IMG/VR virus record: IMGVR_UViG_3300042400_001354
Span: 1 to 63,574 of that record
DNA from: a virus
Strand: one strand, 5' to 3'
DNA length: 63,574 bases
The notes below the pieces were generated by a model. It did no database searches. It worked only from the letters and a program-made list of their open reading frames with translations, and was not told where the DNA came from. Below, piece after piece: positions 1-63,574 of this stretch (positions are counted from its first letter, which is position 1; every line of letters begins with the position of its first letter). A program made the translations under genes and the position numbers.

Positions 1-111
1 AACTTTAGATTTACATACTGTACAATATTGAATATCATCTGAGAGCATTCCATGCTCGTATTCAATTTGATATTCTGAATCGCACTCCTCGCATATAATA
101 TTATATCTCAT
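1..111 (-). CDS. Small zinc-ribbon-like protein, 3' part beyond the window
   Basis: An open frame starts with ATG at 111-109 and runs off the left edge; 37 codons are visible. It carries two CxxC pairs (CEEC at residues 7-10 and CTVC about 20 residues later), a spacing expected of a small zinc ribbon. Its ATG overlaps the galE stop as ATGA, so it is probably translationally coupled to galE. Function unknown; DNA or RNA binding is a guess from the zinc pattern. The partial state is due to the window edge. Confidence 0.55.
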   Translation of the reverse strand, partial: MRYNIICEECDSEYQIEYEHGMLSDDIQYCTVCKSKV

Positions 112-1004
112 CCATATTCCTTATCTCTTAATTTGGTTACATTACACACTAATCTAGCTGTGTCTCCGCTTCTGCGCGGCTTGATCTCGTAAATTAATGT
201 TGAAAATTGTGAAATTATTTCTAATACACTTTGACCAACACCAGTTCCAACATTATAAATTTCGCAACCTGGAGTTGAATTTGTTAAAAACAATTTATGG
301 CATTTAGTTAATTCTAAAATGTCAATATAATCGCGAATGCAAGTTCCATCTGGAGTTGGATAATCATCACCATAAACAGATAAAGCAGAATTTGTTTCTA
401 GAGCTTTTTTGATATTAGGATACAAATTATCAGCACCCGTATCCTGCAATAACCCACTGGGATGTTGTCCAATAGGATTAAAATATCTTAAGATCGTAAT
501 ATTTAAATCTGGCTTTTGTTGTGATATTTTTTGTAGAATTTGTTCAACCAATAATTTTGTAGCACCATAAGTTGACATTGGACCAGTTGGACTAAGTTCG
601 GTTAATGGTTCATCGGATGGAGCATAAACAGTTGCTGAACTCGAAAAAATAATAGTTTTAACACCGTGTTCGACAATATATTCTAAGAAAGTAACAGATT
701 TATTAACATTATTATCAAAATATAATTCAGGATATTTTGCACTTTCTTTGATTGATTTATATCCAGCTAGATGGACTACTGCTGTAATAGGATATGACGA
801 TAAGATAATTTTTAATAGAGTTATATCACTAATACAGCCTGCGAAAAAATATGGCGTTTTACCTGTAATTGTTGCAATATGATCAAGAGTTTCAATTTTA
901 GATCTTGATAAATTATCTAGAACAACAACTTCTTTATCATCATTTAACAGGTCAACTACTAAATGCGAACCAATATAACCTAACCCACCTGTCACTAAAA
1001 TCAT
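108..1004 (-). CDS. galE: GalE-like UDP-sugar 4-epimerase, short C-terminus
   Basis: This is an NAD-dependent short-chain dehydrogenase/epimerase. The Rossmann motif TGGLGYIGSH is at residues 5-14, the catalytic region shows SSSATVY followed by YGATK (Ser and Tyr-x3-Lys), and RRSGDTARLV near the end matches the conserved RRxGD segment of UDP-glucose 4-epimerases. At 298 residues it is about 35-40 shorter than usual GalE (near 338), stopping just after RRSGD. The stop overlaps the next gene by ATGA, so the short form looks like the real gene end and not a local frameshift. Likely supplies UDP-galactose or UDP-GalNAc for the glycan or DNA-glycosylation genes of this phage. The active-site core is present; activity of the truncated form is uncertain. 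Confidence 0.85.
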   Translation of the reverse strand: MILVTGGLGYIGSHLVVDLLNDDKEVVVLDNLSRSKIETLDHIATITGKTPYFFAGCISDITLLKIILSSYPITAVVHLAGYKSIKESAKYPELYFDNNVNKSVTFLEYIVEHGVKTIIFSSSATVYAPSDEPLTELSPTGPMSTYGATKLLVEQILQKISQQKPDLNITILRYFNPIGQHPSGLLQDTGADNLYPNIKKALETNSALSVYGDDYPTPDGTCIRDYIDILELTKCHKLFLTNSTPGCEIYNVGTGVGQSVLEIISQFSTLIYEIKPRRSGDTARLVCNVTKLRDKEYG

Positions 1005-1141
1005 AATTTTCCTTTTATAGTATAATAAAATTGGTACAATACAACACCAAAATTATAAAAAAATACTGTTAATAAAAATAAAATAGGGAGAAATAATACA
1101 ACATAAAATAAAATAAAGATAAGTGTAATTAATGTTGGCAT
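1001..1141 (-). CDS. 46-residue hydrophobic membrane peptide upstream of galE
   Basis: ATG at 1141-1139, preceded by a strong Shine-Dalgarno (AGGGAG, 4-5 nt spacing). The product is almost entirely hydrophobic (MPTLITLIFILFYVVLF... then LLTVFFYNF), consistent with one or two membrane spans, and ends in a basic tail (TIKGKL). The TGA overlaps the galE ATG as ATGA, the coupling style used throughout this genome, which supports it as a real gene. The Shine-Dalgarno and start lie in one arm of a perfect 14-bp inverted repeat (see repeat at 1082-1154). No family recognised; a small lysis- or envelope-related role is possible but unsupported. Confidence 0.5.
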   Translation of the reverse strand: MPTLITLIFILFYVVLFLPILFLLTVFFYNFGVVLYQFYYTIKGKL

Positions 1142-1154
1142 ATTTCTCCCTATT
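1082..1154. repeat. 14-bp inverted repeat covering a Shine-Dalgarno
   Basis: Perfect arms AATAGGGAGAAATA (1082-1095) and TATTTCTCCCTATT (1141-1154) with a 45-nt loop. In minus-strand RNA the right arm contains the Shine-Dalgarno and first base of the start codon of the 46-residue membrane peptide; the left arm is inside that peptide's coding sequence. A long-range hairpin would hide the ribosome binding site. No U-tract follows, so it is not a standard terminator. Confidence 0.55.
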
Positions 1155-1219
1155 ATAATAAAATTTAATTATATTTAGTCAGTAAATTTACTTGCATCAA
1201 CTCCCCAATGACCAAGCTG

Positions 1220-1390
1220 TTAAAACCTATTGGGACTACCCGTTGGAGAGAAATCTGCAGAATCTCTGATATTAATTGCATATTCTCGTTTACCGAAAAG
1301 TTCATGCAATTCCTTATAAAGAACTACAGCATCATCAAACGAAACCACAATCTCTTTACCATTGATGTTTAATACTAATTTCATATTCAT
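1220..1390 (-). CDS. Small acidic protein downstream of nrdA
   Basis: A 56-codon frame starts 4 nt after the nrdA stop (ATG 1390-1388; a second in-frame ATG two codons later). It reads MNMKLVLNINGKEIVVSF then a helical acidic segment. The composition is clearly coding and the tight spacing suggests coupling to nrdA. After its TAA (1222-1220) the same frame stays open for 14 more coding-like codons (QLGHWGVDASKFTD) before a second stop, so the gene may once have been longer, or the first stop may be read through. No function assigned. Confidence 0.6.
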   Translation of the reverse strand: MNMKLVLNINGKEIVVSFDDAVVLYKELHELFGKREYAINIRDSADFSPTGSPNRF

Positions 1391-1394
1391 ATAC

Positions 1395-3101
1395 TTATCC
1401 GTGACAACTTAAACATTCACCTTTACTTACATTAACACCGTTTTCAGAACGGATATAATACAGTGATTTAATCCAAGGATCTTTAAATGCTAATTTATGT
1501 ACTTCGCTAATATATTCTTCATCTTCATCAGCCGAGAAAAAGAAATTAATACTTTGAGCCTGATCAATATAACGTTGACGAGCACTAGCCAATCGCACAA
1601 TTTGTTTTTGATCAATTTCAAATGCAGTTTTAAATACAGATTTTTCTTCATCTGTTAACCAATCAACATGTTGAACTGATCCACCATTACCGATAATATC
1701 TTTTACTACAGCATCACTATAAACACATTTTTCTTTCATTAATTTTAATAATGAAGGATTAACCCTGTCCATCTTACCAGCAGCTGTATTTTGAACATAA
1801 GCATTTTTATAGATTGGTTCAATTCCCTGACTAACAGAACCGCAAATTAATGCTGAACTTAAATTTGGAGCAATAGCAATACGATGAGTATTTCTCACAC
1901 CATAACCACTACACCATTCAGGCTCACCCCATTCTGAAGCCATCCATTGACTGGCTCTTAACGATTCTGCATTTAAATGTTTAAAGATTTCAATATTTTT
2001 ATAATATGCATCCATTGATTCAAATGGAATTAAATTATCCTGCAAATAAGTATGAAATCCTAGTAAACCTAATCCCAATGCTCTTGATGCCTCAGCAAAT
2101 GCAACAACTTTTTCCATTCCAGGTTCACTTTTACCAATTTCAATTAAATCTTGATTAACGCAATCTAGAAACACTGTTGCATTAAATACAGCATCAGTAT
2201 CTTTCCATTCATCATATAATGAACAATTCATAGAAGATAAAACACATGAGAATGTATAATCTTCGCTAGAATGAAGAGTGATTTCCGTACATAGATTTGA
2301 AGCTTTTACATCAAGACCGCGCTCTTTGTACATCTGTGGATTTAACTGATTAACTCTATCAACGAAAAAGAAATAACCTTTACCAGTTATCATCTTTAAC
2401 TTTAACGCAGCCTGATAACGTCCAATAGCGTCTCTATCACCAGAATCTAATCGTTCGATAAACTTATCTGTTACATTCCAACCAATATTAGCATCATCAG
2501 GACTTTTACTGATATAATTTACAATCTCATAAAAATCAGGATGGTCAATTTCAAGATATCCAGCCCAAGCTCCACGTCGTTGACTGCCCTGTGAAATATC
2601 TCGTGACATTTGAACAAAATCTTTAAACACAGGAAGTACACCGCTTGCTCCACCTTTAACGCCATTAATTTTCGCTCCACGAGGTCTAATAGCTCCAAGA
2701 TAACCAGATGTACCAAAACCATTTTTACTCAATACAGCTGCTTCTTGTTGAGCTCCATAGAATCCATAAACAGAATCTTGGACGAATCCACCACTACAGC
2801 TTACAGGACAACCAAATCCAGTTCCCATGTTAGACAATACTGGAGTAGATGCAGCTAACCAACCATTCCATAATAACTCAAAGAATTTAGGTTGCCATTC
2901 AGCAGGATTTGGAGTATAACTAGCAGCATGTTTTGCAATTCTAGTATAAACAGAAGCAAGGTCAGGATATTCAGCTGATAAGTTTTTTTCTCTTAACATC
3001 TGCCATGCAATGGTCGTACACCATTTTGGTAATTTACCTTGTTCTTGTAACTCTTTTCTTTCGTTACTTAACTCATCATAAATTGATAATTCTTTTACCA
3101 T
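1395..3101 (-). CDS. nrdA: Ribonucleotide reductase, class I large (alpha) subunit
   Basis: Reduces ribonucleotides to deoxyribonucleotides with the beta subunit from the adjacent nrdB. The catalytic NLCTE loop (N269, C271, E273) is present; C98/C102 (GFGCPVSC) and C293 (SSMNC) fit the redox-active cysteine positions; a YY pair near residue 551 fits the radical-transfer tyrosines; the C-terminus CLSCHG is the thioredoxin/glutaredoxin-accessible cysteine pair. At 568 residues it is much shorter than E. coli or T4 NrdA (about 750) because the N-terminal ATP-cone is absent, so dATP feedback through that domain is not expected. It lies just downstream of nrdB in one operon and feeds the phage DNA polymerase. 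Confidence 0.95.
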   Translation of the reverse strand: MVKELSIYDELSNERKELQEQGKLPKWCTTIAWQMLREKNLSAEYPDLASVYTRIAKHAASYTPNPAEWQPKFFELLWNGWLAASTPVLSNMGTGFGCPVSCSGGFVQDSVYGFYGAQQEAAVLSKNGFGTSGYLGAIRPRGAKINGVKGGASGVLPVFKDFVQMSRDISQGSQRRGAWAGYLEIDHPDFYEIVNYISKSPDDANIGWNVTDKFIERLDSGDRDAIGRYQAALKLKMITGKGYFFFVDRVNQLNPQMYKERGLDVKASNLCTEITLHSSEDYTFSCVLSSMNCSLYDEWKDTDAVFNATVFLDCVNQDLIEIGKSEPGMEKVVAFAEASRALGLGLLGFHTYLQDNLIPFESMDAYYKNIEIFKHLNAESLRASQWMASEWGEPEWCSGYGVRNTHRIAIAPNLSSALICGSVSQGIEPIYKNAYVQNTAAGKMDRVNPSLLKLMKEKCVYSDAVVKDIIGNGGSVQHVDWLTDEEKSVFKTAFEIDQKQIVRLASARQRYIDQAQSINFFFSADEDEEYISEVHKLAFKDPWIKSLYYIRSENGVNVSKGECLSCHG

Positions 3102-3122
3102 ACAAGTTCCTTTATTTTAATA

Positions 3123-4112
3123 TTACCAAACAAATCGTTTTTCAATCCACGCTCTATTATAATCTGAACCTTGAGATGAGAAAAAATCATGTAGTGTAGT
3201 TGATTCTAAATCTTTGTAGAACCATTCAGCAATTGGATTGTAAGTTGGTTTAAAAATAGCTTTATAACCCAATTCTTTTAAACACATATCCAATCTAGAT
3301 TCTGTAAAATGATTTAATTGATTTTCTGTAATACCTTTAATACTACCCTTTTCAAAATTCTTAGCATTAATAATCATTTCATGCTCAAGAATTACTCTAG
3401 CTGTTTCTTCTAATTCTTCTCGTAAATGTAACAATTCTTCTTCAGTTAATTGATTATCAGCAACTGCTTCTGCTAGTAGAGTACGAAATAACCATGCACC
3501 GCCTTGATTGTGGAGCGATTCGTCAATCGCAGAAAAATTAATTCCCGCATTTACATTAACGGCTTTATTTTTACCGTTAGAATTAAAATGTTTAATAAAA
3601 GCAAAACTAGAGAATAAAACAGCACCCTCTACCATGGAGAAAATACCAACGGATTTTAATTTATCCATTAAAGTTGTTCTTTTTGATAATCTTTTACCAA
3701 TCCATTTCATACGATTAACTAGAATTGGATCATCTAGGTATGAATCATAAAATTCATCTGTATCTAAACCTAATACTTCATTAATTTTATTATAGAATGG
3801 AGCATGAACATTTGTTTCCATAAAAGCAAATGCATCAGCCATTCTTTGAATATCAGGTCTTGGGAATACCTGAGAAACATAATTTTTCCAGTATTCATTA
3901 ACTGAAATTTCATATTTGGTAAATAATCGCAACGTAGATGTTAATCCATGATATTCCGCGTCATTAAAATTAGTTTTTAAATCATGAAGATCTTTTTCAA
4001 CTTCAATTTCAAAATCAAACCACATAATTTCTTGTTGTTTTCTAGCGAATTCAATTGCTACCGGATAATCTATAGTGTAAGTATCTTTCGGAGTCAATAA
4101 TCTAATGCCCAT
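3123..4112 (-). CDS. nrdB: Ribonucleotide reductase, class I small (beta) subunit
   Basis: Ferritin-like di-metal subunit that generates the radical used by NrdA. Visible metal-ligand regions are METNVHAPFY, VEGAVLFSSFAF and IDESLHNQ (ExxH). In the first, Glu and His are separated by three residues instead of the usual two, so the exact ligand is uncertain. The C-terminus (RAWIEKRFVW) is the expected NrdA-docking tail. The ATG at 4112 is preceded by AAGG with good spacing; a TTG five codons upstream is open but less likely. About 329 residues, normal for the family. Followed 22 nt later by nrdA. Confidence 0.93.
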   Translation of the reverse strand: MGIRLLTPKDTYTIDYPVAIEFARKQQEIMWFDFEIEVEKDLHDLKTNFNDAEYHGLTSTLRLFTKYEISVNEYWKNYVSQVFPRPDIQRMADAFAFMETNVHAPFYNKINEVLGLDTDEFYDSYLDDPILVNRMKWIGKRLSKRTTLMDKLKSVGIFSMVEGAVLFSSFAFIKHFNSNGKNKAVNVNAGINFSAIDESLHNQGGAWLFRTLLAEAVADNQLTEEELLHLREELEETARVILEHEMIINAKNFEKGSIKGITENQLNHFTESRLDMCLKELGYKAIFKPTYNPIAEWFYKDLESTTLHDFFSSQGSDYNRAWIEKRFVW

Positions 4113-4138
4113 ATCATTCCTTTTCAAAAATTAAAACA

Positions 4139-4154
4139 GTTGCATCCATGCAAC
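4139..4154. repeat. Short hairpin before nrdB
   Basis: GTTGCATCCATGCAAC is a perfect 7-bp inverted repeat with a 2-nt centre, between the SPFH gene stop (4185) and nrdB. On the minus strand it is followed by a T-rich stretch (TGTTTTAATTTTTG), so it could be a weak terminator or processing site. The tail is interrupted, hence low confidence as a terminator. Confidence 0.35.
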
Positions 4155-4184
4155 ACCTAATATCCTTTTAACGTTATCTATATA

Positions 4185-5030
4185 TTACTTCTGAAAATTC
4201 AACATAGGAACTGGACCAGTCATATACTGGGGTAATTGTCCATCCCATTTATCAATTTTATTCAGTTCCAATACAGCAGGATTATTTTTTAAAGCAGCAC
4301 CTTTAATTTCAATTGCTTCAGCTTCTGCTTTGGCAATAGCTAATTTAGATTCTGCAACACCACGAGCTTCAGCAATTGCTTTATCAGCTTCGGCTCTAGA
4401 TTGAGCTACTTCATTTTCACGTTGTTGGGTTTTTTGTAGTGCTTGAATTTTTGCATTAATAGATTCAACTACAGTTTGTGGTAATCTCATATTACCAACT
4501 AAATAGAGCGACTCAACTTTAATACCCACTGGATCCATTTCAGCTTGAACAATAGAAAGAACTTCATCAACTAAAGCAGCTTTACCTTCACCATAAACCG
4601 ATTCAATATCTCTAGAAGATGCAGCTTTATTAAATGCATCTCTAACGCTATTTCGCAAGACAAGATTAGTAATCTCATCAGTACCTTTACGATATTTTTG
4701 AAAAATAGTTGTTACTTTATCAGGTTCAATATGATAACTAATACCAACATCAGTATTAACAGTTAAACCTTGTTTAGTTTGAAAAGTAAAACTATCATCG
4801 TTTGGGCTACCTTCAGTTGCTGCTTGAGTCCAAACATGATTTTGAGTAAATGTTGGGAATAAGAATAATTGTTCGTTAACCCCAATCCAATATCTTCCTA
4901 CACCTAATACTTGACTATCAACACCCTTTTCGCCACCATTTAAAAATACTTTAATACCTGTATACCCTGGCGGAACATTAGAACAACCAGTAATAAACAA
5001 GAACATCAATAACATAATAATTTTTTTCAT
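4185..5030 (-). CDS. SPFH/prohibitin-family lipoprotein
   Basis: A 281-residue protein with a lipoprotein signal: basic MKK, hydrophobic IIMLLMFLFIT, then lipobox ITGC with the lipidated Cys at 16. The middle (roughly residues 20-190) is a band-7/SPFH domain, followed by an alanine/glutamate-rich coiled coil (about 195-245). SPFH proteins form membrane-associated oligomers that guard membrane proteases. Prohibitin-like genes occur in several T4-like phages, where the role is unknown; remodelling the host envelope or protecting phage membrane proteins is plausible. Its ATG directly follows the stop of the small membrane protein at 5031. Confidence 0.85.
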   Translation of the reverse strand: MKKIIMLLMFLFITGCSNVPPGYTGIKVFLNGGEKGVDSQVLGVGRYWIGVNEQLFLFPTFTQNHVWTQAATEGSPNDDSFTFQTKQGLTVNTDVGISYHIEPDKVTTIFQKYRKGTDEITNLVLRNSVRDAFNKAASSRDIESVYGEGKAALVDEVLSIVQAEMDPVGIKVESLYLVGNMRLPQTVVESINAKIQALQKTQQRENEVAQSRAEADKAIAEARGVAESKLAIAKAEAEAIEIKGAALKNNPAVLELNKIDKWDGQLPQYMTGPVPMLNFQK

Positions 5031-5222
5031 TTACTTTCCTTTAATCAAATTTAACACATAATTAATTGCTGTTGGTAATGTAGCAATTGTTAAAATAATC
5101 GCCGCAATCCCACCAAATACAAAGAAATCATCTTTATACGAAATTAAAAATGGACACACAAACCCAAAACTAATAACATACCCAATAACAATTAAACACA
5201 ATTTAATAAATTTAACACCCAT
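5031..5222 (-). CDS. Small two-span membrane protein
   Basis: 63 residues with two hydrophobic segments, about residues 6-26 (FIKLCLIVIGYVISFGF) and 34-56, joined by a short charged turn (SYKDDF). The stop is immediately followed by the ATG of the SPFH lipoprotein, suggesting the two are made together and may act in the same membrane. No family recognised. Confidence 0.6.
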   Translation of the reverse strand: MGVKFIKLCLIVIGYVISFGFVCPFLISYKDDFFVFGGIAAIILTIATLPTAINYVLNLIKGK

Positions 5223-5224
5223 TT

Positions 5225-5791
5225 TTACCCCAATTTTATATAAGGAGAAATATAATTCTCCCGTAAATGATTTACACTAAAAGTTCCTTCTGGATTACCA
5301 GAATGTATTTCAGTTGCATTTTTAGTTTCTCCCTGAGAATCAACAAAATTATCTACTTTATGTGAATATAAATTTCCATTATAATGCCGTTTAGATATAT
5401 GTTTAAATGCAGAATCATATAATTTATTTAAATGCTCATCATCACCAAAATATCTAATAGATTGACCTCTATCTAATTTATCTTTATACAATTTTATTAC
5501 AATACCAACTAATGGTGCGGCTGCAGCACCTTTATGTTGATGCAGCCGCTCAATGCCAGTTTTTGAATTATCATCAGCTCTAGAAAAATGTACTTCCCAG
5601 GCATTTTTATGTTTAAATCTTAAAAATACATAAGGAGTATTTTTATGTGTTGTATGATACGCTTCTACATTAGTCAATGTATGAGGATAATATCGCTCCT
5701 TTACAGCATCTTCTAATGGTTTATGTCTATGCAAATCTAATGTTGTATCGAATATTTCAGTCAATTCAATAAAATTAGAAAAAGATTTCAT
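5225..5791 (-). CDS. Uncharacterised phage protein with capsid-targeting-like N-terminus
   Basis: 188 residues of unknown function. The N-terminus MKSFSNFIELTE resembles the T4 IPIII capsid targeting sequence and the N-termini of the proteins at 9415, 10012 and 12576. The rest is mixed alpha/beta with many His and aromatic residues and contains HQHKGAAAAPLVGIVIKLY. It lies between mazG and the small membrane gene. A virion-packaged or host-directed protein is an inference from the N-terminus only. Confidence 0.6.
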   Translation of the reverse strand: MKSFSNFIELTEIFDTTLDLHRHKPLEDAVKERYYPHTLTNVEAYHTTHKNTPYVFLRFKHKNAWEVHFSRADDNSKTGIERLHQHKGAAAAPLVGIVIKLYKDKLDRGQSIRYFGDDEHLNKLYDSAFKHISKRHYNGNLYSHKVDNFVDSQGETKNATEIHSGNPEGTFSVNHLRENYISPYIKLG

Positions 5792-6207
5792 TAAACATCA
5801 CCTTCCGCGCGAACTTCTGATTTAATAATCTCAAATCCTGCAGGATAACGAGCAGATAATTTCTCAACATTCATAACAATAATTTCATCAAGTGTAGTAC
5901 CCAATGCAGATGCTGCTACCGCCAAATACCAACAAATATCACCCAATTCGCGTTTCATATGAAAAACATTTTCTTCGTTTAACGGCTTACCTTGAAATAA
6001 AATTTTCTTAACAACTTCAGTAAACTCACCTGCCTCAGCAGTTAAACCAGCAGAAGCAGTAACCAATTGAGGAATTTTAACACCAAACTCTTTTGATCCA
6101 GTATTAAGTTCTTCTAATCTAACCATTAAAGAATTGAAATCACTTGAAGCAGGAGAAATTGTACCAGCCACAAATTTCTCATAATCTTTTAATTCAACTT
6201 TACTCAT
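5791..6207 (-). CDS. mazG: MazG-like NTP pyrophosphohydrolase
   Basis: All-alpha NTP-PPase fold enzyme, 138 residues. The metal-binding signature is visible: EAGEFTE (ExxxxE type) followed about 30 residues later by ELGDICWY (ExxD). MazG-type enzymes hydrolyse nucleoside triphosphates or (p)ppGpp-like alarmones; phage copies are proposed to tune host nucleotide pools. The start at 6207 is chosen because ATG there is preceded by GAGGA and overlaps the thyX stop; an upstream open extension would overlap thyX by about 150 nt and looks unreal. Confidence 0.85.
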   Translation of the reverse strand: MSKVELKDYEKFVAGTISPASSDFNSLMVRLEELNTGSKEFGVKIPQLVTASAGLTAEAGEFTEVVKKILFQGKPLNEENVFHMKRELGDICWYLAVAASALGTTLDEIIVMNVEKLSARYPAGFEIIKSEVRAEGDV

Positions 6208-7036
6208 TAATATTTTCCTCTTTATTATATAACATTTGTTCAATTCTATCTCTGTATTGAATCCAACCTTTAAAATTTCTGTAATAAAAATCAGATTCTC
6301 CTGGAGTTGCTTGGTGTTCAGCTGGGCTTGCATGTAACGGCTCAGAACCAACTAAACGATCATGTAACTCAACATCTTTTCTTACATGAGGATTTGATCC
6401 ATCATGATTGCTATAAGATACTCTAGCACAACGAGCTGTTGAACATTTTAATAGAATATCTTCATCACATAATTCACGTTCTGTATCAGTAATATACGGT
6501 AAATGCCATTCACCATGCTCAACTTTTTTTGGTTGACTATTTTGAATTGCACCATAAATTGTTTTTGCTAATTCCTGAATTTCTGGTTGAGCATCAGGAT
6601 GAATTCTTAAATTAAAGAAATTTTCCCATTCAGTTGAAGTAACAATAACATTAATATACTGCCATGGTTCAAGAATACGATTACCAATTTGTTTATGTAA
6701 ACCAATTTTGCTAAATGCATAAGCAAATACACAAGCAAATTTAGCAGATAATTTCCAAACAAATTTAGCAGCTGTTAATTTGAACCCACTTAATTCAGAT
6801 TTAGCTTGCATACCAGCAACATTAGCTCCCCAATGAACTGGCATAGCAGGATCATTCCATACTTGGGCAATAATTTTGCTAATAGGAATAGCTCTAGAAC
6901 TAGACGCAGACCTAGAGAATACACGATGTGTCATAAATTCCTGATGTATATATCGATGATACCTCAATTGTAGTGTACAAATTCTATTTTCAATACCATC
7001 AAAATAAGAATCTGCAATCATTTTAGCTGTAATCAT
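6200..7036 (-). CDS. thyX: FAD-dependent thymidylate synthase ThyX
   Basis: Makes dTMP from dUMP using methylenetetrahydrofolate and FAD. The ThyX signature region is present as HRVFSRSASSSR (residues 37-48, equivalent to RHRxxSxxxxSxR), with a conserved CARVSYSNHDG later. 278 residues. The start overlaps the stop of the small gene at 7033 (ATGA) and the end overlaps mazG. It works with nrdA/B, dCMP deaminase and dNMP kinase to supply dTTP, sensible for an AT-rich genome. No base-hydroxymethylating form is indicated. Confidence 0.92.
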   Translation of the reverse strand: MITAKMIADSYFDGIENRICTLQLRYHRYIHQEFMTHRVFSRSASSSRAIPISKIIAQVWNDPAMPVHWGANVAGMQAKSELSGFKLTAAKFVWKLSAKFACVFAYAFSKIGLHKQIGNRILEPWQYINVIVTSTEWENFFNLRIHPDAQPEIQELAKTIYGAIQNSQPKKVEHGEWHLPYITDTERELCDEDILLKCSTARCARVSYSNHDGSNPHVRKDVELHDRLVGSEPLHASPAEHQATPGESDFYYRNFKGWIQYRDRIEQMLYNKEENINE

Positions 7037-7191
7037 TGTTCAAAGTGCTCCTTATAATATTTTTCAAATTCAGGTTTATCTAATGGTATATATTGTTCTT
7101 CAGTATATTGAAACCAAACACCATTAATACGCAAATATTCTGTACCATCAACATCAAATCGCGTACATTTTAAATCTTCAAGTTTTTCCAT
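7033..7191 (-). CDS. Small conserved-looking protein between primase and thyX
   Basis: A 52-residue acidic protein (MEKLEDLKCTRFDVDG... EHFEQ). The frame exactly fills the space between the primase and thyX: its ATG overlaps the primase stop (TAATG at 7193-7189) and its TGA overlaps the thyX ATG (ATGA). This double coupling is strong evidence of a real gene. It contains Tyr/Phe/Trp-rich stretches (YLRINGVWFQYTEEQY). Function unknown. Confidence 0.7.
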   Translation of the reverse strand: MEKLEDLKCTRFDVDGTEYLRINGVWFQYTEEQYIPLDKPEFEKYYKEHFEQ

Positions 7192-8189
7192 TATATTTTT
7201 TTCCAGTTTAAAAATTCAATTTCAGCCATCAACCCAGAATAGGTGTGCTTAGTTATTATACCTAACAATTCCTGTTCCGTCAAGCCATTTTTTATAGCAT
7301 CATTAATATCTTTTGCACCAAAAGATTCTGGCAACAAACAGACATTAAAATTATTTTTAATAAATTTTTCTATATTAGAAACAATATTTTTATTTCTAGG
7401 TTCGCAATCAGGAACTAATATTAATTTATCTTTTGAGAATACTGTTGAAGCTGATGCTAAATTTGAATCAGCAGTAGCAATTGCATTTGGAAGAAATAAA
7501 CTATCAAATGGTCCTTCAACTACATATATTGGTTTCATAGGATCAACTTTATCCAATCCAAATATTTTTTCCTGTTCTTTATCAAGTTTAACAGTAATAT
7601 ATCTCATTGAATAATTATCAATTGCTCTACCTTGAAACGCAATTAGTTCCCCTGATCTAGAGAAAAACGGAATTATTATTCGAGGTCCAGTTTTCTCCAA
7701 CTTTTTATCGGAAACAGATTCTACAAATTGTTTAAAATCTTCAGAAAAATAAAGAGTTTTTAACGCTTTTGTAGGTATTTTACGATCTAAAAGATACTTT
7801 TTAGCGACATGATTATCGTCTAATGAGTCTACCGTGGGTAAATCTAGTTTTTTCTCAGTTTTTTTAAATTTTGGGATGGATGGAACTTCAATTTTGCGTC
7901 CAGCAGGATTAAATTTTTCTTGAAATGATTCCATAACATATTCTTTTTCCAAATACGGATCAAGATAATTAATTAAAGATCTTACTGTTGTACCTTTATC
8001 GCAATTAAAACATGTAAAAAAATAACTGTCATTTTTCGCATAAACGAATCCACGAGTTTTAGATTTAATTTTTTGAGAATCCCCGCAATAAGGACACCTA
8101 AACGTATAAAGATTTGTATTTTTTTGTTTAAAATGTTCTAATTTAGAAGAAAGTAGTAAGAGATATTTTCTATCAATCCAAATGCTCAT
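7191..8189 (-). CDS. 61: DNA primase (T4 gp61 type)
   Basis: Synthesises RNA primers for lagging-strand replication together with the gp41 helicase. The N-terminal zinc-binding module has CPYC (C32, C35) and CFNC (C60, C63). A TOPRIM-like catalytic region follows: YVVEGPFDSLF (about residue 218-228, catalytic Glu) and LILVPDCEPRN (acidic pair). 332 residues, close to T4 gp61 (342). It has its own sigma70-type promoter at 8222-8250. In T4 it lies next to gene 41; here about 14 kb of glycan and virion-protein genes separate them. Confidence 0.9.
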   Translation of the reverse strand: MSIWIDRKYLLLLSSKLEHFKQKNTNLYTFRCPYCGDSQKIKSKTRGFVYAKNDSYFFTCFNCDKGTTVRSLINYLDPYLEKEYVMESFQEKFNPAGRKIEVPSIPKFKKTEKKLDLPTVDSLDDNHVAKKYLLDRKIPTKALKTLYFSEDFKQFVESVSDKKLEKTGPRIIIPFFSRSGELIAFQGRAIDNYSMRYITVKLDKEQEKIFGLDKVDPMKPIYVVEGPFDSLFLPNAIATADSNLASASTVFSKDKLILVPDCEPRNKNIVSNIEKFIKNNFNVCLLPESFGAKDINDAIKNGLTEQELLGIITKHTYSGLMAEIEFLNWKKI

Positions 8190-8196
8190 AATGAAA

Positions 8197-8221
8197 AAGC
8201 CTATAATTTTCGTATAGGCTT
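8197..8221 (-). terminator. Intrinsic terminator of the 13769-8255 operon
   Basis: Perfect 9-bp stem AAGCCTATA / TATAGGCTT with a 7-nt loop; in minus-strand RNA it ends in a run of U. It lies 34 nt after the stop of the gene at 8255 and just before the primase start. The start point expected from the promoter at 8222-8250 falls inside the first arm, so transcripts begun there would lack the full hairpin and escape termination. Confidence 0.75.
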
Positions 8222-8250
8222 ATTATACTATCAAACTTAAAAAAAAGCAA
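8222..8250 (-). promoter_or_regulatory. Sigma70-type promoter for primase
   Basis: Minus strand: TTGCTT (8250-8245), 17-nt spacer ending ATAG, TATAAT (8227-8222). Same architecture as the promoters at 28413, 32124, 33853, 36396, 41445 and 44774. It faces gene 61 and the nucleotide-metabolism genes. Confidence 0.75.
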
Positions 8251-8254
8251 GTTT

Positions 8255-8695
8255 TTAGTGTATCATTAAAATTTTTTTAACTAATTCTGAATTTGAGAGT
8301 AACCAAAGAATAACAGCACCTCCCCCCCATACTAACCATTTAATTTGAAGCAATTCTCCAGTTTTATTTTCTTGTTTTACAATTCTATCGGTTAAATCTT
8401 GATTAAGATTTGTGATTTCTTCTGATAATAATTTTTCAATAGCAGATATTCTATTAGAAATACCTTTTTCAGTTTGTTCTAAGGAAGAATACAATTCCGA
8501 TAATTCTTCCTTAGTATAAATTAAATTAGCCTCTATTTTTGTTGTTTTATCAATAAGAGAGTCGTGCTGAGAATCAATTTTTTCTATTACTGAATCCAGT
8601 TTCTCAAATAGTTTATTGATAAATGAAACTTCCTGTTTCAACACAGCAACTTCAACTCTCAAATCAGATAATGTTGAATTATCAGTTACTGCCAT
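8255..8695 (-). CDS. Coiled-coil protein with C-terminal membrane anchor
   Basis: 146 residues. Residues about 10-110 are long amphipathic heptads (VAVLKQEVSFINKLFEKLDSV and onward), predicted coiled coil. Residues about 118-136 (IKWLVWGGGAVILWLL) form one C-terminal membrane span with a short basic tail. Topology is that of a tail-anchored spacer. Last gene of the operon, directly before the terminator at 8197-8221; overlaps the stop of the gene at 8686. A membrane-contact or ejection role is a guess. Confidence 0.65.
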   Translation of the reverse strand: MAVTDNSTLSDLRVEVAVLKQEVSFINKLFEKLDSVIEKIDSQHDSLIDKTTKIEANLIYTKEELSELYSSLEQTEKGISNRISAIEKLLSEEITNLNQDLTDRIVKQENKTGELLQIKWLVWGGGAVILWLLSNSELVKKILMIH

Positions 8696-8880
8696 CTAGT
8701 CATCCTTTTTGATTCTTGTTCTATATTTGATGTTGTTTCTAGCAATTTATCTAATTTTACAGAATATGATTCTAATGTAAATAACATTTTATCATATTTA
8801 GAATAATCTAAAATATCAGAAATTAATATATTTTCTAAAGAGTGTTCTAGCATCTTTTGTGTCCCTTTGACAGCAACCAT
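8686..8880 (-). CDS. Small helical protein, unknown
   Basis: 64 residues, helical and charged (LISDILDYSKYDKMLFTLESY). ATG at 8880 assumed; an internal ATG nine codons later has a better GGG-containing ribosome site, so the true protein may be 55 residues. Its stop overlaps the following coiled-coil gene by 10 nt. T4-like prohead and tail operons contain many such small proteins; no function assigned. Confidence 0.5.
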   Translation of the reverse strand: MVAVKGTQKMLEHSLENILISDILDYSKYDKMLFTLESYSVKLDKLLETTSNIEQESKRMTRWQ

Positions 8881-8893
8881 AATTAATCTTAAG

Positions 8894-9415
8894 TTATTTT
8901 AATTTTTGCAATTTATAAATTGTAGTATTACATAATTCTACACTTTCATCAATAATATTTTGTATAGATGTATCATCTGTAATTAAATTGCGAGTTTTAC
9001 CAATCCAATCTCTAAATTCAATAATAGCATCTACAGCAATTTTCATTTCAGCAGCAATCGAGGGAAGAGAAATGAATTTACCATATAAACCAATATATGA
9101 TTCACAAAAACTATCAATTTTCCCAACAATTTCTTCATAAAATGTTGCTAAAGCACTATGTTCCGAAAATGAATCTGTACTTAAATGCGCAAAATGAGTA
9201 GTAGTTGCTAAAGCTCTTGCTCTAGCAAAAAACTCACTAGCAACAGAATTCGAGATATTTTCTGGTGTCCCTTGAGTTTCGGCTTCCTGAGCAGGATATC
9301 CTGGTTTCGATGCCTCAAATAATATTTGATCTAGAGAATATTTTTGTACACGAGTTCTATCCAATCCATATTGTTCAACGATTGAGGTAATTTTATTTAA
9401 ATATTTTTGTTCCAT
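8894..9415 (-). CDS. Ferritin-like (Dps-like) phage protein
   Basis: 173 residues. The central segment (ARALATTTHFAHLSTDSFSEHSALATFYEEI, about residues 64-95, then KIDSFCESYIG) resembles the first helix pair of Dps-type ferritins and the phage DUF5856-like family. Dps proteins oxidise iron and bind DNA; in phages the role is unproven. The N-terminal third is variable. TGATG overlap with the upstream gene places it in the operon of capsid-targeted proteins, so it may be a virion or DNA-protecting protein. Some expected metal ligands are not obvious by eye. Confidence 0.6.
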   Translation of the reverse strand: MEQKYLNKITSIVEQYGLDRTRVQKYSLDQILFEASKPGYPAQEAETQGTPENISNSVASEFFARARALATTTHFAHLSTDSFSEHSALATFYEEIVGKIDSFCESYIGLYGKFISLPSIAAEMKIAVDAIIEFRDWIGKTRNLITDDTSIQNIIDESVELCNTTIYKLQKLK

Positions 9416-9612
9416 CAGGGGTTCCTTGTTAATGGCAAAGGTGTTAATAATGCACTTTTTTTCTTACGGCTCACTCCTGGTTCAGCTTGATTCGGTAACG
9501 TTGCATTAGGTACACCTGCTCCAGCAATGTTACCCGTACCAACTACACTCCCACCAGAAACACTAGCTGTTCCACCTTCGCATTCTGCAATAAAATCTTT
9601 AAATGTTTTCAT
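9415..9612 (-). CDS. Small Gly/Ser-rich protein with capsid-targeting-like N-terminus
   Basis: 65 residues. Begins MKTFKDFIAE, matching the T4 internal-protein III targeting peptide (MKTYQEFIAE) at seven of ten positions, including the FIAE that T4 gp21 protease cleaves after. The rest is low-complexity Gly/Ser/Ala/Val then a basic SRKKKSALL stretch. RBS AAGGA before ATG 9612. Candidate internal head protein, processed by the prohead protease at 50083. Function after packaging unknown. Confidence 0.65.
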   Translation of the reverse strand: MKTFKDFIAECEGGTASVSGGSVVGTGNIAGAGVPNATLPNQAEPGVSRKKKSALLTPLPLTRNP

Positions 9613-9992
9613 AAAGTCCTTAATATTTTTGCAATTTCCATATCAACAGGAATATCCGAAGAAATAATGATATTATTATTTATTTTAATTTCGTTTGGCA
9701 TTCTGTTTAAATAAATTAAAAAAGTTTTTAATTGGCTATAATTATCTGATTCTATTTTATAAAACAACATCATATTTACTGCTACAGTTGGCTCAAATAC
9801 ATTATATAATAATATAAGATGATTTAAAATTAACCTTTCAGCTAATATTCCATTTTTTTTATATTTTTTTAATAACCGTTTAATATAAGTTATTCGTTTT
9901 AAATCAGTATTAAATTCAACAGTAGAATAATGTAACGGCCAATAATGTTTCACAGCAAAAAATATAAAATTTTCTTCAGTCAATTCATCCAT
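9609..9992 (-). CDS. Conserved-type small phage protein, helical
   Basis: About 127 residues, rich in Asn/Ile/Lys, with DLKRITYIKRLLKKYKKNG (about residues 30-48) followed by hydrophobic helices (RLILNHLILLYNVF). This pattern is familiar from a conserved T4-like aquatic phage protein of unknown function. Start: GTG at 9998 is open but ATG at 9992 is preferred. Its stop overlaps the next ATG (ATGA), coupling it to the capsid-targeted gene at 9415. Confidence 0.6.
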   Translation of the reverse strand: MDELTEENFIFFAVKHYWPLHYSTVEFNTDLKRITYIKRLLKKYKKNGILAERLILNHLILLYNVFEPTVAVNMMLFYKIESDNYSQLKTFLIYLNRMPNEIKINNNIIISSDIPVDMEIAKILRTL

Positions 9993-10011
9993 AATCACAA
10001 CGTAAAATAAA

Positions 10012-10392
10012 TTAAATTAATTCAGCAGAACATTTATATAACCCATCAACTAGATTATACGAAAATTTTAAAATATAAGGATTGGTATTTAAAATTTTTC
10101 CATCAAACTCATCCCATTTTGTATTATGGAGACCGACGGTCAAATTTAATGTTCCATTTTTTGTATCATTAATATCTACTTGAGGAATATCTAAACTATA
10201 CATTGCTAAAATTTTACTTAATTTAACTAAAGCTTCTTCAACAGTTTTAAATGATTGTCTTAATGTTAAATCAATATTTCTATTTAATTGATTTTTAATT
10301 TCTGGAATTGCTACATCAGTACCAGTTGTCTCAATATCAACAATTGGCGCATTAATATATAATTCTGTAATATATTCTTTAAATGTTTTCAT
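10012..10392 (-). CDS. Unknown protein with capsid-targeting-like N-terminus
   Basis: 126 residues. Begins MKTFKEYITE, closely similar to the T4 IPIII targeting peptide and to the gene at 9415; a gp21-type cut after ITE would remove the leader. The remainder is alpha/beta with KTVEEALVKLSKILAMY and a beta-rich end. No fold recognised. Part of the 13769-8255 operon. Confidence 0.6.
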   Translation of the reverse strand: MKTFKEYITELYINAPIVDIETTGTDVAIPEIKNQLNRNIDLTLRQSFKTVEEALVKLSKILAMYSLDIPQVDINDTKNGTLNLTVGLHNTKWDEFDGKILNTNPYILKFSYNLVDGLYKCSAELI

Positions 10393-10398
10393 AATGAT

Positions 10399-10932
10399 TT
10401 AATTTGGTGTTATGTAATTGTTGTCTGTTTGTGCTTGATTTTGGTCTGAATCGCTAGATTTATTTCTGGAGTCAGGATACCCGAAAAAAGTAACGGCAAC
10501 CCCTTTTTTCCCAGATTTACTATCCTTTTTCGCATTTTTAATAGCCTCAATCAACGAAGTTGAATTTTGGATATCTATGCTCTCATAATGATTGACTTTT
10601 AACCAAGCATGAAACGCTGGAGAATTTTTAATTTTATCGCGCAATTGCTTACCAACAATTCCACGCAATTTATATGGGTCTAGACCCAAATGACGATAAT
10701 AATTTACAAACAAATCGTATCTAGATACTTCATCTAATTGTTCTGATTCTTCATGACAACATTTTTTCGCAGTAGCTGTAGCAATAGCCATCTTTTTTGA
10801 CATACCACTAGGAGTAGAACCCATCCCTGGATTTTCTCTTTCCATAGCTTTTGCAATTTTTTCGCGTTTATGTTTTTCTTTATCTGTTAATTTTCTCTCT
10901 AGATAAAGTTGTTTAATGTCTGTAAATTTCAT
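10399..10932 (-). CDS. Basic protein of the internal-protein operon
   Basis: 177 residues. MKFTDIKQLYLERK start, then a very basic region (KLTDKEKHKREKIAKAMEREN) and a GMGSTPSGMSKKMAIATATAKK segment; a middle domain (EVSRYDLFVNYYRHLGLDPYKLRG) is helical; the tail is polar and low-complexity. The charge suggests DNA association. The start is TAAATG with the upstream gene. Leader resemblance to capsid-targeting peptides is weaker than in 9415 and 10012. Function unknown. Confidence 0.55.
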   Translation of the reverse strand: MKFTDIKQLYLERKLTDKEKHKREKIAKAMERENPGMGSTPSGMSKKMAIATATAKKCCHEESEQLDEVSRYDLFVNYYRHLGLDPYKLRGIVGKQLRDKIKNSPAFHAWLKVNHYESIDIQNSTSLIEAIKNAKKDSKSGKKGVAVTFFGYPDSRNKSSDSDQNQAQTDNNYITPN

Positions 10933-11178
10933 TTATCGGGTTCCTAAATTTTGATAATGAGATAATAATTTTTCTTTAAATATTTTAGGTGGTTCTTTGG
11001 GTTTATTTACAGAAACAGATTTCGAGACCAACTGAGGAGCAGACAATTCAGGTTGATCTTTTGCAGAAGTAAATTTTGCAACTTTACTTCCATGAAAATG
11101 TTTTGTCGGGTCTGTAGATTTAAATAAAGCTTTTAAAGAAGTATATTTATTTAGTCCGTGTTGTTCATCCAATTCCAT
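10933..11178 (-). CDS. Small unknown protein, overlaps kinase 3' end
   Basis: 81 residues, Lys/Ser/Pro-rich (SKSVSVNKPKEPPKIFKEKLL), with no recognisable domain. Its start overlaps the P-loop kinase by 14 nt, and its stop directly precedes the next ATG (TAAATG). Lysine- and proline-rich small proteins are common among phage head internal proteins, but there is no targeting leader here. Confidence 0.5.
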   Translation of the reverse strand: MELDEQHGLNKYTSLKALFKSTDPTKHFHGSKVAKFTSAKDQPELSAPQLVSKSVSVNKPKEPPKIFKEKLLSHYQNLGTR

Positions 11179-11962
11179 ATGGTACTACCTTTTTAAAATT
11201 GATTTTTTTAATTTTACCTAAAACTCTTCTGGTTCGTTCTTTATCATCATCCGATCGCATATCAGCAGTTGAACTAGATAATTTTTGCATAGGGCTCGTT
11301 GCGATAGGGCTAGTATCAAAAGAAAAAACCTCATAAGATTCAGCAACACCATTATACACAGACCAAGATCCTGGAGTCATACCTCTTGTATCAGTAACAT
11401 CTCCAGGAACAATAGATTTTAATTTTTTCTTGATTCTGGGTTTAGCAATATCTTCTAGCGTTAAATCGCTTTTGAAAGATAATTCGCTTAAAATATCTAA
11501 AATATAAATTCTAGCTTCAGATAAATCTAGAGTTTCAGAATTATCAACTATAATATTCGACTCAAATAGTTCCAAAATAGATTTTCTATTTGCATTTCCA
11601 ATTGTTATTCTTTCTAAAGATTCTTTTAAATTATTTCTAGTTTTTAATCTTTCTATGGATACAGATAAATTAGTTTCAACCAAAATTAAATGCGCAGAAT
11701 ACCCTATAGATTCTAATACTTGTTTTGTTAGAGCAAAATTTAAATTAAAACTATTTGCTGTTATAAGAATTGAATTTCTTTCCAATAAAGATTCTTGTTT
11801 TTCAGGTAAAGCTCGTTTAAATGCTGTATCGTTAGATAACATTTCGTCTATTTGAGTTGCGGTAAATTCGATAATATTGTAATTAGAAGTAATATCTCTA
11901 ATTACAACATCTTTTCCTGCACCTGGAGCTCCAATAATAAAAATAGCTTGATTTTTTTGCAT
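11165..11962 (-). CDS. P-loop kinase-like protein
   Basis: 265 residues. A perfect Walker A, GAPGAGKD (residues 11-18), opens a nucleoside/polynucleotide-kinase-like domain of about 165 residues with a lid-type segment (SVSIERLKTRNNLKESLERI). The C-terminal 100 residues are unlike known kinases and include DTRGMTPGSWSVYNGVAESYEV and a basic end. Substrate unknown: nucleotide, RNA 5' end or a zeta-toxin-like target. It is coupled (TAATG) to the nucleotidyltransferase at 11962, arguing for a shared pathway. Confidence 0.75.
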   Translation of the reverse strand: MQKNQAIFIIGAPGAGKDVVIRDITSNYNIIEFTATQIDEMLSNDTAFKRALPEKQESLLERNSILITANSFNLNFALTKQVLESIGYSAHLILVETNLSVSIERLKTRNNLKESLERITIGNANRKSILELFESNIIVDNSETLDLSEARIYILDILSELSFKSDLTLEDIAKPRIKKKLKSIVPGDVTDTRGMTPGSWSVYNGVAESYEVFSFDTSPIATSPMQKLSSSTADMRSDDDKERTRRVLGKIKKINFKKVVPYGIG

Positions 11963-12576
11963 TACATTAATCTCAGTCTACTTAAAAAATTCTGGATATA
12001 AGATTCTTTTAACCCAATTCCTGAACTAACATCATGCATTAATTCTCTGGCATGATCATCAGACACAGTACTTGGAACACCTTTTCTGAAAGATTCGAAA
12101 TCATTATTACTAGCATGATCTCGCATTTTACTTCCAGACATACCCTCTGTTCCTTCTGAATCTGGATCTCGGTGGCCAGCAGAACGAACGTCTACTTTTT
12201 TGAAATTATAGTAACCATGTTTACCATGCACCCCATTATATTTATTAATCAAATCTTCCATATCTTTTGTTCTATCAGAACCACCCACATATATCAAATG
12301 TGAATGGCCAGCATCATGTAATTTAGACAAATGATGTAATAATGTTGGAGAATCTTTATGAGCAACAACAAAATTAGTTCTAGGGGAATATCGATTTAAA
12401 TGTTTCAATTTTTGTTCTGTGGATAAAGGATTTTTCTTTGGATCATGAGAACCAGAAACTATAACAGAATGAGCAGCATCTTCTTTATCAGCAATAGAAT
12501 GGACTGCATCTATTAATTTTAAATGACCAGTTGTTGGTGGGTTCATTCTACCAAAAGCAGTTACAACTTTACTCAT
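11962..12576 (-). CDS. Cytidylyltransferase/NMNAT-like nucleotidyltransferase
   Basis: 204 residues. The HxGH-type motif is present as FGRMNPPTTGH (residues 8-18, T-x-G-H form) and the second nucleotide-binding motif as SGSKMR (147-152, in the place of ISSTxxR). YVGGSDR (about 96-102) fits the middle of the fold. Family members transfer AMP or CMP to a phosphorylated substrate (for example nicotinamide mononucleotide or phosphopantetheine). The substrate cannot be told from sequence. Overlaps by TGATG with the ligase-like gene upstream and by TAATG with the kinase downstream. Confidence 0.8.
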   Translation of the reverse strand: MSKVVTAFGRMNPPTTGHLKLIDAVHSIADKEDAAHSVIVSGSHDPKKNPLSTEQKLKHLNRYSPRTNFVVAHKDSPTLLHHLSKLHDAGHSHLIYVGGSDRTKDMEDLINKYNGVHGKHGYYNFKKVDVRSAGHRDPDSEGTEGMSGSKMRDHASNNDFESFRKGVPSTVSDDHARELMHDVSSGIGLKESYIQNFLSRLRLM

Positions 12577-13769
12577 CAGCGTACCTTTAATAAATTGGCT
12601 TTAGAAAATTCTGCACGATTAACTAATTTAATCGGAGCACCATCTGTATCTTTTGATTTAGTTGGATGAAATACAAATCCTTCTGGATCTGTACGATTAC
12701 CGCTAATATGATGTTCCAATCCACCTTCATGTTGATTTAATGTATTAACCAATACATCTTTAGCTTTTTGTAAATGGTGATGCAATTTAAGTAAATTGTT
12801 GTAATGTTCTGAGTTTCCATCTATATGATCTAGGTGTGATTGCAACTCAGTATTTTTTCTTGCTTGAGAAGCTGTTGTTTTTAATTTATCAATTGCTTTC
12901 TGGTATTTGCCTGCAATATGAGATTTCAAACCTTGTGCAGTTGGTTTCTCGCCTGTTCGCACAGTATGATTAATATATGTAGCTAGATGACCTGAATCTC
13001 CGCTATGCGGTTCTGTAGCCTCGTACATAGTATTTTTATGAGTATCATGAAGTTTTTTTGCTGCAGATAAATGTGTATTAAATTCCGTCTGAGCTGATTC
13101 GGAATAATGAACATTTTTTGTATCGTGCTCAGGAGATTTACCATAAACATCTGGATGGTGAGCGAAATTATGGTGATCCGGATTAGGATCTGCTGTCATA
13201 GAAGCAATGCTATTACCATGATATTGCGTATGTGTTACAACACCAACTTTAGCACGTTTTATCTTATCTGCTTCATCACCACGAGCCGTGTAAGATATAG
13301 TATTTGGAGTAAAAGAAGCAGACCCATCATCTTTATGTTTAACATCATTTCCACTAAACATTAAATCACCTTGATACACTCCTCGTTTAGGAGCAACTTT
13401 AGGTAGATGATGGAGAGCATCTTTTAATTTTTCAGCTAATCCAGGAGCATGACCGTGATTACGATCAATGTCTTCTGATGTATAATTGATTTTAGGGTTT
13501 TTATTAAAAGCTGATTTAGAAGCAACAAAAAATTTACCAGTTTCTGGATGATGTCCATATACAATAGAAGGAGACCCATCATATTTCATAGTCAATTTAG
13601 GACCAGATTGACCATTTTTAATATAATTATGCGCTTCATTTATTGCAGATATTGCACTAGACGTTCCATGAGAACCTTCAAATGCTTTATCTTCAACATG
13701 TGTTAAATGTTTTAATTTCGAGCCTTCTTCTTCTTTATTTTCAATAATGAAATGTTTAAATCGTAACAT
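12576..13769 (-). CDS. ATP-grasp/ligase-type nucleotidyltransferase with capsid-targeting-like N-terminus
   Basis: 397 residues. Shows the covalent nucleotidyltransferase motifs of DNA/RNA ligases: KYDG (K62-G65, motif I), VYQGDLMF (131-138, motif III-like), EGFVF (E363, motif IV) and IKLV (K381, motif V). Between them is a His-rich helical insert of about 200 residues. The N-terminus MLRFKHFIIE resembles capsid-targeting leaders. No C-terminal OB domain is visible after motif V, so it may be an end-adenylating enzyme or minimal ligase. Strong RBS (AAAGGGG) and a double late promoter at 13797-13812. First gene of the operon running to 8255. Confidence 0.75.
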   Translation of the reverse strand: MLRFKHFIIENKEEEGSKLKHLTHVEDKAFEGSHGTSSAISAINEAHNYIKNGQSGPKLTMKYDGSPSIVYGHHPETGKFFVASKSAFNKNPKINYTSEDIDRNHGHAPGLAEKLKDALHHLPKVAPKRGVYQGDLMFSGNDVKHKDDGSASFTPNTISYTARGDEADKIKRAKVGVVTHTQYHGNSIASMTADPNPDHHNFAHHPDVYGKSPEHDTKNVHYSESAQTEFNTHLSAAKKLHDTHKNTMYEATEPHSGDSGHLATYINHTVRTGEKPTAQGLKSHIAGKYQKAIDKLKTTASQARKNTELQSHLDHIDGNSEHYNNLLKLHHHLQKAKDVLVNTLNQHEGGLEHHISGNRTDPEGFVFHPTKSKDTDGAPIKLVNRAEFSKANLLKVR

Positions 13770-13791
13770 AAAACCCCTTTGGCTTAAAATA

Positions 13792-14814
13792 TTAAGTATT
13801 TATATATTTATATAATTCAGGGGATTCACTTTTTATACAAATAGATTTGCACGTAGGATAATAATTGTTAAAATCGTTAATAACAATTCTTTTTGCTCTA
13901 TGAATATTCATTATCAATAAGCAGTCACCAAATCCCATATCACATAACATTTGTTTAGTTTGTTTCTCAAATTTTGAATCTCTGGCTGTAGTAAATATAA
14001 TTTGACACCCGTTTCGCAATTTTTCTAATAACGCATCAACATTTTGTTGTATTGGTTCATACATTTCAAATGGGTTTAAATCGTACCTACTTTGAACTTT
14101 ACAAATAACTCCATCAATATCAGAAAAATAGGTTGGTTTATCATTATAAGCATTAAATTCTGAAATAGTCCCAACATCAATATAATTTGACACTAAATTT
14201 TTAATGAAAATTTCTCCTGAATTAATCATATTTCCAATTATTTCTGATATATAAATTTCATTGGACATAGAATTTAATTCTTCGAATGTGGTTAAATAAT
14301 TAATTGCACAAGAAAATTGATATCCACCAACACAAAAATATTCGCTAACGATATTTTTTTCTATAATATTAGTAATAATATTTTGATCATTAGTTTTAAT
14401 ATAGCTTTTAGCTTGCAAATTTTTATTTGATCCTATGTTATCACAATAAACCACATTCCCTGTTTCTAGTTTATGCGTAAAAAATGAATCACAATCTCTA
14501 ACTAAAAATGGTCCAGTAATATTAGCACGTTTTATTGTTTGATAAACAGTATCAGCAGAACCATTGGTTCTATCATCAAGAACAATCACGTTAATAGATT
14601 CACCAAAAATATAATTTAATCTATGAATTATATTATATGTTATTTCGTGTTCTTTTAATATAGTAACGTAAATATTATTGTATTGGTTCGATTTTATATA
14701 TTGAGTAAGAACATTCTCCAAAACCATTGTACCGTCAAAACACGATAAAACATATTTCGGAAAAGAATCTGGAAATCTACTAGATAAACCAGCGCAAGGA
14801 ACTATTAAATCCAT
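13792..14814 (-). CDS. Sugar-phosphate nucleotidyltransferase fused to HAD phosphatase
   Basis: 340 residues in two domains. N-terminal (1-220) nucleotidyltransferase: PCAGLSSRFPDSFPK matches GxGxRxxxxxxPK, and RDCDSF is the metal-binding Asp site. C-terminal (about 228-325) HAD-type domain: FSDIDGVI (DxDG), FTTARD and a late Asp region. Such fusions activate a sugar or polyol phosphate with a nucleotide and remove phosphate from an intermediate. It overlaps the kinase-like gene at 14805, suggesting consecutive steps. Donor sugar unknown. Confidence 0.8.
   Translation of the reverse strand: MDLIVPCAGLSSRFPDSFPKYVLSCFDGTMVLENVLTQYIKSNQYNNIYVTILKEHEITYNIIHRLNYIFGESINVIVLDDRTNGSADTVYQTIKRANITGPFLVRDCDSFFTHKLETGNVVYCDNIGSNKNLQAKSYIKTNDQNIITNIIEKNIVSEYFCVGGYQFSCAINYLTTFEELNSMSNEIYISEIIGNMINSGEIFIKNLVSNYIDVGTISEFNAYNDKPTYFSDIDGVICKVQSRYDLNPFEMYEPIQQNVDALLEKLRNGCQIIFTTARDSKFEKQTKQMLCDMGFGDCLLIMNIHRAKRIVINDFNNYYPTCKSICIKSESPELYKYINT
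13797..13812 (-). promoter_or_regulatory. Tandem T4-type late promoters
   Basis: Two abutting TATAAATA elements on the minus strand (13804-13797 and 13812-13805), 28 nt before the ATG at 13769. T4-like late promoters consist of just this element, read by gp55 with gp45. They overlap the last codons of the preceding gene. They imply that the 13769-8255 operon is expressed with virion genes. Confidence 0.65.
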
Positions 14815-15542
14815 AATCTATTAACCTGTGTTTGAATAAAAATTTTGTCAAAATTAGTTTTACAATAAGGTAAAATTCTAAGTAACATTAATATAGTTAA
14901 ATAATTATCACCAAAATATTCATATCTTAGCGACAAGTTATCTGTTATATACTTTAATTGATGGGATATATGTACATGTTCTTTTCTAATAAACCAATTA
15001 CAAATTAAATCTTGCTTTAATTTGTGTAAATCAAAAACATACGAATTATACTCAGTAGTTAGCCCATCAATTAAGATAAATTGTTTGGATTCCAAATTAA
15101 ATAAAATATTGTCAAAAGAAAAATCTCCAAAATATTGAGATTCAGGTATATTTTTTGGTAATTTATTTATTAATTGGGTTTTAGAAAATTTAAACTGGGA
15201 AAAATCAATATCGCGTAATTTATAAAAATATATTTCTGTATAATCACGAATAACAGAAATATCACGTAATTTATCAACAGTACAAATAATAAAATCTAAT
15301 AAAAATTTTGGATGTTCATTTAAAAGATAAGTTTTAATATCTATATGTTTAATATATTCAATATCATAATATTTTTGTGTAATATTTAAGATTTTAGGAA
15401 AAGGTAAATTTAAATCAGCTAACGCTTTATATCTTTCAATATTTCTTGAAATATTATCCATTTTCCGCACAAAATGGATTCCATTATCCTCAATTATTGA
15501 TACTGTACTAGAAGAATTTCCGCAAAGGTTTTTTACAATCAT
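14805..15542 (-). CDS. APH/choline-kinase-like small-molecule kinase
   Basis: 245 residues. YFGDFSFDNILFN matches the HGDxxxxNxL catalytic loop (first His replaced by Phe) and FILIDGLTTEYNSYVFDLHKL matches the metal-binding IDxxxxxxGxxxxDL segment. Proteins of this type phosphorylate sugars, choline or similar small molecules. The missing His means the exact activity is uncertain. Paired by a 10-nt overlap with the nucleotidyltransferase-HAD gene, as in LicA/LicC-type or sugar-activation pathways. Confidence 0.65.
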   Translation of the reverse strand: MIVKNLCGNSSSTVSIIEDNGIHFVRKMDNISRNIERYKALADLNLPFPKILNITQKYYDIEYIKHIDIKTYLLNEHPKFLLDFIICTVDKLRDISVIRDYTEIYFYKLRDIDFSQFKFSKTQLINKLPKNIPESQYFGDFSFDNILFNLESKQFILIDGLTTEYNSYVFDLHKLKQDLICNWFIRKEHVHISHQLKYITDNLSLRYEYFGDNYLTILMLLRILPYCKTNFDKIFIQTQVNRLWI

Positions 15543-16324
15543 TACAAATTATTAATATATATTCTAACAGGGTCATTAATATCTCTATTTACAGGTTTAA
15601 CTGTAAAAATTGTATTTGTGTTAACTGGAATATTGTAAAATCCCTCTACGATAAGATTAGGGTATAATAATTCCATAATATGTTCTATTGTCATACTATA
15701 TTGTTTACAGTAAAAAGATAACATATAAGTTGGAACAATTTTATTTTTATCGCAAAATTTATAAGCTAATGTTGGAATTAAAGTTTCTTCTACACTACCA
15801 ATAAAATCAATCATCACGGGATAATCTTGTTCTAAACATTTAATAATTTCTTGCATAATTTCGCGTTTGTAAAAATTACCTTCAACGTGATTATTAAAAA
15901 TTTCGTGACTAGGAATTTTATTTAAAAAATCGGTATTATTTATAGTATTTACAGTATTTTGATGTTTAATATTAACAAAATGCTGATGCGATATATCGTT
16001 ATCTTTAATATATTGTTCTATTCCAGGTTTAATGAATAATTCATTTGAATGAAAAATACAAAAATAATCGTAATCAAATTGTTGAGCATATTTAAAATTT
16101 GATATAAAAATTGGTAACGAATTGTGATATTTTATTAAAGAAATTCTAGTTGGATTAATATAAACGTTATCATATTTGTCAACAATAGAATAATCAAATC
16201 CATCCCAATTTTTATTTACATGAATTAATATAATCGGAGCATTAACAAATTTATTAATATTTTGTATTACATTTTCAATAATTTCGTTATTTTCATGTAC
16301 AGGCAAATTAAATAATAGTTTCAT
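15542..16324 (-). CDS. Putative glycosyltransferase (branching-enzyme-like)
   Basis: 260 residues. MKLLFNLPVHENNEIIENVIQNI and DYFCIFHSNELFIKPG suggest a GT-A fold of the kind found in core-2/I-branching or GT14-like enzymes, but motifs are weak. Overlaps neighbours on both sides by 1-4 nt inside a block of glycosyltransferases, which is the main support. Acceptor and donor unknown. Confidence 0.5.
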   Translation of the reverse strand: MKLLFNLPVHENNEIIENVIQNINKFVNAPIILIHVNKNWDGFDYSIVDKYDNVYINPTRISLIKYHNSLPIFISNFKYAQQFDYDYFCIFHSNELFIKPGIEQYIKDNDISHQHFVNIKHQNTVNTINNTDFLNKIPSHEIFNNHVEGNFYKREIMQEIIKCLEQDYPVMIDFIGSVEETLIPTLAYKFCDKNKIVPTYMLSFYCKQYSMTIEHIMELLYPNLIVEGFYNIPVNTNTIFTVKPVNRDINDPVRIYINNL

Positions 16325-17025
16325 TTTAACCTTTCAAACTTTTCAACACAATATTTCATTTCCGAATCACGTAATTTCATTAATTCTTGGTCTTTAAACG
16401 CTGATGCATCATGCTCTCTAAAACAAACTAAAATATCATTTAATATTATTGGATCACCATGATAAAAATATGTTCTATAAAAATATTCGCCATCAACAAT
16501 CCATAATAAATTTTCGTCCATTTCTAATAAACACGTTTTTCTAACAGCATACGCGGATGGATTACCTGTTGTATTATCGCCGTTAACAATTTTATTTCCA
16601 TACCACGGTGTTCTAGTATCAAAAAATTGAGTTCTATCTGAGTTACAATGAGTAAATCCAATCAATAACCAATTACCGCTATTTGTAGAAAAAGCATCTA
16701 CAATTTTTTGAAGAGCAAAAGGATCAACAAAAAAATCGTCCATAAATAAAATTTTTATGATATCTCCAGTAGCATGTTTTAACGCAGAATTAACATTAGC
16801 TGCAGTAATACCCTGTTTTTCATTATATTGTATATATTTAATATCAAAAACATGCGAAAATGTATCACAAATCAGTTTTAAATTATTTTCAGAACTTTGA
16901 TCGGAAATTACAATTTCAAAATTTTTATATGTTTGGTACATTAAATTTGAAAACATTTCAATAAGAAATTGTTCACCCAATTTATTTTTCATTGTGTAAA
17001 TTGGAACACAAATCGATACTTTCAT
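16321..17025 (-). CDS. Family 2-like glycosyltransferase
   Basis: 234 residues. Typical GT2 start MKVSICVPIYTMKNKL, nucleotide-binding region FEIVISDQSSEN, and a DxD-like MDDFF (about residue 95) after ATGDIIKILF. Lacks membrane spans, so acts in the cytoplasm on a soluble or peripheral acceptor. Member of the glycan island 21964-13792. Confidence 0.8.
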   Translation of the reverse strand: MKVSICVPIYTMKNKLGEQFLIEMFSNLMYQTYKNFEIVISDQSSENNLKLICDTFSHVFDIKYIQYNEKQGITAANVNSALKHATGDIIKILFMDDFFVDPFALQKIVDAFSTNSGNWLLIGFTHCNSDRTQFFDTRTPWYGNKIVNGDNTTGNPSAYAVRKTCLLEMDENLLWIVDGEYFYRTYFYHGDPIILNDILVCFREHDASAFKDQELMKLRDSEMKYCVEKFERLK

Positions 17026-17027
17026 AA

Positions 17028-17711
17028 TTAAATTTGAATTGGAATTAAAAGAGTTGGTAACTCCGGATTACCAAAAGTTATATTTTTATTTACATCTGAT
17101 ACATTAAATATACTACAATATGAATCTAAAATATCTGTTATATCATATCCCATGGTTTTTAGGTTATTAATATAATTTATTTGTGTGTAATACGCAGAAT
17201 TATAATCGTCGCCAACAAATACAAAAATATCGTTATATTTTTCATAAATAATTTTACACACATCAGATCTAATAATCCCATTAGATATTTGAGGATGAAT
17301 AACTTGATCCCCTGACCCGCCAGCTTTACTACAAACTAATGGTGTTTGTAGCGTAGCTCTATCAATAAAAGGTTTATAAAAATTAGGATTTGTTGGAATA
17401 TAATCGTCTTCTATCATAAAAAAATGATTATATTTATTTTTTGATAAATTATATTTTATTGCATCATTCCAAGCGCCATACGAAAAACCAATATTTTCTC
17501 TATATAGAATATTATAGTACGATTCATATTCACGCAATTCCGTTGGATAAATCCCACTAACAACAAATGTTGGTTCTATTTTTGTAGCATCACATTCTTT
17601 TAAAAACTTAATATGCCGTTTAAAAAAGAATAATGGATCTTTTGATAATAAAGAATTACAAAAAGGGCTTAATCTAGAACCAAAATATAAAGCTACAATA
17701 TAATTAATCAT
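17028..17711 (-). CDS. Putative glycosyltransferase
   Basis: 227 residues. Contains FFMIEDDYIPT (acidic metal-site-like triplet, about residues 95-105) after GAWNDAIKYN, a GT-A-like arrangement. The C-terminus (GDDYNSAYYTQINYINNLKTMGY) matches no specific family. Overlaps the aminotransferase gene by 8 nt. Function inferred from motif and neighbours. Confidence 0.6.
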   Translation of the reverse strand: MINYIVALYFGSRLSPFCNSLLSKDPLFFFKRHIKFLKECDATKIEPTFVVSGIYPTELREYESYYNILYRENIGFSYGAWNDAIKYNLSKNKYNHFFMIEDDYIPTNPNFYKPFIDRATLQTPLVCSKAGGSGDQVIHPQISNGIIRSDVCKIIYEKYNDIFVFVGDDYNSAYYTQINYINNLKTMGYDITDILDSYCSIFNVSDVNKNITFGNPELPTLLIPIQI

Positions 17712-18780
17712 AATTATTTAACATTTGAACAATAGTATCTAATTCTAATTGCGATAACCACCACCCATTTGGAATGTTAATTTGAGTATCAGAAAAAGAA
17801 TCAACTCCTGGAAGAATATTTTCTTTGAACTGTATAGTACAATCATACAAATCATTTCTATAATGAACAGGACTTGACGCAATACCATGTTCTTCTAAAT
17901 ATTTAACGAATTTATCCCTTTCTCCACCTAAAACGTGCATGGTAAATAGCCAATACGAGCAAGTATCATCCCACTCAGGTAAAATTAATTTGGGGTTGTT
18001 AATATTTTCTATAAAATATTTACTATTATTTCTATGTTTTGTAACTGAATCTCTAGCAGAATCAATATTCGATAGTCCAATAGAAGCATTAATATCGTTC
18101 ATGTGATATTTAAAACCAGCTTTTTGAATATTTTGAGTGCATCTAAATGAAGCACCTTTAGTTCTATCTAAACCAAACCATCTCAATAATCTTGCTTCGT
18201 GTTCTTTTTCTTTTGGACAAATTAAAATACCACCATCACCAGAAGTTAAAAACTTTATAGCTTGAAAACTATATGCAATATAATCCCCTCTAATTAAATT
18301 CTTGCTTTGTGAAAACACATCCCATGTATGAGCTGCATCTTCAATAACAGGAACCCCAAAAGATTTTAATCTTGAAAAATCGCAAATTTTTCCAGCCCAA
18401 TTAACAGCAACAATTGCTTTAGTTTTATCTGTAATCAATTTTTGTACAGATACAGGATCAATAAGACCTGTAATGGGATCAATATCAGCCCACCGAATTT
18501 TTGCTTTTCTGTGAACAATATGAGTATTTGACGCCCAGCATGTCAATGGCGTAGCAATAACCTCAGAATCATTATCAATACCACATAATTCTAATGCCAA
18601 ATCAATAGCAGAAGTACAAGAATTTACAGTAACTGGCCTAGTATAAGAACCCAATTCTTTCCACAAAGTATCTTCAAATTGTTCTACAACAGAACCTTGA
18701 CCGATAAATCCAGATTCCAATACTGATGATACAGAACTTGCTACCGTATCAGACATTCTAACTTTAAATAATTGAATCAT
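17704..18780 (-). CDS. DegT/DnrJ/EryC1-family sugar aminotransferase
   Basis: PLP-dependent enzyme of 358 residues that aminates a nucleotide-linked keto sugar. Visible features: TVNSCTSAIDLALEL (cofactor phosphate region), PVIEDAAHTWD (Asp that binds the PLP nitrogen) and YSFQAIKFLTSGDGG with the Schiff-base Lys. The start is taken as ATG 18780, preceded by GAGG; GTG at 18786 is also open. Next to a GNAT acetyltransferase, so the pathway probably makes an N-acylated amino sugar. Confidence 0.9.
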   Translation of the reverse strand: MIQLFKVRMSDTVASSVSSVLESGFIGQGSVVEQFEDTLWKELGSYTRPVTVNSCTSAIDLALELCGIDNDSEVIATPLTCWASNTHIVHRKAKIRWADIDPITGLIDPVSVQKLITDKTKAIVAVNWAGKICDFSRLKSFGVPVIEDAAHTWDVFSQSKNLIRGDYIAYSFQAIKFLTSGDGGILICPKEKEHEARLLRWFGLDRTKGASFRCTQNIQKAGFKYHMNDINASIGLSNIDSARDSVTKHRNNSKYFIENINNPKLILPEWDDTCSYWLFTMHVLGGERDKFVKYLEEHGIASSPVHYRNDLYDCTIQFKENILPGVDSFSDTQINIPNGWWLSQLELDTIVQMLNNYD

Positions 18781-18787
18781 AATCACC

Positions 18788-19255
18788 TCAAATTGATGAG
18801 TTAAGTTTATTATATTCCATCATAATAATATTTCCATCATCATGAGTAACAATAAACCCTAATTTATTATAAATGACAAAAGCTTTAATATTCGATTTTA
18901 ATACTTCCAATTTAATTGGAAGATCAGATCCTACATTTTCTAGTAACATCTCAAACAAAATACTACCAAAACCTTTACCGCGAGCATCAGGTAATAATCC
19001 ACCTGAAATTAAATACTCTGTTGGTTCTTTTCTAATTAACCCATATCCAATAGGATCAACTATAACACCGTGTTGAATGTTATATAATAAAAACAAGTCC
19101 ATTGTATTCGGCAAATTTTTAAACCATCTTTGTTGTTGTTCTGGTGAAATATAAGAACAATCTCTAGTCATAAAATCTTTACACGAATTCCTAATTACTC
19201 TTAATATCTCAGCATCAGATTCAGTTTCAACTCTTTTAAATACTATACTCATCAT
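18788..19255 (-). CDS. GNAT-family N-acetyltransferase
   Basis: 155 residues. The acetyl-CoA pyrophosphate loop is ARGKGFGSILFE (Q/RxxGxG/A form) with a preceding GGLLPD strand and a later IKAFVIYNKLGF helix typical of GNATs. With the adjacent aminotransferase it fits N-acylation of an amino sugar nucleotide. Two in-frame ATGs at 19255 and 19252; either overlaps the upstream gene's stop. Confidence 0.85.
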   Translation of the reverse strand: MMSIVFKRVETESDAEILRVIRNSCKDFMTRDCSYISPEQQQRWFKNLPNTMDLFLLYNIQHGVIVDPIGYGLIRKEPTEYLISGGLLPDARGKGFGSILFEMLLENVGSDLPIKLEVLKSNIKAFVIYNKLGFIVTHDDGNIIMMEYNKLNSSI

Positions 19256-20229
19256 AACCTCTGCAAAAATACGTCATTGAATTGTTGCATTACTCTATCA
19301 GGAGAAAATGGGACAACAATTTGGTCTACATTATTAAATTGTTTATGTTTAACTTTCATTATGCATTCTAACAACTCATATTGATTATTATATATCATTC
19401 CATATTTCGACAATAAATTAACATTATTTTTATCTCTTCCACCACCAAACGAAATTACAGGTTTATTTAATGCTAAAAATTCGCAAATAGATAACCCAAA
19501 CGATTCTCCATCTGATCTAGCGTGTATCATAGCATCACAAGATAAAATAAAATTAATTTTTTCTTGTTTAGTTAAAATTGGATCCAAAAATTTCACATTT
19601 GGGTGATCAATAAATTTTCGCGTATTAACAAACAAAAATACTATTGTTGGATCAAACGAAACAATAAAATTTATTATTTCATATACCATTGGGATATCAA
19701 ATTGATCAAATCCACCATATCGACCAAAAATTATTTTTTCTTGAGAAATTCCAAGTTTGGGTTTAATATTAATAAATCCAGTTTGTTTCAAATCAACTAT
19801 ATGTGGAACTACAGGATAAGAACCACCGCTGGCTGTTTCTGATAACCAATGAGAAACATAAGCATATACATCACCATGCGGTTGGTAAAAATTAAACGTT
19901 GCATGAATTAAATTTCGCTTACATTCAACGATATTACCATCATTAAAACCTGCTTTTAATGTGTAAACTGTGTCACAATTTCGTTTATCTAGTTCCGATA
20001 TTAATTCCAATTTTGATTCATACTCAATAACATCAAAATTTGATTTAAATAAATTTACAATATCAGTTTTTTTTGAAAAATTTTCATCATTGCCTACAGT
20101 CAATATAGATTTATTATAACAAATAATAGAATCGTTATTTAATATTTTTTGATTGTAGTATGCATAATCAAAAATAGCTGTTGTTGTACCTCTAAACGAT
20201 AAATTATCGTGGTGAAATGCTAATTTCAT
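19252..20229 (-). CDS. GT-B-type glycosyltransferase
   Basis: 325 residues. The C-terminal half has the GT4-like nucleotide-sugar site: SCDAMIHARSDGESFGLSICEFLALNKPVISF (E-x7-E style, around residues 238-270), preceded by GRYGGFDQFDIP and a Rossmann-like DPTIVFLFVNT strand. RBS TAGGT before ATG 20229. Soluble. Another member of the glycan island. Confidence 0.82.
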   Translation of the reverse strand: MKLAFHHDNLSFRGTTTAIFDYAYYNQKILNNDSIICYNKSILTVGNDENFSKKTDIVNLFKSNFDVIEYESKLELISELDKRNCDTVYTLKAGFNDGNIVECKRNLIHATFNFYQPHGDVYAYVSHWLSETASGGSYPVVPHIVDLKQTGFINIKPKLGISQEKIIFGRYGGFDQFDIPMVYEIINFIVSFDPTIVFLFVNTRKFIDHPNVKFLDPILTKQEKINFILSCDAMIHARSDGESFGLSICEFLALNKPVISFGGGRDKNNVNLLSKYGMIYNNQYELLECIMKVKHKQFNNVDQIVVPFSPDRVMQQFNDVFLQRL

Positions 20230-20232
20230 AAA

Positions 20233-20913
20233 TTACCTACAAATTTTGCCCTGATACTCATCAGTAGATTTAAACATACCTGTTGTATTAAATGTTCCAT
20301 CAACAATTTGTTGACATCTTATAGAGAATAAATCAGCGTTCTGTTTATATCTTCCTTGATACAAATGATATACTGAATCAGAAAAAACTGTACCAATACC
20401 AAAATACCCATAATTACCTAATCTCCAAACACCCTCAATAGGTTCTCGTTCAAAATATGTTGGATATAGCGCTTTATATGGAATTTTATTCTCTTCAGCT
20501 AAATACGAAATTTCTTCAGAAACATCTCCTCTAAGATTAGCGCAAAAAGAAGGTTTACCAATCGCCAACCAAAAATCTCGATAAATAAAATAAAATACTG
20601 CAGCGCCACAAATATGAGAATACGGGAAAATATGATTAGCGCATTGAGCTAATCCAATAAACGATTTATTTTTATATGCATAATCAATTGAAGAATTAAT
20701 AATATTAACATTAAGTGGAACACAATCAATATCTAAAATTCCAACAACATCAGCTGTTGAATTTTGCATAACCATATCAATCCATTCGCCATGCCCAACA
20801 CCATTTAAATGATGATAATTTACAGGGATTTTAAAATGATCCATAACCATTTTATTTGATTCTAATAAATATTCAGAATTATCCCAATATAAACTGTGAA
20901 TTTCTACATTCAT
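20233..20913 (-). CDS. Putative GT-A glycosyltransferase
   Basis: 226 residues. The DIDCVP (DxD) motif is preceded by STADVVGIL, and ANLRGDVSEEISYLAEEN gives the acidic late region. ATG 20913 is chosen because it overlaps the stop of the upstream gene as ATGA; an ATG five codons further upstream is open. Probably acts on the same glycan as its neighbours. Confidence 0.65.
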   Translation of the reverse strand: MNVEIHSLYWDNSEYLLESNKMVMDHFKIPVNYHHLNGVGHGEWIDMVMQNSTADVVGILDIDCVPLNVNIINSSIDYAYKNKSFIGLAQCANHIFPYSHICGAAVFYFIYRDFWLAIGKPSFCANLRGDVSEEISYLAEENKIPYKALYPTYFEREPIEGVWRLGNYGYFGIGTVFSDSVYHLYQGRYKQNADLFSIRCQQIVDGTFNTTGMFKSTDEYQGKICR

Positions 20914-21251
20914 AAAGTTGCTACCCAATCAATAATTCTTTTGATAACATCTTCTGATGTATGGTCATCCCACACAGGGGCAACTTCTAATTCAATAATA
21001 TCTCCAGTTGAATCCCAAAATTGATTAACCGGAAGATGATATGTTACTATTCCTGTCGGTAAATTCATTCCTGCAATAAACCAACCATCATATGCAGTTC
21101 CATCGTTATGCACTCTACTTTTCCAAGAAAGATGTTTATGAGACTTCATTAAACCTGCAAATAAACTGCATCTATGTGCATATAACTCATTAAATGTGTG
21201 ATATCCATCTGAAATATTACCAACATCACAATCAATTGTAACTTTACCCAT
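20910..21251 (-). CDS. Conserved-type phage protein within glycan island
   Basis: 113 residues. Contains LYAHRCSLFAGLMKSH, SWKSRVHNDGT and GWFIAGMNLPTGIVTYHLP, a pattern I recognise as recurring in phage hypothetical proteins without known function. Start at 21251 is supported by GGAGG five bases upstream and a TAATG overlap. Not obviously an enzyme of sugar metabolism. Confidence 0.6.
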   Translation of the reverse strand: MGKVTIDCDVGNISDGYHTFNELYAHRCSLFAGLMKSHKHLSWKSRVHNDGTAYDGWFIAGMNLPTGIVTYHLPVNQFWDSTGDIIELEVAPVWDDHTSEDVIKRIIDWVATL

Positions 21252-21964
21252 TACATCCTCCAAGGAAAATTTCCATCATATTTTTGAGCCATTTTATAAT
21301 TACCATGTTCAAAAAATTCTTTTGTTACTGAACCCTCATTACCATCTAACCGATAATTTACTGTATATTTACCAGTACATTCATATTTCGGGAAATATTG
21401 AGCTAAAGCTTGACGCACAACTCTGTCTTGCCCCCATCCACCATGCCACGCACCAGCAATTGCAACAGCAACTTGCCTTTTTAAACAATAACAATTAGTG
21501 TCTATATGATATGTATTGGTCCAAGCTTCCCATTTACCTAAACTTTCGCAATCATCATAACACAAAAAATTACCTTTTTTATCAGTAATATTTCGTAAAC
21601 CATAAACCCAATCACTATTACTGGTTTCTAATGAGTTGATCATAGATTCAACATGATTGGGTTCTAACCAACAATCTTGATCTAAAAAAAACACATAATC
21701 ATGATTTACTAAATGAGAAAATCCAGCATAGACTCTATGACCATAAAATCCATTAGCGCCTACATTATCTGTTAAATAAACAATTTGTTTTTCTAAAGAA
21801 GATTGGTGTTTGACAAGAATCTTATCGACTTTACCGCGATGTTCTTTTCCGTCCACTACAATAAGGGCAGTCAAATTCGTATACGATTGACCAGAGAGAC
21901 TCTGGATGGTCTGAGCGAGAGTTTCAGCTCCAGTTGTAGGGACAATTACTACAGCACTTTTCAT
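21251..21964 (-). CDS. Family 2-like glycosyltransferase
   Basis: 237 residues. GT2 features: SAVVIVPTTGAETLAQTIQSL at the start, DNVGANGFYGHRVYAGF, and FFLDQDCWLEP (DxD) near residue 90, then AWHGGWGQDRVV. ATG 21964 is supported by AAGGTG upstream and TAATATG coupling to the helicase stop. First gene of the island after gene 41. Confidence 0.8.
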   Translation of the reverse strand: MKSAVVIVPTTGAETLAQTIQSLSGQSYTNLTALIVVDGKEHRGKVDKILVKHQSSLEKQIVYLTDNVGANGFYGHRVYAGFSHLVNHDYVFFLDQDCWLEPNHVESMINSLETSNSDWVYGLRNITDKKGNFLCYDDCESLGKWEAWTNTYHIDTNCYCLKRQVAVAIAGAWHGGWGQDRVVRQALAQYFPKYECTGKYTVNYRLDGNEGSVTKEFFEHGNYKMAQKYDGNFPWRM

Positions 21965-21965
21965 A

Positions 21966-23360
21966 TTACACCTTAAAATCGCTAAAAGATTTTTTATCAA
22001 ATTTATTAGATTGTACGCTTTTATATATTTCTACAGGATCTTGAGTGCCAGCATCAACTATACCTTCTTGAGCAGAATTTTCAACATCATACAATTTCAT
22101 CCTAGCTCTATCAACACCAACAACAAATCGTTTATTTAGATTTAAATCGCGATAACGATTTTTTAATTGTTTCAACATTATCTGTCCAAGATCATATAAT
22201 TCTTCTGAATTAATAATAGCCAACATAAAATCAGCAATAGCTGGAATACCAAATGATTCAGAAACATCATTCATATCAATATCGCTAGATTGAGCACCAC
22301 TACGAGTTGTTTGAGTAGCTGTTACAACTGGAATATTAAATTCCTGAGCGAAACCCCGTAATTCTTCACCAATAGCTTTGATATATGTATAAGAGTTAAC
22401 ACCACCAGTCATTTTCATTCTTGAACTAGCGCAAATGTTAAGATAATCAATAAACACAACATCAGGAGTAAAATTTTTCTTTAATCTTAATTCATTCAAC
22501 AAAGTTCTAAAATGATTAACATTTGCAGAAGCTGTTGGATATTCTTTAATAAACATTTTACCAACAGTTTTAGATTTAATATAATTTAATTTTTTCGTAT
22601 AAGATGTTTTATCCATTTGCATCAACTCATCCATTGTTACACGAAGAGTATTTGCATCTATACGTTTTGCGATTTCTTCTTCAGCCATTTCACATGTTAT
22701 ATACAATACATTATAACCACTTTGTTGAAAACTAGCTGCCCAATCGCACATCATCAAACTTTTACCACCATGAGGTGGAGCAAGAATAACATTTAAAGTT
22801 TTCTTTGGTAAACCATTATTTGTAATTTTATTAAGAAATTCTAATGAAAAAGGAATTCGTTCATCAATTTTATGGTAATAATCAAAACGGTTTTCAGAAT
22901 CATCTAGATAATCATGACCAACACTACTATCAAAAGATATTGCTAATGCGTCAGATAATAATTTAGGAATACTACCTTTAGATAGTTCACCATGTTTGTT
23001 ATCTAAGATAGTAATAGCTTCACGAACTGCATTAAAAATTGCTTTTTCTTGACAAAAAACTTCTGTTTTATCAACTAACCAAGAAATATCTACAGTTTCA
23101 GATTTACTTTCATGCAATTCATTTAATAATTCTAATGTTTCTTTATATTCATCATCAGAAATTTGTTTTTCATTAATTTGAATAATTAATGCTTCATAAG
23201 TTGGAATTGTACCGTATTCTGTAACGAAAGAGGATATTTCGTTAAAAATAGTCCTCTCTCTTCTTTCAACAAAATAATCTTGTTTTATAAACGGCAAAAC
23301 CTTTCTAATATACTCTTCATTATAATGAAGATTCTTCAATATTAGTCGATTCAGATTCAA
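21966..23360 (-). CDS. 41: Replicative DNA helicase (T4 gp41/DnaB type)
   Basis: 464 residues. N-terminal helical domain, then a RecA-like core with Walker A APPHGGKS (about residue 195-202), DVVFIDYLN (Walker B) and ATQTTRSGAQSSD downstream, as in DnaB-family helicases. Unwinds the fork 5' to 3' and recruits primase gp61. The frame appears to begin at TTG 23360: it has GGAG with good spacing and a TGA lies upstream in frame. The 5' end overlaps the preceding gene by 41 nt. Confidence 0.93.
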   Translation of the reverse strand: MNLNRLILKNLHYNEEYIRKVLPFIKQDYFVERRERTIFNEISSFVTEYGTIPTYEALIIQINEKQISDDEYKETLELLNELHESKSETVDISWLVDKTEVFCQEKAIFNAVREAITILDNKHGELSKGSIPKLLSDALAISFDSSVGHDYLDDSENRFDYYHKIDERIPFSLEFLNKITNNGLPKKTLNVILAPPHGGKSLMMCDWAASFQQSGYNVLYITCEMAEEEIAKRIDANTLRVTMDELMQMDKTSYTKKLNYIKSKTVGKMFIKEYPTASANVNHFRTLLNELRLKKNFTPDVVFIDYLNICASSRMKMTGGVNSYTYIKAIGEELRGFAQEFNIPVVTATQTTRSGAQSSDIDMNDVSESFGIPAIADFMLAIINSEELYDLGQIMLKQLKNRYRDLNLNKRFVVGVDRARMKLYDVENSAQEGIVDAGTQDPVEIYKSVQSNKFDKKSFSDFKV

Positions 23361-23646
23361 TGGTATTCTCCACGCTTTTCATAATAATATCTAATAAAAT
23401 ATCTCCTACTGTATCTTTAAATTCTACAGTTTGAAATAACTCCGTTGGTTTTTCGGCATCATAAACAACATCATAATTAAAACTTAATACAGCATTTCCA
23501 TCAGGATTATCAGTTCCATCATCCTGAACACTAACTTCGCTTAACGTTAAAATTACATCCTTAAATTCACCTGAATTAAATTTTATACCAGTTGCACCAT
23601 TTACCTCAATAAAATTATACTCTACAATTTGTTTTTCGTCAATCAT
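23320..23646 (-). CDS. Acidic hypothetical protein upstream of gene 41
   Basis: 108 residues, strongly acidic, mostly predicted beta (SGEFKDVILTLSEVSVQDDG... VLSFNYDVVYDAE), ending in a helical tail. No family recognised. Its last 41 nt overlap the helicase start, so it may regulate helicase translation. Located where T4 keeps small accessory genes such as 40 between uvsX and 41, but it does not resemble gp40. Confidence 0.6.
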   Translation of the reverse strand: MIDEKQIVEYNFIEVNGATGIKFNSGEFKDVILTLSEVSVQDDGTDNPDGNAVLSFNYDVVYDAEKPTELFQTVEFKDTVGDILLDIIMKSVENTIESESTNIEESSL

Positions 23647-23655
23647 TAATTTCTC

Positions 23656-23859
23656 CTACCAAATATTAAACCAAATTCCAGTTCCATGAACCCACGCTAC
23701 TGGAACCGCAATGGCTCCAGCAATTAAAAATAACCATTCACTATTTTGAATACAAGTTACAACATGAGTAATCCAGGCAGCTAGTCCCCATCCAATAAAT
23801 AAAATGCAAAACCCAACAACACCCAAATATACTTGTTCATCTGATGTCAATTTTTTCAT
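23656..23859 (-). CDS. Small two-span membrane protein downstream of uvsX
   Basis: 67 residues with hydrophobic spans at about 12-33 (YLGVVGFCILFIGWGLAAWI) and 41-60 (FLIAGAIAVPVAWVHG). ATG 23859 is preferred because the uvsX stop sits just upstream (TAATATG). It occupies the place of T4 gene 40, a membrane protein that helps head initiation, but similarity is only positional. Confidence 0.6.
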   Translation of the reverse strand: MKKLTSDEQVYLGVVGFCILFIGWGLAAWITHVVTCIQNSEWLFLIAGAIAVPVAWVHGTGIWFNIW

Positions 23860-23860
23860 A

Positions 23861-24949
23861 TTATTCTTCCTCCTCATTAGCTACAACAAACGCAGTTTCA
23901 ATATCTTTATCAGGAACGGTATCATTAGCTAATAACGCTCCATGAGATACTTGATAATTTTGTTTGAGCCAAGCAGAAAAAGATTTATCTAAAATAATAG
24001 AATTCCAAAAGTCATTTGAATCAGTATCTTTAATACGATATTTTTTATCTTCAATTTCACCAGTTACTGTATTTACTTTTGAATACCAACCATTACTAGG
24101 TTTTACTACATGACCTGATTCAAGAGCAATATCCAATAATCCACTCCATTTTGAAATACCTCCTTCAAATTTTACAGTAATAGGTATTTTAGATTTTTCT
24201 CGTACATAACGAGATTTTTCAACATTAATAACAAAATTATAACCAGCTAATTCTGACCCATCTTTTTCTTGTTGACGACCAATAATCCAAATTGTATCTG
24301 ACGAATAAATTGAACCAGTACCACCAGAAACAACATCTTTTGCATACAATTCCATTGTTTTGTAAGTATGGTTAATAACAATTAATGGAATATCTTTAAT
24401 TGTTAAACTTGGAGTAACAATACGGAACAATGATTTTAACTGTTTTGCTCTAGTCATATCAACTGTTGATTTACCATCAAGAGCATCTTCAACTTCTTTT
24501 TTAGATGCCAAGTTACCAACAGAATCCACTAAGATAATAACTTTATCTTCATGAGACAACACATTTACTTGTTGACTTAGATCAAATTTTAATTGCTCAA
24601 CATCTGAGATTGGAGAATGTAAAACACGGTCTAAATCAATACCAACTGAAGAAAAATATGCTTGAGGAGTACCAAATTCTGAATCATAGAATAATAATAC
24701 CGCTTCTGGATATTTGTCCAAATAAGCTTTCGCCATAATTAACGAAAATAATGTTTTAAAATGTCTACTTGGGCCAGCAATAGTTGTTAATCCTGGAGTC
24801 AACCCACCATCCAAACTACCAGATAGAGCAATATTAATTGCAGGTACTGATGTTTGAATCATATCTTTTTTATTAAAGAATTTAGATTTAGATAATACTG
24901 CTGTTTCTTTAATCGTACTATTCTTTTTAATTTTATCTAATAAACTCAT
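23861..24949 (-). CDS. uvsX: UvsX RecA-like recombinase
   Basis: Catalyses strand invasion for recombination-dependent replication with UvsY, gp32 and gp41. 362 residues. Walker A is GPSRHFKT (about 58-65), an atypical form also seen in T4 UvsX (GPSKSFKS); Walker B is VIILVDSVGNL; the DNA-binding loop region follows (VVSGGTGSIYSSDTIW). Ends in the acidic tail EEEE typical for UvsX. Preceded by a tiny coupled frame at 24946. Confidence 0.95.
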   Translation of the reverse strand: MSLLDKIKKNSTIKETAVLSKSKFFNKKDMIQTSVPAINIALSGSLDGGLTPGLTTIAGPSRHFKTLFSLIMAKAYLDKYPEAVLLFYDSEFGTPQAYFSSVGIDLDRVLHSPISDVEQLKFDLSQQVNVLSHEDKVIILVDSVGNLASKKEVEDALDGKSTVDMTRAKQLKSLFRIVTPSLTIKDIPLIVINHTYKTMELYAKDVVSGGTGSIYSSDTIWIIGRQQEKDGSELAGYNFVINVEKSRYVREKSKIPITVKFEGGISKWSGLLDIALESGHVVKPSNGWYSKVNTVTGEIEDKKYRIKDTDSNDFWNSIILDKSFSAWLKQNYQVSHGALLANDTVPDKDIETAFVVANEEEE

Positions 24950-25023
24950 ACTATTTTCACCTCTTTTTTATTATATTCAAAATCGTAATCATCGTTAAAA
25001 TGTTTAATAAAACCACAATGCAT
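24946..25023 (-). CDS. Possible 25-residue leader peptide of uvsX
   Basis: ATG 25023 has a good Shine-Dalgarno (TAGGTAGG) and the frame (MHCGFIKHFNDDYDFEYN...) ends in TGA overlapping the uvsX ATG (ATGA). It fills the gap between gene 43 and uvsX exactly. Composition is polar and plausible. Might act as a translational coupler; could also be chance. Confidence 0.4.
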   Translation of the reverse strand: MHCGFIKHFNDDYDFEYNKKEVKIV

Positions 25024-25034
25024 AAATTACCTAC

Positions 25035-27560
25035 CTAACTAAAAAAATCTTCAATACTATTCATTCGTTCATGAGACCAACCAACAGCCTCTAACATACC
25101 ATTTAATGGATCTAAAAATGTTTTTTCGTACTGTTTCTCGTAATCAACATACTTATCCAACCCAAATTCAGGAGGTAATCCAACTGAAAATGAAATTACT
25201 TCATTTTTTAATGGATTAGGTTTTTTCAAATAACAAAACTTAATATTCTCACCTTCACCAATATTTTCATACTTATGGTGAAGGTTTAATTCTTTAAGTC
25301 TAGTATTATATAGAATAGCTCCTTTAGTATGGATAGGACAACCGCTGGCATACAATGTTTTTGAATCACTATATTTTTCAATACCATTTACGCCACGCGG
25401 AAATGAAATTTCTTCAACAGAATAATTGTAAAATTCAGATTTAACACCGGAAACGAAATCCTGAACATCAGATTCAGTACCATTTAAGATTAAACCTACA
25501 GATTTCTTTAATTTATCTCTAATAACTTTCGGTGTTGAAGATTTAACAACTTCTAGACCCATAATTTTTAATTTAGGTTCGTTATACACAACACCTTCAT
25601 TTTCGTAAACGTTTAATGCATAACGTTTTTTGCCAGTCCAAAAACCTTTAGAACTAATCGCTTCTAATTTAAACGAAATACAATCCCGATGTACATTTGT
25701 ATACCGCTGAAGTTCATAACAACATTCATTAATGATTGGATCAATTTTTTCTCGACAAATTTTACTTAGTACAGGAATAATTTCCTTAACATCTTTATTA
25801 GAATAAAATTTATCAACAATCGACTCAAGTGTTAAATAAATTGAATCAGTATCTTGATAAATTACCCAAGGATATTGAGTTTTAAATAGAGAATTCAATT
25901 TTTTATCTACATATTCACCAACGCTGATAATAATATATCGACCAGATAAAGTTACAGCTCTAGCATTTTCTAAAGTATAATATCTAAAGAATGCATTACC
26001 TAGTGCGCCATACAAACTATTCATAGCAATTTTAAATGCCATTTGTTCGTTATTATATTTTGAGATTAAATTATGTAATCGTTTATATTCAGCTTTAGCT
26101 TCTTTTTTATCTATTTTAGAACCTTTTAATAATTCTAATTCGCTCTCATAACGCAACATTGTTGATTTTGCTTCTTTACGTTTTTTCATGTAAATATCAA
26201 TCAACTCAGGGATCACACCAACTTTATCTTTTCTATACATAGCACCATTAGCTGCTACAGTATATTCCTCAGGAAAATCGTATTCTTTATTCAGCAACCC
26301 TTTAGTTGTAATGTTACCATCAAACATACCAACAAAGGTCTCTAGGGATATGTTCCAGGTCTGCATAATACTTGGATACAGACTGGTAGCATCAAAAGCA
26401 GTAACCCACTTGTAGAATCCTGGAATTGGTTCGCGGACGAACGCTCCTTCAAACTGTTCTGATTTACTATTCTTAGATCTTGGTGGAATAACAACATTTT
26501 TAGATTTCAAATGATTAAAAATAATTGAATCCCACATACGAATTTGACTGAATACGTCACCATAATTAACTTTTGCCAAATAAGACGTAGTTAAACATAG
26601 TTCGAGCAATTTCATTTTGTCTTCAAGTTCATCTACTCTATCGCAATCGATAGTGTTATATAAGACAAATTTATTCCACCCATAAGTATAAAAATCTTTA
26701 AACGTATCAAATTCGCTATGATCTAATTTACCACAATTTAATTCAACTTGAGCAATAGTCTCTAAACGATAATTTTCTTGTTTTGTATAAGTGTATTTTT
26801 TGTATAAATCTCTAAAATCAACAACAGGAACACCAACAATTTCATAAAGAGTTGTAGCTTTACCATAATCATCTTTGGTTTTTCGTTCTTTAATACGATT
26901 CCAGGGACTTAATTCTTTAAGCCTATCTTCACTACAAATATTTTTAATTCGATTTACAAGATATTTTATATCAAATCCTTCAACATTCCACCCTGTAATA
27001 ATATCTACATTAGAACGTTTCCAGAAATCAACAAATTGATTTAATAATGAATATTCGTCTTGACATAAAATTAAATCACAATTTTCTATTGGATCTCCAG
27101 TGTATTCTCTGGACATAAATGTTGTATTGCGTTTTGTTTTCATGTTCTTCATAGTAATAAGAAGAACTTCTTCACTTGCTTGATCAGGATTAGGAAAACC
27201 AGATTGTTCTGTTGCAGTTTCAATATCAAGAACAAATGAATTAATATGATCCATACTCCAGTCAATCAGTCCAGTAAATTTATCAGAAATAAACTGGACA
27301 TCAAAACCTATATCACCATAAATTTCAAAATTATCTACATCAGCATATCGTTTAATAAAATCTCTTGTTTCACTAATACTTCCTGGTTGAATTTCTTCTA
27401 CATATTGACCGAAAAGGTTTTGCCACTCACTTTTCTTATTAGATTTCACATAAACTTTAGGCGAGTATTCTAATTTAAATTGAACTCGTCTACCGTCTTC
27501 AATTCCCTTATAAAGAATACTATTGCCTAAAATTGATACATCTGTGTAAAAATTTGACAT
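25035..27560 (-). CDS. 43: Family B DNA polymerase (T4 gp43)
   Basis: Replicative polymerase with 3'-5' proofreading, 841 residues (T4 gp43 is 898). Exonuclease motifs: LDIE (111-114), NVEGFDIKYL and YNTIDCD. Polymerase motifs: FDATSLYPSIM (motif A, about 387), KIAMNSLYGALGN (motif B) and YQDTDSIY (motif C, about 572). The C-terminus SIEDFFS resembles a sliding-clamp-binding peptide like T4 gp43's SLFDMFDF, and is strikingly like the tails of the plus-strand dioxygenase and glycosyltransferase. Immediately follows the Sm-like gene. Confidence 0.97.
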   Translation of the reverse strand: MSNFYTDVSILGNSILYKGIEDGRRVQFKLEYSPKVYVKSNKKSEWQNLFGQYVEEIQPGSISETRDFIKRYADVDNFEIYGDIGFDVQFISDKFTGLIDWSMDHINSFVLDIETATEQSGFPNPDQASEEVLLITMKNMKTKRNTTFMSREYTGDPIENCDLILCQDEYSLLNQFVDFWKRSNVDIITGWNVEGFDIKYLVNRIKNICSEDRLKELSPWNRIKERKTKDDYGKATTLYEIVGVPVVDFRDLYKKYTYTKQENYRLETIAQVELNCGKLDHSEFDTFKDFYTYGWNKFVLYNTIDCDRVDELEDKMKLLELCLTTSYLAKVNYGDVFSQIRMWDSIIFNHLKSKNVVIPPRSKNSKSEQFEGAFVREPIPGFYKWVTAFDATSLYPSIMQTWNISLETFVGMFDGNITTKGLLNKEYDFPEEYTVAANGAMYRKDKVGVIPELIDIYMKKRKEAKSTMLRYESELELLKGSKIDKKEAKAEYKRLHNLISKYNNEQMAFKIAMNSLYGALGNAFFRYYTLENARAVTLSGRYIIISVGEYVDKKLNSLFKTQYPWVIYQDTDSIYLTLESIVDKFYSNKDVKEIIPVLSKICREKIDPIINECCYELQRYTNVHRDCISFKLEAISSKGFWTGKKRYALNVYENEGVVYNEPKLKIMGLEVVKSSTPKVIRDKLKKSVGLILNGTESDVQDFVSGVKSEFYNYSVEEISFPRGVNGIEKYSDSKTLYASGCPIHTKGAILYNTRLKELNLHHKYENIGEGENIKFCYLKKPNPLKNEVISFSVGLPPEFGLDKYVDYEKQYEKTFLDPLNGMLEAVGWSHERMNSIEDFFS

Positions 27561-27884
27561 TTATTTACCTAAAATAAATTTTGGAGAAGGTGTTGTAATA
27601 TGGCCAAAAATTGTATTATATTGTTCTAAAAATTCTTGATCAATCTCAATATAAAATACAATTCTATCAGGATTAAAAGTTATCTTAATATCTGATAGTG
27701 GTTTATTAAATGCTGGAAATGGAGCAAAACCAATATTTTGTTGATTTGAATTTTCTCTAGGAGGAACAGCAATTAACTGTACAGGATTTTTATATACATC
27801 GCCTAATTCAGTTGTTTCTACATATTCAGCAATAACATCTTCACCAGTTGCTGTTCTAAACATTCTAATATTTTCTGACATCAT
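27561..27884 (-). CDS. Sm-like small beta protein (paralog of 41714)
   Basis: 107 residues. Starts IRMFRTATGEDVIAEYVE, a conserved phage pattern predicted to form an Sm/LSm-like beta barrel, followed by KNPVQLIAVP and ITFNPDRIVFYIEIDQEF. The gene at 41714 shares the R-x-x-TGED-x-IA and Pro-containing strand order. Sm proteins bind RNA; here the partner is unknown. Lies between dCMP deaminase (ATGATG overlap) and DNA polymerase. Confidence 0.6.
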   Translation of the reverse strand: MMSENIRMFRTATGEDVIAEYVETTELGDVYKNPVQLIAVPPRENSNQQNIGFAPFPAFNKPLSDIKITFNPDRIVFYIEIDQEFLEQYNTIFGHITTPSPKFILGK

Positions 27885-28384
27885 TTTTCCTCATATTTTA
27901 TGACTTCAACGCCACATTTTGTTAAGAATTGAATACCATCATTTGATCGATATTCATTTTTGTAATATACAGTTTTAATACCAGAACTGTATATTATTTT
28001 CGAACACTGTAAACACGGACTGTGTGTACAGATTAAAATCGCGCCAATTCCAGATTCAGTAGAACTAGCTAATTGTGAAATTGCGTTTGCTTCAGAATGA
28101 ATAACCTCATCATAAGTTTTTAATCCACGCCAGAAAAAAGAATCTGGAATTGACTCAAACCGTTGTTTATCTTCATCGGATAAATCAAAATATTCGGTAT
28201 CTGATAAAAATATTTCTCGCTCGCATTTATTGGGTTCCCAACCTGATGGAAGACCATTATAACCACAGCTAATAATTCGATTATTTTTTATGATAACTGT
28301 ACCGACTTTTAATCGTTCAGCATAAGAGAGTTGCGCTGTGCGATCAGCAACATCCATGAAATATTTAACAAATTTATTTTTCAT
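27881..28384 (-). CDS. cd: dCMP deaminase
   Basis: Converts dCMP to dUMP, the substrate of ThyX. 167 residues. Zinc site: HSEANA (His and catalytic Glu) and SPCLQC (two Cys). An early GTVIIKNNRIISCGYNG segment is typical of the cytidine/deoxycytidylate deaminase fold. Has its own sigma70-type promoter at 28413-28441. A long 40-residue insert between strand 2 and the zinc helix fits T4-type dCMP deaminases. Confidence 0.93.
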   Translation of the reverse strand: MKNKFVKYFMDVADRTAQLSYAERLKVGTVIIKNNRIISCGYNGLPSGWEPNKCEREIFLSDTEYFDLSDEDKQRFESIPDSFFWRGLKTYDEVIHSEANAISQLASSTESGIGAILICTHSPCLQCSKIIYSSGIKTVYYKNEYRSNDGIQFLTKCGVEVIKYEEK

Positions 28385-28412
28385 AACAACACCAAAAATT
28401 TACTATACAATT

Positions 28413-28441
28413 ATTATACTATAATAATTAATTTTTGTAAA
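28413..28441 (-). promoter_or_regulatory. Sigma70-type promoter for dCMP deaminase and gene 43
   Basis: Minus strand: TTTACA (28441-28436), 17-nt spacer ending ATAG, TATAAT (28418-28413). It sits just after the hsp20 terminator, separating the two transcription units. Confidence 0.75.
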
Positions 28442-28443
28442 GC

Positions 28444-28475
28444 AAAAAAAAAACGGCAACTATGGTTGCCGTTTT
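28444..28475 (-). terminator. Strong intrinsic terminator after hsp20
   Basis: 11-bp stem AAAACGGCAAC / GTTGCCGTTTT (28450-28460 and 28465-28475) with a 4-nt loop; on the minus strand it is followed by ten T. Located 8 nt after the hsp20 stop. Confidence 0.92.
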
Positions 28476-28482
28476 GAGATAC

Positions 28483-28917
28483 CTATTCTATATTAAATAT
28501 TTTAGGTTTATGATGTTCTGGAATTACGTTTTTTAACGTTACATATAACATGCCGTCGGACAATGATACTTTCTCAACTTCAACTGTATCCGCGAGAGTA
28601 AACGTTCTTTTGAAATCTCTTTCTGCAATCCCTTTATAGATGTAATATAAAGAATTTGGGTCTTTATTTGTTGATCCAGAAATTGTTAGTTTTCCGGAAT
28701 CCAGAACAACTGAAATTTGCGGTTTAGAATAACCAGCAACCGCCATTTTAATTATAAACTCTTCATCAGATTTTTTTACAATATCATATGGTGGAAATCC
28801 AGTTTGAGGTTTTTCTAATTCTTGGATTCTACGAAATAATTCGTCAAATCCAATAAAAGCTGAATTGTGAATTGATCTAAAATTTTGTTGGTCGAACAAA
28901 GATAATGACTTTGTCAT
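28483..28917 (-). CDS. hsp20: Small heat shock protein, Hsp20/alpha-crystallin
   Basis: 144 residues. The alpha-crystallin domain runs from about PPYDIVKKSDEEFIIKMAVAGYSKPQI to KVSLSDGMLYVTLKNVIPE, with the conserved GxLxV-like DGMLYVTL and a C-terminal PKIFNIE in place of the IxI motif. ATP-independent chaperone that prevents aggregation; common in aquatic T4-like phages, where it may protect phage protein folding. ATG 28917 is preceded by AAGGAGA. Bounded by tandem hairpins upstream and a strong terminator downstream. Confidence 0.92.
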   Translation of the reverse strand: MTKSLSLFDQQNFRSIHNSAFIGFDELFRRIQELEKPQTGFPPYDIVKKSDEEFIIKMAVAGYSKPQISVVLDSGKLTISGSTNKDPNSLYYIYKGIAERDFKRTFTLADTVEVEKVSLSDGMLYVTLKNVIPEHHKPKIFNIE

Positions 28918-28956
28918 AAGTTTCTCCTTAATAATAAGCAAGATTTATTGTAATAC

Positions 28957-29004
28957 AAAGGTTCCCGAAGCGAACCTTTATTTTTGTAGGACCACCCTAC
29001 AAAA
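28957..29004 (-). terminator. Tandem hairpins after the PAAR gene
   Basis: Two adjacent stems: TTTTGTAGG/CCTACAAAA (28982-28990 and 28996-29004, 9 bp) and AAAGGTTC/GAACCTTT (28957-28964 and 28972-28979, 8 bp). In minus-strand RNA the second has a loop containing CUUCGG, the stable UUCG type frequent in T4 intercistronic terminators. U-tracts are short, so termination may be partial or the hairpins may protect mRNA ends. Confidence 0.65.
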
Positions 29005-29008
29005 CTAT

Positions 29009-29314
29009 TTAGCCACCAGCAAAAACGTTTCCGCTTCCACTAGAAATATTTCCAGCATCAGCAGAATCACCATTTCTGGCTACTGGTATACCATTTACAA
29101 AAACGGTACCAGATCCAGCATTGATTTTCGCGGAATGAGGAACACAAGAGTTACCAACGGGGATATTATGGATTCGTATTGCATCACCTTTTCTACATGC
29201 ACCTTCACCATTAACAAACACATTTCCTGATCCAGCTTGGGTCACGGTTGAAGAATCGCAACCGTGACCCGTATTTATTGAATCTGTCCCATCTTTCCTA
29301 GCGATGGCTGGCAT
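29009..29314 (-). CDS. PAAR-repeat spike-tip protein
   Basis: 101 residues of glycine-rich PAAR repeats (PAIARKDGTDS, GHGCDSSTV, GSGNVFVNGEGACRKGD, GSGTVFVNGIPVARNGDSAD, GSGNVFAGG), the fold that caps contractile-tail spikes (T4 gp5.4) and type VI secretion VgrG. Cys and His residues could bind a metal at the tip. It would sharpen the baseplate central spike. Oddly placed among replication genes, coupled to regA by TAATG, but this placement leaves the function clear. Confidence 0.9.
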   Translation of the reverse strand: MPAIARKDGTDSINTGHGCDSSTVTQAGSGNVFVNGEGACRKGDAIRIHNIPVGNSCVPHSAKINAGSGTVFVNGIPVARNGDSADAGNISSGSGNVFAGG

Positions 29315-29715
29315 TATTTTTTAACCTTTCCAATATTATATTTACTTACAAGATTATATTCATGCTTTTCTTTGTAAGATAAAATTTTAATTTGACTAAT
29401 TGGAACTAATGGAGATTTTGATTTATCTAGATTTCTAATTTCCAATAATTCCCAATCTTGTAGTAAATTAACAATGGTATTTCTTCGGGCGATATCATTT
29501 TCGCTAATTTCATGAGTTTTATTATCTAACCCAAATAATTCTTTAAAATGTATAATCGCATATCTACCTTGTCTATGTAGAATATGACAAGATTGATATA
29601 AAGTTTTATCTTTTTTTGATAAAACTCCAATACGAGATAAAGTTTCTTTGATTTTTAAAAAATCATTTTCATCAATGAACACTTCTATTCCGAATCCATT
29701 AAAAATATCACTCAT
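29314..29715 (-). CDS. regA: RegA translational repressor
   Basis: Binds early phage mRNAs near start codons and represses translation. 133 residues (T4 RegA 122). Strong likeness to T4 RegA by eye: DFLKIKETLSRIGVLSKKDKTLYQSCHILHRQGRYAIIHFKELFGL and the end KEKHEYNLVSKYNIG. The first is cited in parts: KETLSRIG, LYQSCHIL and HFKELFG. Location between 62 and 43 is as in T4, with PAAR, hsp20, cd and an Sm-like gene inserted before 43. Confidence 0.92.
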   Translation of the reverse strand: MSDIFNGFGIEVFIDENDFLKIKETLSRIGVLSKKDKTLYQSCHILHRQGRYAIIHFKELFGLDNKTHEISENDIARRNTIVNLLQDWELLEIRNLDKSKSPLVPISQIKILSYKEKHEYNLVSKYNIGKVKK

Positions 29716-30098
29716 TTTATAACTCCAGTTTTATCTATAACTTCCTTAATTGTTTTTATTTGATCAGGAGTAAGAATTCTCAATGCTTCCTTTGCTTTTT
29801 CGGAAGAATACCCGAAATATTCTTTTACACTCTGAATATCATCTGATTCGCTAGATTTATACCACTTTTGAAATGGTCGTTTCTTAGCTTTTAATGTATT
29901 TAGGTAAAAGTGGTATTGTAACTTGTTATCCAAATTTGGATAACGATTCATTTCGTTAACATATAATATTGTATCGTTATGTTGAGAAATTGCTCTATTA
30001 ACGATATAAGGTTTATATTCTTTTTCGTTTTCCGGAGTTAAAATATCTGTTTTAGTTTGTAATACACTAGGTAAAACTTCCTTGAATAAATCAAGCAT
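29712..30098 (-). CDS. 62: Clamp-loader small subunit gp62
   Basis: 128 residues, the short gp62 type (T4 form is 187). Conserved region NDTILYVNEMNRYPNLDNKL followed by FYLNTLKAKKRPFQKWYK. Works with gp44 to load the gp45 clamp. Gene order 44-62-regA is that of T4, with the stop overlapping regA and a strong RBS AGGGGGA upstream. Confidence 0.88.
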   Translation of the reverse strand: MLDLFKEVLPSVLQTKTDILTPENEKEYKPYIVNRAISQHNDTILYVNEMNRYPNLDNKLQYHFYLNTLKAKKRPFQKWYKSSESDDIQSVKEYFGYSSEKAKEALRILTPDQIKTIKEVIDKTGVIK

Positions 30099-30106
30099 AA
30101 TTCCCC

Positions 30107-31045
30107 CTATTTAAATTCCAAATCTACCATACATTCAGTAAAAAATGCCATTAAATTAATTTCATGATCAACAACAAAAGCTGTTTGGTATTGATATTTA
30201 CCAATCAATAAAACTAATGGTGGAACAGAACTTGGTTTCAAAATTTCATTCATATTATCATATAATTTTCGATAAATTGTATGACTATCATTATCTAAAT
30301 TATCAATAACCCATTTTCTAACATTAATAAAATCTTTTTCTTTCATTGCTTTTATTAATGGAGTAATATTTACATCAGAAACTTGAGCTAATAATCCAGC
30401 ATCAATAACTCCACCCATAGAATAACGTTGCAACTCATTTAATACTCTACGATTATCTGGATAATATTTTGCAACTACCTGAGCAACAACTTCTTTATTA
30501 TATGTAACGTTTTCTTGATCAAGAATAAAACAAACCCGTTTTAAAAATCGACCCATTAATTTTTGTTTATCTTCTTTAGCAATTTTCACATCAACCACAG
30601 AACATCTAGAATGTAGCGGTTCGATGATACGATTTTTATAATTGCAAGTAAAAATAAAAGAACAGTTAATTGAAAATTCTTCAATAGCGTTACGAAGCGC
30701 TGGTTGCAAAGAATTTGCATTAAGATAATCTGCTTCATCTATAATAATCACTTTACGCCCACCAGATAATGAAACTGATGATGCATAATTTTTAATTTTA
30801 CCCCTCAGAACATCAATACCATTTTCATCAGATCCATTAATGATGATATAGTCACAACCTACTTCTTTACATAACGCTTTTGCAATAGTAGTTTTACCAA
30901 CACCTGCTGAACCAGCGATTAATAGATTAGGAATTTTACCTTGATTAGCAAATTCTTGAAAAGTAGATTTGATCGATTCAGGAAGAACACAATCAGCAAT
31001 TTTCTCAGGACGATATTTTTCGCACCACAACATTTGTTCACGCAT
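30107..31045 (-). CDS. 44: Clamp-loader ATPase subunit gp44
   Basis: AAA+ ATPase of 312 residues. EKYRPEKI near the start, Walker A GSAGVGKT (45-52), Walker B VIIIDEADYL, sensor 1 FIFTCNYKNRII and the arginine-finger box SRCSVVDVKI. Forms a pentamer with gp62 that opens the sliding clamp. T4 gp44 is 319 residues. Confidence 0.95.
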   Translation of the reverse strand: MREQMLWCEKYRPEKIADCVLPESIKSTFQEFANQGKIPNLLIAGSAGVGKTTIAKALCKEVGCDYIIINGSDENGIDVLRGKIKNYASSVSLSGGRKVIIIDEADYLNANSLQPALRNAIEEFSINCSFIFTCNYKNRIIEPLHSRCSVVDVKIAKEDKQKLMGRFLKRVCFILDQENVTYNKEVVAQVVAKYYPDNRRVLNELQRYSMGGVIDAGLLAQVSDVNITPLIKAMKEKDFINVRKWVIDNLDNDSHTIYRKLYDNMNEILKPSSVPPLVLLIGKYQYQTAFVVDHEINLMAFFTECMVDLEFK

Positions 31046-31069
31046 AATATAATCTCACATTTTAAACAT

Positions 31070-31095
31070 AAAAAAAGGGCGACCCAAGCCACCCT
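31070..31095 (-). terminator. Intrinsic terminator after dsbA
   Basis: In minus-strand RNA: AGGGUGGC-UUGG-GUCGCCCU (two G-U pairs) followed by six or seven U (31076-31070). It lies 12 nt downstream of the dsbA stop and just before gene 44, so expression of 44 may depend on read-through or antitermination. Confidence 0.8.
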
Positions 31096-31106
31096 AAAAT
31101 TTCAAA

Positions 31107-31394
31107 TTATTCAGCTGAATAACCGGATACAATATTTACATATAATTTAGCAAATTCTTTATCTTCAGTATTTTGCTCAGCAAAATTTTGTTTATGATAA
31201 GTTCTAGCTAGACGATTAATAATTTTCTTGGGAAGATCAATCTCATCTTTAATAGAATCGACAATATCCTTTACTGCTAACTTTTCATTATCAACTCGAG
31301 AAAGATGAACTGAAATTTCTTTTAGCCCATCAATTAAAGTTTTTTGTTGTTTTTCGTCTAAAGTACCAAATACAGTTTCAATTGATTGTGACAT
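31107..31394 (-). CDS. dsbA: DsbA-like double-stranded DNA-binding protein
   Basis: 95 residues, all-helical. The C-terminal half (IKDEIDLPKKIINRLARTYHKQN... EDKEFAKLYVNIV) resembles T4 DsbA, which binds late promoter regions and modulates late transcription. In T4 dsbA is beside gene 33 and rnh; here it is between 45 and 44. RBS GGAGG. Confidence 0.75.
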   Translation of the reverse strand: MSQSIETVFGTLDEKQQKTLIDGLKEISVHLSRVDNEKLAVKDIVDSIKDEIDLPKKIINRLARTYHKQNFAEQNTEDKEFAKLYVNIVSGYSAE

Positions 31395-31396
31395 AA

Positions 31397-32080
31397 TTAA
31401 CCTCCAAATTTAGAGGAAGTTTCGATGGTTACCCAGTACTTCAATTCACTTGAAGTTGAAGTCCATGTTGAGATACCTTTACTAGAAATCTCAACATCAT
31501 AAGTATCAGGAATAACTTTTAGATTTTCAGTTTTAAACACCAATTTAAAAACTTTACCTTCTGGGTCGACATCAGCTAGTTCTAACGAGTTTGTATGACT
31601 AGCATCATTAGATTCATCAAAAGTCAATAAATCAACTGTAGTACCATCTGATTCAACAGCAATATGCGGAGCGCCTAATACGCTAGCAGTTTTTAGAACC
31701 CAGTCTAAATCTTCTTTTGAAAAAGTAAATTTAACATCTACTGATGGAAGATTAGGACGTTTATCTGGAGCAACTACAATCATTGATGGATCTGTAATAC
31801 GATATTTAATTTTTGAACGACCACCACGACCTTTAATAATTACATGACTAGAATCAAATTCTAATTCTGAACCTTCTTTGAACAAAGAAGTAACTGAAAG
31901 AAAATTATTTAAATCATAAATCCCGAAATCTTGAGGGATTTCTTCGCTAATAGCAGCATCAGCTAAAATATTTTTCTGAGGACTCATTGTTGAAACGGTA
32001 CTACCCTTTTTAAAGTAAATACCTTGATTGATTGTTGCAAAGTTTTTTAGGATCGCAGTTGTTTCTGGGGAAATTTTCAT
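31397..32080 (-). CDS. 45: Sliding clamp gp45
   Basis: 227 residues (T4 gp45: 228). N-terminus MKISPETTAILKNFATINQG and DFGIYDLNNFLSVTSLF match T4 gp45 closely. Trimeric ring that gives DNA polymerase its processivity and acts as the mobile enhancer of late transcription through gp33/gp55. Docking partners in this window probably include gp43, gp55 and the two plus-strand proteins at 44834 and 46227. Promoter at 32124-32152. Confidence 0.96.
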   Translation of the reverse strand: MKISPETTAILKNFATINQGIYFKKGSTVSTMSPQKNILADAAISEEIPQDFGIYDLNNFLSVTSLFKEGSELEFDSSHVIIKGRGGRSKIKYRITDPSMIVVAPDKRPNLPSVDVKFTFSKEDLDWVLKTASVLGAPHIAVESDGTTVDLLTFDESNDASHTNSLELADVDPEGKVFKLVFKTENLKVIPDTYDVEISSKGISTWTSTSSELKYWVTIETSSKFGG

Positions 32081-32123
32081 ACTTTATTATCACCTCATGT
32101 TAAAAAATCATTTACATTATATA

Positions 32124-32152
32124 TTGTACTATATGTTGACTAAAAAGTCAAA
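32124..32152 (-). promoter_or_regulatory. Sigma70-type promoter for gene 45
   Basis: Minus strand: TTGACT (32152-32147), 17-nt spacer ending ATAG, TACAAT (32129-32124), 44 nt before the gene 45 ATG and just past the last tRNA. Confidence 0.75.
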
Positions 32153-32159
32153 TATTTTT

Positions 32160-32235
32160 TGGTGGGTCTCCTGGGACTCGAACCCAGATCAACCGATTAT
32201 GAGTCGGACGTTCTAAACCTTTGAACTAAAGACCC
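32160..32235 (-). tRNA. tRNA-Met (CAT), elongator type
   Basis: Clover-leaf with acceptor GGGTCTT/GAGACCC (one G-T pair), anticodon loop CTCATAA, T-arm CTGGG-TTCGAGT-CCCAG, and encoded CCA. G1-C72 pairing indicates elongator Met, or Ile if C34 is lysidinylated. Last tRNA of the cluster. Confidence 0.93.
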
Positions 32236-32241
32236 GAAAAT

Positions 32242-32898
32242 TTATTTTTTCATTTTTCTACCTTTTATCCAATTCTCAGGTATCGGATCAGTATTTTTTA
32301 TTTTTTTATTGTCAATTCCGTTCGTTATCCAAATAGACCCAAATTGAGAATTTTTGCAACCTACTTGTTTACCAATAGCGCGTTGTTTCATTTGGAGTTT
32401 AGATTCATCAGTATGAAACTTCCCTTTAAAACTAAAATTTGGGGATAAAGTCATCTCGCCATTTTTCCAACGCTTTTTAGTGTTGTCTCTAAGTTTAATT
32501 TTGACGCTATCTATTTGATATGGATAACAAACTCCATATTTTTTTAATATAGTTTTATCAGCAGTTTTTCTAGCCAGTTTGTTTTTTGAACGCCTAAGAG
32601 TATCATTAGAATTAATATAATCCCAACCACCAAAACCGCCAATCTTCAAATTATATGTATTCTCAGTTGCTAAAAATTCTTCAGTTACAATTTCTGCTTC
32701 TTTTGAATACATATCTTCTTTGTTGTCATAAACAAAAAGTATTTCTTTTTCGAAATTTTTAATTCCATATTTTTGTTGGGCGTATTTCAGGTATTTTCCT
32801 GAACCCATATAATTATCGTCAAGATTTTTGGTCTTATGGCTTCCAATATAGAATTTGCCGTCTATCTTGTTTGAAATTTTATAAATTGTAAAGTACAT
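32242..32898 (-). CDS. GIY-YIG homing endonuclease in tRNA cluster
   Basis: 218 residues. GIY-YIG nuclease domain at the N-terminus (FTIYKISN... FYIGSHKT) with the catalytic Glu expected near KEAEIVTEE, then a basic C-terminal DNA-binding part with an IWITNGIDNKKIKN segment common in phage homing endonucleases. Free-standing, placed between tRNA-Gly and tRNA-Met. A perfect late promoter and a hairpin precede it, as for T4 I-Tev-type genes. Probably spreads the surrounding tRNA region during co-infection. Confidence 0.88.
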   Translation of the reverse strand: MYFTIYKISNKIDGKFYIGSHKTKNLDDNYMGSGKYLKYAQQKYGIKNFEKEILFVYDNKEDMYSKEAEIVTEEFLATENTYNLKIGGFGGWDYINSNDTLRRSKNKLARKTADKTILKKYGVCYPYQIDSVKIKLRDNTKKRWKNGEMTLSPNFSFKGKFHTDESKLQMKQRAIGKQVGCKNSQFGSIWITNGIDNKKIKNTDPIPENWIKGRKMKK

Positions 32899-32918
32899 AA
32901 ATTTTCTTTAAATACTTT

Positions 32919-32926
32919 TATTTATA
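32919..32926 (-). promoter_or_regulatory. T4-type late promoter for homing endonuclease
   Basis: TATAAATA on the minus strand, 21 nt before the ATG at 32898. Confidence 0.6.
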
Positions 32927-32929
32927 AAA

Positions 32930-32952
32930 GTTCGAGTTTCGATACAACTCGA
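32930..32952 (-). repeat. Hairpin between tRNA-Gly and homing endonuclease
   Basis: Perfect 8-bp stem TTCGAGTT/AACTCGAA (7-nt loop) directly after tRNA-Gly. On the minus strand it is followed by CTTTTATAAAT, so it may be a weak terminator or 3'-end signal for the tRNA transcript, leaving the endonuclease to its own late promoter. Confidence 0.55.
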
Positions 32953-32956
32953 AGGG

Positions 32957-33028
32957 AGCGAGTAAGGGGATTCGAACCCCTACCTTCAGTTTGGAAGACT
33001 GTAATGCTACCATTAACACCATACTCGC
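32957..33028 (-). tRNA. tRNA-Gly (TCC)
   Basis: Acceptor GCGAGTA/TACTCGC, anticodon loop TTCCAAA in a CAGTC stem, T-loop TTCGAAT. CCA not encoded (TCCC follows the acceptor). Reads GGA. Confidence 0.93.
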
Positions 33029-33056
33029 AATAACAATTAGAAATTATTTTAAATTT

Positions 33057-33144
33057 TGGCGGAGAGTATTGGACTCGAACCAATACATCGATTTCTCGAT
33101 GACGGTTTAGCAAACCGCTCCATTAACCGTTCTAGCAACTCTCC
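33057..33144 (-). tRNA. tRNA-Ser (GCT)
   Basis: Class II tRNA with a long variable arm (CATCGAGAAATCGATG). Acceptor GGAGAGT/ACTCTCC, anticodon loop TTGCTAA, G73, encoded CCA. Reads AGC/AGT. Confidence 0.95.
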
Positions 33145-33152
33145 AAAATGTC

Positions 33153-33226
33153 TGGCAGGGTTACGTGGGCTCGAACCACGAACGACAGAATCAAAATCTG
33201 TTGTGTTACCATTACACTATAACCCA
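33153..33226 (-). tRNA. tRNA-Gln (TTG)
   Basis: Anticodon stem ACAGA/TCTGT with loop TTTTGAT, T-loop TTCGAGC, encoded GCCA end. The first acceptor pair is T1 with T72 (unpaired); bacterial tRNA-Gln normally has a weak U1-A72, so fraying here may be tolerated. Confidence 0.92.
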
Positions 33227-33233
33227 ATTAATT

Positions 33234-33323
33234 TGGCGGAAGGTCAGAGATTCGAACTCTGGGAAGGTTTCACCCTTCAACGGTTTTCAAGACCGTCCGT
33301 TTCAGCCGCTCACGCAACCTTCC
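33234..33323 (-). tRNA. tRNA-Ser (TGA)
   Basis: Class II with a long variable arm (GAAGGGTGAAACCTTC). Acceptor GGAAGGT/ACCTTCC, anticodon loop CTTGAAA, G73 and encoded CCA. Reads UCA. Confidence 0.95.
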
Positions 33324-33343
33324 TAATTCTTTATAGACATATT

Positions 33344-33419
33344 TGGGGTGATCGGTGGGACTTGAACCCACAAAATCCTGAATCACAATCAGGGACGTCT
33401 ACCATTCCGTCACGACCAC
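33344..33419 (-). tRNA. tRNA-His (GTG)
   Basis: Acceptor GTGGTCG/CGATCAC, anticodon loop TTGTGAT in a CCTGA/TCAGG stem, C73 and encoded CCA. The base before position 1 is T, so the G-1 that bacterial HisRS needs is not encoded at the usual place. Confidence 0.92.
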
Positions 33420-33437
33420 ACCAAATAGGTCTATGTT

Positions 33438-33514
33438 TGGTACCCATGGTAAGATTCGAACTTACAACAATTGGTTTCTAAGACCAACTCCTCTACCGAT
33501 TGGGATACATGGGC
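33438..33514 (-). tRNA. tRNA with Leu anticodon (TAG), class I body
   Basis: Acceptor GCCCATG/CATGGGT (G1-T72 wobble), anticodon stem TTGGT/ACCAA with loop CTTAGAA, a 5-nt variable loop (TTGTT), T-stem GTAAG/CTTAC, A73 and encoded CCA. Anticodon UAG reads CUA (Leu), yet bacterial leucine tRNAs have long class II variable arms. Same unusual layout as the TAA tRNA at 36198. Confidence 0.88.
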
Positions 33515-33629
33515 AATAATTTTTGCTTATGTTGTTATTGTAATAACAACTCTAGTTGTGGTTTGAGAGGCATCTTATCAGAGTCGAGAAGCACTTACCC
33601 ACCATAGCATAAAGCGATACTATACATTT
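33515..33629. ncRNA. Structured gap in tRNA cluster, possible ncRNA
   Basis: 115 nt between tRNA-Leu and tRNA-Glu with no tRNA or ORF. It holds an 8-bp inverted repeat GTTGTTAT/ATAACAAC (33531-33550) and, in minus-strand RNA, a 7-bp stem AUAGUAU/AUGCUAU (loop CGCUUU), plus a CTCT/AGAG pairing. No T-loop motif (TTCRA) is found, so it is not a normal tRNA. Could be a decayed tRNA, spacer or small RNA. Confidence 0.3.
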
Positions 33630-33704
33630 TGGTATCCCGACGGAGAATCGAACTCCGATTGCATGGATGAAAACCATGTGTTCTAACCATTAAACTACCA
33701 GGAT
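33630..33704 (-). tRNA. tRNA-Glu (TTC)
   Basis: Acceptor ATCCTGG/TCGGGAT (wobbles), anticodon stem CATGG/CCATG with loop TTTTCAT, T-loop TTCGATT, encoded ACCA. Reads GAA. Confidence 0.93.
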
Positions 33705-33727
33705 AAAATTTATACAGATTTTAAAAT

Positions 33728-33825
33728 AAAAGCCATTTTCTCCATCTCTTGGAATCGAACCAAGCTCATACGGTTTAACAGACCGACCGCAACACCTTGT
33801 GCGTTAGATGGAGAAAATGGCTTTT
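33728..33825. repeat. Inverted repeat enclosing tRNA-Asn
   Basis: AAAAGCCATTTTC (33728-33740) and GAAAATGGCTTTT (33813-33825) flank tRNA-Asn. With the 7-bp acceptor stem they form a continuous 20-bp stem whose loop is the tRNA. On the minus strand the 3' side runs GGCTTTTATTTT, terminator-like. Confidence 0.75.
33740..33812 (-). tRNA. tRNA-Asn (GTT)
   Basis: Acceptor TCCATCT/AGATGGA, anticodon loop CTGTTAA, T-arm CTTGG-TTCGATT-CCAAG, G73; CCA not encoded. It is nested in a longer perfect inverted repeat (33728-33825). First tRNA downstream of the promoter at 33853. Confidence 0.92.
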
Positions 33826-33852
33826 TACATCTTATTCAATGCTAGAGCTATT

Positions 33853-33881
33853 ATTATACTATAGACTATATTAAAAGTCAA
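33853..33881 (-). promoter_or_regulatory. Sigma70-type promoter for distal tRNA cluster
   Basis: Minus strand: TTGACT (33881-33876), 17-nt spacer ending ATAG, TATAAT (33858-33853). Points to tRNA-Asn, Glu, Leu, His, Ser, Gln, Ser, Gly, Met. It overlaps the 3' end of the dNMP kinase gene. Confidence 0.8.
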
Positions 33882-34504
33882 GCATTATTTACTACAATAT
33901 CTAAAATTTTCAATTCAAGATCACGAAATGATCCATCATTCTCAACAACATGATCAACATGAGGATTACCTATCCACTCATACTCAGATTTATGTATCTT
34001 ATGTTCTAGAGCATATTTTTCCCACTGTGCAGGAATTGTTTTCATACAGCTTTCATGCCATTTCCACCAATCAGGTCGAGTTTCTGTTCTATCAACCTGA
34101 ACCAATAATGAGTTTAGAGATTTAAGAAATCTTATTTCATTATTAAATCTAACATCAGTAATAACAACATTTTCATGTTGAAGAATTTTTCGTTCTAAAC
34201 TATCAACCCATATAGTATCTATAAGGTTATTTCTACAAACTTCAGTTCCAAAAATTTGTAAAATATATCTTGGTGTAATATCTCTATTAAATTTCTCTGA
34301 CCAAAACGGATCAATTATTTCACGAAATTCTCTAGATTCTGTTGTATCACCTTCAAGTAAAGTTCTTTCCCAACCGAAAATAGCAGAAACGCTATCTTTT
34401 AAACTACCCGCAAAAGATAATGGAACAAAATTATGTTCTGTTTCTAAAATTTCACCAACAGTTCCTTTACCTGAACCGATAAAACCCAATAAACCAATAA
34501 TCAT
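33878..34504 (-). CDS. 1: Deoxynucleoside monophosphate kinase (T4 gp1 type)
   Basis: 208 residues. P-loop GFIGSGKG (7-14), then the dNMP-kinase features seen in T4 gp1 such as LSFAGSLKDSVSAIFGW, FGTEVCRN and VVITDVRFNNEI. Phosphorylates dTMP/dGMP (and modified dCMP in T4). Completes the nucleotide supply set with nrdA/B, cd and thyX. Confidence 0.88.
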   Translation of the reverse strand: MIIGLLGFIGSGKGTVGEILETEHNFVPLSFAGSLKDSVSAIFGWERTLLEGDTTESREFREIIDPFWSEKFNRDITPRYILQIFGTEVCRNNLIDTIWVDSLERKILQHENVVITDVRFNNEIRFLKSLNSLLVQVDRTETRPDWWKWHESCMKTIPAQWEKYALEHKIHKSEYEWIGNPHVDHVVENDGSFRDLELKILDIVVNNA

Positions 34505-34686
34505 AATATCACCAATTTAACCAAAATATTTCGTTTTTTCAAACGAACACTTTTAGAAAATTCTCTATCAGAGATCATTTGCTTAAATGAACCTTTATCA
34601 TACATTTTTAAAAAGTTAATTTTAGCATCTAATTCTTTTATTTCAGTATCAACAAATCGAATTTCATCAATTAAAGTTCTATTCAT
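34501..34686 (-). CDS. Small helical protein upstream of dNMP kinase
   Basis: 61 residues, charged and helical (IRFVDTEIKELDAKINFLKMY), with no known family. ATG 34686 is chosen; a longer open frame would run into tRNA-Met. Its stop overlaps the kinase start. Function unknown. Confidence 0.5.
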   Translation of the reverse strand: MNRTLIDEIRFVDTEIKELDAKINFLKMYDKGSFKQMISDREFSKSVRLKKRNILVKLVIL

Positions 34687-34707
34687 AATAAAATACCTAA
34701 AATTGGA

Positions 34708-34778
34708 AGCGGAGAGTTGGAATTGCACCAACGACCTCTAGGTTATGAGCCTAGCATTCTACTACTGAACTATCCCGC
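34708..34778 (-). tRNA. tRNA-Met-like (CAT), weak acceptor stem
   Basis: Anticodon arm CTAGG-CTCATAA-CCTAG followed by AGGTCG is initiator-like. Acceptor GCGGGAT with TCTCCGC pairs only in its first five positions (one wobble), the T-loop is TGCAATT where TTCAATT is expected, and CCA is not encoded. Possibly degenerate or an unusual initiator tRNA. Confidence 0.75.
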
Positions 34779-34871
34779 AATAATTAATCAGAACTCTTGT
34801 ATATATCTACACTTTGGTAGAAACCTAACAGGTGGCGTACAACTTTCACTGTTTATATTGTACTATTAAAT

Positions 34872-34947
34872 TGGTCTCTCTGCTTCGATTTGAACGAAGG
34901 ACAATGCGCCCCAAACGCATCATGTTACCAGACTACACTACAGAGAG
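34872..34947 (-). tRNA. tRNA-Pro (TGG)
   Basis: Acceptor CTCTCTG/CAGAGAG, anticodon stem ATGCG/CGCAT with loop TTTGGGG, A73, encoded CCA. Reads CCA. The 93 nt between it and tRNA-Met hold nothing I recognise. Confidence 0.94.
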
Positions 34948-34973
34948 ATGTTTTACATATTCGTCTATAATTT

Positions 34974-35048
34974 TGGAGCCCCACCCCAGAATCGAACTGA
35001 GATCAGATGATTACAAGTCAACTGTAATAGCCATTATACTAGAAGGGC
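34974..35048 (-). tRNA. tRNA-Thr (TGT)
   Basis: Anticodon loop CTTGTAA, T-arm CTCAG-TTCGATT-CTGGG, acceptor GCCCTTC/GTGGGGC with one T-T mismatch, T73 and encoded CCA. Reads ACA. Confidence 0.9.
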
Positions 35049-35055
35049 AAAATCT

Positions 35056-35484
35056 TTATGCTAATAAATCTTTAACTAATTTACTAGCAATTGTACCATC
35101 ATATCTACCTAAATATTCCGATTTTAATTTACCCATAATTACTCCCATTGATTTAGGAGATTTTTCAGGTAATTCAGAAATTAAATTATTTATAATTTCT
35201 GTTAATTGAATATCAGTTAGTAGTTCAGGTAAGTATTTATTATAAAGTGAAATTTCAAAATCTAAAAATTCGTTAGAACCTTTAATTTTAATAATTTCTT
35301 CAACACCAACTTTAAATTTTCTGATTACAGCAAGAACTTCTTCGTTGGTGGATTCACAATTACGTTTTGTTTTACCCACCATAGCTGCTTCAGAATAAAG
35401 AGTTGTCAATAAAGTCAACAACCTAGCATCTTTATTACGTCTAGCCGCATCTAAATCATTTCTAATTATACTCAATAAACTCAT
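35056..35484 (-). CDS. YqeY/GatB-domain-like protein
   Basis: 142 residues matching the YqeY-like fold shared with the tail of the GatB amidotransferase subunit: RNDLDAARRNKDARLLTLLTTLYSE at the start and EKSPKSMGVIMGKLKSEYLGRYDG near the end. The domain binds tRNA in GatB; the stand-alone role is unknown. Sitting between tRNA genes, it may assist tRNA charging, perhaps of Gln or Asn. Encoded between tRNA-Thr and the methyltransferase. Confidence 0.82.
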   Translation of the reverse strand: MSLLSIIRNDLDAARRNKDARLLTLLTTLYSEAAMVGKTKRNCESTNEEVLAVIRKFKVGVEEIIKIKGSNEFLDFEISLYNKYLPELLTDIQLTEIINNLISELPEKSPKSMGVIMGKLKSEYLGRYDGTIASKLVKDLLA

Positions 35485-35492
35485 AATATTCT

Positions 35493-36092
35493 CTAAGGTT
35501 TAACCCAAAACCAGCAATCATGATATGTTATTCGTAAATTTTGATTAATATCGATACCTTGTTCTTGCATAAATTCAAAAACAGCACGTTGAACTTCTTG
35601 TTTATGCCAAGAAAAATCGTGACCAGCAAAAATACCACCAGATTTCACTTTACTATAATAATTTCTAATATCTCTATTAACAGCTTCATAACTATGATCA
35701 CCATCAATAAAAATATAGTCTAACGAGTTATTTGGAATTTTATCTACAGCATCTACAGCTGTCTCATTAATAAACTCAACTCTATCATTAAATGGCGCAA
35801 TATTTTCTAAAAAAACTGCTTTAATTTTGTCGCAATGATCTTGCGACACAAAATTAGTTGGCCCATCTTGATATTCAATATAAGGATCAATAGTGTACAA
35901 TTTAGATAAATTTGGTAAATTTTCTAAAAAATAAACTACATTCGTACCAGCATAACATCCAACTTCACAGCCAATTAAATTTTCTCCATGACATCTTAAT
36001 AAAGGTATTAAACCAATAGCAGAAGTCCAAGGAATTGGCCAGTGCCCCTTTTCTTTTAAAACAGGTACACTATCAAATAAACTAATTTCCAT
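35493..36092 (-). CDS. Class I SAM-dependent methyltransferase
   Basis: 199 residues. SAM-binding EVGCYAGTN (motif I, about 43-51), acidic LYTIDPY (motif II) and LDYIFIDGDHSYEAV (motif IV region) point to a Methyltransf_24-type O-methyltransferase fold of the kind that modifies sugars or small molecules. No DNA or RNA recognition domain, so a role on glycans made by this phage is more likely than tRNA modification despite the location between tRNAs. Confidence 0.8.
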   Translation of the reverse strand: MEISLFDSVPVLKEKGHWPIPWTSAIGLIPLLRCHGENLIGCEVGCYAGTNVVYFLENLPNLSKLYTIDPYIEYQDGPTNFVSQDHCDKIKAVFLENIAPFNDRVEFINETAVDAVDKIPNNSLDYIFIDGDHSYEAVNRDIRNYYSKVKSGGIFAGHDFSWHKQEVQRAVFEFMQEQGIDINQNLRITYHDCWFWVKP

Positions 36093-36113
36093 AACATTCC
36101 CTTCAATAAAATT

Positions 36114-36190
36114 TGGCTAAGTATGCGAGAGTCGAACTCGCGATACTGCCGTGCAAGGGCAGCGTTATACCCCCACTTAACTAATTCCCC
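36114..36190 (-). tRNA. tRNA-Ala (TGC), irregular acceptor stem
   Basis: Anticodon stem CTGCC/GGCAG with loop CTTGCAC, D-stem GTTA/TAAC, T-arm GCGAG-TTCGACT-CTCGC, encoded GCCA. The acceptor GGGGAAT pairs poorly with ATACTTA (two clear mismatches and two G-T), though the G3-U70 wobble that AlaRS recognises is kept. Possibly decaying. Confidence 0.78.
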
Positions 36191-36197
36191 GAAAAAT

Positions 36198-36274
36198 TGG
36201 TACGGATGGACAGACTCGAACTATCACTTGATAGATTTTAAGTCTATTGCCTCTGCCTATTGGGCCACACCCGC
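36198..36274 (-). tRNA. tRNA with Leu anticodon (TAA), class I body
   Basis: Acceptor GCGGGTG/CATCCGT (G1-T72 wobble), anticodon stem ATAGA/TCTAT with loop CTTAAAA, 5-nt variable loop CAAGT, T-stem GATAG/CTGTC, A73 and encoded CCA. Anticodon UAA reads UUA, the main Leu codon in AT-rich DNA, but the long variable arm of leucine tRNA is missing. Confidence 0.88.
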
Positions 36275-36289
36275 ATTACTAATAAAATT

Positions 36290-36375
36290 TGGTGGGTAAG
36301 GTAGGAATCGAACCTACTCAGCCAGTGGCGCGGGATTTACAGTCCCGTGTGACTCTCCAACTTCACCGCTTACCC
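36290..36375 (-). tRNA. tRNA-Tyr (GTA)
   Basis: Class II with a long variable arm. Acceptor GGGTAAG/CTTACCC, anticodon stem CGGGA/TCCCG with loop CTGTAAA, A73, encoded CCA. First tRNA after the promoter at 36396. Confidence 0.95.
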
Positions 36376-36395
36376 TTAATTCAAACTATACATCT

Positions 36396-36424
36396 ATTTT
36401 ACTATAGAATTACTATTTAGTCAA
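36396..36424 (-). promoter_or_regulatory. Sigma70-type promoter for proximal tRNA cluster
   Basis: Minus strand: TTGACT (36424-36419), 17-nt spacer ending ATAG, TAAAAT (36401-36396). Preceded by AAGTGC, also seen before the -35 at 41572. Drives tRNA-Tyr, Leu, Ala and the genes down to dNMP kinase. Confidence 0.78.
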
Positions 36425-36432
36425 GCACTTTT

Positions 36433-37227
36433 TTACAATTCACCAAGATAGTTTGCCACAGCTGGTAAGTTACCTTGGAACATGTAAGTTCCAACATGAA
36501 TAGTGTTAACCCAAGGAGCCATCCATACCTCAAGACCAACTTTTCTACATTGTTGACAAAAATGGTAATCTTCACTTAAAACACGATTAGATTCTTCATC
36601 AATTTCAACATTAAAATATGAATGAATTTTTCTATCACCACCAAAATGTTCTGTTCCAACATGGTCTGGGGTATATTCGTATTGAGGATACGATTCTTTA
36701 AATTTAGCGAACGTTTCTCGTTTTGTCATCATCATACCAGTTCCAATCTCAAGAACTTGTAGAGGTTCTGTTACATTAAAATGTGTCGTTCCAGCAACAG
36801 GATTAAAAACAATATCCCCTCCTAATCTATCCAATTCCCCAGCAGAAATATTTGGATTTTTGATAACCGCCTTTTTAATATTTTCCCATTTAATTGTTTT
36901 TTTCGGGTAAGGAGCACCCATAATATCTTTGTCAATTGCCAACATAGCAATAACATCAATAGCATTAAACCCAATATCTGCGTCAATAAACATTAAGTGG
37001 CTGCAATCTGAACGTAGAAATTCGTCTACAAGATAATTTCTAGCTCGTTGAATTAAACTTTCATTAAATAAAAACGAAAATTTAACATCAACTCCATATT
37101 GAAGACCAAGAGATTGAAGATCTAAACAAGATTTCATATAGGTTCCCAAACAACTACCACCGTACATTGGAGTTGCAACAAATAATTTTTTACCTTCTAA
37201 CGTTTCTTTTGTTAATTTAATTTCCAT
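36433..37227 (-). CDS. Putative glycosyltransferase, DxD type
   Basis: 264 residues. FVATPMYGGSCLGTYMKSCL start, then HLMFIDADIGF (DxD) near residue 80, and a late acidic EDYHFCQQCRKVGLEVW; a pattern seen in glycosyltransferases carried by T4-like aquatic phages. Soluble. Separate from the glycan island; next to def. Target may be virion protein, DNA or host glycan. Confidence 0.75.
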   Translation of the reverse strand: MEIKLTKETLEGKKLFVATPMYGGSCLGTYMKSCLDLQSLGLQYGVDVKFSFLFNESLIQRARNYLVDEFLRSDCSHLMFIDADIGFNAIDVIAMLAIDKDIMGAPYPKKTIKWENIKKAVIKNPNISAGELDRLGGDIVFNPVAGTTHFNVTEPLQVLEIGTGMMMTKRETFAKFKESYPQYEYTPDHVGTEHFGGDRKIHSYFNVEIDEESNRVLSEDYHFCQQCRKVGLEVWMAPWVNTIHVGTYMFQGNLPAVANYLGEL

Positions 37228-37252
37228 ACTATACCTTTCTTTATTAATTATT

Positions 37253-37414
37253 TTAAAAATATTCTGCTTCTTTTAACGATTTACCTAATAAATCTTTTTT
37301 CGACACAATCACATTACTATGTATATCTAAATTTATATCTGGATCATTATACCAAATTGATCTATCTAAAAAATTGCCATAATTATTTCTCTGTGCGAAT
37401 ATTTGATCTAACAA
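37253..37414 (-). other. Coding-like frame overlapping the 3' end of def
   Basis: A 53-codon open frame, TTG 37414 to TAA 37253, reads LLDQIFAQRNNYGNFLDRS then WYNDPDINLDIHSNV and ends SLKEAEYF. The composition looks protein-coding. It begins inside def in another frame, just after an A6 run, and has no ATG and no clear Shine-Dalgarno. It could be a TTG-started gene, a C-terminal extension of def by +1 frameshift, or the trace of an indel. Confidence 0.4.
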
Positions 37415-37976
37415 ATCGTTTAACTTTTTTATTTAACGATTTTTGTTTTCTCTCGAGGTTAAATTTAGAAACTTTTGTTTTAAAATCTATACCATTTAAT
37501 CTATCTACATTTTGTTGTATAATCCTTGATGTTAACCCGCCAAATTGCACTAATTTAGTTTCACCAATATAATCTTGATATTGAACCACAATATCTTTTG
37601 GACGTTTAATATGCAATTGCAAACCCATATTACTAATATCAAGTTCAGGTAAAATAATATTACCTCCAGATACACTAATTATAACAGGATTAAAAAAAGC
37701 TACATATTCTTCACCACTTCCTGCAATAAAAACTCTATACGGCAATCCTACTTGATTTGCAGCAACACCAAATATGTTATGTAATTTTGCAGTTTCAATT
37801 AATCTTGAAGAAATATCAGCTGTATCTAAATTAGGATTACCAAAATCAAAATTTTCAAGTTTTGTTGTTAAAATAGGATCAGTTTGAGATACCAAATCAT
37901 AAGGTTTAAATTTTAGTTCTATTGGAGTATATACAGAAGTTAACTCATTTGTATTATATATAAATTCTTGGCTCAT
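37383..37976 (-). CDS. def: Peptide deformylase-like protein
   Basis: 197 residues. Motif 1 GVAANQVGLPYRVFIAG matches GLAAxQxG; motif 2 is altered: DISNMGLQLHIKRP stands where EGCLS is expected, and motif 3 IIQQNVDRLNG replaces HExDH with QQNVD. The metal-binding Cys and both His are therefore not evident, so catalytic activity is doubtful although the fold is probable. Other T4-like aquatic phages carry active deformylases. The end of the gene is overlapped by another coding-like frame. Confidence 0.75.
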   Translation of the reverse strand: MSQEFIYNTNELTSVYTPIELKFKPYDLVSQTDPILTTKLENFDFGNPNLDTADISSRLIETAKLHNIFGVAANQVGLPYRVFIAGSGEEYVAFFNPVIISVSGGNIILPELDISNMGLQLHIKRPKDIVVQYQDYIGETKLVQFGGLTSRIIQQNVDRLNGIDFKTKVSKFNLERKQKSLNKKVKRFVRSNIRTEK

Positions 37977-39694
37977 TGTATAACCTTCATTTTAGAGAAA
38001 TTTTTAAGTTTTTCAAATTTTAAAACTGTATCAAATTTATCGGAAACTTGATCAGATTTATGACTAATAACAAAAATATTTGTATTTTTATCTACTGATG
38101 ATAATAAATTCATAAACACATCAGTTCCAGTAGTATCTAGAGATCCATCCATAATTTCGTCAAGAATTAACAAATTAGTGTTTACAGAATTTTTTAATCT
38201 AGCTAATTGTCTAAAAGAAAATAGAATAGCTAAATCTAATCTGGTTTTTTCTCCTTCAGAAAAATTAGCGTAAGTAAATTCGTCCCGATGTCTTGATTTA
38301 ATTAACTCTTCAAAATTTTCGTTAATATTAAAATTAACAAAAAAATCTAATTGAGTTAGATATTGATTTATATATTTGTTAAGAATTGGTAAGTATTGTT
38401 TAATAATTCTAGTTTTGATACCGCCATCTTTTAACATTACAGATATAAAATCGTAATAACTTTTTTTATTTATATATTCTTCATATCTTTCAACGTAAAC
38501 GTCTAAACTATCAACTAGTCCTTGAAGAGTATCTGAATCCGTTTCATTAACACTAACTGGATTTTGTATAGAATGAATTTCCTCAGAAACTAATTTTATA
38601 TATTTTTGTGCTGAACGAATATTTGAATTTTTATCTAAAATAATACTATTATTATTAGCAATTTTATTATTAATTTGTTTTATTTCAGATAATCTTTGCT
38701 TTCCAGCATTGTATTCATCAATTAATTTTTGCTCGCCAAGTTCCAATTCTTGTAATTTTAAACTATTAGTAGATATAGTTTGCAGTTTAAAAGTTTCGTT
38801 AATTGTTTGTTTGCATGTTGGGCAATTATCATTATCATGATAAAATTCATTTTCTTTTTTTATTTTAGAGATACTACCTTTTAACTTTACGCTAATGTTA
38901 GATAATTTTGTCTGTTTACTTTCTAGGGAATCTAGATCAGAAATTTGAGCAGTTAAATTTGCATTTTCTTTTAACAATTCTTGAACAGTTTTTTGTAACT
39001 CTTCAACTTCAACAAAAGTATTTGCAATAATTTCTTGTTTTCTTAAAATTAATTGCTCAGAAACAGTTTTATTTTGTTTAATATTTTGTTTTTGAAGTTC
39101 AATTTTATCTTTAAACAATTCGATATTATATTTGCAATCTTGAACTGCATCTTTTATACTAGACAATTTATCTTTAACTATAGAATTCATATTAGAGAAA
39201 ATTTGAATATCTAATAAATCCTCGATAACTGAGCGTCTATCACTAGCCGATAATTGCATAAAAGGAGTATATCTAGCAGAACCCAATATCACCACCTGAG
39301 TAAAAGATTTATAGCTCATTTTGAGGATATAACGTTCTAATTGCTCTTGGTAATCTTTTACTTTTGCGTCTTGTTTAACTAATACATCATTACAATACAC
39401 CTCAAAAATATTAGGTTTTATTCCACGAATAATTTTATAATTATTAACCCCAATAGAAAATTCTATTTCAGTAACTAATTCTGATTTGTTTATGGAGTTT
39501 AACAAACCATTTTTATTAATTTTTCTAAAAGGTTTTCCATATAAAGCAAATGTAATTGCATCTATAGCACAAGATTTTCCATTACCATTTTTTCCACATA
39601 ATAATGTTGTGTTATGAGTATTAAGAGAAATTTCTGTAAATGCATTACCATAAGATAAAAAATTTTTAAACCTAACTTTTTTAAAAATTACCAT
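37973..39694 (-). CDS. 46: Recombination nuclease subunit gp46 (SbcC/Rad50 type)
   Basis: 573 residues. Walker A GKNGNGKS (34-41), long coiled coils broken by a zinc hook CPTC (about residue 293), signature SEGEKTRLDLAILF and Walker B LLILDEIMDGSLD. With gp47 it resects DNA ends for recombination-dependent replication and degrades host DNA. T4 gp46 is 560 residues. Confidence 0.95.
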   Translation of the reverse strand: MVIFKKVRFKNFLSYGNAFTEISLNTHNTTLLCGKNGNGKSCAIDAITFALYGKPFRKINKNGLLNSINKSELVTEIEFSIGVNNYKIIRGIKPNIFEVYCNDVLVKQDAKVKDYQEQLERYILKMSYKSFTQVVILGSARYTPFMQLSASDRRSVIEDLLDIQIFSNMNSIVKDKLSSIKDAVQDCKYNIELFKDKIELQKQNIKQNKTVSEQLILRKQEIIANTFVEVEELQKTVQELLKENANLTAQISDLDSLESKQTKLSNISVKLKGSISKIKKENEFYHDNDNCPTCKQTINETFKLQTISTNSLKLQELELGEQKLIDEYNAGKQRLSEIKQINNKIANNNSIILDKNSNIRSAQKYIKLVSEEIHSIQNPVSVNETDSDTLQGLVDSLDVYVERYEEYINKKSYYDFISVMLKDGGIKTRIIKQYLPILNKYINQYLTQLDFFVNFNINENFEELIKSRHRDEFTYANFSEGEKTRLDLAILFSFRQLARLKNSVNTNLLILDEIMDGSLDTTGTDVFMNLLSSVDKNTNIFVISHKSDQVSDKFDTVLKFEKLKNFSKMKVIQ

Positions 39695-40761
39695 TATTCA
39701 ACCTGCATAGCTTCATTATATAAATTAAACATCATAGTTTTTAACCTAATTTTATCTAATTCTTGGTGATTTATACTATCAATATATTTGTATGTTATAG
39801 TTAACGTATCATCAGTTTCGTCAATATCTTCTACAATTTCAAGATCAATAATTTCTTCAATTATCGAAACATCAATTGGAGAATATTGATAAACTTGATC
39901 AATAAATAAATCAAATAAATAAGGATTAGTTTTATTTTTTATCTGAATTTTTACATATTTATCAACAATACTGTGTTTAAGAAATTGTTTATCCAAATAA
40001 ACTGACTGTATCACATCAGGTTCACCAGAATCATCATATAACACTTTAGAAAAAATAGAATATGGATTTTCAATAGTTTCTAGAGTTCTAGTTTCTAAAT
40101 CATAAACTCTAAATCCTTTTTGATCATCAAAATCCTGCCAAGTTATTTCATAAGGTGTTCCGATATATTCAATATTACCACGTTTTGATGCGTGATGATA
40201 ATGACCTGACAATACTCGTTCATAATTTGAAAACGTCGCAGCAGATAATCCATGTTCAGACAAAATACTGTTTTGATACATTTTAAACCCTTCTACCTCA
40301 AAATGACCTACGCACATATGAGAAGTATCATTTTTTATGAAATCCAAACACTCAGTATAATTTTCTTTACAAATCCAGGGGATAACTGAAATATCAAATA
40401 TTTTTAATTGAGTTGGTTTTTTTATTACAGTAACATTTTTAAATTGTTTTAAAAATAATTCACTAGAACTAACTGATAAAGATTCTCGATAATAGAGATC
40501 GTGATTACCCAACAAAGTAATCAATTCTATATCCAATTCATCAAACCTAGAAAAAAAATATCTCTTTGCTTCATCTAAAGTATAATGATTACTGTATTTT
40601 CTACGATCAAAAATATCACCTAATTGTATTACAGTTTTGATATTATTTTCTATAAGATAAGGAAAAAATATATTAGTATAGAATTTATCAAAAAATTCAT
40701 GAAAATGTTGACTGTCGCATCTAGCACCTAGATGCGCGTCCCCTAGAAAAACTATTTGCAT
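39694..40761 (-). CDS. 47: Recombination nuclease subunit gp47 (SbcD/Mre11 type)
   Basis: 355 residues with calcineurin-type phosphoesterase motifs in order: GDAHLGAR, LGDIFDRR, LLGNHDLYYR, CVGHFEVEG and SGHYHHAS. Metal-dependent nuclease partner of gp46. The gene overlaps gene 55 upstream and ends at the gene 46 start. T4 gp47 is 339 residues. Confidence 0.95.
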   Translation of the reverse strand: MQIVFLGDAHLGARCDSQHFHEFFDKFYTNIFFPYLIENNIKTVIQLGDIFDRRKYSNHYTLDEAKRYFFSRFDELDIELITLLGNHDLYYRESLSVSSSELFLKQFKNVTVIKKPTQLKIFDISVIPWICKENYTECLDFIKNDTSHMCVGHFEVEGFKMYQNSILSEHGLSAATFSNYERVLSGHYHHASKRGNIEYIGTPYEITWQDFDDQKGFRVYDLETRTLETIENPYSIFSKVLYDDSGEPDVIQSVYLDKQFLKHSIVDKYVKIQIKNKTNPYLFDLFIDQVYQYSPIDVSIIEEIIDLEIVEDIDETDDTLTITYKYIDSINHQELDKIRLKTMMFNLYNEAMQVE

Positions 40762-41417
40762 TCTTCACCTATAAAATTTTCAACACCAAAAAGTTTTTTG
40801 TTTTTGGGTTTTATTGGTTTCGACGATTTTTTAAATTCAGTTTGTTCAAATTTTTGAATAAAATCGTACATATTTTCATAAACTTCCAATTGTTTAATCT
40901 GACCATCACCCAATTCTAACAATTCAGCTTCATCAAGAATACCAAAATTTTCTGTGGCTTTATATTTTATATATTGTTGTTTTTTTTCTTTTTGGATTCT
41001 ACGCACAAAACACCACCAAAGAATTTGCGTAAAATAAGCAAAAGGATTTTTAGTTTTTTCAGTGTCAAAATTTCTAAAATATGTTAGACAATTTTCTATA
41101 CCATCAGCAATCATTTCGTCTTTATACGAGTAACCAAAAAAATTAGGTCTACGTGCTAACCCCTCAGCTAATTTTATAAAACATTCACCAATATAATTTG
41201 GAATCCTTGGTTCAGGTTTCCCTGAATTTGCAGCAACAATACATTCTTCTTTGTATTTTACAAGAGCATCACAAAAATCAGCATTATTAATATAGTTTTT
41301 AGGTATTTTTTTCTTTTTAGTTTTAACAGGGATTAAGTCTTCTTCAATATCAAGTATTGAATCTAAATCAATAGTTTCTTCTTTAGGTACAGCAAATTCA
41401 AATTTTAACTCTTCCAT
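40752..41417 (-). CDS. 55: Late-transcription sigma factor gp55
   Basis: 221 residues. The core (IPNYIGECFIKLAEGLARRPNF, SYKDEMIADGIENCL, NPFAYFTQILWWCFVRRIQKEKK) matches T4 gp55, which directs host RNA polymerase to TATAAATA late promoters. The end KLFGVENFIGEE may be the clamp-contacting peptide (T4: SLDFLYE). Start 41417 has GGAG at good spacing; ATG 41429 is also open. Promoter at 41445-41473. Confidence 0.9.
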   Translation of the reverse strand: MEELKFEFAVPKEETIDLDSILDIEEDLIPVKTKKKKIPKNYINNADFCDALVKYKEECIVAANSGKPEPRIPNYIGECFIKLAEGLARRPNFFGYSYKDEMIADGIENCLTYFRNFDTEKTKNPFAYFTQILWWCFVRRIQKEKKQQYIKYKATENFGILDEAELLELGDGQIKQLEVYENMYDFIQKFEQTEFKKSSKPIKPKNKKLFGVENFIGEECK

Positions 41418-41444
41418 ACGATACTCCATGTTTAATATAACTCT

Positions 41445-41473
41445 ATTATACTATATTAAAGCTAAAAAAGCAA
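41445..41473 (-). promoter_or_regulatory. Sigma70-type promoter for genes 55-47-46
   Basis: Minus strand: TTGCTT (41473-41468), 17-nt spacer ending ATAG, TATAAT (41450-41445). Confidence 0.78.
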
Positions 41474-41524
41474 GTAATTAGTAATTTATTCGTAATATAA
41501 TTTTAATATGTTGTATAATATGTC

Positions 41525-41576
41525 GTCAAGCACTTTTTGTTTAAGAAAAACAATAACTTATAAAAAAGTGCTTGAC
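41525..41576. repeat. 14-bp inverted repeat with divergent -35 elements
   Basis: GTCAAGCACTTTTT (41525-41538) and AAAAAGTGCTTGAC (41563-41576), 24-nt spacer. Each arm ends in TTGAC pointing outward. The right one belongs to the plus promoter at 41572; the left one could pair with TAAAAT (41505-41500, 18-nt spacer) as a weak minus promoter. Also a possible regulator-binding site. Confidence 0.7.
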
Positions 41577-41600
41577 ATAAAAGAAAATGTAAGGTAATAT
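41572..41600 (+). promoter_or_regulatory. Plus-strand promoter into a non-coding gap
   Basis: TTGACA (41572-41577), 17-nt spacer, TAATAT (41595-41600). It points toward 41607-41713, where no plus-strand gene exists, so the product would be a short RNA or antisense transcript to the gene at 41714. Confidence 0.65.
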
Positions 41601-41606
41601 ACTCAT

Positions 41607-41710
41607 TAAGGGTTTTTGCTAGAACTTCGTCTAATACTTGTTCTAGACAAAAAATTGATTACAGATAAAGTTTCTGCGCAGCAGATCCCCGAAGTGCAAC
41701 GAAGGGGATT
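41607..41710 (+). ncRNA. Candidate structured small RNA
   Basis: About 100 nt after the plus promoter with three hairpins: CTAGAAC/GTTCTAG (41619-41646), TCTGC-GCA-GCAGA (41673-41685) and ATCCCC/GGGGAT (41685-41709). An alternative GTCTA/TAGAC pairing (41629-41648) competes with the first. No ORF. The strand is inferred from the promoter; no U-tract terminator is seen. It lies between gene 55 and the Sm-like gene at 41714. Confidence 0.45.
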
Positions 41711-41713
41711 AAA

Positions 41714-42085
41714 TTAATGAATTGTTTCTCCATCTGGAACTATAGCATCTTCTATAGTTTGTTTGATTTTTTCTGATAATTCTGATCCAGGTTCTGCTTC
41801 ATCTAATATTTCATCTAAATAACGATAACCAAAACTTTTAGATGCATAAGTAGTAAACAAAACATGATCCCTAGAAAAAGATACTTCCTGGATAGGAAAA
41901 GCTTCTTTAGGCATCCAGTCAACTACAATTAATTCTTCAACCCCCAACTCTACATCAATTGATGGATAAAATGTTTTAGGATGTTTAACTACAATAGTAT
42001 TTTGTTTATAATCTTCAAAACAAAAAGCAATTAAATCTTCACCAGTTTTTAATCTAACGATTTTTATATCAAATATTTCTTTCAT
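41714..42085 (-). CDS. Sm-like small beta protein (paralog of 27561)
   Basis: 123 residues. IKIVRLKTGEDLIAFCFED, IVVKHPKTFYPS and an amphipathic acidic C-terminus (SELSEKIKQTIEDAIVPDGE). Shares the TGED motif and strand order with the gene at 27561, so probably an Sm-like RNA-binding or oligomeric protein. It lies directly beside the candidate small RNA at 41607, an intriguing pairing. Overlaps the uvsW stop. Confidence 0.6.
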   Translation of the reverse strand: MKEIFDIKIVRLKTGEDLIAFCFEDYKQNTIVVKHPKTFYPSIDVELGVEELIVVDWMPKEAFPIQEVSFSRDHVLFTTYASKSFGYRYLDEILDEAEPGSELSEKIKQTIEDAIVPDGETIH

Positions 42086-43587
42086 AAGGATTCCATATTA
42101 ACATTAATTATTTTAAAATCAAACTTTTCTTCATTATATATTTTTACACGTTCGTAAAAATGAGTTAAAGTGTAATTTTGATGTTTTTTATATCTTAAAT
42201 CATCAGCAAAATCATATAATACAGCTTTATTTTTATTTTCGTTTAACCTTAGAACACGACCAATTGCTTGAAGATTTCTAACTCTTGATTTGCTTGGACT
42301 AGCAAAAATAATATTATGTAAATTTTTAATATTAGTTCCAGTAGAAACTGTACCAACACTACCTATTAAAATAACATTATTTTGTGTTTCCATTGCTTTT
42401 CTAATAGATTCTCTTTCCTCAGCTTTTATATTTCCATGAATATAATAAATTTGTTTATCGGCTGCATATTTTGATTTAGAAATTAAATCGTACAATACAT
42501 CTCCGTGTTTCTCAACATATTGATAGAGTAATAATGTATTACCTTTTAAACTAAGAACTAAATTTTTTATAAATTTATTTCTTTCTGGATTAGAAATTAA
42601 ATATTCTAATTCTTGTGGATATTTTAATTTTTGTGTTAATTTGGTTAGGTGTTCTGGATATTTTAAAACTAAACATTTAATGGCTAATTCAGTGACCTGT
42701 TTTTTCTCCATTAATTCTTTAGTTGTAATTACTTTTTTAACTGGACCAAATAAACTTTCTAATTGAAGAGAATGTATTTTTTGTCCATTTAATGTACCTG
42801 TAACACCAACTCTATAATCAGCATTAACACATTTAGATATAATATCTGTTAACGATTTAGCTGCAGCTAAATGACATTCATCAGTTAATACAAAATCGAA
42901 TTGTTCGAAATATGATTTATCTTTTATATTTTGTAATGATTGCCATGTACTAATATACAATGAATTGTGGGCTACTTTATCTTTACCTGCAAAGATAGTG
43001 TGAATTTCATTATGAGCATCCCAACCATTATGTGAAGAATAGTCTGCAAAATCTGATGTTAACTGATGACATAAACTTGTATTTGGAACTAATAACAACC
43101 CTTTTTTCTTTTTATTTTGAAGTAGATACCTAACTATAATATACAGAATGCAACTTTTCCCGCTGGAAGTTGGACTCAATAAAACTAATCTTTTATTGTT
43201 GAGAAAATTTAATATTCCATTAAATTGATAATCTCTAACTTCTATTTTATTGTTATTAGAATGTATATTTAATTCAGAAATAAATTTATGTAATTCTAAA
43301 GACTGGATCGGATTATATTTTTCAACATAATTATATTTAATAGAATATTCTCTGTCTGTACAAAATGCTTCAAGTTGATTTAATAAACCAATATAAAATT
43401 CAACATCACCATTTGGTAATATTTTTGCTAGACGAATTTTTCCGTCCCATAATCTGCTTTTGTATGCAGGCATAAATTTATAACCTGTAGCAAAAAATGC
43501 AAAATAATCATTTAATTCTTGCGCAATACTTTTATTGCATTTTAAAATAGCATATGTTTCATTATATTTTTCTACTTCAATTATCAT
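42082..43587 (-). CDS. uvsW: UvsW RNA-DNA/recombination helicase
   Basis: Superfamily 2 helicase, 501 residues (T4 UvsW 503). Motif I SPTSSGKS (about 140), motif II DECH (about 234), motif III GVTGTL, motif VI QAIGRVLRL. The N-terminal domain (FATGYKFMPAYKSRLWDGKI) is typical of UvsW. Removes R-loops and remodels branched DNA, switching replication from origin-dependent to recombination-dependent. Next to uvsY as in T4. Confidence 0.95.
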   Translation of the reverse strand: MIIEVEKYNETYAILKCNKSIAQELNDYFAFFATGYKFMPAYKSRLWDGKIRLAKILPNGDVEFYIGLLNQLEAFCTDREYSIKYNYVEKYNPIQSLELHKFISELNIHSNNNKIEVRDYQFNGILNFLNNKRLVLLSPTSSGKSCILYIIVRYLLQNKKKKGLLLVPNTSLCHQLTSDFADYSSHNGWDAHNEIHTIFAGKDKVAHNSLYISTWQSLQNIKDKSYFEQFDFVLTDECHLAAAKSLTDIISKCVNADYRVGVTGTLNGQKIHSLQLESLFGPVKKVITTKELMEKKQVTELAIKCLVLKYPEHLTKLTQKLKYPQELEYLISNPERNKFIKNLVLSLKGNTLLLYQYVEKHGDVLYDLISKSKYAADKQIYYIHGNIKAEERESIRKAMETQNNVILIGSVGTVSTGTNIKNLHNIIFASPSKSRVRNLQAIGRVLRLNENKNKAVLYDFADDLRYKKHQNYTLTHFYERVKIYNEEKFDFKIINVNMESL

Positions 43588-43685
43588 TTAATTTCCTGAT
43601 AAAATTGTTCAATTTTTGTGATAGTTTCTATTTCCATTAGCCACTTTGTAATTTTTTCTCGTATATACGCATAAACGTAGAACAT
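43584..43685 (-). CDS. 33-residue protein between uvsY and uvsW
   Basis: ATG 43685 just after the uvsY stop; TGA overlaps the uvsW ATG (ATGA). Sequence MFYVYAYIREKITKWLMEIE... is helical. Position recalls T4 uvsY.-1, another tiny gene, but similarity cannot be judged by eye. Confidence 0.5.
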   Translation of the reverse strand: MFYVYAYIREKITKWLMEIETITKIEQFYQEIK

Positions 43686-43688
43686 AAA

Positions 43689-44132
43689 TTAATATGATCC
43701 TTGTAAAAACCGTTGATGAGTGCAATATTCTTTTAATTGGAATGTTCTACTGTGAAGTTCTTTTATGATAGCCTCGCAAATAAATATTGCTTCTTCATAG
43801 TACGCTTTTTTTTCTAACAACTTAATAAGAAAATCGTCTGCTTCTAAGTATGTATCTATATTACTTTTGGTTCCGATTCTTAATTCAAATTGATCCCAAC
43901 CATATTCATCCAGAGTTTCTTTATCTAGATTTCCTAGGTAATATTCTTTACGAATTTTCTTCATCCTTGCATGATCGAATTTCGCTTTTTGTGCCGCTAG
44001 TCTATGTTGAGATAAAATTTCAACATATTTTGCGTGTAGTATTGGTATATTAATTAATTCTTGGTGAGGTTTTGATTCGTCAATTTGACTATCTATTTTC
44101 CACAATTCTATAATTTTTTCAAGTTTTATCAT
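43689..44132 (-). CDS. uvsY: UvsY recombination mediator
   Basis: 147 residues, all-helical and charged. Length, central basic region (HRLAAQKAKFDHARMKKIRKEYYLG), EADDFLIKLL and position beside uvsW fit T4 UvsY (137 residues), which loads UvsX on gp32-coated single-stranded DNA. Identification rests on context plus partial pattern match. Confidence 0.8.
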   Translation of the reverse strand: MIKLEKIIELWKIDSQIDESKPHQELINIPILHAKYVEILSQHRLAAQKAKFDHARMKKIRKEYYLGNLDKETLDEYGWDQFELRIGTKSNIDTYLEADDFLIKLLEKKAYYEEAIFICEAIIKELHSRTFQLKEYCTHQRFLQGSY

Positions 44133-44174
44133 ATTTAAATCTCAAAAGTTCATTTTAAATTTATATAGGTATTT

Positions 44175-44705
44175 TTATATTCGTGTTATATCGTATCTTT
44201 TAAATTTAAATATTGCTGTTGCAGTAATAGTTTGTTCCGACCCAATCCTAATATCAAATGGAATACCTGACACTTGAATTGGAAATAAATCTATAAAATG
44301 AAATTTCGTTTTTGGTGTGTTATTTGCCGCCAACGTAATTAATTCAGCATCAGAATATTGTGGATATTGAGATTTTTCGGAAAATCTTGTTTGTAACTTT
44401 AAATTTTGCCTTTCGTCAAACGATTCAGGGAAAGCTATACCTCTCATCCAATCATGAATTTGTGTCCATGATTCTAACTCCTCATCAACCAAAAATTCAA
44501 TATTTAAAGTCTCGTATACTAATTTATCGCCAGGAATGTTTAAATCTGAAAAAGGTGTTGCTTGTATAGAATTTTGTGTTGAAATTCCAGGAATATTAGC
44601 TGTTTGACAGAAAAATTGTGTTGATGTTATTCTTGGTAGAGAAAATATAAATTTAGCTGATTGTAATAAATCTGTATTACAGACAGAAACATCTTTAGCA
44701 GACAT
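44175..44705 (-). CDS. Tail-tube-like structural protein (gp19 paralog)
   Basis: 176 residues. Beta-rich tube fold cues: SAKFIFSLPRITSTQFFCQTANIPG at the start, PGDKLVYETLNIEFLVDEE, WMRGIAFPES and a hydrophobic strand at the end. A similar gp19-like virion protein is found beside uvsY in aquatic T4-like phages. Distinct from gene 19 at 53661. Late promoter TATAAATA 35 nt upstream supports a virion role, perhaps at tail end or baseplate. Confidence 0.8.
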   Translation of the reverse strand: MSAKDVSVCNTDLLQSAKFIFSLPRITSTQFFCQTANIPGISTQNSIQATPFSDLNIPGDKLVYETLNIEFLVDEELESWTQIHDWMRGIAFPESFDERQNLKLQTRFSEKSQYPQYSDAELITLAANNTPKTKFHFIDLFPIQVSGIPFDIRIGSEQTITATAIFKFKRYDITRI

Positions 44706-44739
44706 TAATTTTTCCTTGTTAGCAATTATAATTAATAAC

Positions 44740-44747
44740 TATTTATA
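44740..44747 (-). promoter_or_regulatory. T4-type late promoter for tube paralog
   Basis: TATAAATA on the minus strand, 35 nt before ATG 44705. A second TATAAATA on the same strand at 44795-44788 lies within the opposing early promoter. Confidence 0.7.
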
Positions 44748-44773
44748 AAATTCTAAATAATTTAAAAAATTGC

Positions 44774-44802
44774 TTTACAAAAAACGATATTTATAGTAAA
44801 CT
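44774..44802 (+). promoter_or_regulatory. Plus-strand promoter of the dioxygenase-glycosyltransferase cassette
   Basis: TTTACA (44774-44779), 17-nt spacer ending ATAG, TAAACT (44797-44802). Same family as the minus-strand early promoters. A palindrome TTATAGTAAACTATAA covers the -10 (44791-44806) and could be an operator. Confidence 0.68.
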
Positions 44803-44833
44803 ATAACTGTATAGAACAATGGAGTAAACACAA

Positions 44834-46216
44834 ATGGTACAAGTAGTTGTATTGAAAGAAAATGAAGTAAAACCTAGACCTGATTTAGTAGGTAAATGGT
44901 TAGATCACACACATTACCACACGTTAATTGAAGATGATATAGATATTTACCTTCCACCGGACTGCGCAGACTTTACAGCTGACGAAAATTGTGATAATAA
45001 TTTAAATTGTAGCGGTTGTTTAAAGGGGTTGTCTGAAAAAAATATCGTCTTTAAATTTAGAAAAAATTTCTTTACCCAAGAAGAAGCAGATGCAGCTTAT
45101 GCTGGGTTAAGAGATGCGGCAGTAGAAACTCAAAATCGTGGTGTAGCTGGTGGACCAAGAACTGATAAATGTGGTGGTAGAGATTGGGTTACTGACGAAC
45201 AATTTGATTTGTTGGAATTTTTTGCATATAAAAATACAACCTCTATTTTTGGTGAATATAATCCAAAATCTGAAGTTAATGCAATTAAAGCAAAATACAA
45301 ATCATTAAAATCTGATGATAGTCGTGGTGTTGTTTGGTTGGTGGAACAAATTAAAGCAGAGAATTTTGTATTTAATGATTTTATTGATTTATTATGCGAA
45401 TTGTCTATTGAAGAAGCAAAAAGAAAAGCATTACACGTTTTAGATAAAATGATAAGTAAAACAACATACGCTAATGTTGTTAATTCTGGTATTGCTGGTT
45501 GGTATGATAGATATCCTAGAATACCATATGGTAGACCAACAACTTATACTAGAGATAATGCAGAAAAATTTGCTAAGGCGTATCCATTTTTGCAATCTTT
45601 ATCTAAAGGGTTTCAAGATTTGTTACCTTGGAGGTATGGAAATCAAAAACGTGCTGCAGAATCAATCGATAGTCGTTTTGTTGTACCTGGAACTCCATTT
45701 ACAACAATTACAGTAAATAAAAATTTCCGTACAGCTGCCCATTATGATCCTGCTAATATGGAAGACGGTTTTGCTAATCTTTGTGTTATGTCAAATAATG
45801 ACGCATTTAACGGATGTTATTTGGTATTTCCTGAAATTGGTTATGCAGTAAATGTTAGACCTAGAGATCTATTATTAGTAAATAATCAAGCTGGATTACA
45901 TGGAAATACTGAATTAGAATTAAAAGACCCTAATGCTGAGAGAATTAGTATGATTGCCTTTTTTCATGAAGGTATGTTAACATTAGGTTCGTACGATTAC
46001 GAAAATACTCGCAAAGAATTTATTGATAGTAGAAGATTAAATCCTGATCATCCAGAACAAAGATATCGTTGGAATGGTATTAGTCCAGGAGTATGGGAAT
46101 CAGATGAATGGATCGATTATCTATTAAATCAACCGTATGGTAAAGAGTGGTTAGAAAAATATCATCCAGATTTATTTGATCGTAGATATGGTTTTAGTTT
46201 ACAAGATTTTTTCTAA
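44834..46216 (+). CDS. TET/JBP-family 2-oxoglutarate/Fe(II) dioxygenase
   Basis: 460 residues. The C-terminal half has a TET/JBP-type double-stranded beta-helix: ITVNKNFRTAAHYDPAN gives the iron ligands H303-x-D305, CYLVFPEIGYAVNVRPRDLLL is the family's characteristic strand set, GLHGN gives H356, and ERISMIAF places R370 to bind 2-oxoglutarate. TET/JBP enzymes oxidise 5-methylcytosine or thymine in DNA to the hydroxymethyl base. The N-terminus has four Cys (DC...NC...NCSGC), a possible zinc site. The last residues SLQDFF resemble a sliding-clamp-binding peptide. Followed 10 nt later by a glycosyltransferase, forming a two-gene modification cassette with RBS GGAG. Confidence 0.85.
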   Translation: MVQVVVLKENEVKPRPDLVGKWLDHTHYHTLIEDDIDIYLPPDCADFTADENCDNNLNCSGCLKGLSEKNIVFKFRKNFFTQEEADAAYAGLRDAAVETQNRGVAGGPRTDKCGGRDWVTDEQFDLLEFFAYKNTTSIFGEYNPKSEVNAIKAKYKSLKSDDSRGVVWLVEQIKAENFVFNDFIDLLCELSIEEAKRKALHVLDKMISKTTYANVVNSGIAGWYDRYPRIPYGRPTTYTRDNAEKFAKAYPFLQSLSKGFQDLLPWRYGNQKRAAESIDSRFVVPGTPFTTITVNKNFRTAAHYDPANMEDGFANLCVMSNNDAFNGCYLVFPEIGYAVNVRPRDLLLVNNQAGLHGNTELELKDPNAERISMIAFFHEGMLTLGSYDYENTRKEFIDSRRLNPDHPEQRYRWNGISPGVWESDEWIDYLLNQPYGKEWLEKYHPDLFDRRYGFSLQDFF

Positions 46217-46226
46217 GGAATTTTAA

Positions 46227-47567
46227 ATGAAAATATTTGTAGTTATGCATGTATTTAATAATTTTGGCGGTATTATTAATCACAATGAACAATTATGTGC
46301 AGGATTAAAAGAACTTGGTCACGATGTAACCTTTGCTTTTATTAAACCAACAAAAACTCAACAAAAAGGCGAAATTGATTATGCGTTAAGAGAAGGATAC
46401 GAAATTGGCGTTGGAACTGGATATCCAGTACATCAAAGTAAAGGTTGGATTTGTCCTTATTATGCGTTAAAAAATACTGATGATATTTCTAGATTTGTTA
46501 CTGATGCAAATAAACACGATTTGGTTATCTGGCAATCTATTTTTGGGTTTAAAAATGCGGAAACAGAAAAATTTTTAGATTGGACGCCAATGGTTGAAGA
46601 TGTAACAGCAAAACAAATTGTTGTTATTCATGATGGTAATTTAATTAAAAATTATTCTTGGATTTATAAATTTCAGGATAAATTCTCTGGTCTCGCATGT
46701 GTACATCCATCTGCGGTTAAATCTGCAGAATTTATGGAAATACCCAGAAATCTTATTTTAAATCCTCAAGATTTATCTAAAACGAAAGAACCAACAGTTG
46801 AGGGAAGACAAAACCGAATTTTATCTCTGCAAACATTTAAAAGATGGAAAAGAGTTGATAATTTAGTTGCAGCTGTTCCATATATTAATGGTGAGGTTAT
46901 TGTTGCTGGTGATGGTATTGAGCGAAATTACATGACCTCAGTTGATAAATGTAAACCTGAATATTACTGTACGAAACAATTCGATCCAAACGCGGATGAT
47001 AAGAGATTAGGCAAACCGATTTGGCAAAATGCTTTGAGTTCGGGTAAATATTCGTATATTGGATTTATTACTGAAGAAAAACGAGACGAAATTTTAGATT
47101 CTTGTAAATTTTTATTAGATCCAAGTTGGTCGTTAAATTATGGGGAACATTTTAATAGAGTTCTTGTTGATGCAATGATCAATGGTGTTGTACCTATTGC
47201 TAGAAATTTCGGTGTTTCTGACAACGAAAAAGGTATTGGTGAAGTATTTAAACCAAATGAAAATTATTTAATGATTCCTCATGACGCTACACCTAAAGAA
47301 TTTGGTGATTTAGTTAATTCTTTTTTTAATATTAGTGATGAAAAATATATTGAAATTGTTTTAAATAACCAACAAAAACTTAAATCGTTTGATAGAATGC
47401 GAATTGCTGAACAATTTATAAATTTAGCTTTTGGTGCGGATGGCACTGGTGAATATGCTACGCCATTAATTGGTAGAAGTAATCCAGAAATCAAAAAAAT
47501 TGCTGATAAAATGTGGAAGGAACATTTTGAAACTGAAGAAGTGTTTAGTCTTGATAGTTTTTTCTGA
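46227..47567 (+). CDS. GT-B glycosyltransferase, likely DNA-base glycosylating
   Basis: 446 residues. The N-terminal Rossmann half opens KIFVVMHVFNNFGGIINHNEQL, like GT4 enzymes; the C-terminal half has ILSLQTFKRWKRVDNLV, YIGFITEEKRDEIL, DPSWSLNYGEHFNRVLVDAMINGVVPIA (GT4-like E-x7-E region). RBS AAGGA. Co-transcribed with the TET/JBP-like dioxygenase, so the natural acceptor would be the hydroxymethylated base in DNA. Ends SLDSFF, matching the dioxygenase (SLQDFF) and DNA polymerase (SIEDFFS) tails. Not related by eye to T4 alpha- or beta-glucosyltransferase. Confidence 0.82.
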   Translation: MKIFVVMHVFNNFGGIINHNEQLCAGLKELGHDVTFAFIKPTKTQQKGEIDYALREGYEIGVGTGYPVHQSKGWICPYYALKNTDDISRFVTDANKHDLVIWQSIFGFKNAETEKFLDWTPMVEDVTAKQIVVIHDGNLIKNYSWIYKFQDKFSGLACVHPSAVKSAEFMEIPRNLILNPQDLSKTKEPTVEGRQNRILSLQTFKRWKRVDNLVAAVPYINGEVIVAGDGIERNYMTSVDKCKPEYYCTKQFDPNADDKRLGKPIWQNALSSGKYSYIGFITEEKRDEILDSCKFLLDPSWSLNYGEHFNRVLVDAMINGVVPIARNFGVSDNEKGIGEVFKPNENYLMIPHDATPKEFGDLVNSFFNISDEKYIEIVLNNQQKLKSFDRMRIAEQFINLAFGADGTGEYATPLIGRSNPEIKKIADKMWKEHFETEEVFSLDSFF

Positions 47568-47574
47568 GTAAAAG

Positions 47575-47599
47575 AAAAGGGAGCCGAAGCTCCCTTTTT
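47575..47599. terminator. Bidirectional terminator between converging genes
   Basis: 10-bp stem AAAAGGGAGC/GCTCCCTTTT with CGAA loop and T-run on both strands; serves the plus cassette (stop 47567) and gene 23 (stop 47622). Confidence 0.93.
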
Positions 47600-47621
47600 G
47601 TTTCGTCCTTGAAACCAACTA

Positions 47622-48917
47622 TTACATTAAATTTTTAACAGTAAAAATTCTGTAGTAGTTGTTTGAACGAGATTTAATATCACCTAAACCTTGTGTCAAA
47701 CCTTCAGCAAATGGATTAGCAACTAAACCGTAACGAGTTTTGAAGCCAATTTTTGGTTGGAAAGTATCAGGATCAACCGCACGAACCATTTGTAGAGGAA
47801 CGTATGGGCAGTAGAAAATACCTGAATCATAAGGACTTGTACCTTTATAACCAACAGTTACTAATTCTACATTTTGAGCTGAACCACCAAAATATGGATC
47901 AATGTAAACTTTAATACGACCATGCAACAAACCAGCATAAGTATTACCAGTATCATCAACAGTTAAATCAGAAGACAAAGCAGGAGTATATTGTAATACA
48001 CCAGCCATAGCTAAAGCTGAAGCAACGTCTGAAGAAACGATCATAATGTTACCTTTACCACGACGAGTTGTTTTAGCGATTTGATTCGCTTCACGTTCGA
48101 TATGATAAATTAAACCTTTAAATCTTTCAACTGACCAACGACCGTTAGAATCTGTATCCAAATCAAATACGCCTGGAGTAACAGTACCAAATTGAGCGCC
48201 TGCTTTAGCAACAACGTAGATTGTACGGATAACTTCACGATTAATTTCAGCTAAGATTTCTGTAGAAAGAACGTTTGATAATTCTGTTTCAGCGTCTAAC
48301 CCGTGGATAGCTTTTAAATCTTGTGCCATTTCTAAGCTATATTCAGCTTTTAATGCACGAGTTTTAGCGGCAACGGTTACTTTCTCGATTGTGATTGACA
48401 TTTGTGGGAAAGGATTTAAAACCTCGCCTGCAGCAGTTGTCATACCTCTACCAGAATCGAAAGAAGTATTAGCTAATGGACCAGTAGAACTAACAACTGA
48501 ATTTGCAGTACCAGTTGCAACTGAACCACCGTCGCCAACGATACCAGAGAAAATTGTGTTAGCTTCATTGTAGAATGCTTCTGCGCCAGATTGATCGCCG
48601 TAACGTGAACGTAAAGCAAAAATCAACCCTGTAGGACCAGTCATTGGTTGGACGCCAGCAACATCATAAGCAATTAAGTTAGGAAGAGCACGACGTACTA
48701 AACTGATTAAGATAGGATCAAAATTTGAAATGCCAGCAGCCAAGTTACCTGGAGTGCTTTCATTTAAAGTTTGACGATCTGAGTCCATTGCAGATTGTTG
48801 GTTTTCTAATACGATAGCTGTTACTGCTTTTTTGTATGGATCAGAAATTTTTGATAATTCTGGATGATCCAATACTGGACTCCATTTTGATTGTAATTCT
48901 TCATTTAATAATGCCAT
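47622..48917 (-). CDS. 23: Major capsid protein gp23
   Basis: 431 residues. Core matches T4 gp23: GISNFDPILISLVRRALPNLIAYDVAGVQPMTGPTG and IEKVTVAAKTRALKAEYSLE. About the first 60-65 residues form the prohead pre-piece normally cut by gp21. Forms the hexamers of the icosahedral head. Late promoter element AATAAATA 33 nt upstream, bidirectional terminator downstream. No gene 24 (vertex) neighbour in the window. Confidence 0.98.
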   Translation of the reverse strand: MALLNEELQSKWSPVLDHPELSKISDPYKKAVTAIVLENQQSAMDSDRQTLNESTPGNLAAGISNFDPILISLVRRALPNLIAYDVAGVQPMTGPTGLIFALRSRYGDQSGAEAFYNEANTIFSGIVGDGGSVATGTANSVVSSTGPLANTSFDSGRGMTTAAGEVLNPFPQMSITIEKVTVAAKTRALKAEYSLEMAQDLKAIHGLDAETELSNVLSTEILAEINREVIRTIYVVAKAGAQFGTVTPGVFDLDTDSNGRWSVERFKGLIYHIEREANQIAKTTRRGKGNIMIVSSDVASALAMAGVLQYTPALSSDLTVDDTGNTYAGLLHGRIKVYIDPYFGGSAQNVELVTVGYKGTSPYDSGIFYCPYVPLQMVRAVDPDTFQPKIGFKTRYGLVANPFAEGLTQGLGDIKSRSNNYYRIFTVKNLM

Positions 48918-48949
48918 TTAAATTGACTCCTTTATATTCTTTAAATTAT

Positions 48950-48957
48950 TATTTATT
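48950..48957 (-). promoter_or_regulatory. Late promoter of gene 23 (AATAAATA)
   Basis: Minus-strand AATAAATA, 33 nt before ATG 48917; first base differs from the T4 consensus. Confidence 0.55.
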
Positions 48958-50026
48958 ATTTTAAAATTGTTTGTGAGATTCTCGATGCATAAGCGGCAAT
49001 CAAAGGATCTACAACAGGCGTTTTTACATCTTCGGTTAATTCAACAATGTCATTCAAAGATTCGATCGAAGCAGGTTTTACTGTAGCAACTGAAAAATAA
49101 GATTCTTTAATTGCTTCAATTTGACCAACAAAATCTTCTTCGCTTACAAATTCTACGCTCTCTGCAATAGTTTTAATTTTTTCAGCTTGAGATAATGTCA
49201 AACCTTCACAAACTGAGTGAAGAGCTTCAATTTTTTTTTGTTCTGACAATTTTTGTTTCAAATCAATGTTTTTTGACATTTCTTCATTGACTTGTTTTTC
49301 TAATGCTTCTACTTTAGAAGCCAATTCTTCTACTACATCAAATTTTTCTTCAGGAATATCGATATAGTGTTCTTCGAACACAGTTTTTAACGAATTAATA
49401 AAACCTTCAGCAATTTCAGTTCTTAAACCTGATTCTACTGCTAATGTATTTTCTTCCATCCAAGATTCAGCAACGTAATCTAAATATTCATCAACTTTAG
49501 AAGCAAAATCTTCTTTCATTTCTTCATAAGCTTCTTCGAATTGAGCAACATATTGAGCTTCTAATTCTTCAGCTAATTCAGAAACTTTAGATTTTACAGC
49601 TGCTTCAAAAATTGCTGTTGCTTTACGTTTGAATTCTTCAGAAAGGTTTTCGCCAGCCATTAATGCTGCAATATCTTCATTAACTTCATCGCCTTCAATT
49701 TCGCCATCACCTTCGTTAACACCTTTTTTAGGAAGTTGATTAACTTTTGTGTTAGCTTTAGAAACAGTTTCTGCTGGTTGAGGAGCTAAAGATTTCATAG
49801 GTTCTTGGCCGACTGGTGGAGTTTGACCAGGAGATGTTGCTGATGGTGCATTTATATCATATTTTTCAATACCAGCATTACCGATTTTTTGTTCATCTTT
49901 ATTTGCGGTATCATTTAATTTTTGACCTAAACCAAATGAATCTTGTTGAGAATCTTTACTTTTTTTATTTGCATTTAGAATTTCTAAAGCAGCTTCTGAA
50001 AGATTTAAATTTGTATCTTGTGACAT
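48956..50026 (-). CDS. 22: Prohead core scaffold gp22
   Basis: 356 residues, very acidic and helical with long coiled-coil stretches (VEELASKVEALEKQVNEEMSKN). LSEEFKRKATAIFEAAVKSKV matches the conserved gp22 segment. Forms the assembly core of the prohead and is destroyed by gp21. Longer than T4 gp22 (269) owing to a polar N-terminal extension. Confidence 0.9.
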   Translation of the reverse strand: MSQDTNLNLSEAALEILNANKKSKDSQQDSFGLGQKLNDTANKDEQKIGNAGIEKYDINAPSATSPGQTPPVGQEPMKSLAPQPAETVSKANTKVNQLPKKGVNEGDGEIEGDEVNEDIAALMAGENLSEEFKRKATAIFEAAVKSKVSELAEELEAQYVAQFEEAYEEMKEDFASKVDEYLDYVAESWMEENTLAVESGLRTEIAEGFINSLKTVFEEHYIDIPEEKFDVVEELASKVEALEKQVNEEMSKNIDLKQKLSEQKKIEALHSVCEGLTLSQAEKIKTIAESVEFVSEEDFVGQIEAIKESYFSVATVKPASIESLNDIVELTEDVKTPVVDPLIAAYASRISQTILK

Positions 50027-50058
50027 TAAATATCTCCTTAATATTATTATTTAATAAT

Positions 50059-50066
50059 TATTTATT
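50059..50066 (-). promoter_or_regulatory. Late promoter of gene 22 (AATAAATA)
   Basis: Minus-strand AATAAATA, 33 nt before ATG 50026, same spacing as for gene 23. Confidence 0.5.
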
Positions 50067-50082
50067 AAAATTTTATTTTTAG

Positions 50083-50724
50083 TTAAAGTTTTGATAAAAA
50101 GTTTTCGAATATTTTTAAAGCAACAGGTTCAACATCCTCAGCTTTAAGTTTTTTTAGTGTTGTTCTAGATTCCTCTAGGTATTGTTCAACCCAACCTTTA
50201 CCTTCAATATACATCCATTCTTTACCTTCCATTAACCCTTCAACATAACAATCTTTTCCTGATGGATCTAACACAATATCAACTGTAACTAAACGAAAAT
50301 CTGGTTGGACATATTTAATGCCATTTGATTCTTTAATCGAACCCATGCCACGAGTAGAAACTCCAAAATTTACACCAGCATCAATAAATGATTTTACGAT
50401 ATTGCCATTTGGTGTATCTAAAATGGTAGCTTCACCGAAACAACGATGATCATCAAAATCTAATTTTGTTATAAGGTGAGACACTTTATCAGGATTGATT
50501 TGGGGTCCTTCTGGGTGCGATAATTCGCCTAAAGCTCTACGAGTATCAATGTAATCTCTTTTATATCTAGCAACTTCAGGAAGCATATGTTCTTTTACAT
50601 AAATTCTTCCATTTCTATTTTGTTCGTTGCAATGAATGAAATAACCTTTAATTGAATGTTGTTTTTTACCACCAACTTCTTCTACAAGAACATCTGTCTC
50701 GGTGAATTCGTTTAACACTTTCAT
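50083..50724 (-). CDS. 21: Prohead protease gp21
   Basis: 213 residues, herpesvirus-type serine protease fold. Catalytic His70 in LGELSHPEGP and Ser123 in FGVSTRGMGS. Cleaves gp22, gp23 and internal proteins after Glu; a likely processor of the capsid-targeting leaders seen at 9415, 10012 and 12576. Confidence 0.95.
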   Translation of the reverse strand: MKVLNEFTETDVLVEEVGGKKQHSIKGYFIHCNEQNRNGRIYVKEHMLPEVARYKRDYIDTRRALGELSHPEGPQINPDKVSHLITKLDFDDHRCFGEATILDTPNGNIVKSFIDAGVNFGVSTRGMGSIKESNGIKYVQPDFRLVTVDIVLDPSGKDCYVEGLMEGKEWMYIEGKGWVEQYLEESRTTLKKLKAEDVEPVALKIFENFLSKL

Positions 50725-51134
50725 TATTCTGTTAACTCCTGTTGTTGATCAGATTCCATTATATCTGATGTTATTTGTACAGCTTGTTCTAGGATTTCTA
50801 AAAAATTTTTATCTGATGTATTTATTTGGTCAATTAATCCTACATTAGACTCAAGAAAGTTTAAAATAACATCAGCGCATTCTTTATTTATATGTAACTC
50901 GCTTAAATCGTCAAATAATATGGTTTGAACATTATCGGTTTCTGATATTTGAGATAATGTGTCCATTATTGATTCTGTGGTATTAGAAAATTGCGATCCA
51001 TCTAATGGAACTGTAATATACTGATTTAAATGGTCAGAGTGATACAGAGCAACTTGTTGTCCATTAGGAAATCTTTGTATGAAGGCTCGTTTTAAAATTA
51101 AAACTTGTGGTAAATCTTGTTTTTTCTTAGCCAT
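50724..51134 (-). CDS. Prohead core protein candidate (gene 67/68 position)
   Basis: 136 residues. N-terminal MAKKKQDLPQVLILKRAFIQRF, beta-like YITVPLDGSQF, acidic helical end. T4 has genes 67 and 68, both head-core proteins, between 20 and 21; this single gene fills that place. No direct motif match. Confidence 0.55.
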   Translation of the reverse strand: MAKKKQDLPQVLILKRAFIQRFPNGQQVALYHSDHLNQYITVPLDGSQFSNTTESIMDTLSQISETDNVQTILFDDLSELHINKECADVILNFLESNVGLIDQINTSDKNFLEILEQAVQITSDIMESDQQQELTE

Positions 51135-52797
51135 AGTATGGGTTATTTCCTTGTTGGTCTACTTCTTGTTTTGTTGAGCTTTTTGAGGATTTTTGTTTTG
51201 AGTTATCATTTGGGTTCGGTTGATCTCCAGATTGGTCTTGAGTGTCTTCAGGATTTCCTCCAGGAATCGTTTCCCCGCCAAGACCCATAGTAGGGTCATT
51301 TGCTAATTTTGGGTCTGGATACATTCCATCTTTAATTTCTTGATCCATTTGTTTTTGCATTCTTTTAATTAGATCATCATCTTGTTGTAAAATATTTTGT
51401 TTGATCCATTCTACAGAGTAGTATACACCTTTAAATTGGTCGATTGTAGCTAATAAATTTAATCTATTAGTTAATAATTCTGCTTCTTTTAATTCTGCGT
51501 AGTTATTATCTTTTTTAAAATCGTAATATATATCTTGTTTATATTCTTCAAAATCTTCTTCAGTGCAAATACCTTTTAATAAACATTGTGTTTTTAATGC
51601 TTGATCGAATAAATCTGTAAATTTATTTCTTAATCTATTGACGAATTTATCAAATTTTATTTCGTCTCTAGAAATAACTTGATTCGTACCAACATCAAAA
51701 GGTGTTTCTGGTTGTTCTAATCTAGAAAATGGAACATTAAGAGCTTTATATAATTTTTTCTCGAAATATTGCACCATTGACATATCATCAAAAGCAGAAG
51801 ATGATGGTAATGTTGTAATTTCTGTAGATTTGTTGTCCGAACGACGGGGAAGCCAAAAATCTTCCATCATAGAAAGATATTTTCTATCATCTCTTACTTC
51901 GCCTGTATTAGCATCGTAAACAACTTTATTTTTATATTTTGTCATAATATCTTTAAGATATTGCTCTGCCTTCATTTTAGGTAGATTTCCAACGTCAATA
52001 TAAAATATTCTTCGCTCAGGTGCTCTTGAAACTTTGTAAATTACTGTAGCATCCTCAATCATTCTTAATTGATTAAGAGGTTTTATTGCTTTATGTAAAT
52101 AACTTAGTACAATTGATCTTTTAGCATCTAATAATCCTGAAGTGATGCTAATAATAGAATCTGGGGTAATTCGTAATCCAGAATTACTTAAATTGGATTT
52201 TGTTGATATAACTTCAGAATAAATATAATATTCAACATATCCTTGTACAATATCATATCCTGTTGTTTTATCTTTTACTTTCCTAATTTCTCTAATTTTA
52301 GAAAGTTTTCTTGGATCAGTGTATCTTAATTCTTGAATACCTGCTCCAGGATTTTCTTTATCAAGAATTACATTATAAAATAATCTACCATCAACATAAT
52401 ATCTTCTAAAAATATCTTGCCCTAAATTTTTAAAATTCAATAATGTTAAAATATTGTTGAATTCTTCTTCTATTGCAGATTTTACTTTTGGCGGAGCTTT
52501 TACATTATCTAAAACAATATCAACGAAGCTACCATCTTGTTGGATAATAGCTTCGTTGATGATGTCATCCACTGCACTTTCTATTTCGGGTTGCATTGCC
52601 ATTTCTCGATATCGAGTAATTAACTCTACATCGTTTTTATAATTTGAATCTAAATCTATACTTGTTCCATAATGTGCAGCAGCAGTTATGGTTACTGCGC
52701 CATCATCGAGAACAGGTGGAGAAAAAGAAGGTAGCACTTCCTGTGCTGGTGTATCTTTCCCTAATTTAAATCCGAATAAACTCCAACGATTTTTCAT
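51127..52797 (-). CDS. 20: Portal vertex protein gp20
   Basis: 556 residues. Conserved T4 gp20 segments: QPEIESAVDDIINEAI, YYVDGRLFYNVI, RAPERRIFYIDVGNLPKMKAEQYL, DYWLPRR-like EDFWLPRRS and NVPFSRLEQP. Dodecameric ring for DNA packaging and tail joining; initiates prohead assembly. C-terminal 60 residues are polar low complexity. Confidence 0.97.
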   Translation of the reverse strand: MKNRWSLFGFKLGKDTPAQEVLPSFSPPVLDDGAVTITAAAHYGTSIDLDSNYKNDVELITRYREMAMQPEIESAVDDIINEAIIQQDGSFVDIVLDNVKAPPKVKSAIEEEFNNILTLLNFKNLGQDIFRRYYVDGRLFYNVILDKENPGAGIQELRYTDPRKLSKIREIRKVKDKTTGYDIVQGYVEYYIYSEVISTKSNLSNSGLRITPDSIISITSGLLDAKRSIVLSYLHKAIKPLNQLRMIEDATVIYKVSRAPERRIFYIDVGNLPKMKAEQYLKDIMTKYKNKVVYDANTGEVRDDRKYLSMMEDFWLPRRSDNKSTEITTLPSSSAFDDMSMVQYFEKKLYKALNVPFSRLEQPETPFDVGTNQVISRDEIKFDKFVNRLRNKFTDLFDQALKTQCLLKGICTEEDFEEYKQDIYYDFKKDNNYAELKEAELLTNRLNLLATIDQFKGVYYSVEWIKQNILQQDDDLIKRMQKQMDQEIKDGMYPDPKLANDPTMGLGGETIPGGNPEDTQDQSGDQPNPNDNSKQKSSKSSTKQEVDQQGNNPYYG

Positions 52798-53631
52798 TTA
52801 TTGCCCTTTATTATATAAGTAATTCCATTCATTAAATTTAGTATTTCGCAATTTATTTTTTAAAATATCATAAGACATATGAACGCCCATATTATCTTTT
52901 ATATACTGTATGGCATCTTTCATAGAATTAAAAATACCATATGGCGTTTGTATTGTTTTACAATTATTTTTAATTTTTCTTGTGTTTGATTTAACTGTAT
53001 ATTTTTTATTTATATAAAACCAATCACTTTTATTCGGATTATTTAATTTTGAAAAAATTTTACTATAAGTTATATTTATATTTTGTTCGTTAAAATAAAA
53101 TTCTGCTTCTTTTATCGAATCAAAAACGCCATATGGCGTAGAAAGTTTTTGAGCTGCGTTGTTATTTTTTCCTGTTTGATTAACGTGTGACCTAGATCCT
53201 TTCATATTTTCTTTATGTCTTTGTGTTTTTAATATTCTTGTAAAACGTTCTTTACTAATTAAAGATTGTTTTAATTTTCTTTCCTTAGACCAAAAATCGG
53301 AAGCATTTAATACCCCATCACCACCGATAGTCATATTATAACCCATACTATTTTCTGAATTTACGAAAGTATTATATTCAATAATAAAATCATTTTCCAT
53401 AATGTTTTTTGTGTATAATTTATCTTTTGATTGATAAATTATACTAATTGTAAAATTATCCCACCCATATTTTCTTAATGATTTATAAAACACTGAATTA
53501 TATGATTTACATTTTAAATTTAAATGGCAAGTTTTATGGTCTTTTATTCTTTTTGGGTATTTAGAATCAAATCCGATATAAGATTTCCCATTTATTTTAT
53601 TTGTACATTTATATATTGTGTATATACTCAT
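52798..53631 (-). CDS. GIY-YIG homing endonuclease between genes 19 and 20
   Basis: 277 residues. GIY-YIG domain at the start (YTIYKCTN... SYIGFDSK), Arg and Glu positions expected downstream, then a basic C-terminal half with two copies of a NUMOD-like module, TPYGVFDSIKEAEFYF and TPYGIFNSMKDAIQYI, which bind DNA in other homing enzymes. Free-standing insertion in the structural module; no intron is apparent. More Asn/Lys-rich than neighbours. Confidence 0.88.
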   Translation of the reverse strand: MSIYTIYKCTNKINGKSYIGFDSKYPKRIKDHKTCHLNLKCKSYNSVFYKSLRKYGWDNFTISIIYQSKDKLYTKNIMENDFIIEYNTFVNSENSMGYNMTIGGDGVLNASDFWSKERKLKQSLISKERFTRILKTQRHKENMKGSRSHVNQTGKNNNAAQKLSTPYGVFDSIKEAEFYFNEQNINITYSKIFSKLNNPNKSDWFYINKKYTVKSNTRKIKNNCKTIQTPYGIFNSMKDAIQYIKDNMGVHMSYDILKNKLRNTKFNEWNYLYNKGQ

Positions 53632-53660
53632 TTTATGGGCGGGGTAAATTACCTTTTTAA

Positions 53661-54203
53661 TTATATTAATGTTGCGTCATTTGTCCAATATTGATAAGAC
53701 AAAGTGACACCAAATTCTTCAATTGTATCGTTTTGGTTCCATGCAACATTGATTGGATCAACTTGTGTTGGAAATAAACCATAAAAATAATAAGTTTTAA
53801 TTGGTGCACCAATTTTTGAATATTGTGTAACAGATGCATCAACAGCATAACCTAAAGAATTAATTGCAACTGGGTTACGAATATTAAAATTGTGACTATT
53901 AATTGTATTCGACCAAGCTTCAAACGCATCTCTTATTGCGAAATCTTCGTCGTTTACGATATTAATAGACCAATCAGGAAAAATACGATCACCAGGAAAC
54001 TTAACTTCACGACCAAAATAACTTTGTCTCGCAACGCCAACAATAGATGGTGGCAATTGAGTTGAATTAGCCATAAAGGTCAATTTTCTTGATGCTACTT
54101 GTCTACCTAAAAGTTGAGGGAAATTTAATGTTACCGAGAATAAATTAGGTCTCGCTCCATCAGCTACCATCTGAGCTCTAAATTCATTTACATTGAACGC
54201 CAT
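53661..54203 (-). CDS. 19: Tail tube protein gp19
   Basis: 180 residues (T4 gp19: 163). Typical fold features: NLFSVTLNFPQLLGRQVASRKLTFMANSTQLPPS, GREVKFPGDRIFPDWSINIVNDEDF and WNQNDTIEEFGVTLSYQYW at the end. Stacks as hexamers to form the tube inside the contractile sheath. Late promoter and gp18 terminator precede it. Confidence 0.95.
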   Translation of the reverse strand: MAFNVNEFRAQMVADGARPNLFSVTLNFPQLLGRQVASRKLTFMANSTQLPPSIVGVARQSYFGREVKFPGDRIFPDWSINIVNDEDFAIRDAFEAWSNTINSHNFNIRNPVAINSLGYAVDASVTQYSKIGAPIKTYYFYGLFPTQVDPINVAWNQNDTIEEFGVTLSYQYWTNDATLI

Positions 54204-54237
54204 GTTCGATTACTCCTTGTTTTTAAATATTTTTAAT

Positions 54238-54245
54238 TATTTATA
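54238..54245 (-). promoter_or_regulatory. T4-type late promoter of gene 19
   Basis: Minus-strand TATAAATA, 35 nt before ATG 54203, just past the gene 18 terminator. Confidence 0.72.
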
Positions 54246-54249
54246 TTTT

Positions 54250-54276
54250 TAGAAAAGGGGTAATTAATACCCCTTT
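54250..54276 (-). terminator. Terminator after gene 18
   Basis: 9-bp stem AAAGGGGTA/TACCCCTTT (54254-54262, 54268-54276) with a 5-nt loop; minus-strand tail TTTTCT. Confidence 0.75.
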
Positions 54277-54294
54277 AAAAACTATAAAATAATA

Positions 54295-56193
54295 TTAGAA
54301 TTTACCAGCAATCTCAACGAATTCAACGCCAGAACGAACAGCAACAAAATTCAATTGAATAAAGTTAATAGATTTAGCTGGTTTGATATAAATATCGCCA
54401 ACGAATCTATTGGAATCAACTACTTCTCCTGTATTGTTTGATGCATCACAAACTACAGAGTAATCATAAATACCTCTACGACCTTTTACATCTCTTAAAA
54501 ATGGTTCGACTAGAGATACAAATTGAGATCTTGTGAATTCGTCATTAAATTCGAATAACGAGTATTTAGCAGCAGTTGAAATTGCTTTTTCAAGAGTGAT
54601 GAATAACCTACGGACATTAATACGATCAAAAGCACTTGGTTTCGCTTGTAATGTTTTATCTCCGTAAAGAACAATACCTTCTCCTGGAAAAGCTACTACA
54701 GGATTAATACCGTTTTTATATAATTCGTTTCGTTGAGTTTTTGATGGATTCCAAGATAATTTAATTGCATTTAAAATTTGTCCGCGATTAAAACCTGCTG
54801 GAGAGAACCATGGATCACGAATTGAATCGGTTCTTGCGCATAAACCTGCTATATCTCCGTTTAATGGTACATAACGATACTTATTATTGTATTTGTCGAA
54901 TTGATATTTCCATGCTGAATCCATTACACCATACGAAGAACCAGCTGATAATAAATTATTTCTGTACTCGATGATTTTATCCATATTAATGCTATCAACT
55001 GCATCAGCTTTTAATGGAGAAATAAACGCAACACAATCTTTTCTCTGATTTGCAATACTCAATACACTTGTAGCAACAGTTTGTGTTGCTGGTCCAGAAA
55101 TCAATAAAGAAATATCAACTTCTTCAGAATTAGAATACTTACCAAACGCAGTAACTAATTCTGCATCTCCTGGAGATGCATCAACACCGCCAGCTAATTT
55201 CACTGTGTAATTTGCAACTTGGTCAAAATTTGGTCCGTGATCTGCATCTTGACCCCAATCTGTTGCTCCTGATAGTGTATCTATAGCATAAATATATTTA
55301 GATTGGTTGAATATTTTTGTCGCATAAAAATTAGGCGAACCATCATCTGTTTTTGCGTTACCAGCTTTAGAAACATTTGAATATTTTTCTAAGATACCGT
55401 CTTTTATTCCAGAAAATTTAGCATCACTATCAATAACAATGACATGTAATTCGTCATTTGTTGAAGATGTTGTTTCTCCAAATTGAGATGTTCCTGGAGC
55501 AGAATCAAAATATGCTGCATATTTCCATTTTAATGTAGCTGCTGGTGCAGAGGCACCATTTGCAGTTGATCCAATGTATGGTGTAGTTAAAACTATTGTT
55601 GTATTTGATGCGTTTACGGTAGATGTAGAAATTGTATATGTATTAGATCCAATTAAAATTGTATCTCCAGTTGTAAATTTCGCATTTGCTGCTGATACTG
55701 TAGACGGTAACACTGCAACATTGGAAGAAGATGTTACATTTGCTGTTGTTGTGTACGAGAACGAATTAGTTGCAGAACAAACAGAAATTGTTAATGAATT
55801 ACCTAATGTTCCAGGATAACGAGCAGCAAATGGTCCAACGTCTGTTTTTGCGCCAAATGTGTAAGTAGTTTCAGCAATATCTTCGTTTGTAATTAATTCT
55901 CCTTGTGTATCAGCAGACGCATTTTTTGCTGATGAGCCGATTGCGCGAACAATTTTTAAATTATTACTGTATGATAGAAAATTAGCAGCTGTAAAAAATG
56001 ATGTAAAACTATTTGATGTAGGTTTACCAAATGTAGATGCTAGTAAATTTTCAGAATCAATTGTTGTTATAGTGCTAGCTGGTCCCCAGCTAAATTCTCC
56101 AGCAAACGCTCCAATAGATGTTGCTACTGCAGGAACAACATTCGTTAAATCAATTTCAGATACATTTACACCTGGTGATAATTGAAATGCCAT
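54295..56193 (-). CDS. 18: Tail sheath protein gp18
   Basis: 632 residues (T4 gp18: 659). N-terminal LSPGVNVSEIDLTNVVPAVATSIGAFAGEFSWGP is the conserved handshake strand region; the C-terminal half has YFRYDPL-type DSAWKYQFDKYNNKYR, PWFSPAGFNRG and NVRRLFITLEKAIS, diagnostic of sheath proteins. The middle Ser/Thr-rich stretch is the variable surface domain. Contracts to drive the tube into the host. Confidence 0.97.
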   Translation of the reverse strand: MAFQLSPGVNVSEIDLTNVVPAVATSIGAFAGEFSWGPASTITTIDSENLLASTFGKPTSNSFTSFFTAANFLSYSNNLKIVRAIGSSAKNASADTQGELITNEDIAETTYTFGAKTDVGPFAARYPGTLGNSLTISVCSATNSFSYTTTANVTSSSNVAVLPSTVSAANAKFTTGDTILIGSNTYTISTSTVNASNTTIVLTTPYIGSTANGASAPAATLKWKYAAYFDSAPGTSQFGETTSSTNDELHVIVIDSDAKFSGIKDGILEKYSNVSKAGNAKTDDGSPNFYATKIFNQSKYIYAIDTLSGATDWGQDADHGPNFDQVANYTVKLAGGVDASPGDAELVTAFGKYSNSEEVDISLLISGPATQTVATSVLSIANQRKDCVAFISPLKADAVDSINMDKIIEYRNNLLSAGSSYGVMDSAWKYQFDKYNNKYRYVPLNGDIAGLCARTDSIRDPWFSPAGFNRGQILNAIKLSWNPSKTQRNELYKNGINPVVAFPGEGIVLYGDKTLQAKPSAFDRINVRRLFITLEKAISTAAKYSLFEFNDEFTRSQFVSLVEPFLRDVKGRRGIYDYSVVCDASNNTGEVVDSNRFVGDIYIKPAKSINFIQLNFVAVRSGVEFVEIAGKF

Positions 56194-56240
56194 AAAATAC
56201 TCCTTGTTTAATAAAAATGAAAGTCAGTTTTCATAATTAT

Positions 56241-56248
56241 TATTTATA
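56241..56248 (-). promoter_or_regulatory. T4-type late promoter of gene 18
   Basis: Minus-strand TATAAATA, 48 nt before ATG 56193. Confidence 0.72.
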
Positions 56249-56259
56249 AATTTGAAATT

Positions 56260-57972
56260 TTAATAATAGAATGAAGTTGATTCAACTATTTCCCATAAAT
56301 CTCCATCTTCTAGAGTAAATTTATCCATTAAAGGGTTGCTAAATTGTGGCATAGGCGGAATATCATATTCTTCTTCTTTTGCATAATTATTTTCTATTTG
56401 TAATCTTTTTCTTATATCAGTAGAAGATAATTCGATAAACAATTTTTGAGTTGTTAACCAAGAAAAAATGACTAAAGTCATTGCTAAATCATCATTTGCT
56501 CCTTCTTCAGCTGCAAATGAATTATTTGTGGCAATAAATCTAGTTAATTCATAAATTGTGTCACCAGAATTGAGTTGTAATTTGTCTGTTTCAATTAAAG
56601 TTTTTAATGTGGTGCAACCAACACGTTTCACTAATGGACTCATATTTACGCCATTTTGTGTTGCTTTACCGCTTTCGCTTATTTGTTGAGCTTTTTTGTT
56701 TCCTGCATATACTTTTAATACGTTTTCGTATTCTAAATCTTGGTATAATGTGTCTGCAACTGTTGGGTTGTTATTGATTTCGATTAATACGTGGGCATTA
56801 TTATAATATTCAGCGCATAATTTAATAATATCAGGAAATAACATTGGATGTAGTTGATTATTCCGATATGTTGCTGCTTGTTTGTATGGAATTGTGGAAA
56901 CATCAAAAATAGAAAACGCTGCATAATCTAAATTTTTTCCTTCAGATACATCAACAGTCATTACATAAATGTGATCTTTATCTATTTGTTTTTTTGTTTC
57001 CTCATCCCATGACTCTTTTATCGGTGGGATAAATATATCCATTTCGTTGGGAATAGTCATTCCATTAAAAATTACATCATCTGTATCTAAAGGGTCTATG
57101 GCAACAAGAGTTTGTAATTTTGATCCATCAATAAGGGTATTGGTTGAACCGAGAAATTCACATCCAAATTCTTGATTAAATTGTCGTTGCGAAGTATTAC
57201 GAATGGTTTTTTCTTTCCATTCTTCATCACGACCTGGAACTCTAGACCAATGAATGTCAACTGCAAAATAATCACTTTTTTTGTTAATAGCATCCATCCA
57301 CATTTTGTAGTATAAATTCATACCACGAGGAGTAGAAACAATAATAATTTTTGTTGTTTTACCTGATGAAATTACAGGATACGTTGATGTAAAAAATTCT
57401 TCAGCTAAATTGTTATGTACGTGAGCAAACTCGTCCATAAATACCAAATTAAATGAACCTCCACGAACAGAACTTGCTGCAGTAGAAGCTGCTAATAATT
57501 TTGAGCCATTTTCTAATTCTACTGATCCTTTATTCCAGATAATAACGCCTTGTTGTAGCCACATAGGTAAATTTTCATATGCCAATTGATATCTAGATAG
57601 AATATCAACAGCTAAAGATTTTTTATTAGCTGTTATAGCAATACTATATCGTTCAGTAAATAACGATAACCACAATAAATACCCAACAGATGTTGTTGTT
57701 TTACCGGACTGACGTCCAATCCTAACGATTGAGAATCTATTTTCATGAAATGCGCGAACCATTTCTTCTTGATAGTCGTGCATATCAAACAATACAAGAC
57801 CTTCATCAAGATTAATAATTTTTACATAATTTCTAATAAAATAAATAGGATCAATAATACATTTTTTAATTTCGTCTCGTTGCCATTGTTCGTATTCCCA
57901 ATTTTCAATACCATTTCTTCTTAAATTAGGATTATCTCTATAATATAATTTCCCTTCTTCAAAATCTAACAT
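56260..57972 (-). CDS. 17: Terminase large subunit gp17
   Basis: 570 residues (T4: 610). ATPase: Walker A GRQSGKTT (about 90), Walker B LVFMDEFAHV (about 177), coupling motif VSTPRG. Nuclease: VDVSEGKNLDYAAFSIFD (about 340), EINNNPTVADTLYQDL and DDLAMTLVIF (RNase H-like acidic residues). Packages DNA and cuts concatemers. Confidence 0.97.
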   Translation of the reverse strand: MLDFEEGKLYYRDNPNLRRNGIENWEYEQWQRDEIKKCIIDPIYFIRNYVKIINLDEGLVLFDMHDYQEEMVRAFHENRFSIVRIGRQSGKTTTSVGYLLWLSLFTERYSIAITANKKSLAVDILSRYQLAYENLPMWLQQGVIIWNKGSVELENGSKLLAASTAASSVRGGSFNLVFMDEFAHVHNNLAEEFFTSTYPVISSGKTTKIIIVSTPRGMNLYYKMWMDAINKKSDYFAVDIHWSRVPGRDEEWKEKTIRNTSQRQFNQEFGCEFLGSTNTLIDGSKLQTLVAIDPLDTDDVIFNGMTIPNEMDIFIPPIKESWDEETKKQIDKDHIYVMTVDVSEGKNLDYAAFSIFDVSTIPYKQAATYRNNQLHPMLFPDIIKLCAEYYNNAHVLIEINNNPTVADTLYQDLEYENVLKVYAGNKKAQQISESGKATQNGVNMSPLVKRVGCTTLKTLIETDKLQLNSGDTIYELTRFIATNNSFAAEEGANDDLAMTLVIFSWLTTQKLFIELSSTDIRKRLQIENNYAKEEEYDIPPMPQFSNPLMDKFTLEDGDLWEIVESTSFYY

Positions 57973-58406
57973 TATTGATTTATTTCATCCTTTATAGATT
58001 TTATGAAATCTTTACCTGACCCAACAAAAACAGCATTTTTAATATTCTGGGTTAAATTTTCTTTTTTACCTGTAATATCTCGCATTTTCTTTTGAATATC
58101 TAACAATTCTTTATTAGCATCAACCATAGTTTTAATCATATTGCCTGCAACTTCGAAGTCTCGAGCTTTCTCGCTCTGTCTGGCGATGGCAAGCATATCA
58201 TCAATAGCTTCTGTTCCCTTTGCAATTAACGAGTCTATACTTTCTCTGGTGCGCTCGTAGTCAGATTTTAAATCTACATCTAATAAAGTAGACAATTCAT
58301 GAGAGGAAATTTCTGCAGGTAAAAATTCCGCAAACTTAGTTTCTTCTTCAATCACCGATGGTGGGACATTAAATAAATTTTCCATCGTTTTATTAAATTT
58401 ACTCAT
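57972..58406 (-). CDS. 16: Terminase small subunit gp16
   Basis: 144 residues, helical (T4 gp16: 164). Start MSKFNKTMENLFNVPP and coiled-coil centre (EVAGNMIKTMVDANKELLDIQKKM) match the gp16 pattern. Regulates gp17 at packaging start. Stop overlaps gene 17 start. Confidence 0.88.
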   Translation of the reverse strand: MSKFNKTMENLFNVPPSVIEEETKFAEFLPAEISSHELSTLLDVDLKSDYERTRESIDSLIAKGTEAIDDMLAIARQSEKARDFEVAGNMIKTMVDANKELLDIQKKMRDITGKKENLTQNIKNAVFVGSGKDFIKSIKDEINQ

Positions 58407-58409
58407 AAT

Positions 58410-59393
58410 TTATTCTGTGTAGTCGTTTATTTGTATATTATAATCAAATATTGTTACTGGGTAAGTATTCGGTGTTGGTGTTATTGTAGTACAATATGCA
58501 CGACCTGAATTTGGTAATTGTTTAACAATATATTCTGCTGTTTTAGATACATTAAATAGTTTTGTGTTAGATTTTATTGTGCCACCTTTAATATTTAATT
58601 TTAATACTCTAGTGTTCGGATTCCACGATTTTACTGTGGCAGTCGCTGTTGCTCTGTTGTAGGAAACTCCTTGGAATACCGCTTCATTTTCAAAAAATGT
58701 TCCAGTTCCATTTGCAGCTAATGTGTATTCTTGTCCTGAATTTGGAATGGAAATATTTGTTTCTGCTTGGAGAATTGGTTTATAATATTTTGGTGGTTGG
58801 TAAATAAAACTTCTTGCAGTAAAAGTTAATGTTCTGAATACAGATCTAACTGGTTCATCAAACGATCCACTTGACTCATTTTCTAACGAATCTCCAGTAA
58901 ATGTTATGGGAATATTTTTTACGACACTTAATTCTGGAACCAAATTAATTTTTATATTGTAATCTGGATAAAAAAATGGTAAAATATATTCCATTATTTG
59001 GTTTGCGTCTTCAATATTTCTTGTGTATAACACAAGTTCAAAATTAAAATTATATGGTACTGGAGAATTTGTATATGCGCTACCATTAGATCCACAAGCA
59101 ATAATTTTATTTGCTTGATTAGTTCGTCTTGATGGATCGTAAACTACGTCTAATAACCCATATTCAATTCTAGGTAAAGTTATTTGTACTTTTTCATGAG
59201 GAATATCTAACCTTTTTACATATTTTTCTTTGTCCCCGTAAATAATAGGAACTTTTATACGTTCTAATTCCACACCATTTTCATCATATTTTATAAATGG
59301 TATATCTTTAAATAAACTAGCGAACGCAACTGTTGTTTTTCTTATTGCTTGTAATCTATTATTTAATGGCGGTAAATCTGTTGATGGATACAT
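58410..59393 (-). CDS. 15: Tail sheath stabiliser/completion gp15
   Basis: 327 residues (T4: 272). RKTTVAFASLFKDIPFIKYD, VPIIYGDKEKYVKRL, TLPRIEYGLLDVVYDPSRR and YNFNFELVLYTRNIEDANQIMEYILPFF match gp15. The last 110 residues add an Ig-like beta segment not in T4. Caps the tail at the neck. Confidence 0.92.
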   Translation of the reverse strand: MYPSTDLPPLNNRLQAIRKTTVAFASLFKDIPFIKYDENGVELERIKVPIIYGDKEKYVKRLDIPHEKVQITLPRIEYGLLDVVYDPSRRTNQANKIIACGSNGSAYTNSPVPYNFNFELVLYTRNIEDANQIMEYILPFFYPDYNIKINLVPELSVVKNIPITFTGDSLENESSGSFDEPVRSVFRTLTFTARSFIYQPPKYYKPILQAETNISIPNSGQEYTLAANGTGTFFENEAVFQGVSYNRATATATVKSWNPNTRVLKLNIKGGTIKSNTKLFNVSKTAEYIVKQLPNSGRAYCTTITPTPNTYPVTIFDYNIQINDYTE

Positions 59394-59401
59394 GTGTTTC
59401 C

Positions 59402-60274
59402 TTAATAATAAGATAGACTTCCAAATGGATTATCAGATTTATCTGTAATTTGTATAACCTCATCTAATATAGGTAAATTGTCGAATTGAGTAGAATGTAA
59501 TCTATTATCAACTACAGATAATGTATAAGAAGAATTACTTAATTCTCCATTAATATTCAAAATCGATGTATTTGAGAATATTCCTGATACATTTATAACT
59601 GTTAGTATTGTATTGGCAGAATCCCATCCTACAACTTCGGCAGCAGCAATATGGCTATTTGGTGTCCCTTGATACACCAATTCGCCGATAATGTAATTTC
59701 CAGATCCATCTTGAATGTCCAATGTAGTTTTTATTGATTCAATAACTTCTATTTGATCAATTTCATCAATACCTGTATCTAAACTTTCGTCATTATACTT
59801 AAATGGTTCGAGAGATAATTCATAATAAAATGGTCTAATTCTACCAAGTGTGTATAAATCTTTTGATGTATTTACAAATTTTATTTCAAACAATTCTCCT
59901 GTATCTTTCATAAAAGGGATAAAAATTAAATCGCCTTCTTTTGGTCTATCAAATTGTTTTTTTGTTTGTTTCATAAATTCACGAAATGTGAATTGTATTT
60001 TTATTTGATTTCTGACTTCTAACCCAAATTTAGAAAAAAAATCTTGCTCGTCACCATAATCCATTGTATTTACTAGATATGTATCTAATTTATATGCATC
60101 ATCAAAATGTTTTAGGGGGTCATCGCCGTAAATGAGATCCCTTGCCGCAACATTAGTATTTGGAATATAATAACCAGAAAATCCTTGTATTCCAATAGCT
60201 TCATTATAGAGATCTTCTACTAAATTTATCTCTATAGCAGGTTTCCCGTAATTTTGAAAATACTTGCTTGGCAT
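59402..60274 (-). CDS. 14: Neck protein gp14
   Basis: 290 residues (T4: 256). NYGKPAIEINLVEDLYNEAI, YGDDPLKHFDDAYKLDTYLVN and EVRNQIKIQFTFREF fit gp14. The C-terminal beta extension (DSANTILTVINVSGIF) parallels the one in gp15. Binds completed heads with gp13 for tail joining. Confidence 0.9.
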   Translation of the reverse strand: MPSKYFQNYGKPAIEINLVEDLYNEAIGIQGFSGYYIPNTNVAARDLIYGDDPLKHFDDAYKLDTYLVNTMDYGDEQDFFSKFGLEVRNQIKIQFTFREFMKQTKKQFDRPKEGDLIFIPFMKDTGELFEIKFVNTSKDLYTLGRIRPFYYELSLEPFKYNDESLDTGIDEIDQIEVIESIKTTLDIQDGSGNYIIGELVYQGTPNSHIAAAEVVGWDSANTILTVINVSGIFSNTSILNINGELSNSSYTLSVVDNRLHSTQFDNLPILDEVIQITDKSDNPFGSLSYY

Positions 60275-60278
60275 AAAA

Positions 60279-61025
60279 TTAACCCATCATAAATTGAACA
60301 GGCAATTCGTATCTATCTTGCATCTCAGCTTCTAATTTTTGTATTTCTGCATCAGCTTCGTCAAATGTTTCTTTTCCATTCAAAGTCAATCCTCCAGGAA
60401 GTTGAATTCCTCCAAATTTTTTCATATTTTCTCCCCATTGACGTTTAAATAAAGATGTTGTATACTGCTTCAACCAACGATCATTATACACATTTTCATA
60501 TGTTTCAGGATCAATTACTTTATACCCTTCAGCAACAACAGTCATCCCAACTGGAGCTTGAATAGATCCCCACGCCCAATCTGGATACAATTTATGTGTG
60601 TGCCTTTGAAATCTTATTGGAATTTCCCCTGTAAACATTAATTCTAAATTCCTCAAATGGGTCATTGTTATATTAAAATTTGAGTATGACGTTGATGTGA
60701 AATCATACAATTCGTGTAAACGTAATTGATATCTCAAATCAAACATATTATTTTTTGTTATTGTATCATTGAGCGGGAAAATTCTTGTTATACCTAAAAT
60801 TCCTGCGTCAATTTTAAAGTATTTTTGGTCAACATCTTCTTGAGTTATAACATGTTGCCAATAAAATAATTCTGTTGCGTCGTAATGGTAATCTTGATAA
60901 TATTGTAACGCATCATCAATTCTATCCTCTAGTTGGTCTTCATCAACATTGATTGTTATTACTGGAGCACCTAATCTTCTCAAACAATAATCCTTTAATT
61001 CGTCCCTTGATGTTACGTCAGCCAT
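60279..61025 (-). CDS. 13: Neck protein gp13
   Basis: 248 residues (T4: 309). SRDELKDYCLRRLGAPVITINV and DRIDDALQYYQDYHYD are conserved gp13 features, as are NVYNDRWLKQYTTSLFKRQWG near the end. Head completion protein next to gp14. Confidence 0.94.
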   Translation of the reverse strand: MADVTSRDELKDYCLRRLGAPVITINVDEDQLEDRIDDALQYYQDYHYDATELFYWQHVITQEDVDQKYFKIDAGILGITRIFPLNDTITKNNMFDLRYQLRLHELYDFTSTSYSNFNITMTHLRNLELMFTGEIPIRFQRHTHKLYPDWAWGSIQAPVGMTVVAEGYKVIDPETYENVYNDRWLKQYTTSLFKRQWGENMKKFGGIQLPGGLTLNGKETFDEADAEIQKLEAEMQDRYELPVQFMMG

Positions 61026-61027
61026 TA

Positions 61028-63574
61028 TTAATCCTTATTTTTTAGTTGGTCTATTTCTTGTTTTAATTCTTTTATTGCTTCAATTAAATACCCAATAATA
61101 CCATTATAATTTACACTCTGTAAACCATTTTCATCTGAGTCTACAAGATGAGGTAAAATTAATCCTAAATCTTGAGCAATAATACCTGATGATTTTTTAG
61201 TAGTGTCTTTCCAAGAAAATTCAACACCTTGTAAATTTAAAATTGTTTCTAAACTATTGTTAATTTGTGTAATATTATATTTTTGTGATTTATCTGATAA
61301 AGAATTAAATATTACTGAATTTAGTGTTCCAGTACTAGGATTAAAATATAATTTAGAATTAGAAATATATGCTGTTGTCCACGAACCAGAAATACCTGAA
61401 GACATACCCAAATAATATGATGCATTAGTGGATGTATCATTATTTAAAGTTGCACCTGACGAATACGAACCCCAAGTTCCATCACCTAATAAAACTGTAC
61501 TTGAGTTGGCAAATCCAGTTCCAAGTCTTGCAGTTGGAATTATACCTGTTGATATATTATATGCATTAGAACAATAATTTATTACATACGAATTTGCATT
61601 AGCAATATTAGAGTTTAAAGTTGTTGTATTTGAGCCAACTACTGTATTGGTATAAGTTTTTAAACTGATGTTATTAGCATCTACAACTGTATTGGTATAA
61701 GTTTTTAAAATTGTATTATTTGAACCAACTACTGTATTTGTATAATTTAAATTAAATGAATTTGCATTAGCAATATTAGAGTTTAAAGTTGTTGTATTTG
61801 ACCCAACTACTGTATTGGTATAAGTTTTTAAACTTGTATTATTTGAACCAACTACTGTATTAGTGTAATTTAAATTAAAAGAATTTGCATTAGCAATATT
61901 AGAGTTTAAAGTTGTTGTATTTGAACCAACTACTGTATTGGTATAAGTTTTTAAACTGATGTTATTAGCGTCTACAACTGTATTTGTATAATTTAAATTA
62001 AAAGAATTTGCATTAGCAATATTAGAGTTTAAAGTTGTTGTATTTGAACCAACTACTGTATTTGTATAAGTTTTTAAACTGATGTTATTAGCATCTACAA
62101 CTGTATTTGTATAATTTATCACATACGAATTTGCATTAGCAATATTAGAGTTTAAAGTTGTTGTATTTGAGCCAACTACTGTATTGGTATAAGTTTTTAA
62201 ACTTGTATTATTTGAACCAACTACTGTATTAGTGTAATTTAAATTAAAAGAATTTGCATTAGCAATATTAGAGTTTAAAGTTGTTGTATTTGAGCCAACT
62301 ACTGTATTGGTATAAGTTTTTAAACTTGTATTATTTGAACCAACTACTGTATTAGTGTAATTTAAATTAAAAGAATTTGCATTAGCAATATTAGAGTTTA
62401 AAGTTGTTGTATTTGACCCAACTACTGTATTGGTATAATTTAAATTAAAAGAATTTGCATTAGCAATATTAGAGTTTAAAGTTGTTGTATTTGAACCAAC
62501 TACTGTATTGGTATAAGTTTTTAAACTGATGTTATTAGCGTCTACAACTGTATTAGTGTAATTTAAATTAAAAGAATTTGCATTAGCAATATTAGAGTTT
62601 AAAGTTGTTGTATTTGAGCCAACTACTGTATTTGTATAATTTAAATTAAATGAATTTGCATTAGCAATATTAGAGTTTAAAGTTGTTGTATTTGAGCCAA
62701 CTACTGTATTAGTGTAATTTAAATTAAAAGAATTTGCATTAGCAATTTGATCATAAGTTATTTTTACGCTATTTGGGGTTGCTGCTGTTGTTGTGCTGGT
62801 GTTAGAAACACTATCTGTTAATTGTACTATACCAGAACGAGTTGTACTAGCAGAATTGGCTGTTAATGTTTTTGCTACTGCCCCATTAAACGAATCAACA
62901 TTAAACCCATTACCAAATGTTAAGGAGTTAAACGTATTCGCTTGAATAGTAATATTGGAGCTACCATTAAAACTTGTTCCATTTATAAGCCTAGAGGTTT
63001 GCAATATACTTGATGTATTAGCATTTCCATACACATCACCTATTACTGCGCCAACTCTTATATTATCATAAATTGCATTGGTAAAATTTATGATATTATT
63101 TGCAGGTACAACAGCAACATTAGAAAATAATTTCCACACACTATCCGTAACATCACGAACCAATCCAGTATGTTGATATGTACCAGATGTAAAATTACCA
63201 ACAAAACCAATATCATTTATATTAGCTGGATTATTATTTGCAAGATATATTAAAGAATCGTTAATAACTAAATTGGTTGTATTAACTGTTGTTGTTAAGC
63301 CGCCTACGAATAAATTTCCACTGACGTTCAAGTCTTGTGAAATTGAAACAGATCCTGAAATAGTTCCTCCTGAAGAGGAATATTTTGTGTTTGATGCGGC
63401 AAAAACTGAATTAGCTGTATTAAATGCCAAATTAGCTACAGTTGATCCTGAATTAGCTGTATTAAATGCCAAATTAGCTACAGTTGATCCTGAATTAGCT
63501 GTATTAAATGCCAAATTAGCTACAGTTGATCCTGAATTAGCTGTATTAAATGCCAAATTAGCTACAGTTGATCC
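61028..63574 (-). CDS. Repeat-rich fibre with S74 chaperone domain, 5' end beyond window
   Basis: At least 848 residues; open to the right edge. N-terminal visible part has 14-residue repeats (AFNTANSGSTVANL); a middle domain (NLFVGGLTTTVNTTNLVINDSLIYL) recurs in phage fibres; residues coded by about 62755-61575 form ten copies of a repeat with core GSNTTTLNSNIANANS; the C-terminal 95 residues (SDKSQKYNITQINN... SGIIAQDLGLILP... YLIEAIKELKQEI) are an intramolecular Peptidase_S74 chaperone that cleaves itself off after trimerisation. It sits upstream of gene 13, the locus of T4 fibritin (wac). Probable whisker or tail fibre. Confidence 0.85.
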   Translation of the reverse strand, partial: GSTVANLAFNTANSGSTVANLAFNTANSGSTVANLAFNTANSGSTVANLAFNTANSVFAASNTKYSSSGGTISGSVSISQDLNVSGNLFVGGLTTTVNTTNLVINDSLIYLANNNPANINDIGFVGNFTSGTYQHTGLVRDVTDSVWKLFSNVAVVPANNIINFTNAIYDNIRVGAVIGDVYGNANTSSILQTSRLINGTSFNGSSNITIQANTFNSLTFGNGFNVDSFNGAVAKTLTANSASTTRSGIVQLTDSVSNTSTTTAATPNSVKITYDQIANANSFNLNYTNTVVGSNTTTLNSNIANANSFNLNYTNTVVGSNTTTLNSNIANANSFNLNYTNTVVDANNISLKTYTNTVVGSNTTTLNSNIANANSFNLNYTNTVVGSNTTTLNSNIANANSFNLNYTNTVVGSNNTSLKTYTNTVVGSNTTTLNSNIANANSFNLNYTNTVVGSNNTSLKTYTNTVVGSNTTTLNSNIANANSYVINYTNTVVDANNISLKTYTNTVVGSNTTTLNSNIANANSFNLNYTNTVVDANNISLKTYTNTVVGSNTTTLNSNIANANSFNLNYTNTVVGSNNTSLKTYTNTVVGSNTTTLNSNIANANSFNLNYTNTVVGSNNTILKTYTNTVVDANNISLKTYTNTVVGSNTTTLNSNIANANSYVINYCSNAYNISTGIIPTARLGTGFANSSTVLLGDGTWGSYSSGATLNNDTSTNASYYLGMSSGISGSWTTAYISNSKLYFNPSTGTLNSVIFNSLSDKSQKYNITQINNSLETILNLQGVEFSWKDTTKKSSGIIAQDLGLILPHLVDSDENGLQSVNYNGIIGYLIEAIKELKQEIDQLKNKD
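61575..62755. repeat. Internal DNA repeats of the fibre gene
   Basis: Ten near-identical copies of a unit of about 78-126 nt. The core GAATTTGCATTAGCAATATT plus the next 40 nt is almost invariant; units differ by presence of a KTYTNTVV linker. Nucleotide identity exceeds what protein repeats require, so recent duplication or recombination is likely. Confidence 0.85.
63411..63574. repeat. 42-bp tandem repeats at fibre N-terminal part
   Basis: Four visible copies of a 42-bp unit coding 14 residues (AFNTANSGSTVANL), identical in most positions and continuing past the window edge; the last copy is partial. Confidence 0.88.

Follow-up and report, generated by a model that had tools for sequence, protein, structure and literature searches.

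The internal proteins IPI, IPII, and IPIII of bacteriophage T4 carry a ten-residue N-terminal capsid-targeting sequence (CTS) with aromatic residues at positions 4 and 7, a hydrophobic residue at position 8, and Glu at position 10, and the phage encodes the prohead protease gp21. Amber-suppressor tests in T4 IPIII assigned residues 4 and 7 to targeting and residues 8 and 10 to processing (Mullaney and Black 1996, as described in PMC9026906). We verified that the IPIII leader is MKTYQEFIAE, as quoted in the initial annotation of the DNA studied here; IPII begins with the same ten residues, and IPI begins with MKTFKEF. The viral DNA that we analyzed (63,574 nucleotides; hereafter, the window) also encodes gp21 and contains ten-residue N-terminal leaders with the same features, one of which begins with MKTFKEY. 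We consider it very likely that M-x-x-F-x-x-[FY]-[IL]-x-E, the pattern of this leader, represents a T4-type CTS that gp21 removes, and that the proteins bearing it are packaged with the DNA and probably enter the cell. The relevant features of the window are the following:

5225..5791, minus strand: 188-aa protein (start 5791, stop 5225), MKSFSNFIEL, MKSFSNFIELTE; possible leader (N-terminus inspected, homologue search)
9415..9612, minus strand: 65-aa protein with leader (start 9612, stop 9415; ORF, composition, position)
9583..9612, minus strand: leader MKTFKDFIAE, predicted CTS of the 65-aa protein (regular expression, DNA pattern, homologues)
10012..10392, minus strand: 126-aa leader protein, predicted internal protein (start 10392, stop 10012; family search)
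10363..10392, minus strand: leader MKTFKEYITE of the 126-aa protein (regular expression, DNA pattern, homologues)
10399..10932, minus strand: 177-aa protein (start 10932, stop 10399), MKFTDIKQLYLE; not accepted as such a leader (homologous N-termini)
11962..12576, minus strand: cytidylyltransferase-like protein without a leader here, predicted partner of DUF6267 (family searches, cyanophage comparison)
12576..13769, minus strand: DUF6267 protein, 397 aa, PF19782, phrog_455; predicted packaged enzyme (start 13769, stop 12576; family searches)
13740..13769, minus strand: leader MLRFKHFIIE of the DUF6267 protein (regular expression, DNA pattern, DUF6267 loci)
47622..48917, minus strand: gp23 major capsid protein (domain search)
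50083..50724, minus strand: gp21 prohead protease, Peptidase_S77 (PF03420, E 1.3e-27); predicted to cut off the leaders

The initial annotation had described a family of five leaders, in genes labeled by their stop-codon ends (9415, 10012, 12576, 5225, and 10399), and had placed gp21 at 50083. All five genes lie on the minus strand, where each of the N-terminal strings was confirmed, and the domain match bears out the protease. The regular expression M..[FYL]..[FYWH][ILVM].[ED], composed after the annotated finding was known, matched 3 of the 75 window ORFs (non-overlapping, ATG, ≥60 aa), compared with a mean of 0.05 matches when residues 2-10 were shuffled, and 0 of 2000 shuffles reached 3. 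A DNA version of the leader pattern likewise gave 3 matches in the window, and a reversed control pattern gave 0. Those with starts at 9612, 10392, and 13769 encode proteins that fit the T4 CTS at targeting residues 4 and 7 and at processing residues 8 and 10, with a leader of about 10 residues at the extreme N-terminus in all three genes.

The proposed family thus holds for 9415, 10012, and 12576, in which residues 4, 7, 8, and 10 are conserved, and loses 10399. The latter lacks F4 and F7, and its four distinct homologous N-termini share a different motif (M-D-x-x-x-I-K-x-L-x-L-E), so we exclude it from this type of leader. The N-terminus of 5225 has F4, F7, and I8 with Leu instead of Glu at position 10, and no homologues were found in the loci searched; judging from these residues, it is possibly a leader with the targeting residues but without Glu10. 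Overall, residue conservation, modularity, co-occurrence with gp21, and the virion proteomes of relatives give good support to T4-type capsid-targeting leaders on otherwise unrelated proteins in three of the five genes; this support does not extend to 10399.

The leader was present on DUF6267 in 81 of 84 loci. All 35 distinct DUF6267 leaders have F4, F7, and E10, with Leu (33) or Ile (2) at residue 8, and these are the residues mapped in T4 IPIII (PMC9026906). The DUF6267 protein itself is probably an RNA-ligase-like nucleotidyltransferase. K62, D64, and G65 are invariant in 38 of 38 sequences and form KxDG, which we take to be the motif of the covalent nucleotidyltransferase (RNA/DNA ligase) superfamily. 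Ligases headed the fold comparison by VIA-align (Z 8.6 and 8.0; the next at ~7), and Foldseek returned no match with E < 0.1. In a profile search of the DUF6267 alignment against solved structures, the sole match (E 0.0025, residues 241-299) was a viral antiapoptotic protein, which we judged to be a helical chance match; the same kind of search with the cytidylyltransferase gave none at E 0.01. Across lineages, DUF6267 and the cytidylyltransferase each occur with and without the leader, and there is one leader per pair, on DUF6267 in window-type phages and on the cytidylyltransferase in cyanophages.

In the 65-aa protein, the leader is followed by a Gly/Ser/Ala-rich middle and an RKKK tail, and its gene sits three genes upstream of the window primase. 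The core motif was found in six of six distinct homologous N-termini, three at the chosen start and three behind an N-terminal extension. The 126-aa protein had no significant family in profile searches, and its homologues retained the leader in three of three distinct N-termini. Since tblastn of both proteins against isolated phages gave no match, these relatives were drawn from viral contigs.

A single DNA pattern located the leader on 56 clusters of unrelated protein bodies in viral contigs, compared with 2 stretches for a permuted pattern, which agrees with the annotated claim that the leader bearers are otherwise unrelated. Across 20 records, there were 50 pattern matches versus 2 reversed and 3 permuted ones. 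In the pool of leaders, residue 10 was Glu rather than Asp by 113 to 1, although the pattern permitted both. Variant leaders in relatives have nine residues (P-TIM40, S-SZBM1) or lie behind an N-terminal extension (L203-L212, S-CREM2 ORF12). The recognizable cargo consists mostly of enzymes (adenylate kinase, HD hydrolase, ADP-ribosyltransferase, RNA-ligase-like, and HAD proteins) and includes the ART-PolyVal protein L194. A shuffle test with one representative per family over 80 DUF6267 loci was not used; it gave 0 matches of 137 because single linkage produced excessively broad clusters, each of which was represented by its longest member. In the record of phage CBB, the pattern matched 3 times, in two cases over a stretch that includes an in-frame stop codon, and this phage was dropped as a proteome test.

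Of the 35 leader records, 19 contain both Peptidase_S77 and Gp23, a pattern in which T4-likeness explains both gp21 and the leader. The other 16 records have neither domain and, as they lack Gp23 together with S77, are probably fragments. In the window gp23, two [LI]xE sites lie ahead of the main part of the Gp23 domain, one at residue 6 and the other, TLNE, at residue 53.

Published virion proteomes of leader-bearing relatives were also compared. In S-CREM2, virions contained the products of four of the five leader genes (p 0.012 overall). These included a SAM hydrolase, a kinase, and a cytidylyltransferase, for whose presence the authors had no explanation; leader ORF175 was not detected. 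The sole leader gene of S-SM1 is that of its virion cytidylyltransferase, T4-GC190. The virion cytidylyltransferase of S-SZBM1 has the nine-residue form, and leader genes 191 and 192 are absent from its 30 detected virion proteins. The cytidylyltransferase that the S-SCSM1 paper places in virions also bears the leader; RefSeq gp091 is not the NMNAT, so the identity with ORF91 of that paper is presumed from the record's only cytidylyltransferase match. Pooled under the strict regular expression, five of eight leader proteins were in virions (S-CREM2 4/5, S-SM1 1/1, S-SZBM1 0/2; P ~0.011).

These detections might reflect abundant cell proteins carried over into the CsCl preparations, the leader having some other role. 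The S-CREM2 and S-SCSM1 authors themselves raise carry-over, and the two S-SZBM1 proteins that went undetected fit it. Nevertheless, among S-CREM2 CDS not listed as structural, 4 of 5 leader CDS were detected versus 24 of 190 others (p 0.0016), and leader-bearing cytidylyltransferases are reported in the virions of four phages, so that we regard carry-over as very improbable. Still less credible is a shared N-terminus that is no targeting signal and stems either from the common ancestry of a small number of genes or from a translation-start preference for A-rich codons. The gene starts carrying the leader are indeed A/T-rich, and 57 of the 118 leader proteins fall into two body clusters. However, the bodies form 56 unrelated clusters, permuted and reversed codon patterns of similar composition are nearly absent, and residues 4, 7, and 10 are preserved through synonymous codons (position 4, TTT 36 and TTC 20; position 10, GAA 47 and GAG 9).

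An unlikely alternative, though one that we weigh more heavily than these two, is that the leader serves only in head assembly, as a tag that binds the core, and that its bearers help to construct the prohead core or set its size and are then degraded or left behind rather than acting on the host. The T4 core proteins are cleaved by the same protease, head assembly is slower without IPIII (PMC9026906), and the 65-aa protein lacks an enzyme domain. Against this, the recognizable cargo is mostly enzymatic, including the S-CREM2 SAM hydrolase and kinase, and T4 IPI and IPIII function in the host.

For the favored T4-type CTS, we propose that aromatic residues 4 and 7 would attach the newly made protein to the core of the prohead during head assembly, and that gp21 would recognize hydrophobic residue 8 and Glu10 and cleave after Glu10. 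The mature protein would be left free within the head, packed alongside the DNA, and would probably enter the host cell with it. For the window itself, we infer such packaging, cleavage, and injection for at least three proteins, namely the small Gly-rich basic protein, the 126-aa protein, and DUF6267, the last of which probably carries its leaderless cytidylyltransferase partner into the head. More tentatively, and with the balance somewhat against it, T4-superfamily phages of fresh and salt water may use one portable, gp21-removed leader to bring a varying assortment of host-directed enzymes into the head. DUF6267 and the NMNAT-like cytidylyltransferase could then be a common load, one complex with one leader, that repairs nucleic acid or restores NAD during the first minutes, ahead of host defense.

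A CTS as a kind is already known; its breadth, enzyme cargo, and partner switch appear to be new. If the proposal is true, ten N-terminal residues suffice for many of the proteins injected by a very abundant class of viruses to be recognized from sequence alone, and what such phages deliver ahead of their own gene expression becomes testable. It would also account for the recurrent cytidylyltransferases, kinases, and SAM hydrolase in cyanophage virions, a puzzle left by the reporting papers, and would predict T4 gp61.1 as a possible additional T4 internal protein.

T4 gp61.1 begins with MKTFKEFIKE, has a Gly/Ser/Asn-rich stretch and a Lys-rich tail, and is encoded directly upstream of gene 61. 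The 65-aa protein resembles it in leader, composition, and position upstream of the primase; their bodies show no significant BLAST match, and we did not assign 9415 to the 61.1 family. T4 Alt, an ADP-ribosyltransferase, is like the predicted window cargo an enzyme with a gp21-cut leader that is packaged and injected, but its leader (MELITELFDE) is unlike that of the window in sequence, and the scan of window genes revealed no homologue of Alt. Compared with the T4 internal proteins, the window proteins have unrelated bodies, include a conserved ligase-like enzyme adjoining a cytidylyltransferase, and are predicted to be packaged. Moreover, in window-type phages and cyanophages, unlike T4, the leader has switched between two partner genes across lineages. 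The cytidylyltransferase/NMNAT proteins reported with kinases in virions of S-SM1, S-CREM2, S-SCSM1, S-SZBM1, and S-CRM01 belong to the same cytidylyltransferase family as the window protein at 11962-12576. In cyanophages, the leader is on this enzyme and DUF6267 is leaderless where seen, whereas the window has the reverse arrangement.

All five N-terminal strings that the initial annotation had likened to the leader of T4 internal protein IPIII, in minus-strand genes at 5.2-13.8 kb, are present in the window, a 63.6-kb virus record with a T4-like gene set, and three of them fit the expression M..[FYL]..[FYWH][ILVM].[ED] (hereafter the regex), while the other two do not:

9415, minus strand, 65-aa leader protein
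10012, minus strand, 126-aa leader protein
12576-13769, minus strand, DUF6267 protein

These are 3 of 75 window ORFs (shuffled mean, 0.05), a figure that alone is partly circular because the regex was composed after the finding was known; the recurrence, modularity, protease, and virion-proteome tests use data from outside the window. The corresponding DNA pattern matches only the three regex starts in the window (reversed pattern, 0). The T4 comparison, from which the initial annotation derived packaging and injection of the proteins, holds, since MKTYQEFIAE is the leader of IPIII and likewise of IPII, and IPI begins with MKTFKEF. We conclude that the three genes very probably bear a T4-type capsid-targeting leader and, by analogy with T4, that injection of their proteins is reasonably likely. 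By eye, we also noticed two GIY-YIG homing endonuclease-like ORFs (32242-32898 and 52798-53631), one inside the tRNA region, the other flanked by gp19 and gp20.

Published virion proteomes were compared with the occurrence of the leader. In cyanophage S-CREM2, the regex matches 5 of 219 CDS, and 4 of the 5 are among the 52 virion proteins listed in PMC10665884:

ORF6, SAM hydrolase, MKDFDSFLEE, in virion
ORF13, MKDLHSFLTE, in virion
ORF14, APH/ChoK-like kinase, MKRFDAFLTE, in virion
ORF154, cytidylyltransferase, MKNFSSFLTE, in virion

The fifth, ORF175 (55 aa), is missing from those 52. The one-sided p is 0.012, or 0.0016 when restricted to the 195 CDS outside the structural list; a looser regex gives 5 of 9 in the virion (p 0.037 and 0.0036). 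Among the four non-lysis enzymes of this virion list, only ORF12 (Cas9-like) fails the regex at its annotated start, and it carries LRFASFMAE from residue 17, after a CTG codon. The sole regex-matching ATG frame of at least 50 aa in S-SM1 is T4-GC190, a virion protein according to PMC3037559. The cytidylyltransferase in S-SZBM1 virions carries a leader of nine residues, MRFRQFIIE, but the products of two canonical leader genes, 191 and 192, are missing from the 30 detected proteins (virion list of PMC9146016). Pooling the three countable proteomes gives 5 of 8 regex genes detected (P about 0.011, with an approximate S-SM1 background of 41 in 233 CDS). In addition, the S-SCSM1 cytidylyltransferase begins with MKSFLQFLKE, and NMNAT is reported in S-SCSM1 virions (PMC9602691); the S-CRM01 kinase begins with MISFDQFLSE, and its detection in virions is quoted in PMC10665884.

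Two side observations concern these proteins. A post-leader segment of S-CREM2 ORF6 (L219:3837-5081), ESSLSR..RKGDKGG.A.MSA.R, is by eye common to a contig leader-protein family, ESSLSRIKSKSDKGG (stretches L132, L138, L154, L171, L189, and L190). A leader core behind an N-terminal extension of ~15-20 residues occurs in ORF12 (L219:7704-10313), S-CRM01 (L227:5422-5973), and stretches L203-L212, its first codon being CTG, CTA, or GTT, which are not usual starts; internal-position targeting, or a longer propeptide like that of T4 IPI, may be possible.

Recurrence was assessed on DUF6267 in 84 loci, comprising 80 contigs collected with this protein as query (one of the six search peptides overlaps the leader) and four from a leader DNA-pattern search. 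The leader is present on DUF6267 in 81 of the 84; the protein is cut off in one, leaderless in one, and absent in one. The 35 distinct DUF6267 leaders never differ at positions 4, 7, and 10 and have Leu or Ile at 8, with variation at 2, 3, 5, 6, and 9. A review of Black's work assigns residues 4 and 7 of IPIII to targeting and 8 and 10 to processing, and describes IPIII with Asp at 10 as targeted and blocked in processing (PMC9026906). The regex permits both residues at position 10, and the Glu:Asp ratio in the pooled loci is 113:1.

In the window lineage, the leader sits on DUF6267 and not on the next gene, the cytidylyltransferase (11962-12576 in the window), across 69 loci with both visible. 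Cyanophages show the reverse. DUF6267 is leaderless in S-SM1, S-RIM2, P-SSM7, P-TIM40, S-SZBM1, and S-CRM01, and a leader opens the cytidylyltransferase in S-SM1, S-SM2, S-CAM7, S-RIM2, P-SSM7, S-SCSM1, and S-CREM2; on this gene P-TIM40 and S-SZBM1 show the nine-residue form, and S-CRM01 shows MKLFNQFFKE. Contig L102 combines a leaderless DUF6267 with a cytidylyltransferase whose first residues, MKTFKQFFFE, fail the regex at position 8. Melnitz-1 has MINFSKYITE on DUF6267 and a half-match, MKKFSEIIE, on the partner; in isolate C48C1, DUF6267 begins with MMLDFKNFITE. S-RIM44 is an exception, with no leader on DUF6267 or at the annotated cytidylyltransferase start, an annotation that may be truncated. 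A single PHROG profile, phrog_455, covers both domains. Most simply, the two would form one cargo for which one leader is enough. Next to the pair, a P-loop kinase-like gene follows the cytidylyltransferase-like gene (11165-12576; AAA_33, E 6e-4, below cut-off), a pairing that resembles NadR, a HIGH-type adenylyltransferase fused to a P-loop kinase (PMC9503650). The region 13792-22000, immediately upstream of the DUF6267 gene, holds by eye a series of genes that are glycosyltransferase-like or belong to the metabolism of sugars or amino sugars.

The AlphaFold2 model of DUF6267 (pLDDT 87.9) has disordered residues 9-19, as would be expected of a removable leader. All 38 sequences compared share K62, D64, G65, E363, G364, and K381. 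In VIA-align, RNA and DNA ligases come out on top (Z 8.6 for 6vt9; 8.0 for 1xdn), with T4 RNA ligases near 7, but Foldseek gave no match below E 0.1. We regard DUF6267 as a probable, though unproven, ligase-type nucleotidyltransferase.

A DNA pattern encoding MK[ST]FK[QE][FY][ILM]xE was found in at least 120 stretches, with 131 matches in those listed, and a permuted order of the same codons in 2 stretches of the whole collection; a looser pattern in 20 records gave 50 matches versus 2 reversed and 3 permuted. Among the 131 matches listed, 118 open closed frames of at least 50 aa; 11 others are cut by the contig end, and 2 fall below that length. With the first 14 residues removed, these 118 bodies fall into 56 clusters (one each of 30, 27, and 3 bodies, five pairs, and 48 singletons), whose representatives map to 45 PHROGs and 25 Pfam families. 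Cargo among the matches listed includes adenylate kinase, HD hydrolase, ADP-ribosyltransferase, HAD-type phosphatases, and an RNA-ligase-like protein below Pfam's cut-off. The 27-member cluster (L085:1290-1919 and 26 further bodies among the matches listed; MK[ST]FKEYLTES..Y.FK.K.AGE...TPIQ) is widespread in contigs and mostly about 190-210 aa. The 30-body cluster, also among the matches listed, is a 105-aa protein (MKSFK[QS]F[IL]SESVNI.GDFNGNLYINS) represented by L088:302-619 (phrog_1742) and by S-SZBM1 gene 191 (OL473597 122311-122628), which sits between the two terminase genes.

The gp21 protease named in the initial annotation was recovered in the window as Peptidase_S77. The window gp23 matches PF07068 and has an [LI]xE site, TLNE, at residue 53, ten residues ahead of the Pfam domain start. 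When 35 leader-bearing records picked by size were all compared for S77 and Gp23, 19 had S77 and the same 19 had Gp23; both are absent from the other 16, one of them 95.7 kb, which fits, and does not prove, that these are fragments.

In T4 itself, the looser pattern matches once, in a 54-aa hypothetical protein (MKTFKEFIKE):

NC_000866 18966-19130 (L246:1467-1631), minus strand, T4 gene 61.1

After the leader, gp61.1 continues with a stretch rich in Gly, Ser, and Asn and has a Lys-rich tail; its gene sits immediately upstream of gene 61 (primase), with adfA (61.2) and dmd close by. The window 9415 protein shares this architecture and is likewise encoded upstream of the primase in the window. 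In seven loci (L002, L026, L034, L037, L079, L095, and L202), similarly built small leader proteins stand 0.65 to 3 kb upstream of the primase zinc finger; other loci with such proteins have no primase within the stretches examined. Of 50,697 phage records, 1,386 contain relatives of 61.1. The literature searched contained no description of 61.1 as an internal protein, and gp61.1 is a candidate for an unrecognised one.

Searches on the cyanophage leader, family names, and leader strings returned only T4/jumbo-phage reviews or nothing, with most subscription papers and bioRxiv outside their scope. As far as this literature goes, the breadth of the leader in environmental T4-like phages, its match with unexplained virion enzymes, its switch between DUF6267 and the cytidylyltransferase, and its presence on T4 61.1 are new. 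Other authors have inferred, from fused genes and genomic neighbourhood, that NAD-related enzymes are packaged in the head (PMC9503650). In one host strain, IPIII is described as required in the cytoplasm and as functional there in leaderless form (PMC9391042). Varied internal proteins with a conserved leader are already known in T-even phages, and the review that describes them suggests that this arrangement may be in general use among T4-like phages (PMC9026906).

What the first reader, a model, noticed from the sequence alone, without database searches (positions are those of the whole stretch)
46196..47567. Shared clamp-binding-like C-termini on dioxygenase, glycosyltransferase and DNA polymerase
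Seen: the dioxygenase ends SLQDFF, the glycosyltransferase ends SLDSFF and gp43 (25035-27560) ends SIEDFFS. Known: T4 gp43 and gp55 contact the gp45 clamp through short C-terminal peptides (SLFDMFDF, SLDFLYE). Inference: both modification enzymes are tethered to the gp45 sliding clamp (31397-32080), so DNA would be modified right behind the fork. I know of no described clamp-tethered phage DNA modification system of this kind.
Basis: partly seen in the sequence, partly recalled or inferred. Interest (0 to 1): 0.85.

Follow-up and report, generated by a model that had tools for sequence, protein, structure and literature searches.

The report
Clamp-docking tails on phage DNA-modifying enzymes
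In this T4-like phage and many of its relatives, unrelated enzymes that chemically decorate the phage DNA all end in the same short tail that the phage's DNA polymerase uses to grip the ring-shaped sliding clamp, so DNA is probably decorated by enzymes riding on the replication machinery.

Summary
The TET/JBP-type dioxygenase (44834-46216) ends SLQDFF, the GT-B glycosyltransferase (46227-47567) ends SLDSFF and gp43 ends SIEDFFS. It is not chance. Across distinct homologues down to 30-35% identity, the tail [S/T/G/N]-L-[D/E]-x-[F/L]-F is kept in 79 of 84 dioxygenases (81 counting YF) and 38 of 39 GTs, while the linker before it varies. Where the GT is replaced by an unrelated enzyme, the replacement has the tail too: TET-associated glycosyltransferase (TAGT) 18 of 18; amino acid:DNA transferase (ADDT) 60 of 60, in a GLExF form. 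Genome-wide, the tail is otherwise nearly confined to gp43 and late sigma gp55, whose T4 counterparts bind gp45. TET/TAGT enzymes of isolated phages with gp45 carry it (5 of 6); those without gp45 do not (0 of 13). Clamp tethering is therefore well supported by inference, but binding was not tested. New is a tail-based docking code shared by at least four unrelated modification enzyme families. Substrate is probably thymine (inferred).

The parts
44834..46216 (+). TET/JBP-family 2-oxoglutarate/Fe(II) DNA dioxygenase, 460 aa
   Evidence: Pfam Tet_JBP PF12851 E=2.5e-24; phrog_24024 E=1.8e-135; AF2 model (mean pLDDT 88.7) best PDB match human TET2-DNA; invariant H303, D305, H356, R370 among 36 homologues
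46196..46216 (+). C-terminal PIP-box-like tail SLQDFF plus stop of the dioxygenase
   Evidence: sequence; tail conserved in 79 of 84 distinct homologues
46227..47567 (+). GT-B fold (GT4-like) glycosyltransferase, 446 aa
   Evidence: Pfam Glycos_transf_1 E=2.7e-8; AF2 model mean pLDDT 89.1 matches GT4 enzymes and, further down the list, T4 alpha-glucosyltransferase (1y6f, 1xv5)
47547..47567 (+). C-terminal PIP-box-like tail SLDSFF plus stop of the glycosyltransferase
   Evidence: sequence; 38 of 39 distinct homologues keep it; last block of residues has the lowest pLDDT of the model (55)
25035..27560 (-). gp43 family-B DNA polymerase, 841 aa, ending SIEDFFS
   Evidence: phrog_262 E=1.6e-294; tails of its homologues
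25035..25058 (-). C-terminal clamp-binding tail SIEDFFS plus stop of gp43
   Evidence: sequence; counterpart of the RB69/T4 gp43 C-terminal PIP box (PMC3012046)
31397..32080 (-). gp45 sliding clamp, 227 aa (proposed docking partner)
   Evidence: PF09116 E=9.7e-11, PF02916; phrog_223 E=2e-70; phmmer to T4/RB69 gp45 structures 1czd, 1b77 E about 1e-24 to 1e-23
40752..41429 (-). late sigma factor gp55, 225 aa
   Evidence: phrog_234 E=6.4e-56
40752..40787 (-). C-terminal tail GVENFIGEECK plus stop of gp55 (relatives GIETFLED, GLESFLED, GVEKFMEE)
   Evidence: the T4 gp55 C-terminus is the sliding-clamp epitope (PMC2988020)

Best explanation
The short hydrophobic-acidic C-terminal tail (consensus [S/T/G/N]-L-[D/E]-x-[F/L]-F, optionally one or two more residues) is a PIP-box-type docking peptide for the phage's own gp45 sliding clamp. 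It is shared by the polymerase gp43, by the late sigma factor gp55 (variant form) and by whichever DNA-modifying enzymes the phage carries: here a TET/JBP dioxygenase and a GT-B glycosyltransferase. Mechanism: gp45 trimers loaded at the fork, or left behind on new DNA, hold the enzymes by a flexible tether. The dioxygenase hydroxylates a pyrimidine 5-methyl group in freshly made DNA, most likely thymine to 5-hydroxymethyluracil, and the transferase then caps the hydroxymethyl with a sugar. Shown: enzyme families, tails, conservation, convergence, link to gp45 presence. Inferred: binding, fork coupling, base and sugar identity.
For: (1) Tail retained in 79/84 distinct dioxygenases and 38/39 GTs, down to 30-35% identity, and in 18/18 TAGTs. 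Positions -4 (L) and 0 (F) are nearly invariant while the residues just before the motif are variable; the tail codons themselves vary. (2) Non-homologous replacements carry it: TAGT PF20691 and ADDT PF18724, and all 31 dioxygenases found next to ADDT have it. (3) Specificity: in a 126-kb relative with 140 ORFs the scan for PhixxF[F/L] leaves five proteins: gp43, gp55, dioxygenase, TAGT and a baseplate-like protein. (4) Within-genome match of tails: G018 pol TLEGFFS = dioxygenase TLEGFFS; G041 LF type in pol, dioxygenase and GT; Cr30 pol DLSSLFD, TAGT DLSKLF. (5) Phages with gp45: 5/6 TET or TAGT tailed; without gp45: 0/13; p = 0.0005. (6) T4 gp43, gp55 and gp33 bind gp45 through such interchangeable C-termini on divergent linkers (PMC2988020); PIP consensus Qxxhxxaa (PMC3012046). 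(7) In both models the C-terminal block has low pLDDT with a short helical turn. (8) A precedent enzyme, T4 alpha-GT, binds gp45.
Against: No binding was measured or co-folded (the tool folds single unmodified chains only). The RB69 gp45 pocket residues (Tyr39, Ile107, Phe109, Trp199, Val217, Arg32, Lys204) are only partly kept in this gp45: in a low-identity alignment the hydrophobic Leu39, Leu111 and Trp216 remain, but Trp199 and both basic residues do not (read by eye). Two dioxygenase lineages (L086, L091) end in LDI without the aromatic pair, and Cr30's ends GATLF. In T4, alpha-GT binding to gp45 does not determine its share of glucosylation (PMC13216743). Base and sugar are unknown; the window is an incomplete genome.
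Confidence: 0.8

Rival explanations
1. The tails do bind gp45, but not to couple modification to the fork: the enzymes load on any clamp left on DNA simply for processivity, or the tails serve late transcription by competing with gp55.
For: gp45 in T4 is also the late-transcription activator that gp55/gp33 grip through the same kind of tail; in T4 the alpha-GT/gp45 contact does not set the glucosylation pattern.
Against: The same tail on TET, GT-B, TAGT and ADDT has no obvious transcription role; the cassette replaces enzymes but keeps the tail.
Confidence: 0.3
2. The tail is a docking peptide for some other common partner (single-strand binding protein gp32, the modification enzymes themselves, or a host protein), not gp45.
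For: No direct binding data; gp45 pocket residues are only partly conserved.
Against: The same tail sits on gp43 and, in variant form, on gp55, two proteins whose T4 counterparts grip gp45 this way, and is absent from TET/TAGT enzymes of phages without gp45.
Confidence: 0.1
3. Chance or compositional bias of a 30% GC genome rich in F and L codons at gene ends.
For: The loose pattern does turn up by chance in about 1% of ORFs; a baseplate-like protein in relatives ends IFDFFI.
Against: Deep conservation across unrelated families, divergent codons, Fisher p = 5e-20.
Confidence: 0.01
4. On the chemistry: the substrate is cytosine, not thymine. A 5-methylcytosine made by a methyltransferase outside the window is oxidised to 5hmC and glycosylated. 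(This is compatible with clamp tethering.)
For: Best fold match is TET2; Melnitz phage has an HhaI-like C5-methyltransferase beside its TET.
Against: No C5-methyltransferase in any of 18 related IMG/VR contigs up to 197 kb, nor in the complete DLP6, C48C1 and Cr30 genomes, and a TS-family enzyme only in Cr30; relatives carry ADDT and a P-loop kinase, which I know from thymine hypermodification pathways.
Confidence: 0.25

Closest known systems
T4 alpha-glucosyltransferase bound to gp45 (Sommer et al. 2004, cited in PMC13216743; pull-down repeated there)
   Same: A phage DNA-modifying glycosyltransferase that physically binds the phage's own sliding clamp; GT-B fold, among the structural matches of the window GT.
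   Different: T4 alpha-GT has no C-terminal PIP-like tail (the enzyme ends FCFKEQFDIITK; its sequence matched T4 records at 100%), acts on 5hmC incorporated from the nucleotide pool, and the other GT, beta-GT, does not bind gp45. Here the dioxygenase that creates the hydroxyl also carries the tail.
C-terminal gp45-binding tails of T4/RB69 gp43, gp55 and gp33 (PMC2988020, PMC3012046)
   Same: Short hydrophobic-acidic C-terminal peptide on a divergent flexible linker; same position and pattern; also present on this phage's gp43 and, as a variant, gp55.
   Different: The known carriers are replication and transcription proteins, not base-modification enzymes.
TET/JBP dioxygenase and TET-associated glycosyltransferase (TAGT, PF20691) phage operons
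   Same: Dioxygenase followed by a sugar transferase; the window dioxygenase is a TET/JBP member.
   Different: In phages without gp45 (Altadena, Klevey, S-CBWM1, HTVC112P, P12024L) the dioxygenases lack the tail; the window GT is a GT-B enzyme, not TAGT.
Dnmt1 docking on PCNA in eukaryotes (PMC9690074)
   Same: A DNA base-modifying enzyme held on a PCNA-type ring to act on newly replicated DNA.
   Different: Different enzyme, different organism, maintenance methylation rather than hypermodification.

Membership tests
PIP-box / gp45 clamp-binding C-terminal tail | h-x-x-a-a core (hydrophobic, two residues, two aromatic or hydrophobic) with adjacent acidic residues | tested here: met
SLQDFF and SLDSFF; consensus in homologues L-[D/E]-x-[F/L]-F; PIP definition from PMC3012046.
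PIP-box / gp45 clamp-binding C-terminal tail | located at an exposed end, on a divergent linker | tested here: met
   variable linker, low pLDDT in the last block (66 and 55)
PIP-box / gp45 clamp-binding C-terminal tail | tail present only where the matching clamp is encoded | tested here: met
   gp45+ 5/6, gp45- 0/13; small, partly related sample
PIP-box / gp45 clamp-binding C-terminal tail | conserved receptor pocket on gp45 | tested here: inconclusive
   three of five hydrophobic pocket positions stay hydrophobic; Trp199 and the two basic residues are not aligned to like residues
PIP-box / gp45 clamp-binding C-terminal tail | physical binding to the clamp | not testable with these tools
   complex prediction and wet-lab binding not available
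TET/JBP dioxygenase | Tet_JBP domain, HxD...H metal site and Arg for 2-oxoglutarate, TET fold | tested here: met
   PF12851 E=2.5e-24; invariant H303, D305, H356, R370; top PDB fold matches TET2
T4 alpha-glucosyltransferase family | sequence family membership (PF11440) | tested here: not met
   Pfam scan of the GT returns Glycos_transf_1 and not the AGT family; only fold-level similarity, TM about 0.57, 10-12% identity
TET-associated glycosyltransferase (TAGT, PF20691) | PF20691 match | tested here: not met
   window GT has no PF20691 match; the replacing enzymes in L012, L026 and L103 do

The most novel reading that the evidence does not exclude
T4-superfamily phages use a general, enzyme-independent docking code: any post-replicative DNA-modifying enzyme that enters the cassette (TET/JBP, GT-B, TAGT, ADDT) acquires the gp45 tail, so that one clamp trimer with three slots can carry polymerase, hydroxylase and capping enzyme together and hypermodify bases during replication without any modified-dNTP pool; phages that replicate on the host beta clamp may use host-type QLxLF tails in the same way (the P12024L glycosyltransferase-like protein ends QLEIF).
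Probability: 0.35. Interest if true: 0.85.

Novelty: new variant of a known kind. Interest (0 to 1): 0.72.

Why it matters
As far as the held literature shows, only one phage modification enzyme (T4 alpha-GT) has been reported to bind the clamp, and the relevance of that contact is now questioned. Here a short, portable tail recurs on at least four unrelated enzyme families and tracks the clamp. That makes replication-coupled base modification a likely broad strategy of T4-like phages, gives a simple signature for finding unknown DNA-modifying enzymes in phage genomes (scan for gp45-type tails), and turns the question of whether fork coupling matters into a six-residue deletion experiment. It also parallels Dnmt1 on PCNA.

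Tried and rejected
Rejected: chance. Rejected: T4 alpha-GT as an enzyme carrying the same tail; it lacks one (sequence). Rejected as clamp partner: a baseplate-like protein of relatives ending IFDFFI, probably structural. Not counted: the 180-aa P-loop kinase ends (NSFLF, IEQFFK), which are ambiguous. No match for the GT in isolated phages. C5-methyltransferase and thymidylate synthase searches to settle the base point to thymine but do not prove it. Cyanophage alpha-GT homologues could not be listed.

Full report
What is there. The window is a 63.6-kb, 30% GC fragment of a T4-like phage (gp43, gp45, gp55 and other T4-type replication and structural genes). A two-gene cassette on the + strand lies between leftward genes: a 460-aa dioxygenase (44834-46216) and a 446-aa glycosyltransferase (46227-47567). 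The dioxygenase is a TET/JBP enzyme by profile (PF12851), by invariant H303, D305, H356 and R370 and by fold (human TET2 best). The glycosyltransferase has a GT-B fold of the GT4 type; T4 alpha-glucosyltransferase is among its fold matches, but it is neither AGT nor TAGT by profile. A further tail it missed is on late sigma gp55 (GVENFIGEECK).

Is it more than chance? Random tails built from the window proteome fit the loose pattern in 0.85% and the strict one in 0.06% of draws. In six contigs (window, G009, G033, G002, G005, G007) 12 of 13 modification genes but only 7 of 644 other ORFs fit, polymerase and gp55 set aside (Fisher p = 5e-20; the contigs are related, so the number overstates independence). 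In the 126-kb contig G009 a scan for PhixxF[F/L] leaves five of 140 ORFs: polymerase, gp55, dioxygenase, TAGT and a baseplate-like protein. The genes of the window's sugar-related region (13792-20229) do not have the tail.

Conservation. IMG/VR gave 30 dioxygenase loci and 71 GT loci, later enlarged by TAGT and ADDT loci. Counting distinct C-terminal 60-mers, 79 of 84 dioxygenases and 38 of 39 GTs carry the tail, at identities to the window proteins down to 30-35%. Two of the five dioxygenase exceptions end SLEDYFT or SLEEYFT, which is the same motif with Y for the first aromatic; two end in LDI and one has none. In right-anchored alignments position -4 is L/I (34 of 34) or L/F (33 of 33), position -3 is D/E in all but one, position 0 is F in all, while the residues just before the motif vary. 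Codons of the tail differ between and within families, so the constraint is on the peptide and not on a DNA element.

Convergence. This is the strongest argument. In relatives without the GT-B gene, the gene that follows the dioxygenase is a different enzyme, and it has the tail as well: TAGT (PF20691; DLDSFF, SLESFFG, TLEEFFA and others; 18 of 18 distinct) and, a few genes further on, ADDT (PF18724), with a mostly single-aromatic form GLExF in 60 of 60 distinct sequences, resembling the gp55 form GIETFLED. All 31 dioxygenases next to ADDT genes keep the full tail. Common descent of the enzymes cannot explain unrelated families sharing a C-terminal hexapeptide with the phage's own polymerase.

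Match to polymerase and clamp. Polymerase tails of the same contigs resemble the enzyme tails: G018 polymerase TLEGFFS and dioxygenase TLEGFFS; G041 polymerase TLEDLFS, dioxygenase SLEDLFQ, GT SLEDLFG; Cr30 polymerase DLSSLFD, TAGT DLSKLF. Agreement is not perfect: G033 has an FF polymerase with LF enzymes. In isolated phages, gp45 (phrog_223) is found in DLP6, C48C1, Cr30 and Melnitz and not in nine others. TET or TAGT proteins of the former carry a tail in 5 of 6 cases (DLP6 both; C48C1; Cr30 TAGT; Melnitz NLNDFLGE is a loose case; Cr30's dioxygenase GATLF fails), of the latter in 0 of 13 (p = 0.0005). The phages are not all independent.

Known basis. T4 gp43, gp55 and gp33 grip gp45 through similar, freely interchangeable hydrophobic-acidic C-termini joined by divergent linkers (PMC2988020). 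The RB69 gp43 PIP peptide was crystallised on gp45, and PIP is defined as Qxxhxxaa (PMC3012046). The window tails fit the hxxaa core. T4 alpha-glucosyltransferase binds gp45 and beta-GT does not; yet promoter and translation strength, and not this contact, were found to set the alpha share (PMC13216743).

Mechanism and its limits. Best reading: gp45 rings on new DNA hold the dioxygenase and the transferase by flexible C-terminal tethers, raising their local concentration on freshly replicated DNA; the dioxygenase makes the hydroxymethyl, the transferase caps it. The predicted models place the tails in a low-confidence C-terminal block with a short helical turn, as expected for a peptide that folds on binding. 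A trimer offers three such sites, enough for polymerase, hydroxylase and transferase together; this is inference. Which base? No C5-methyltransferase was found in the window, in 18 related contigs or in complete DLP6, C48C1 and Cr30; Melnitz is the exception. A thymidylate-synthase-family gene is found only in Cr30. Relatives add ADDT and a P-loop kinase, enzymes I know from thymine hypermodification. Thymine is therefore the likelier substrate, without proof. Against the clamp reading stands the weak conservation of the RB69 gp45 pocket residues in this gp45, although its own polymerase must be served by the same clamp.

Verdict.

Noticed in passing
window 40752-41429 (-): Late sigma factor gp55 with a C-terminal GVENFIGEECK tail; relatives end GIETFLED or GLESFLED, close to the single-aromatic GLExF form seen on ADDT.
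   Followed up: yes
L108:4604-5362 and 5364-5999 (Nonlabens phage P12024L, no gp45): The genes next to the tail-less TET dioxygenase, a glycosyltransferase-like protein and a DNA methyltransferase, end in QLEIF and QQTLF, which resemble the host beta-clamp motif QLxLF; possibly the same tethering idea on the host clamp.
   Followed up: no
L021:6993-7658, L019:7887-9140: A GNAT-like protein ending PSLEEFLR and a 417-aa protein with weak DNA methylase similarity ending IGLEKFM sit in the same cassettes: candidate further clamp-docked modification enzymes.
   Followed up: partly
G009:32255-32980 and homologues in G002, G005, G033: A baseplate-like protein with a CxxCGF motif near its end terminates in IFDFFI or GLNDFFT in several relatives; it looks like a clamp tail but is probably structural.
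   Followed up: no
window 32160-36375 (-): Fourteen tRNA genes between gp45 and the gp46/47 region, interrupted by small ORFs including a GIY-YIG-like gene (32242-32898), probably a homing endonuclease.
   Followed up: partly
window 52798-53631 (-): A second GIY-YIG-like gene (MSIYTIYKCTNKINGKSYIG...) between structural genes, probably a homing endonuclease.
   Followed up: no
L105:6001-7329 (Caulobacter phage Cr30): Dioxygenase ends GATLF and its end overlaps the start of the next gene; the tail seems eroded although the phage has gp45 and its TAGT keeps DLSKLF.
   Followed up: no
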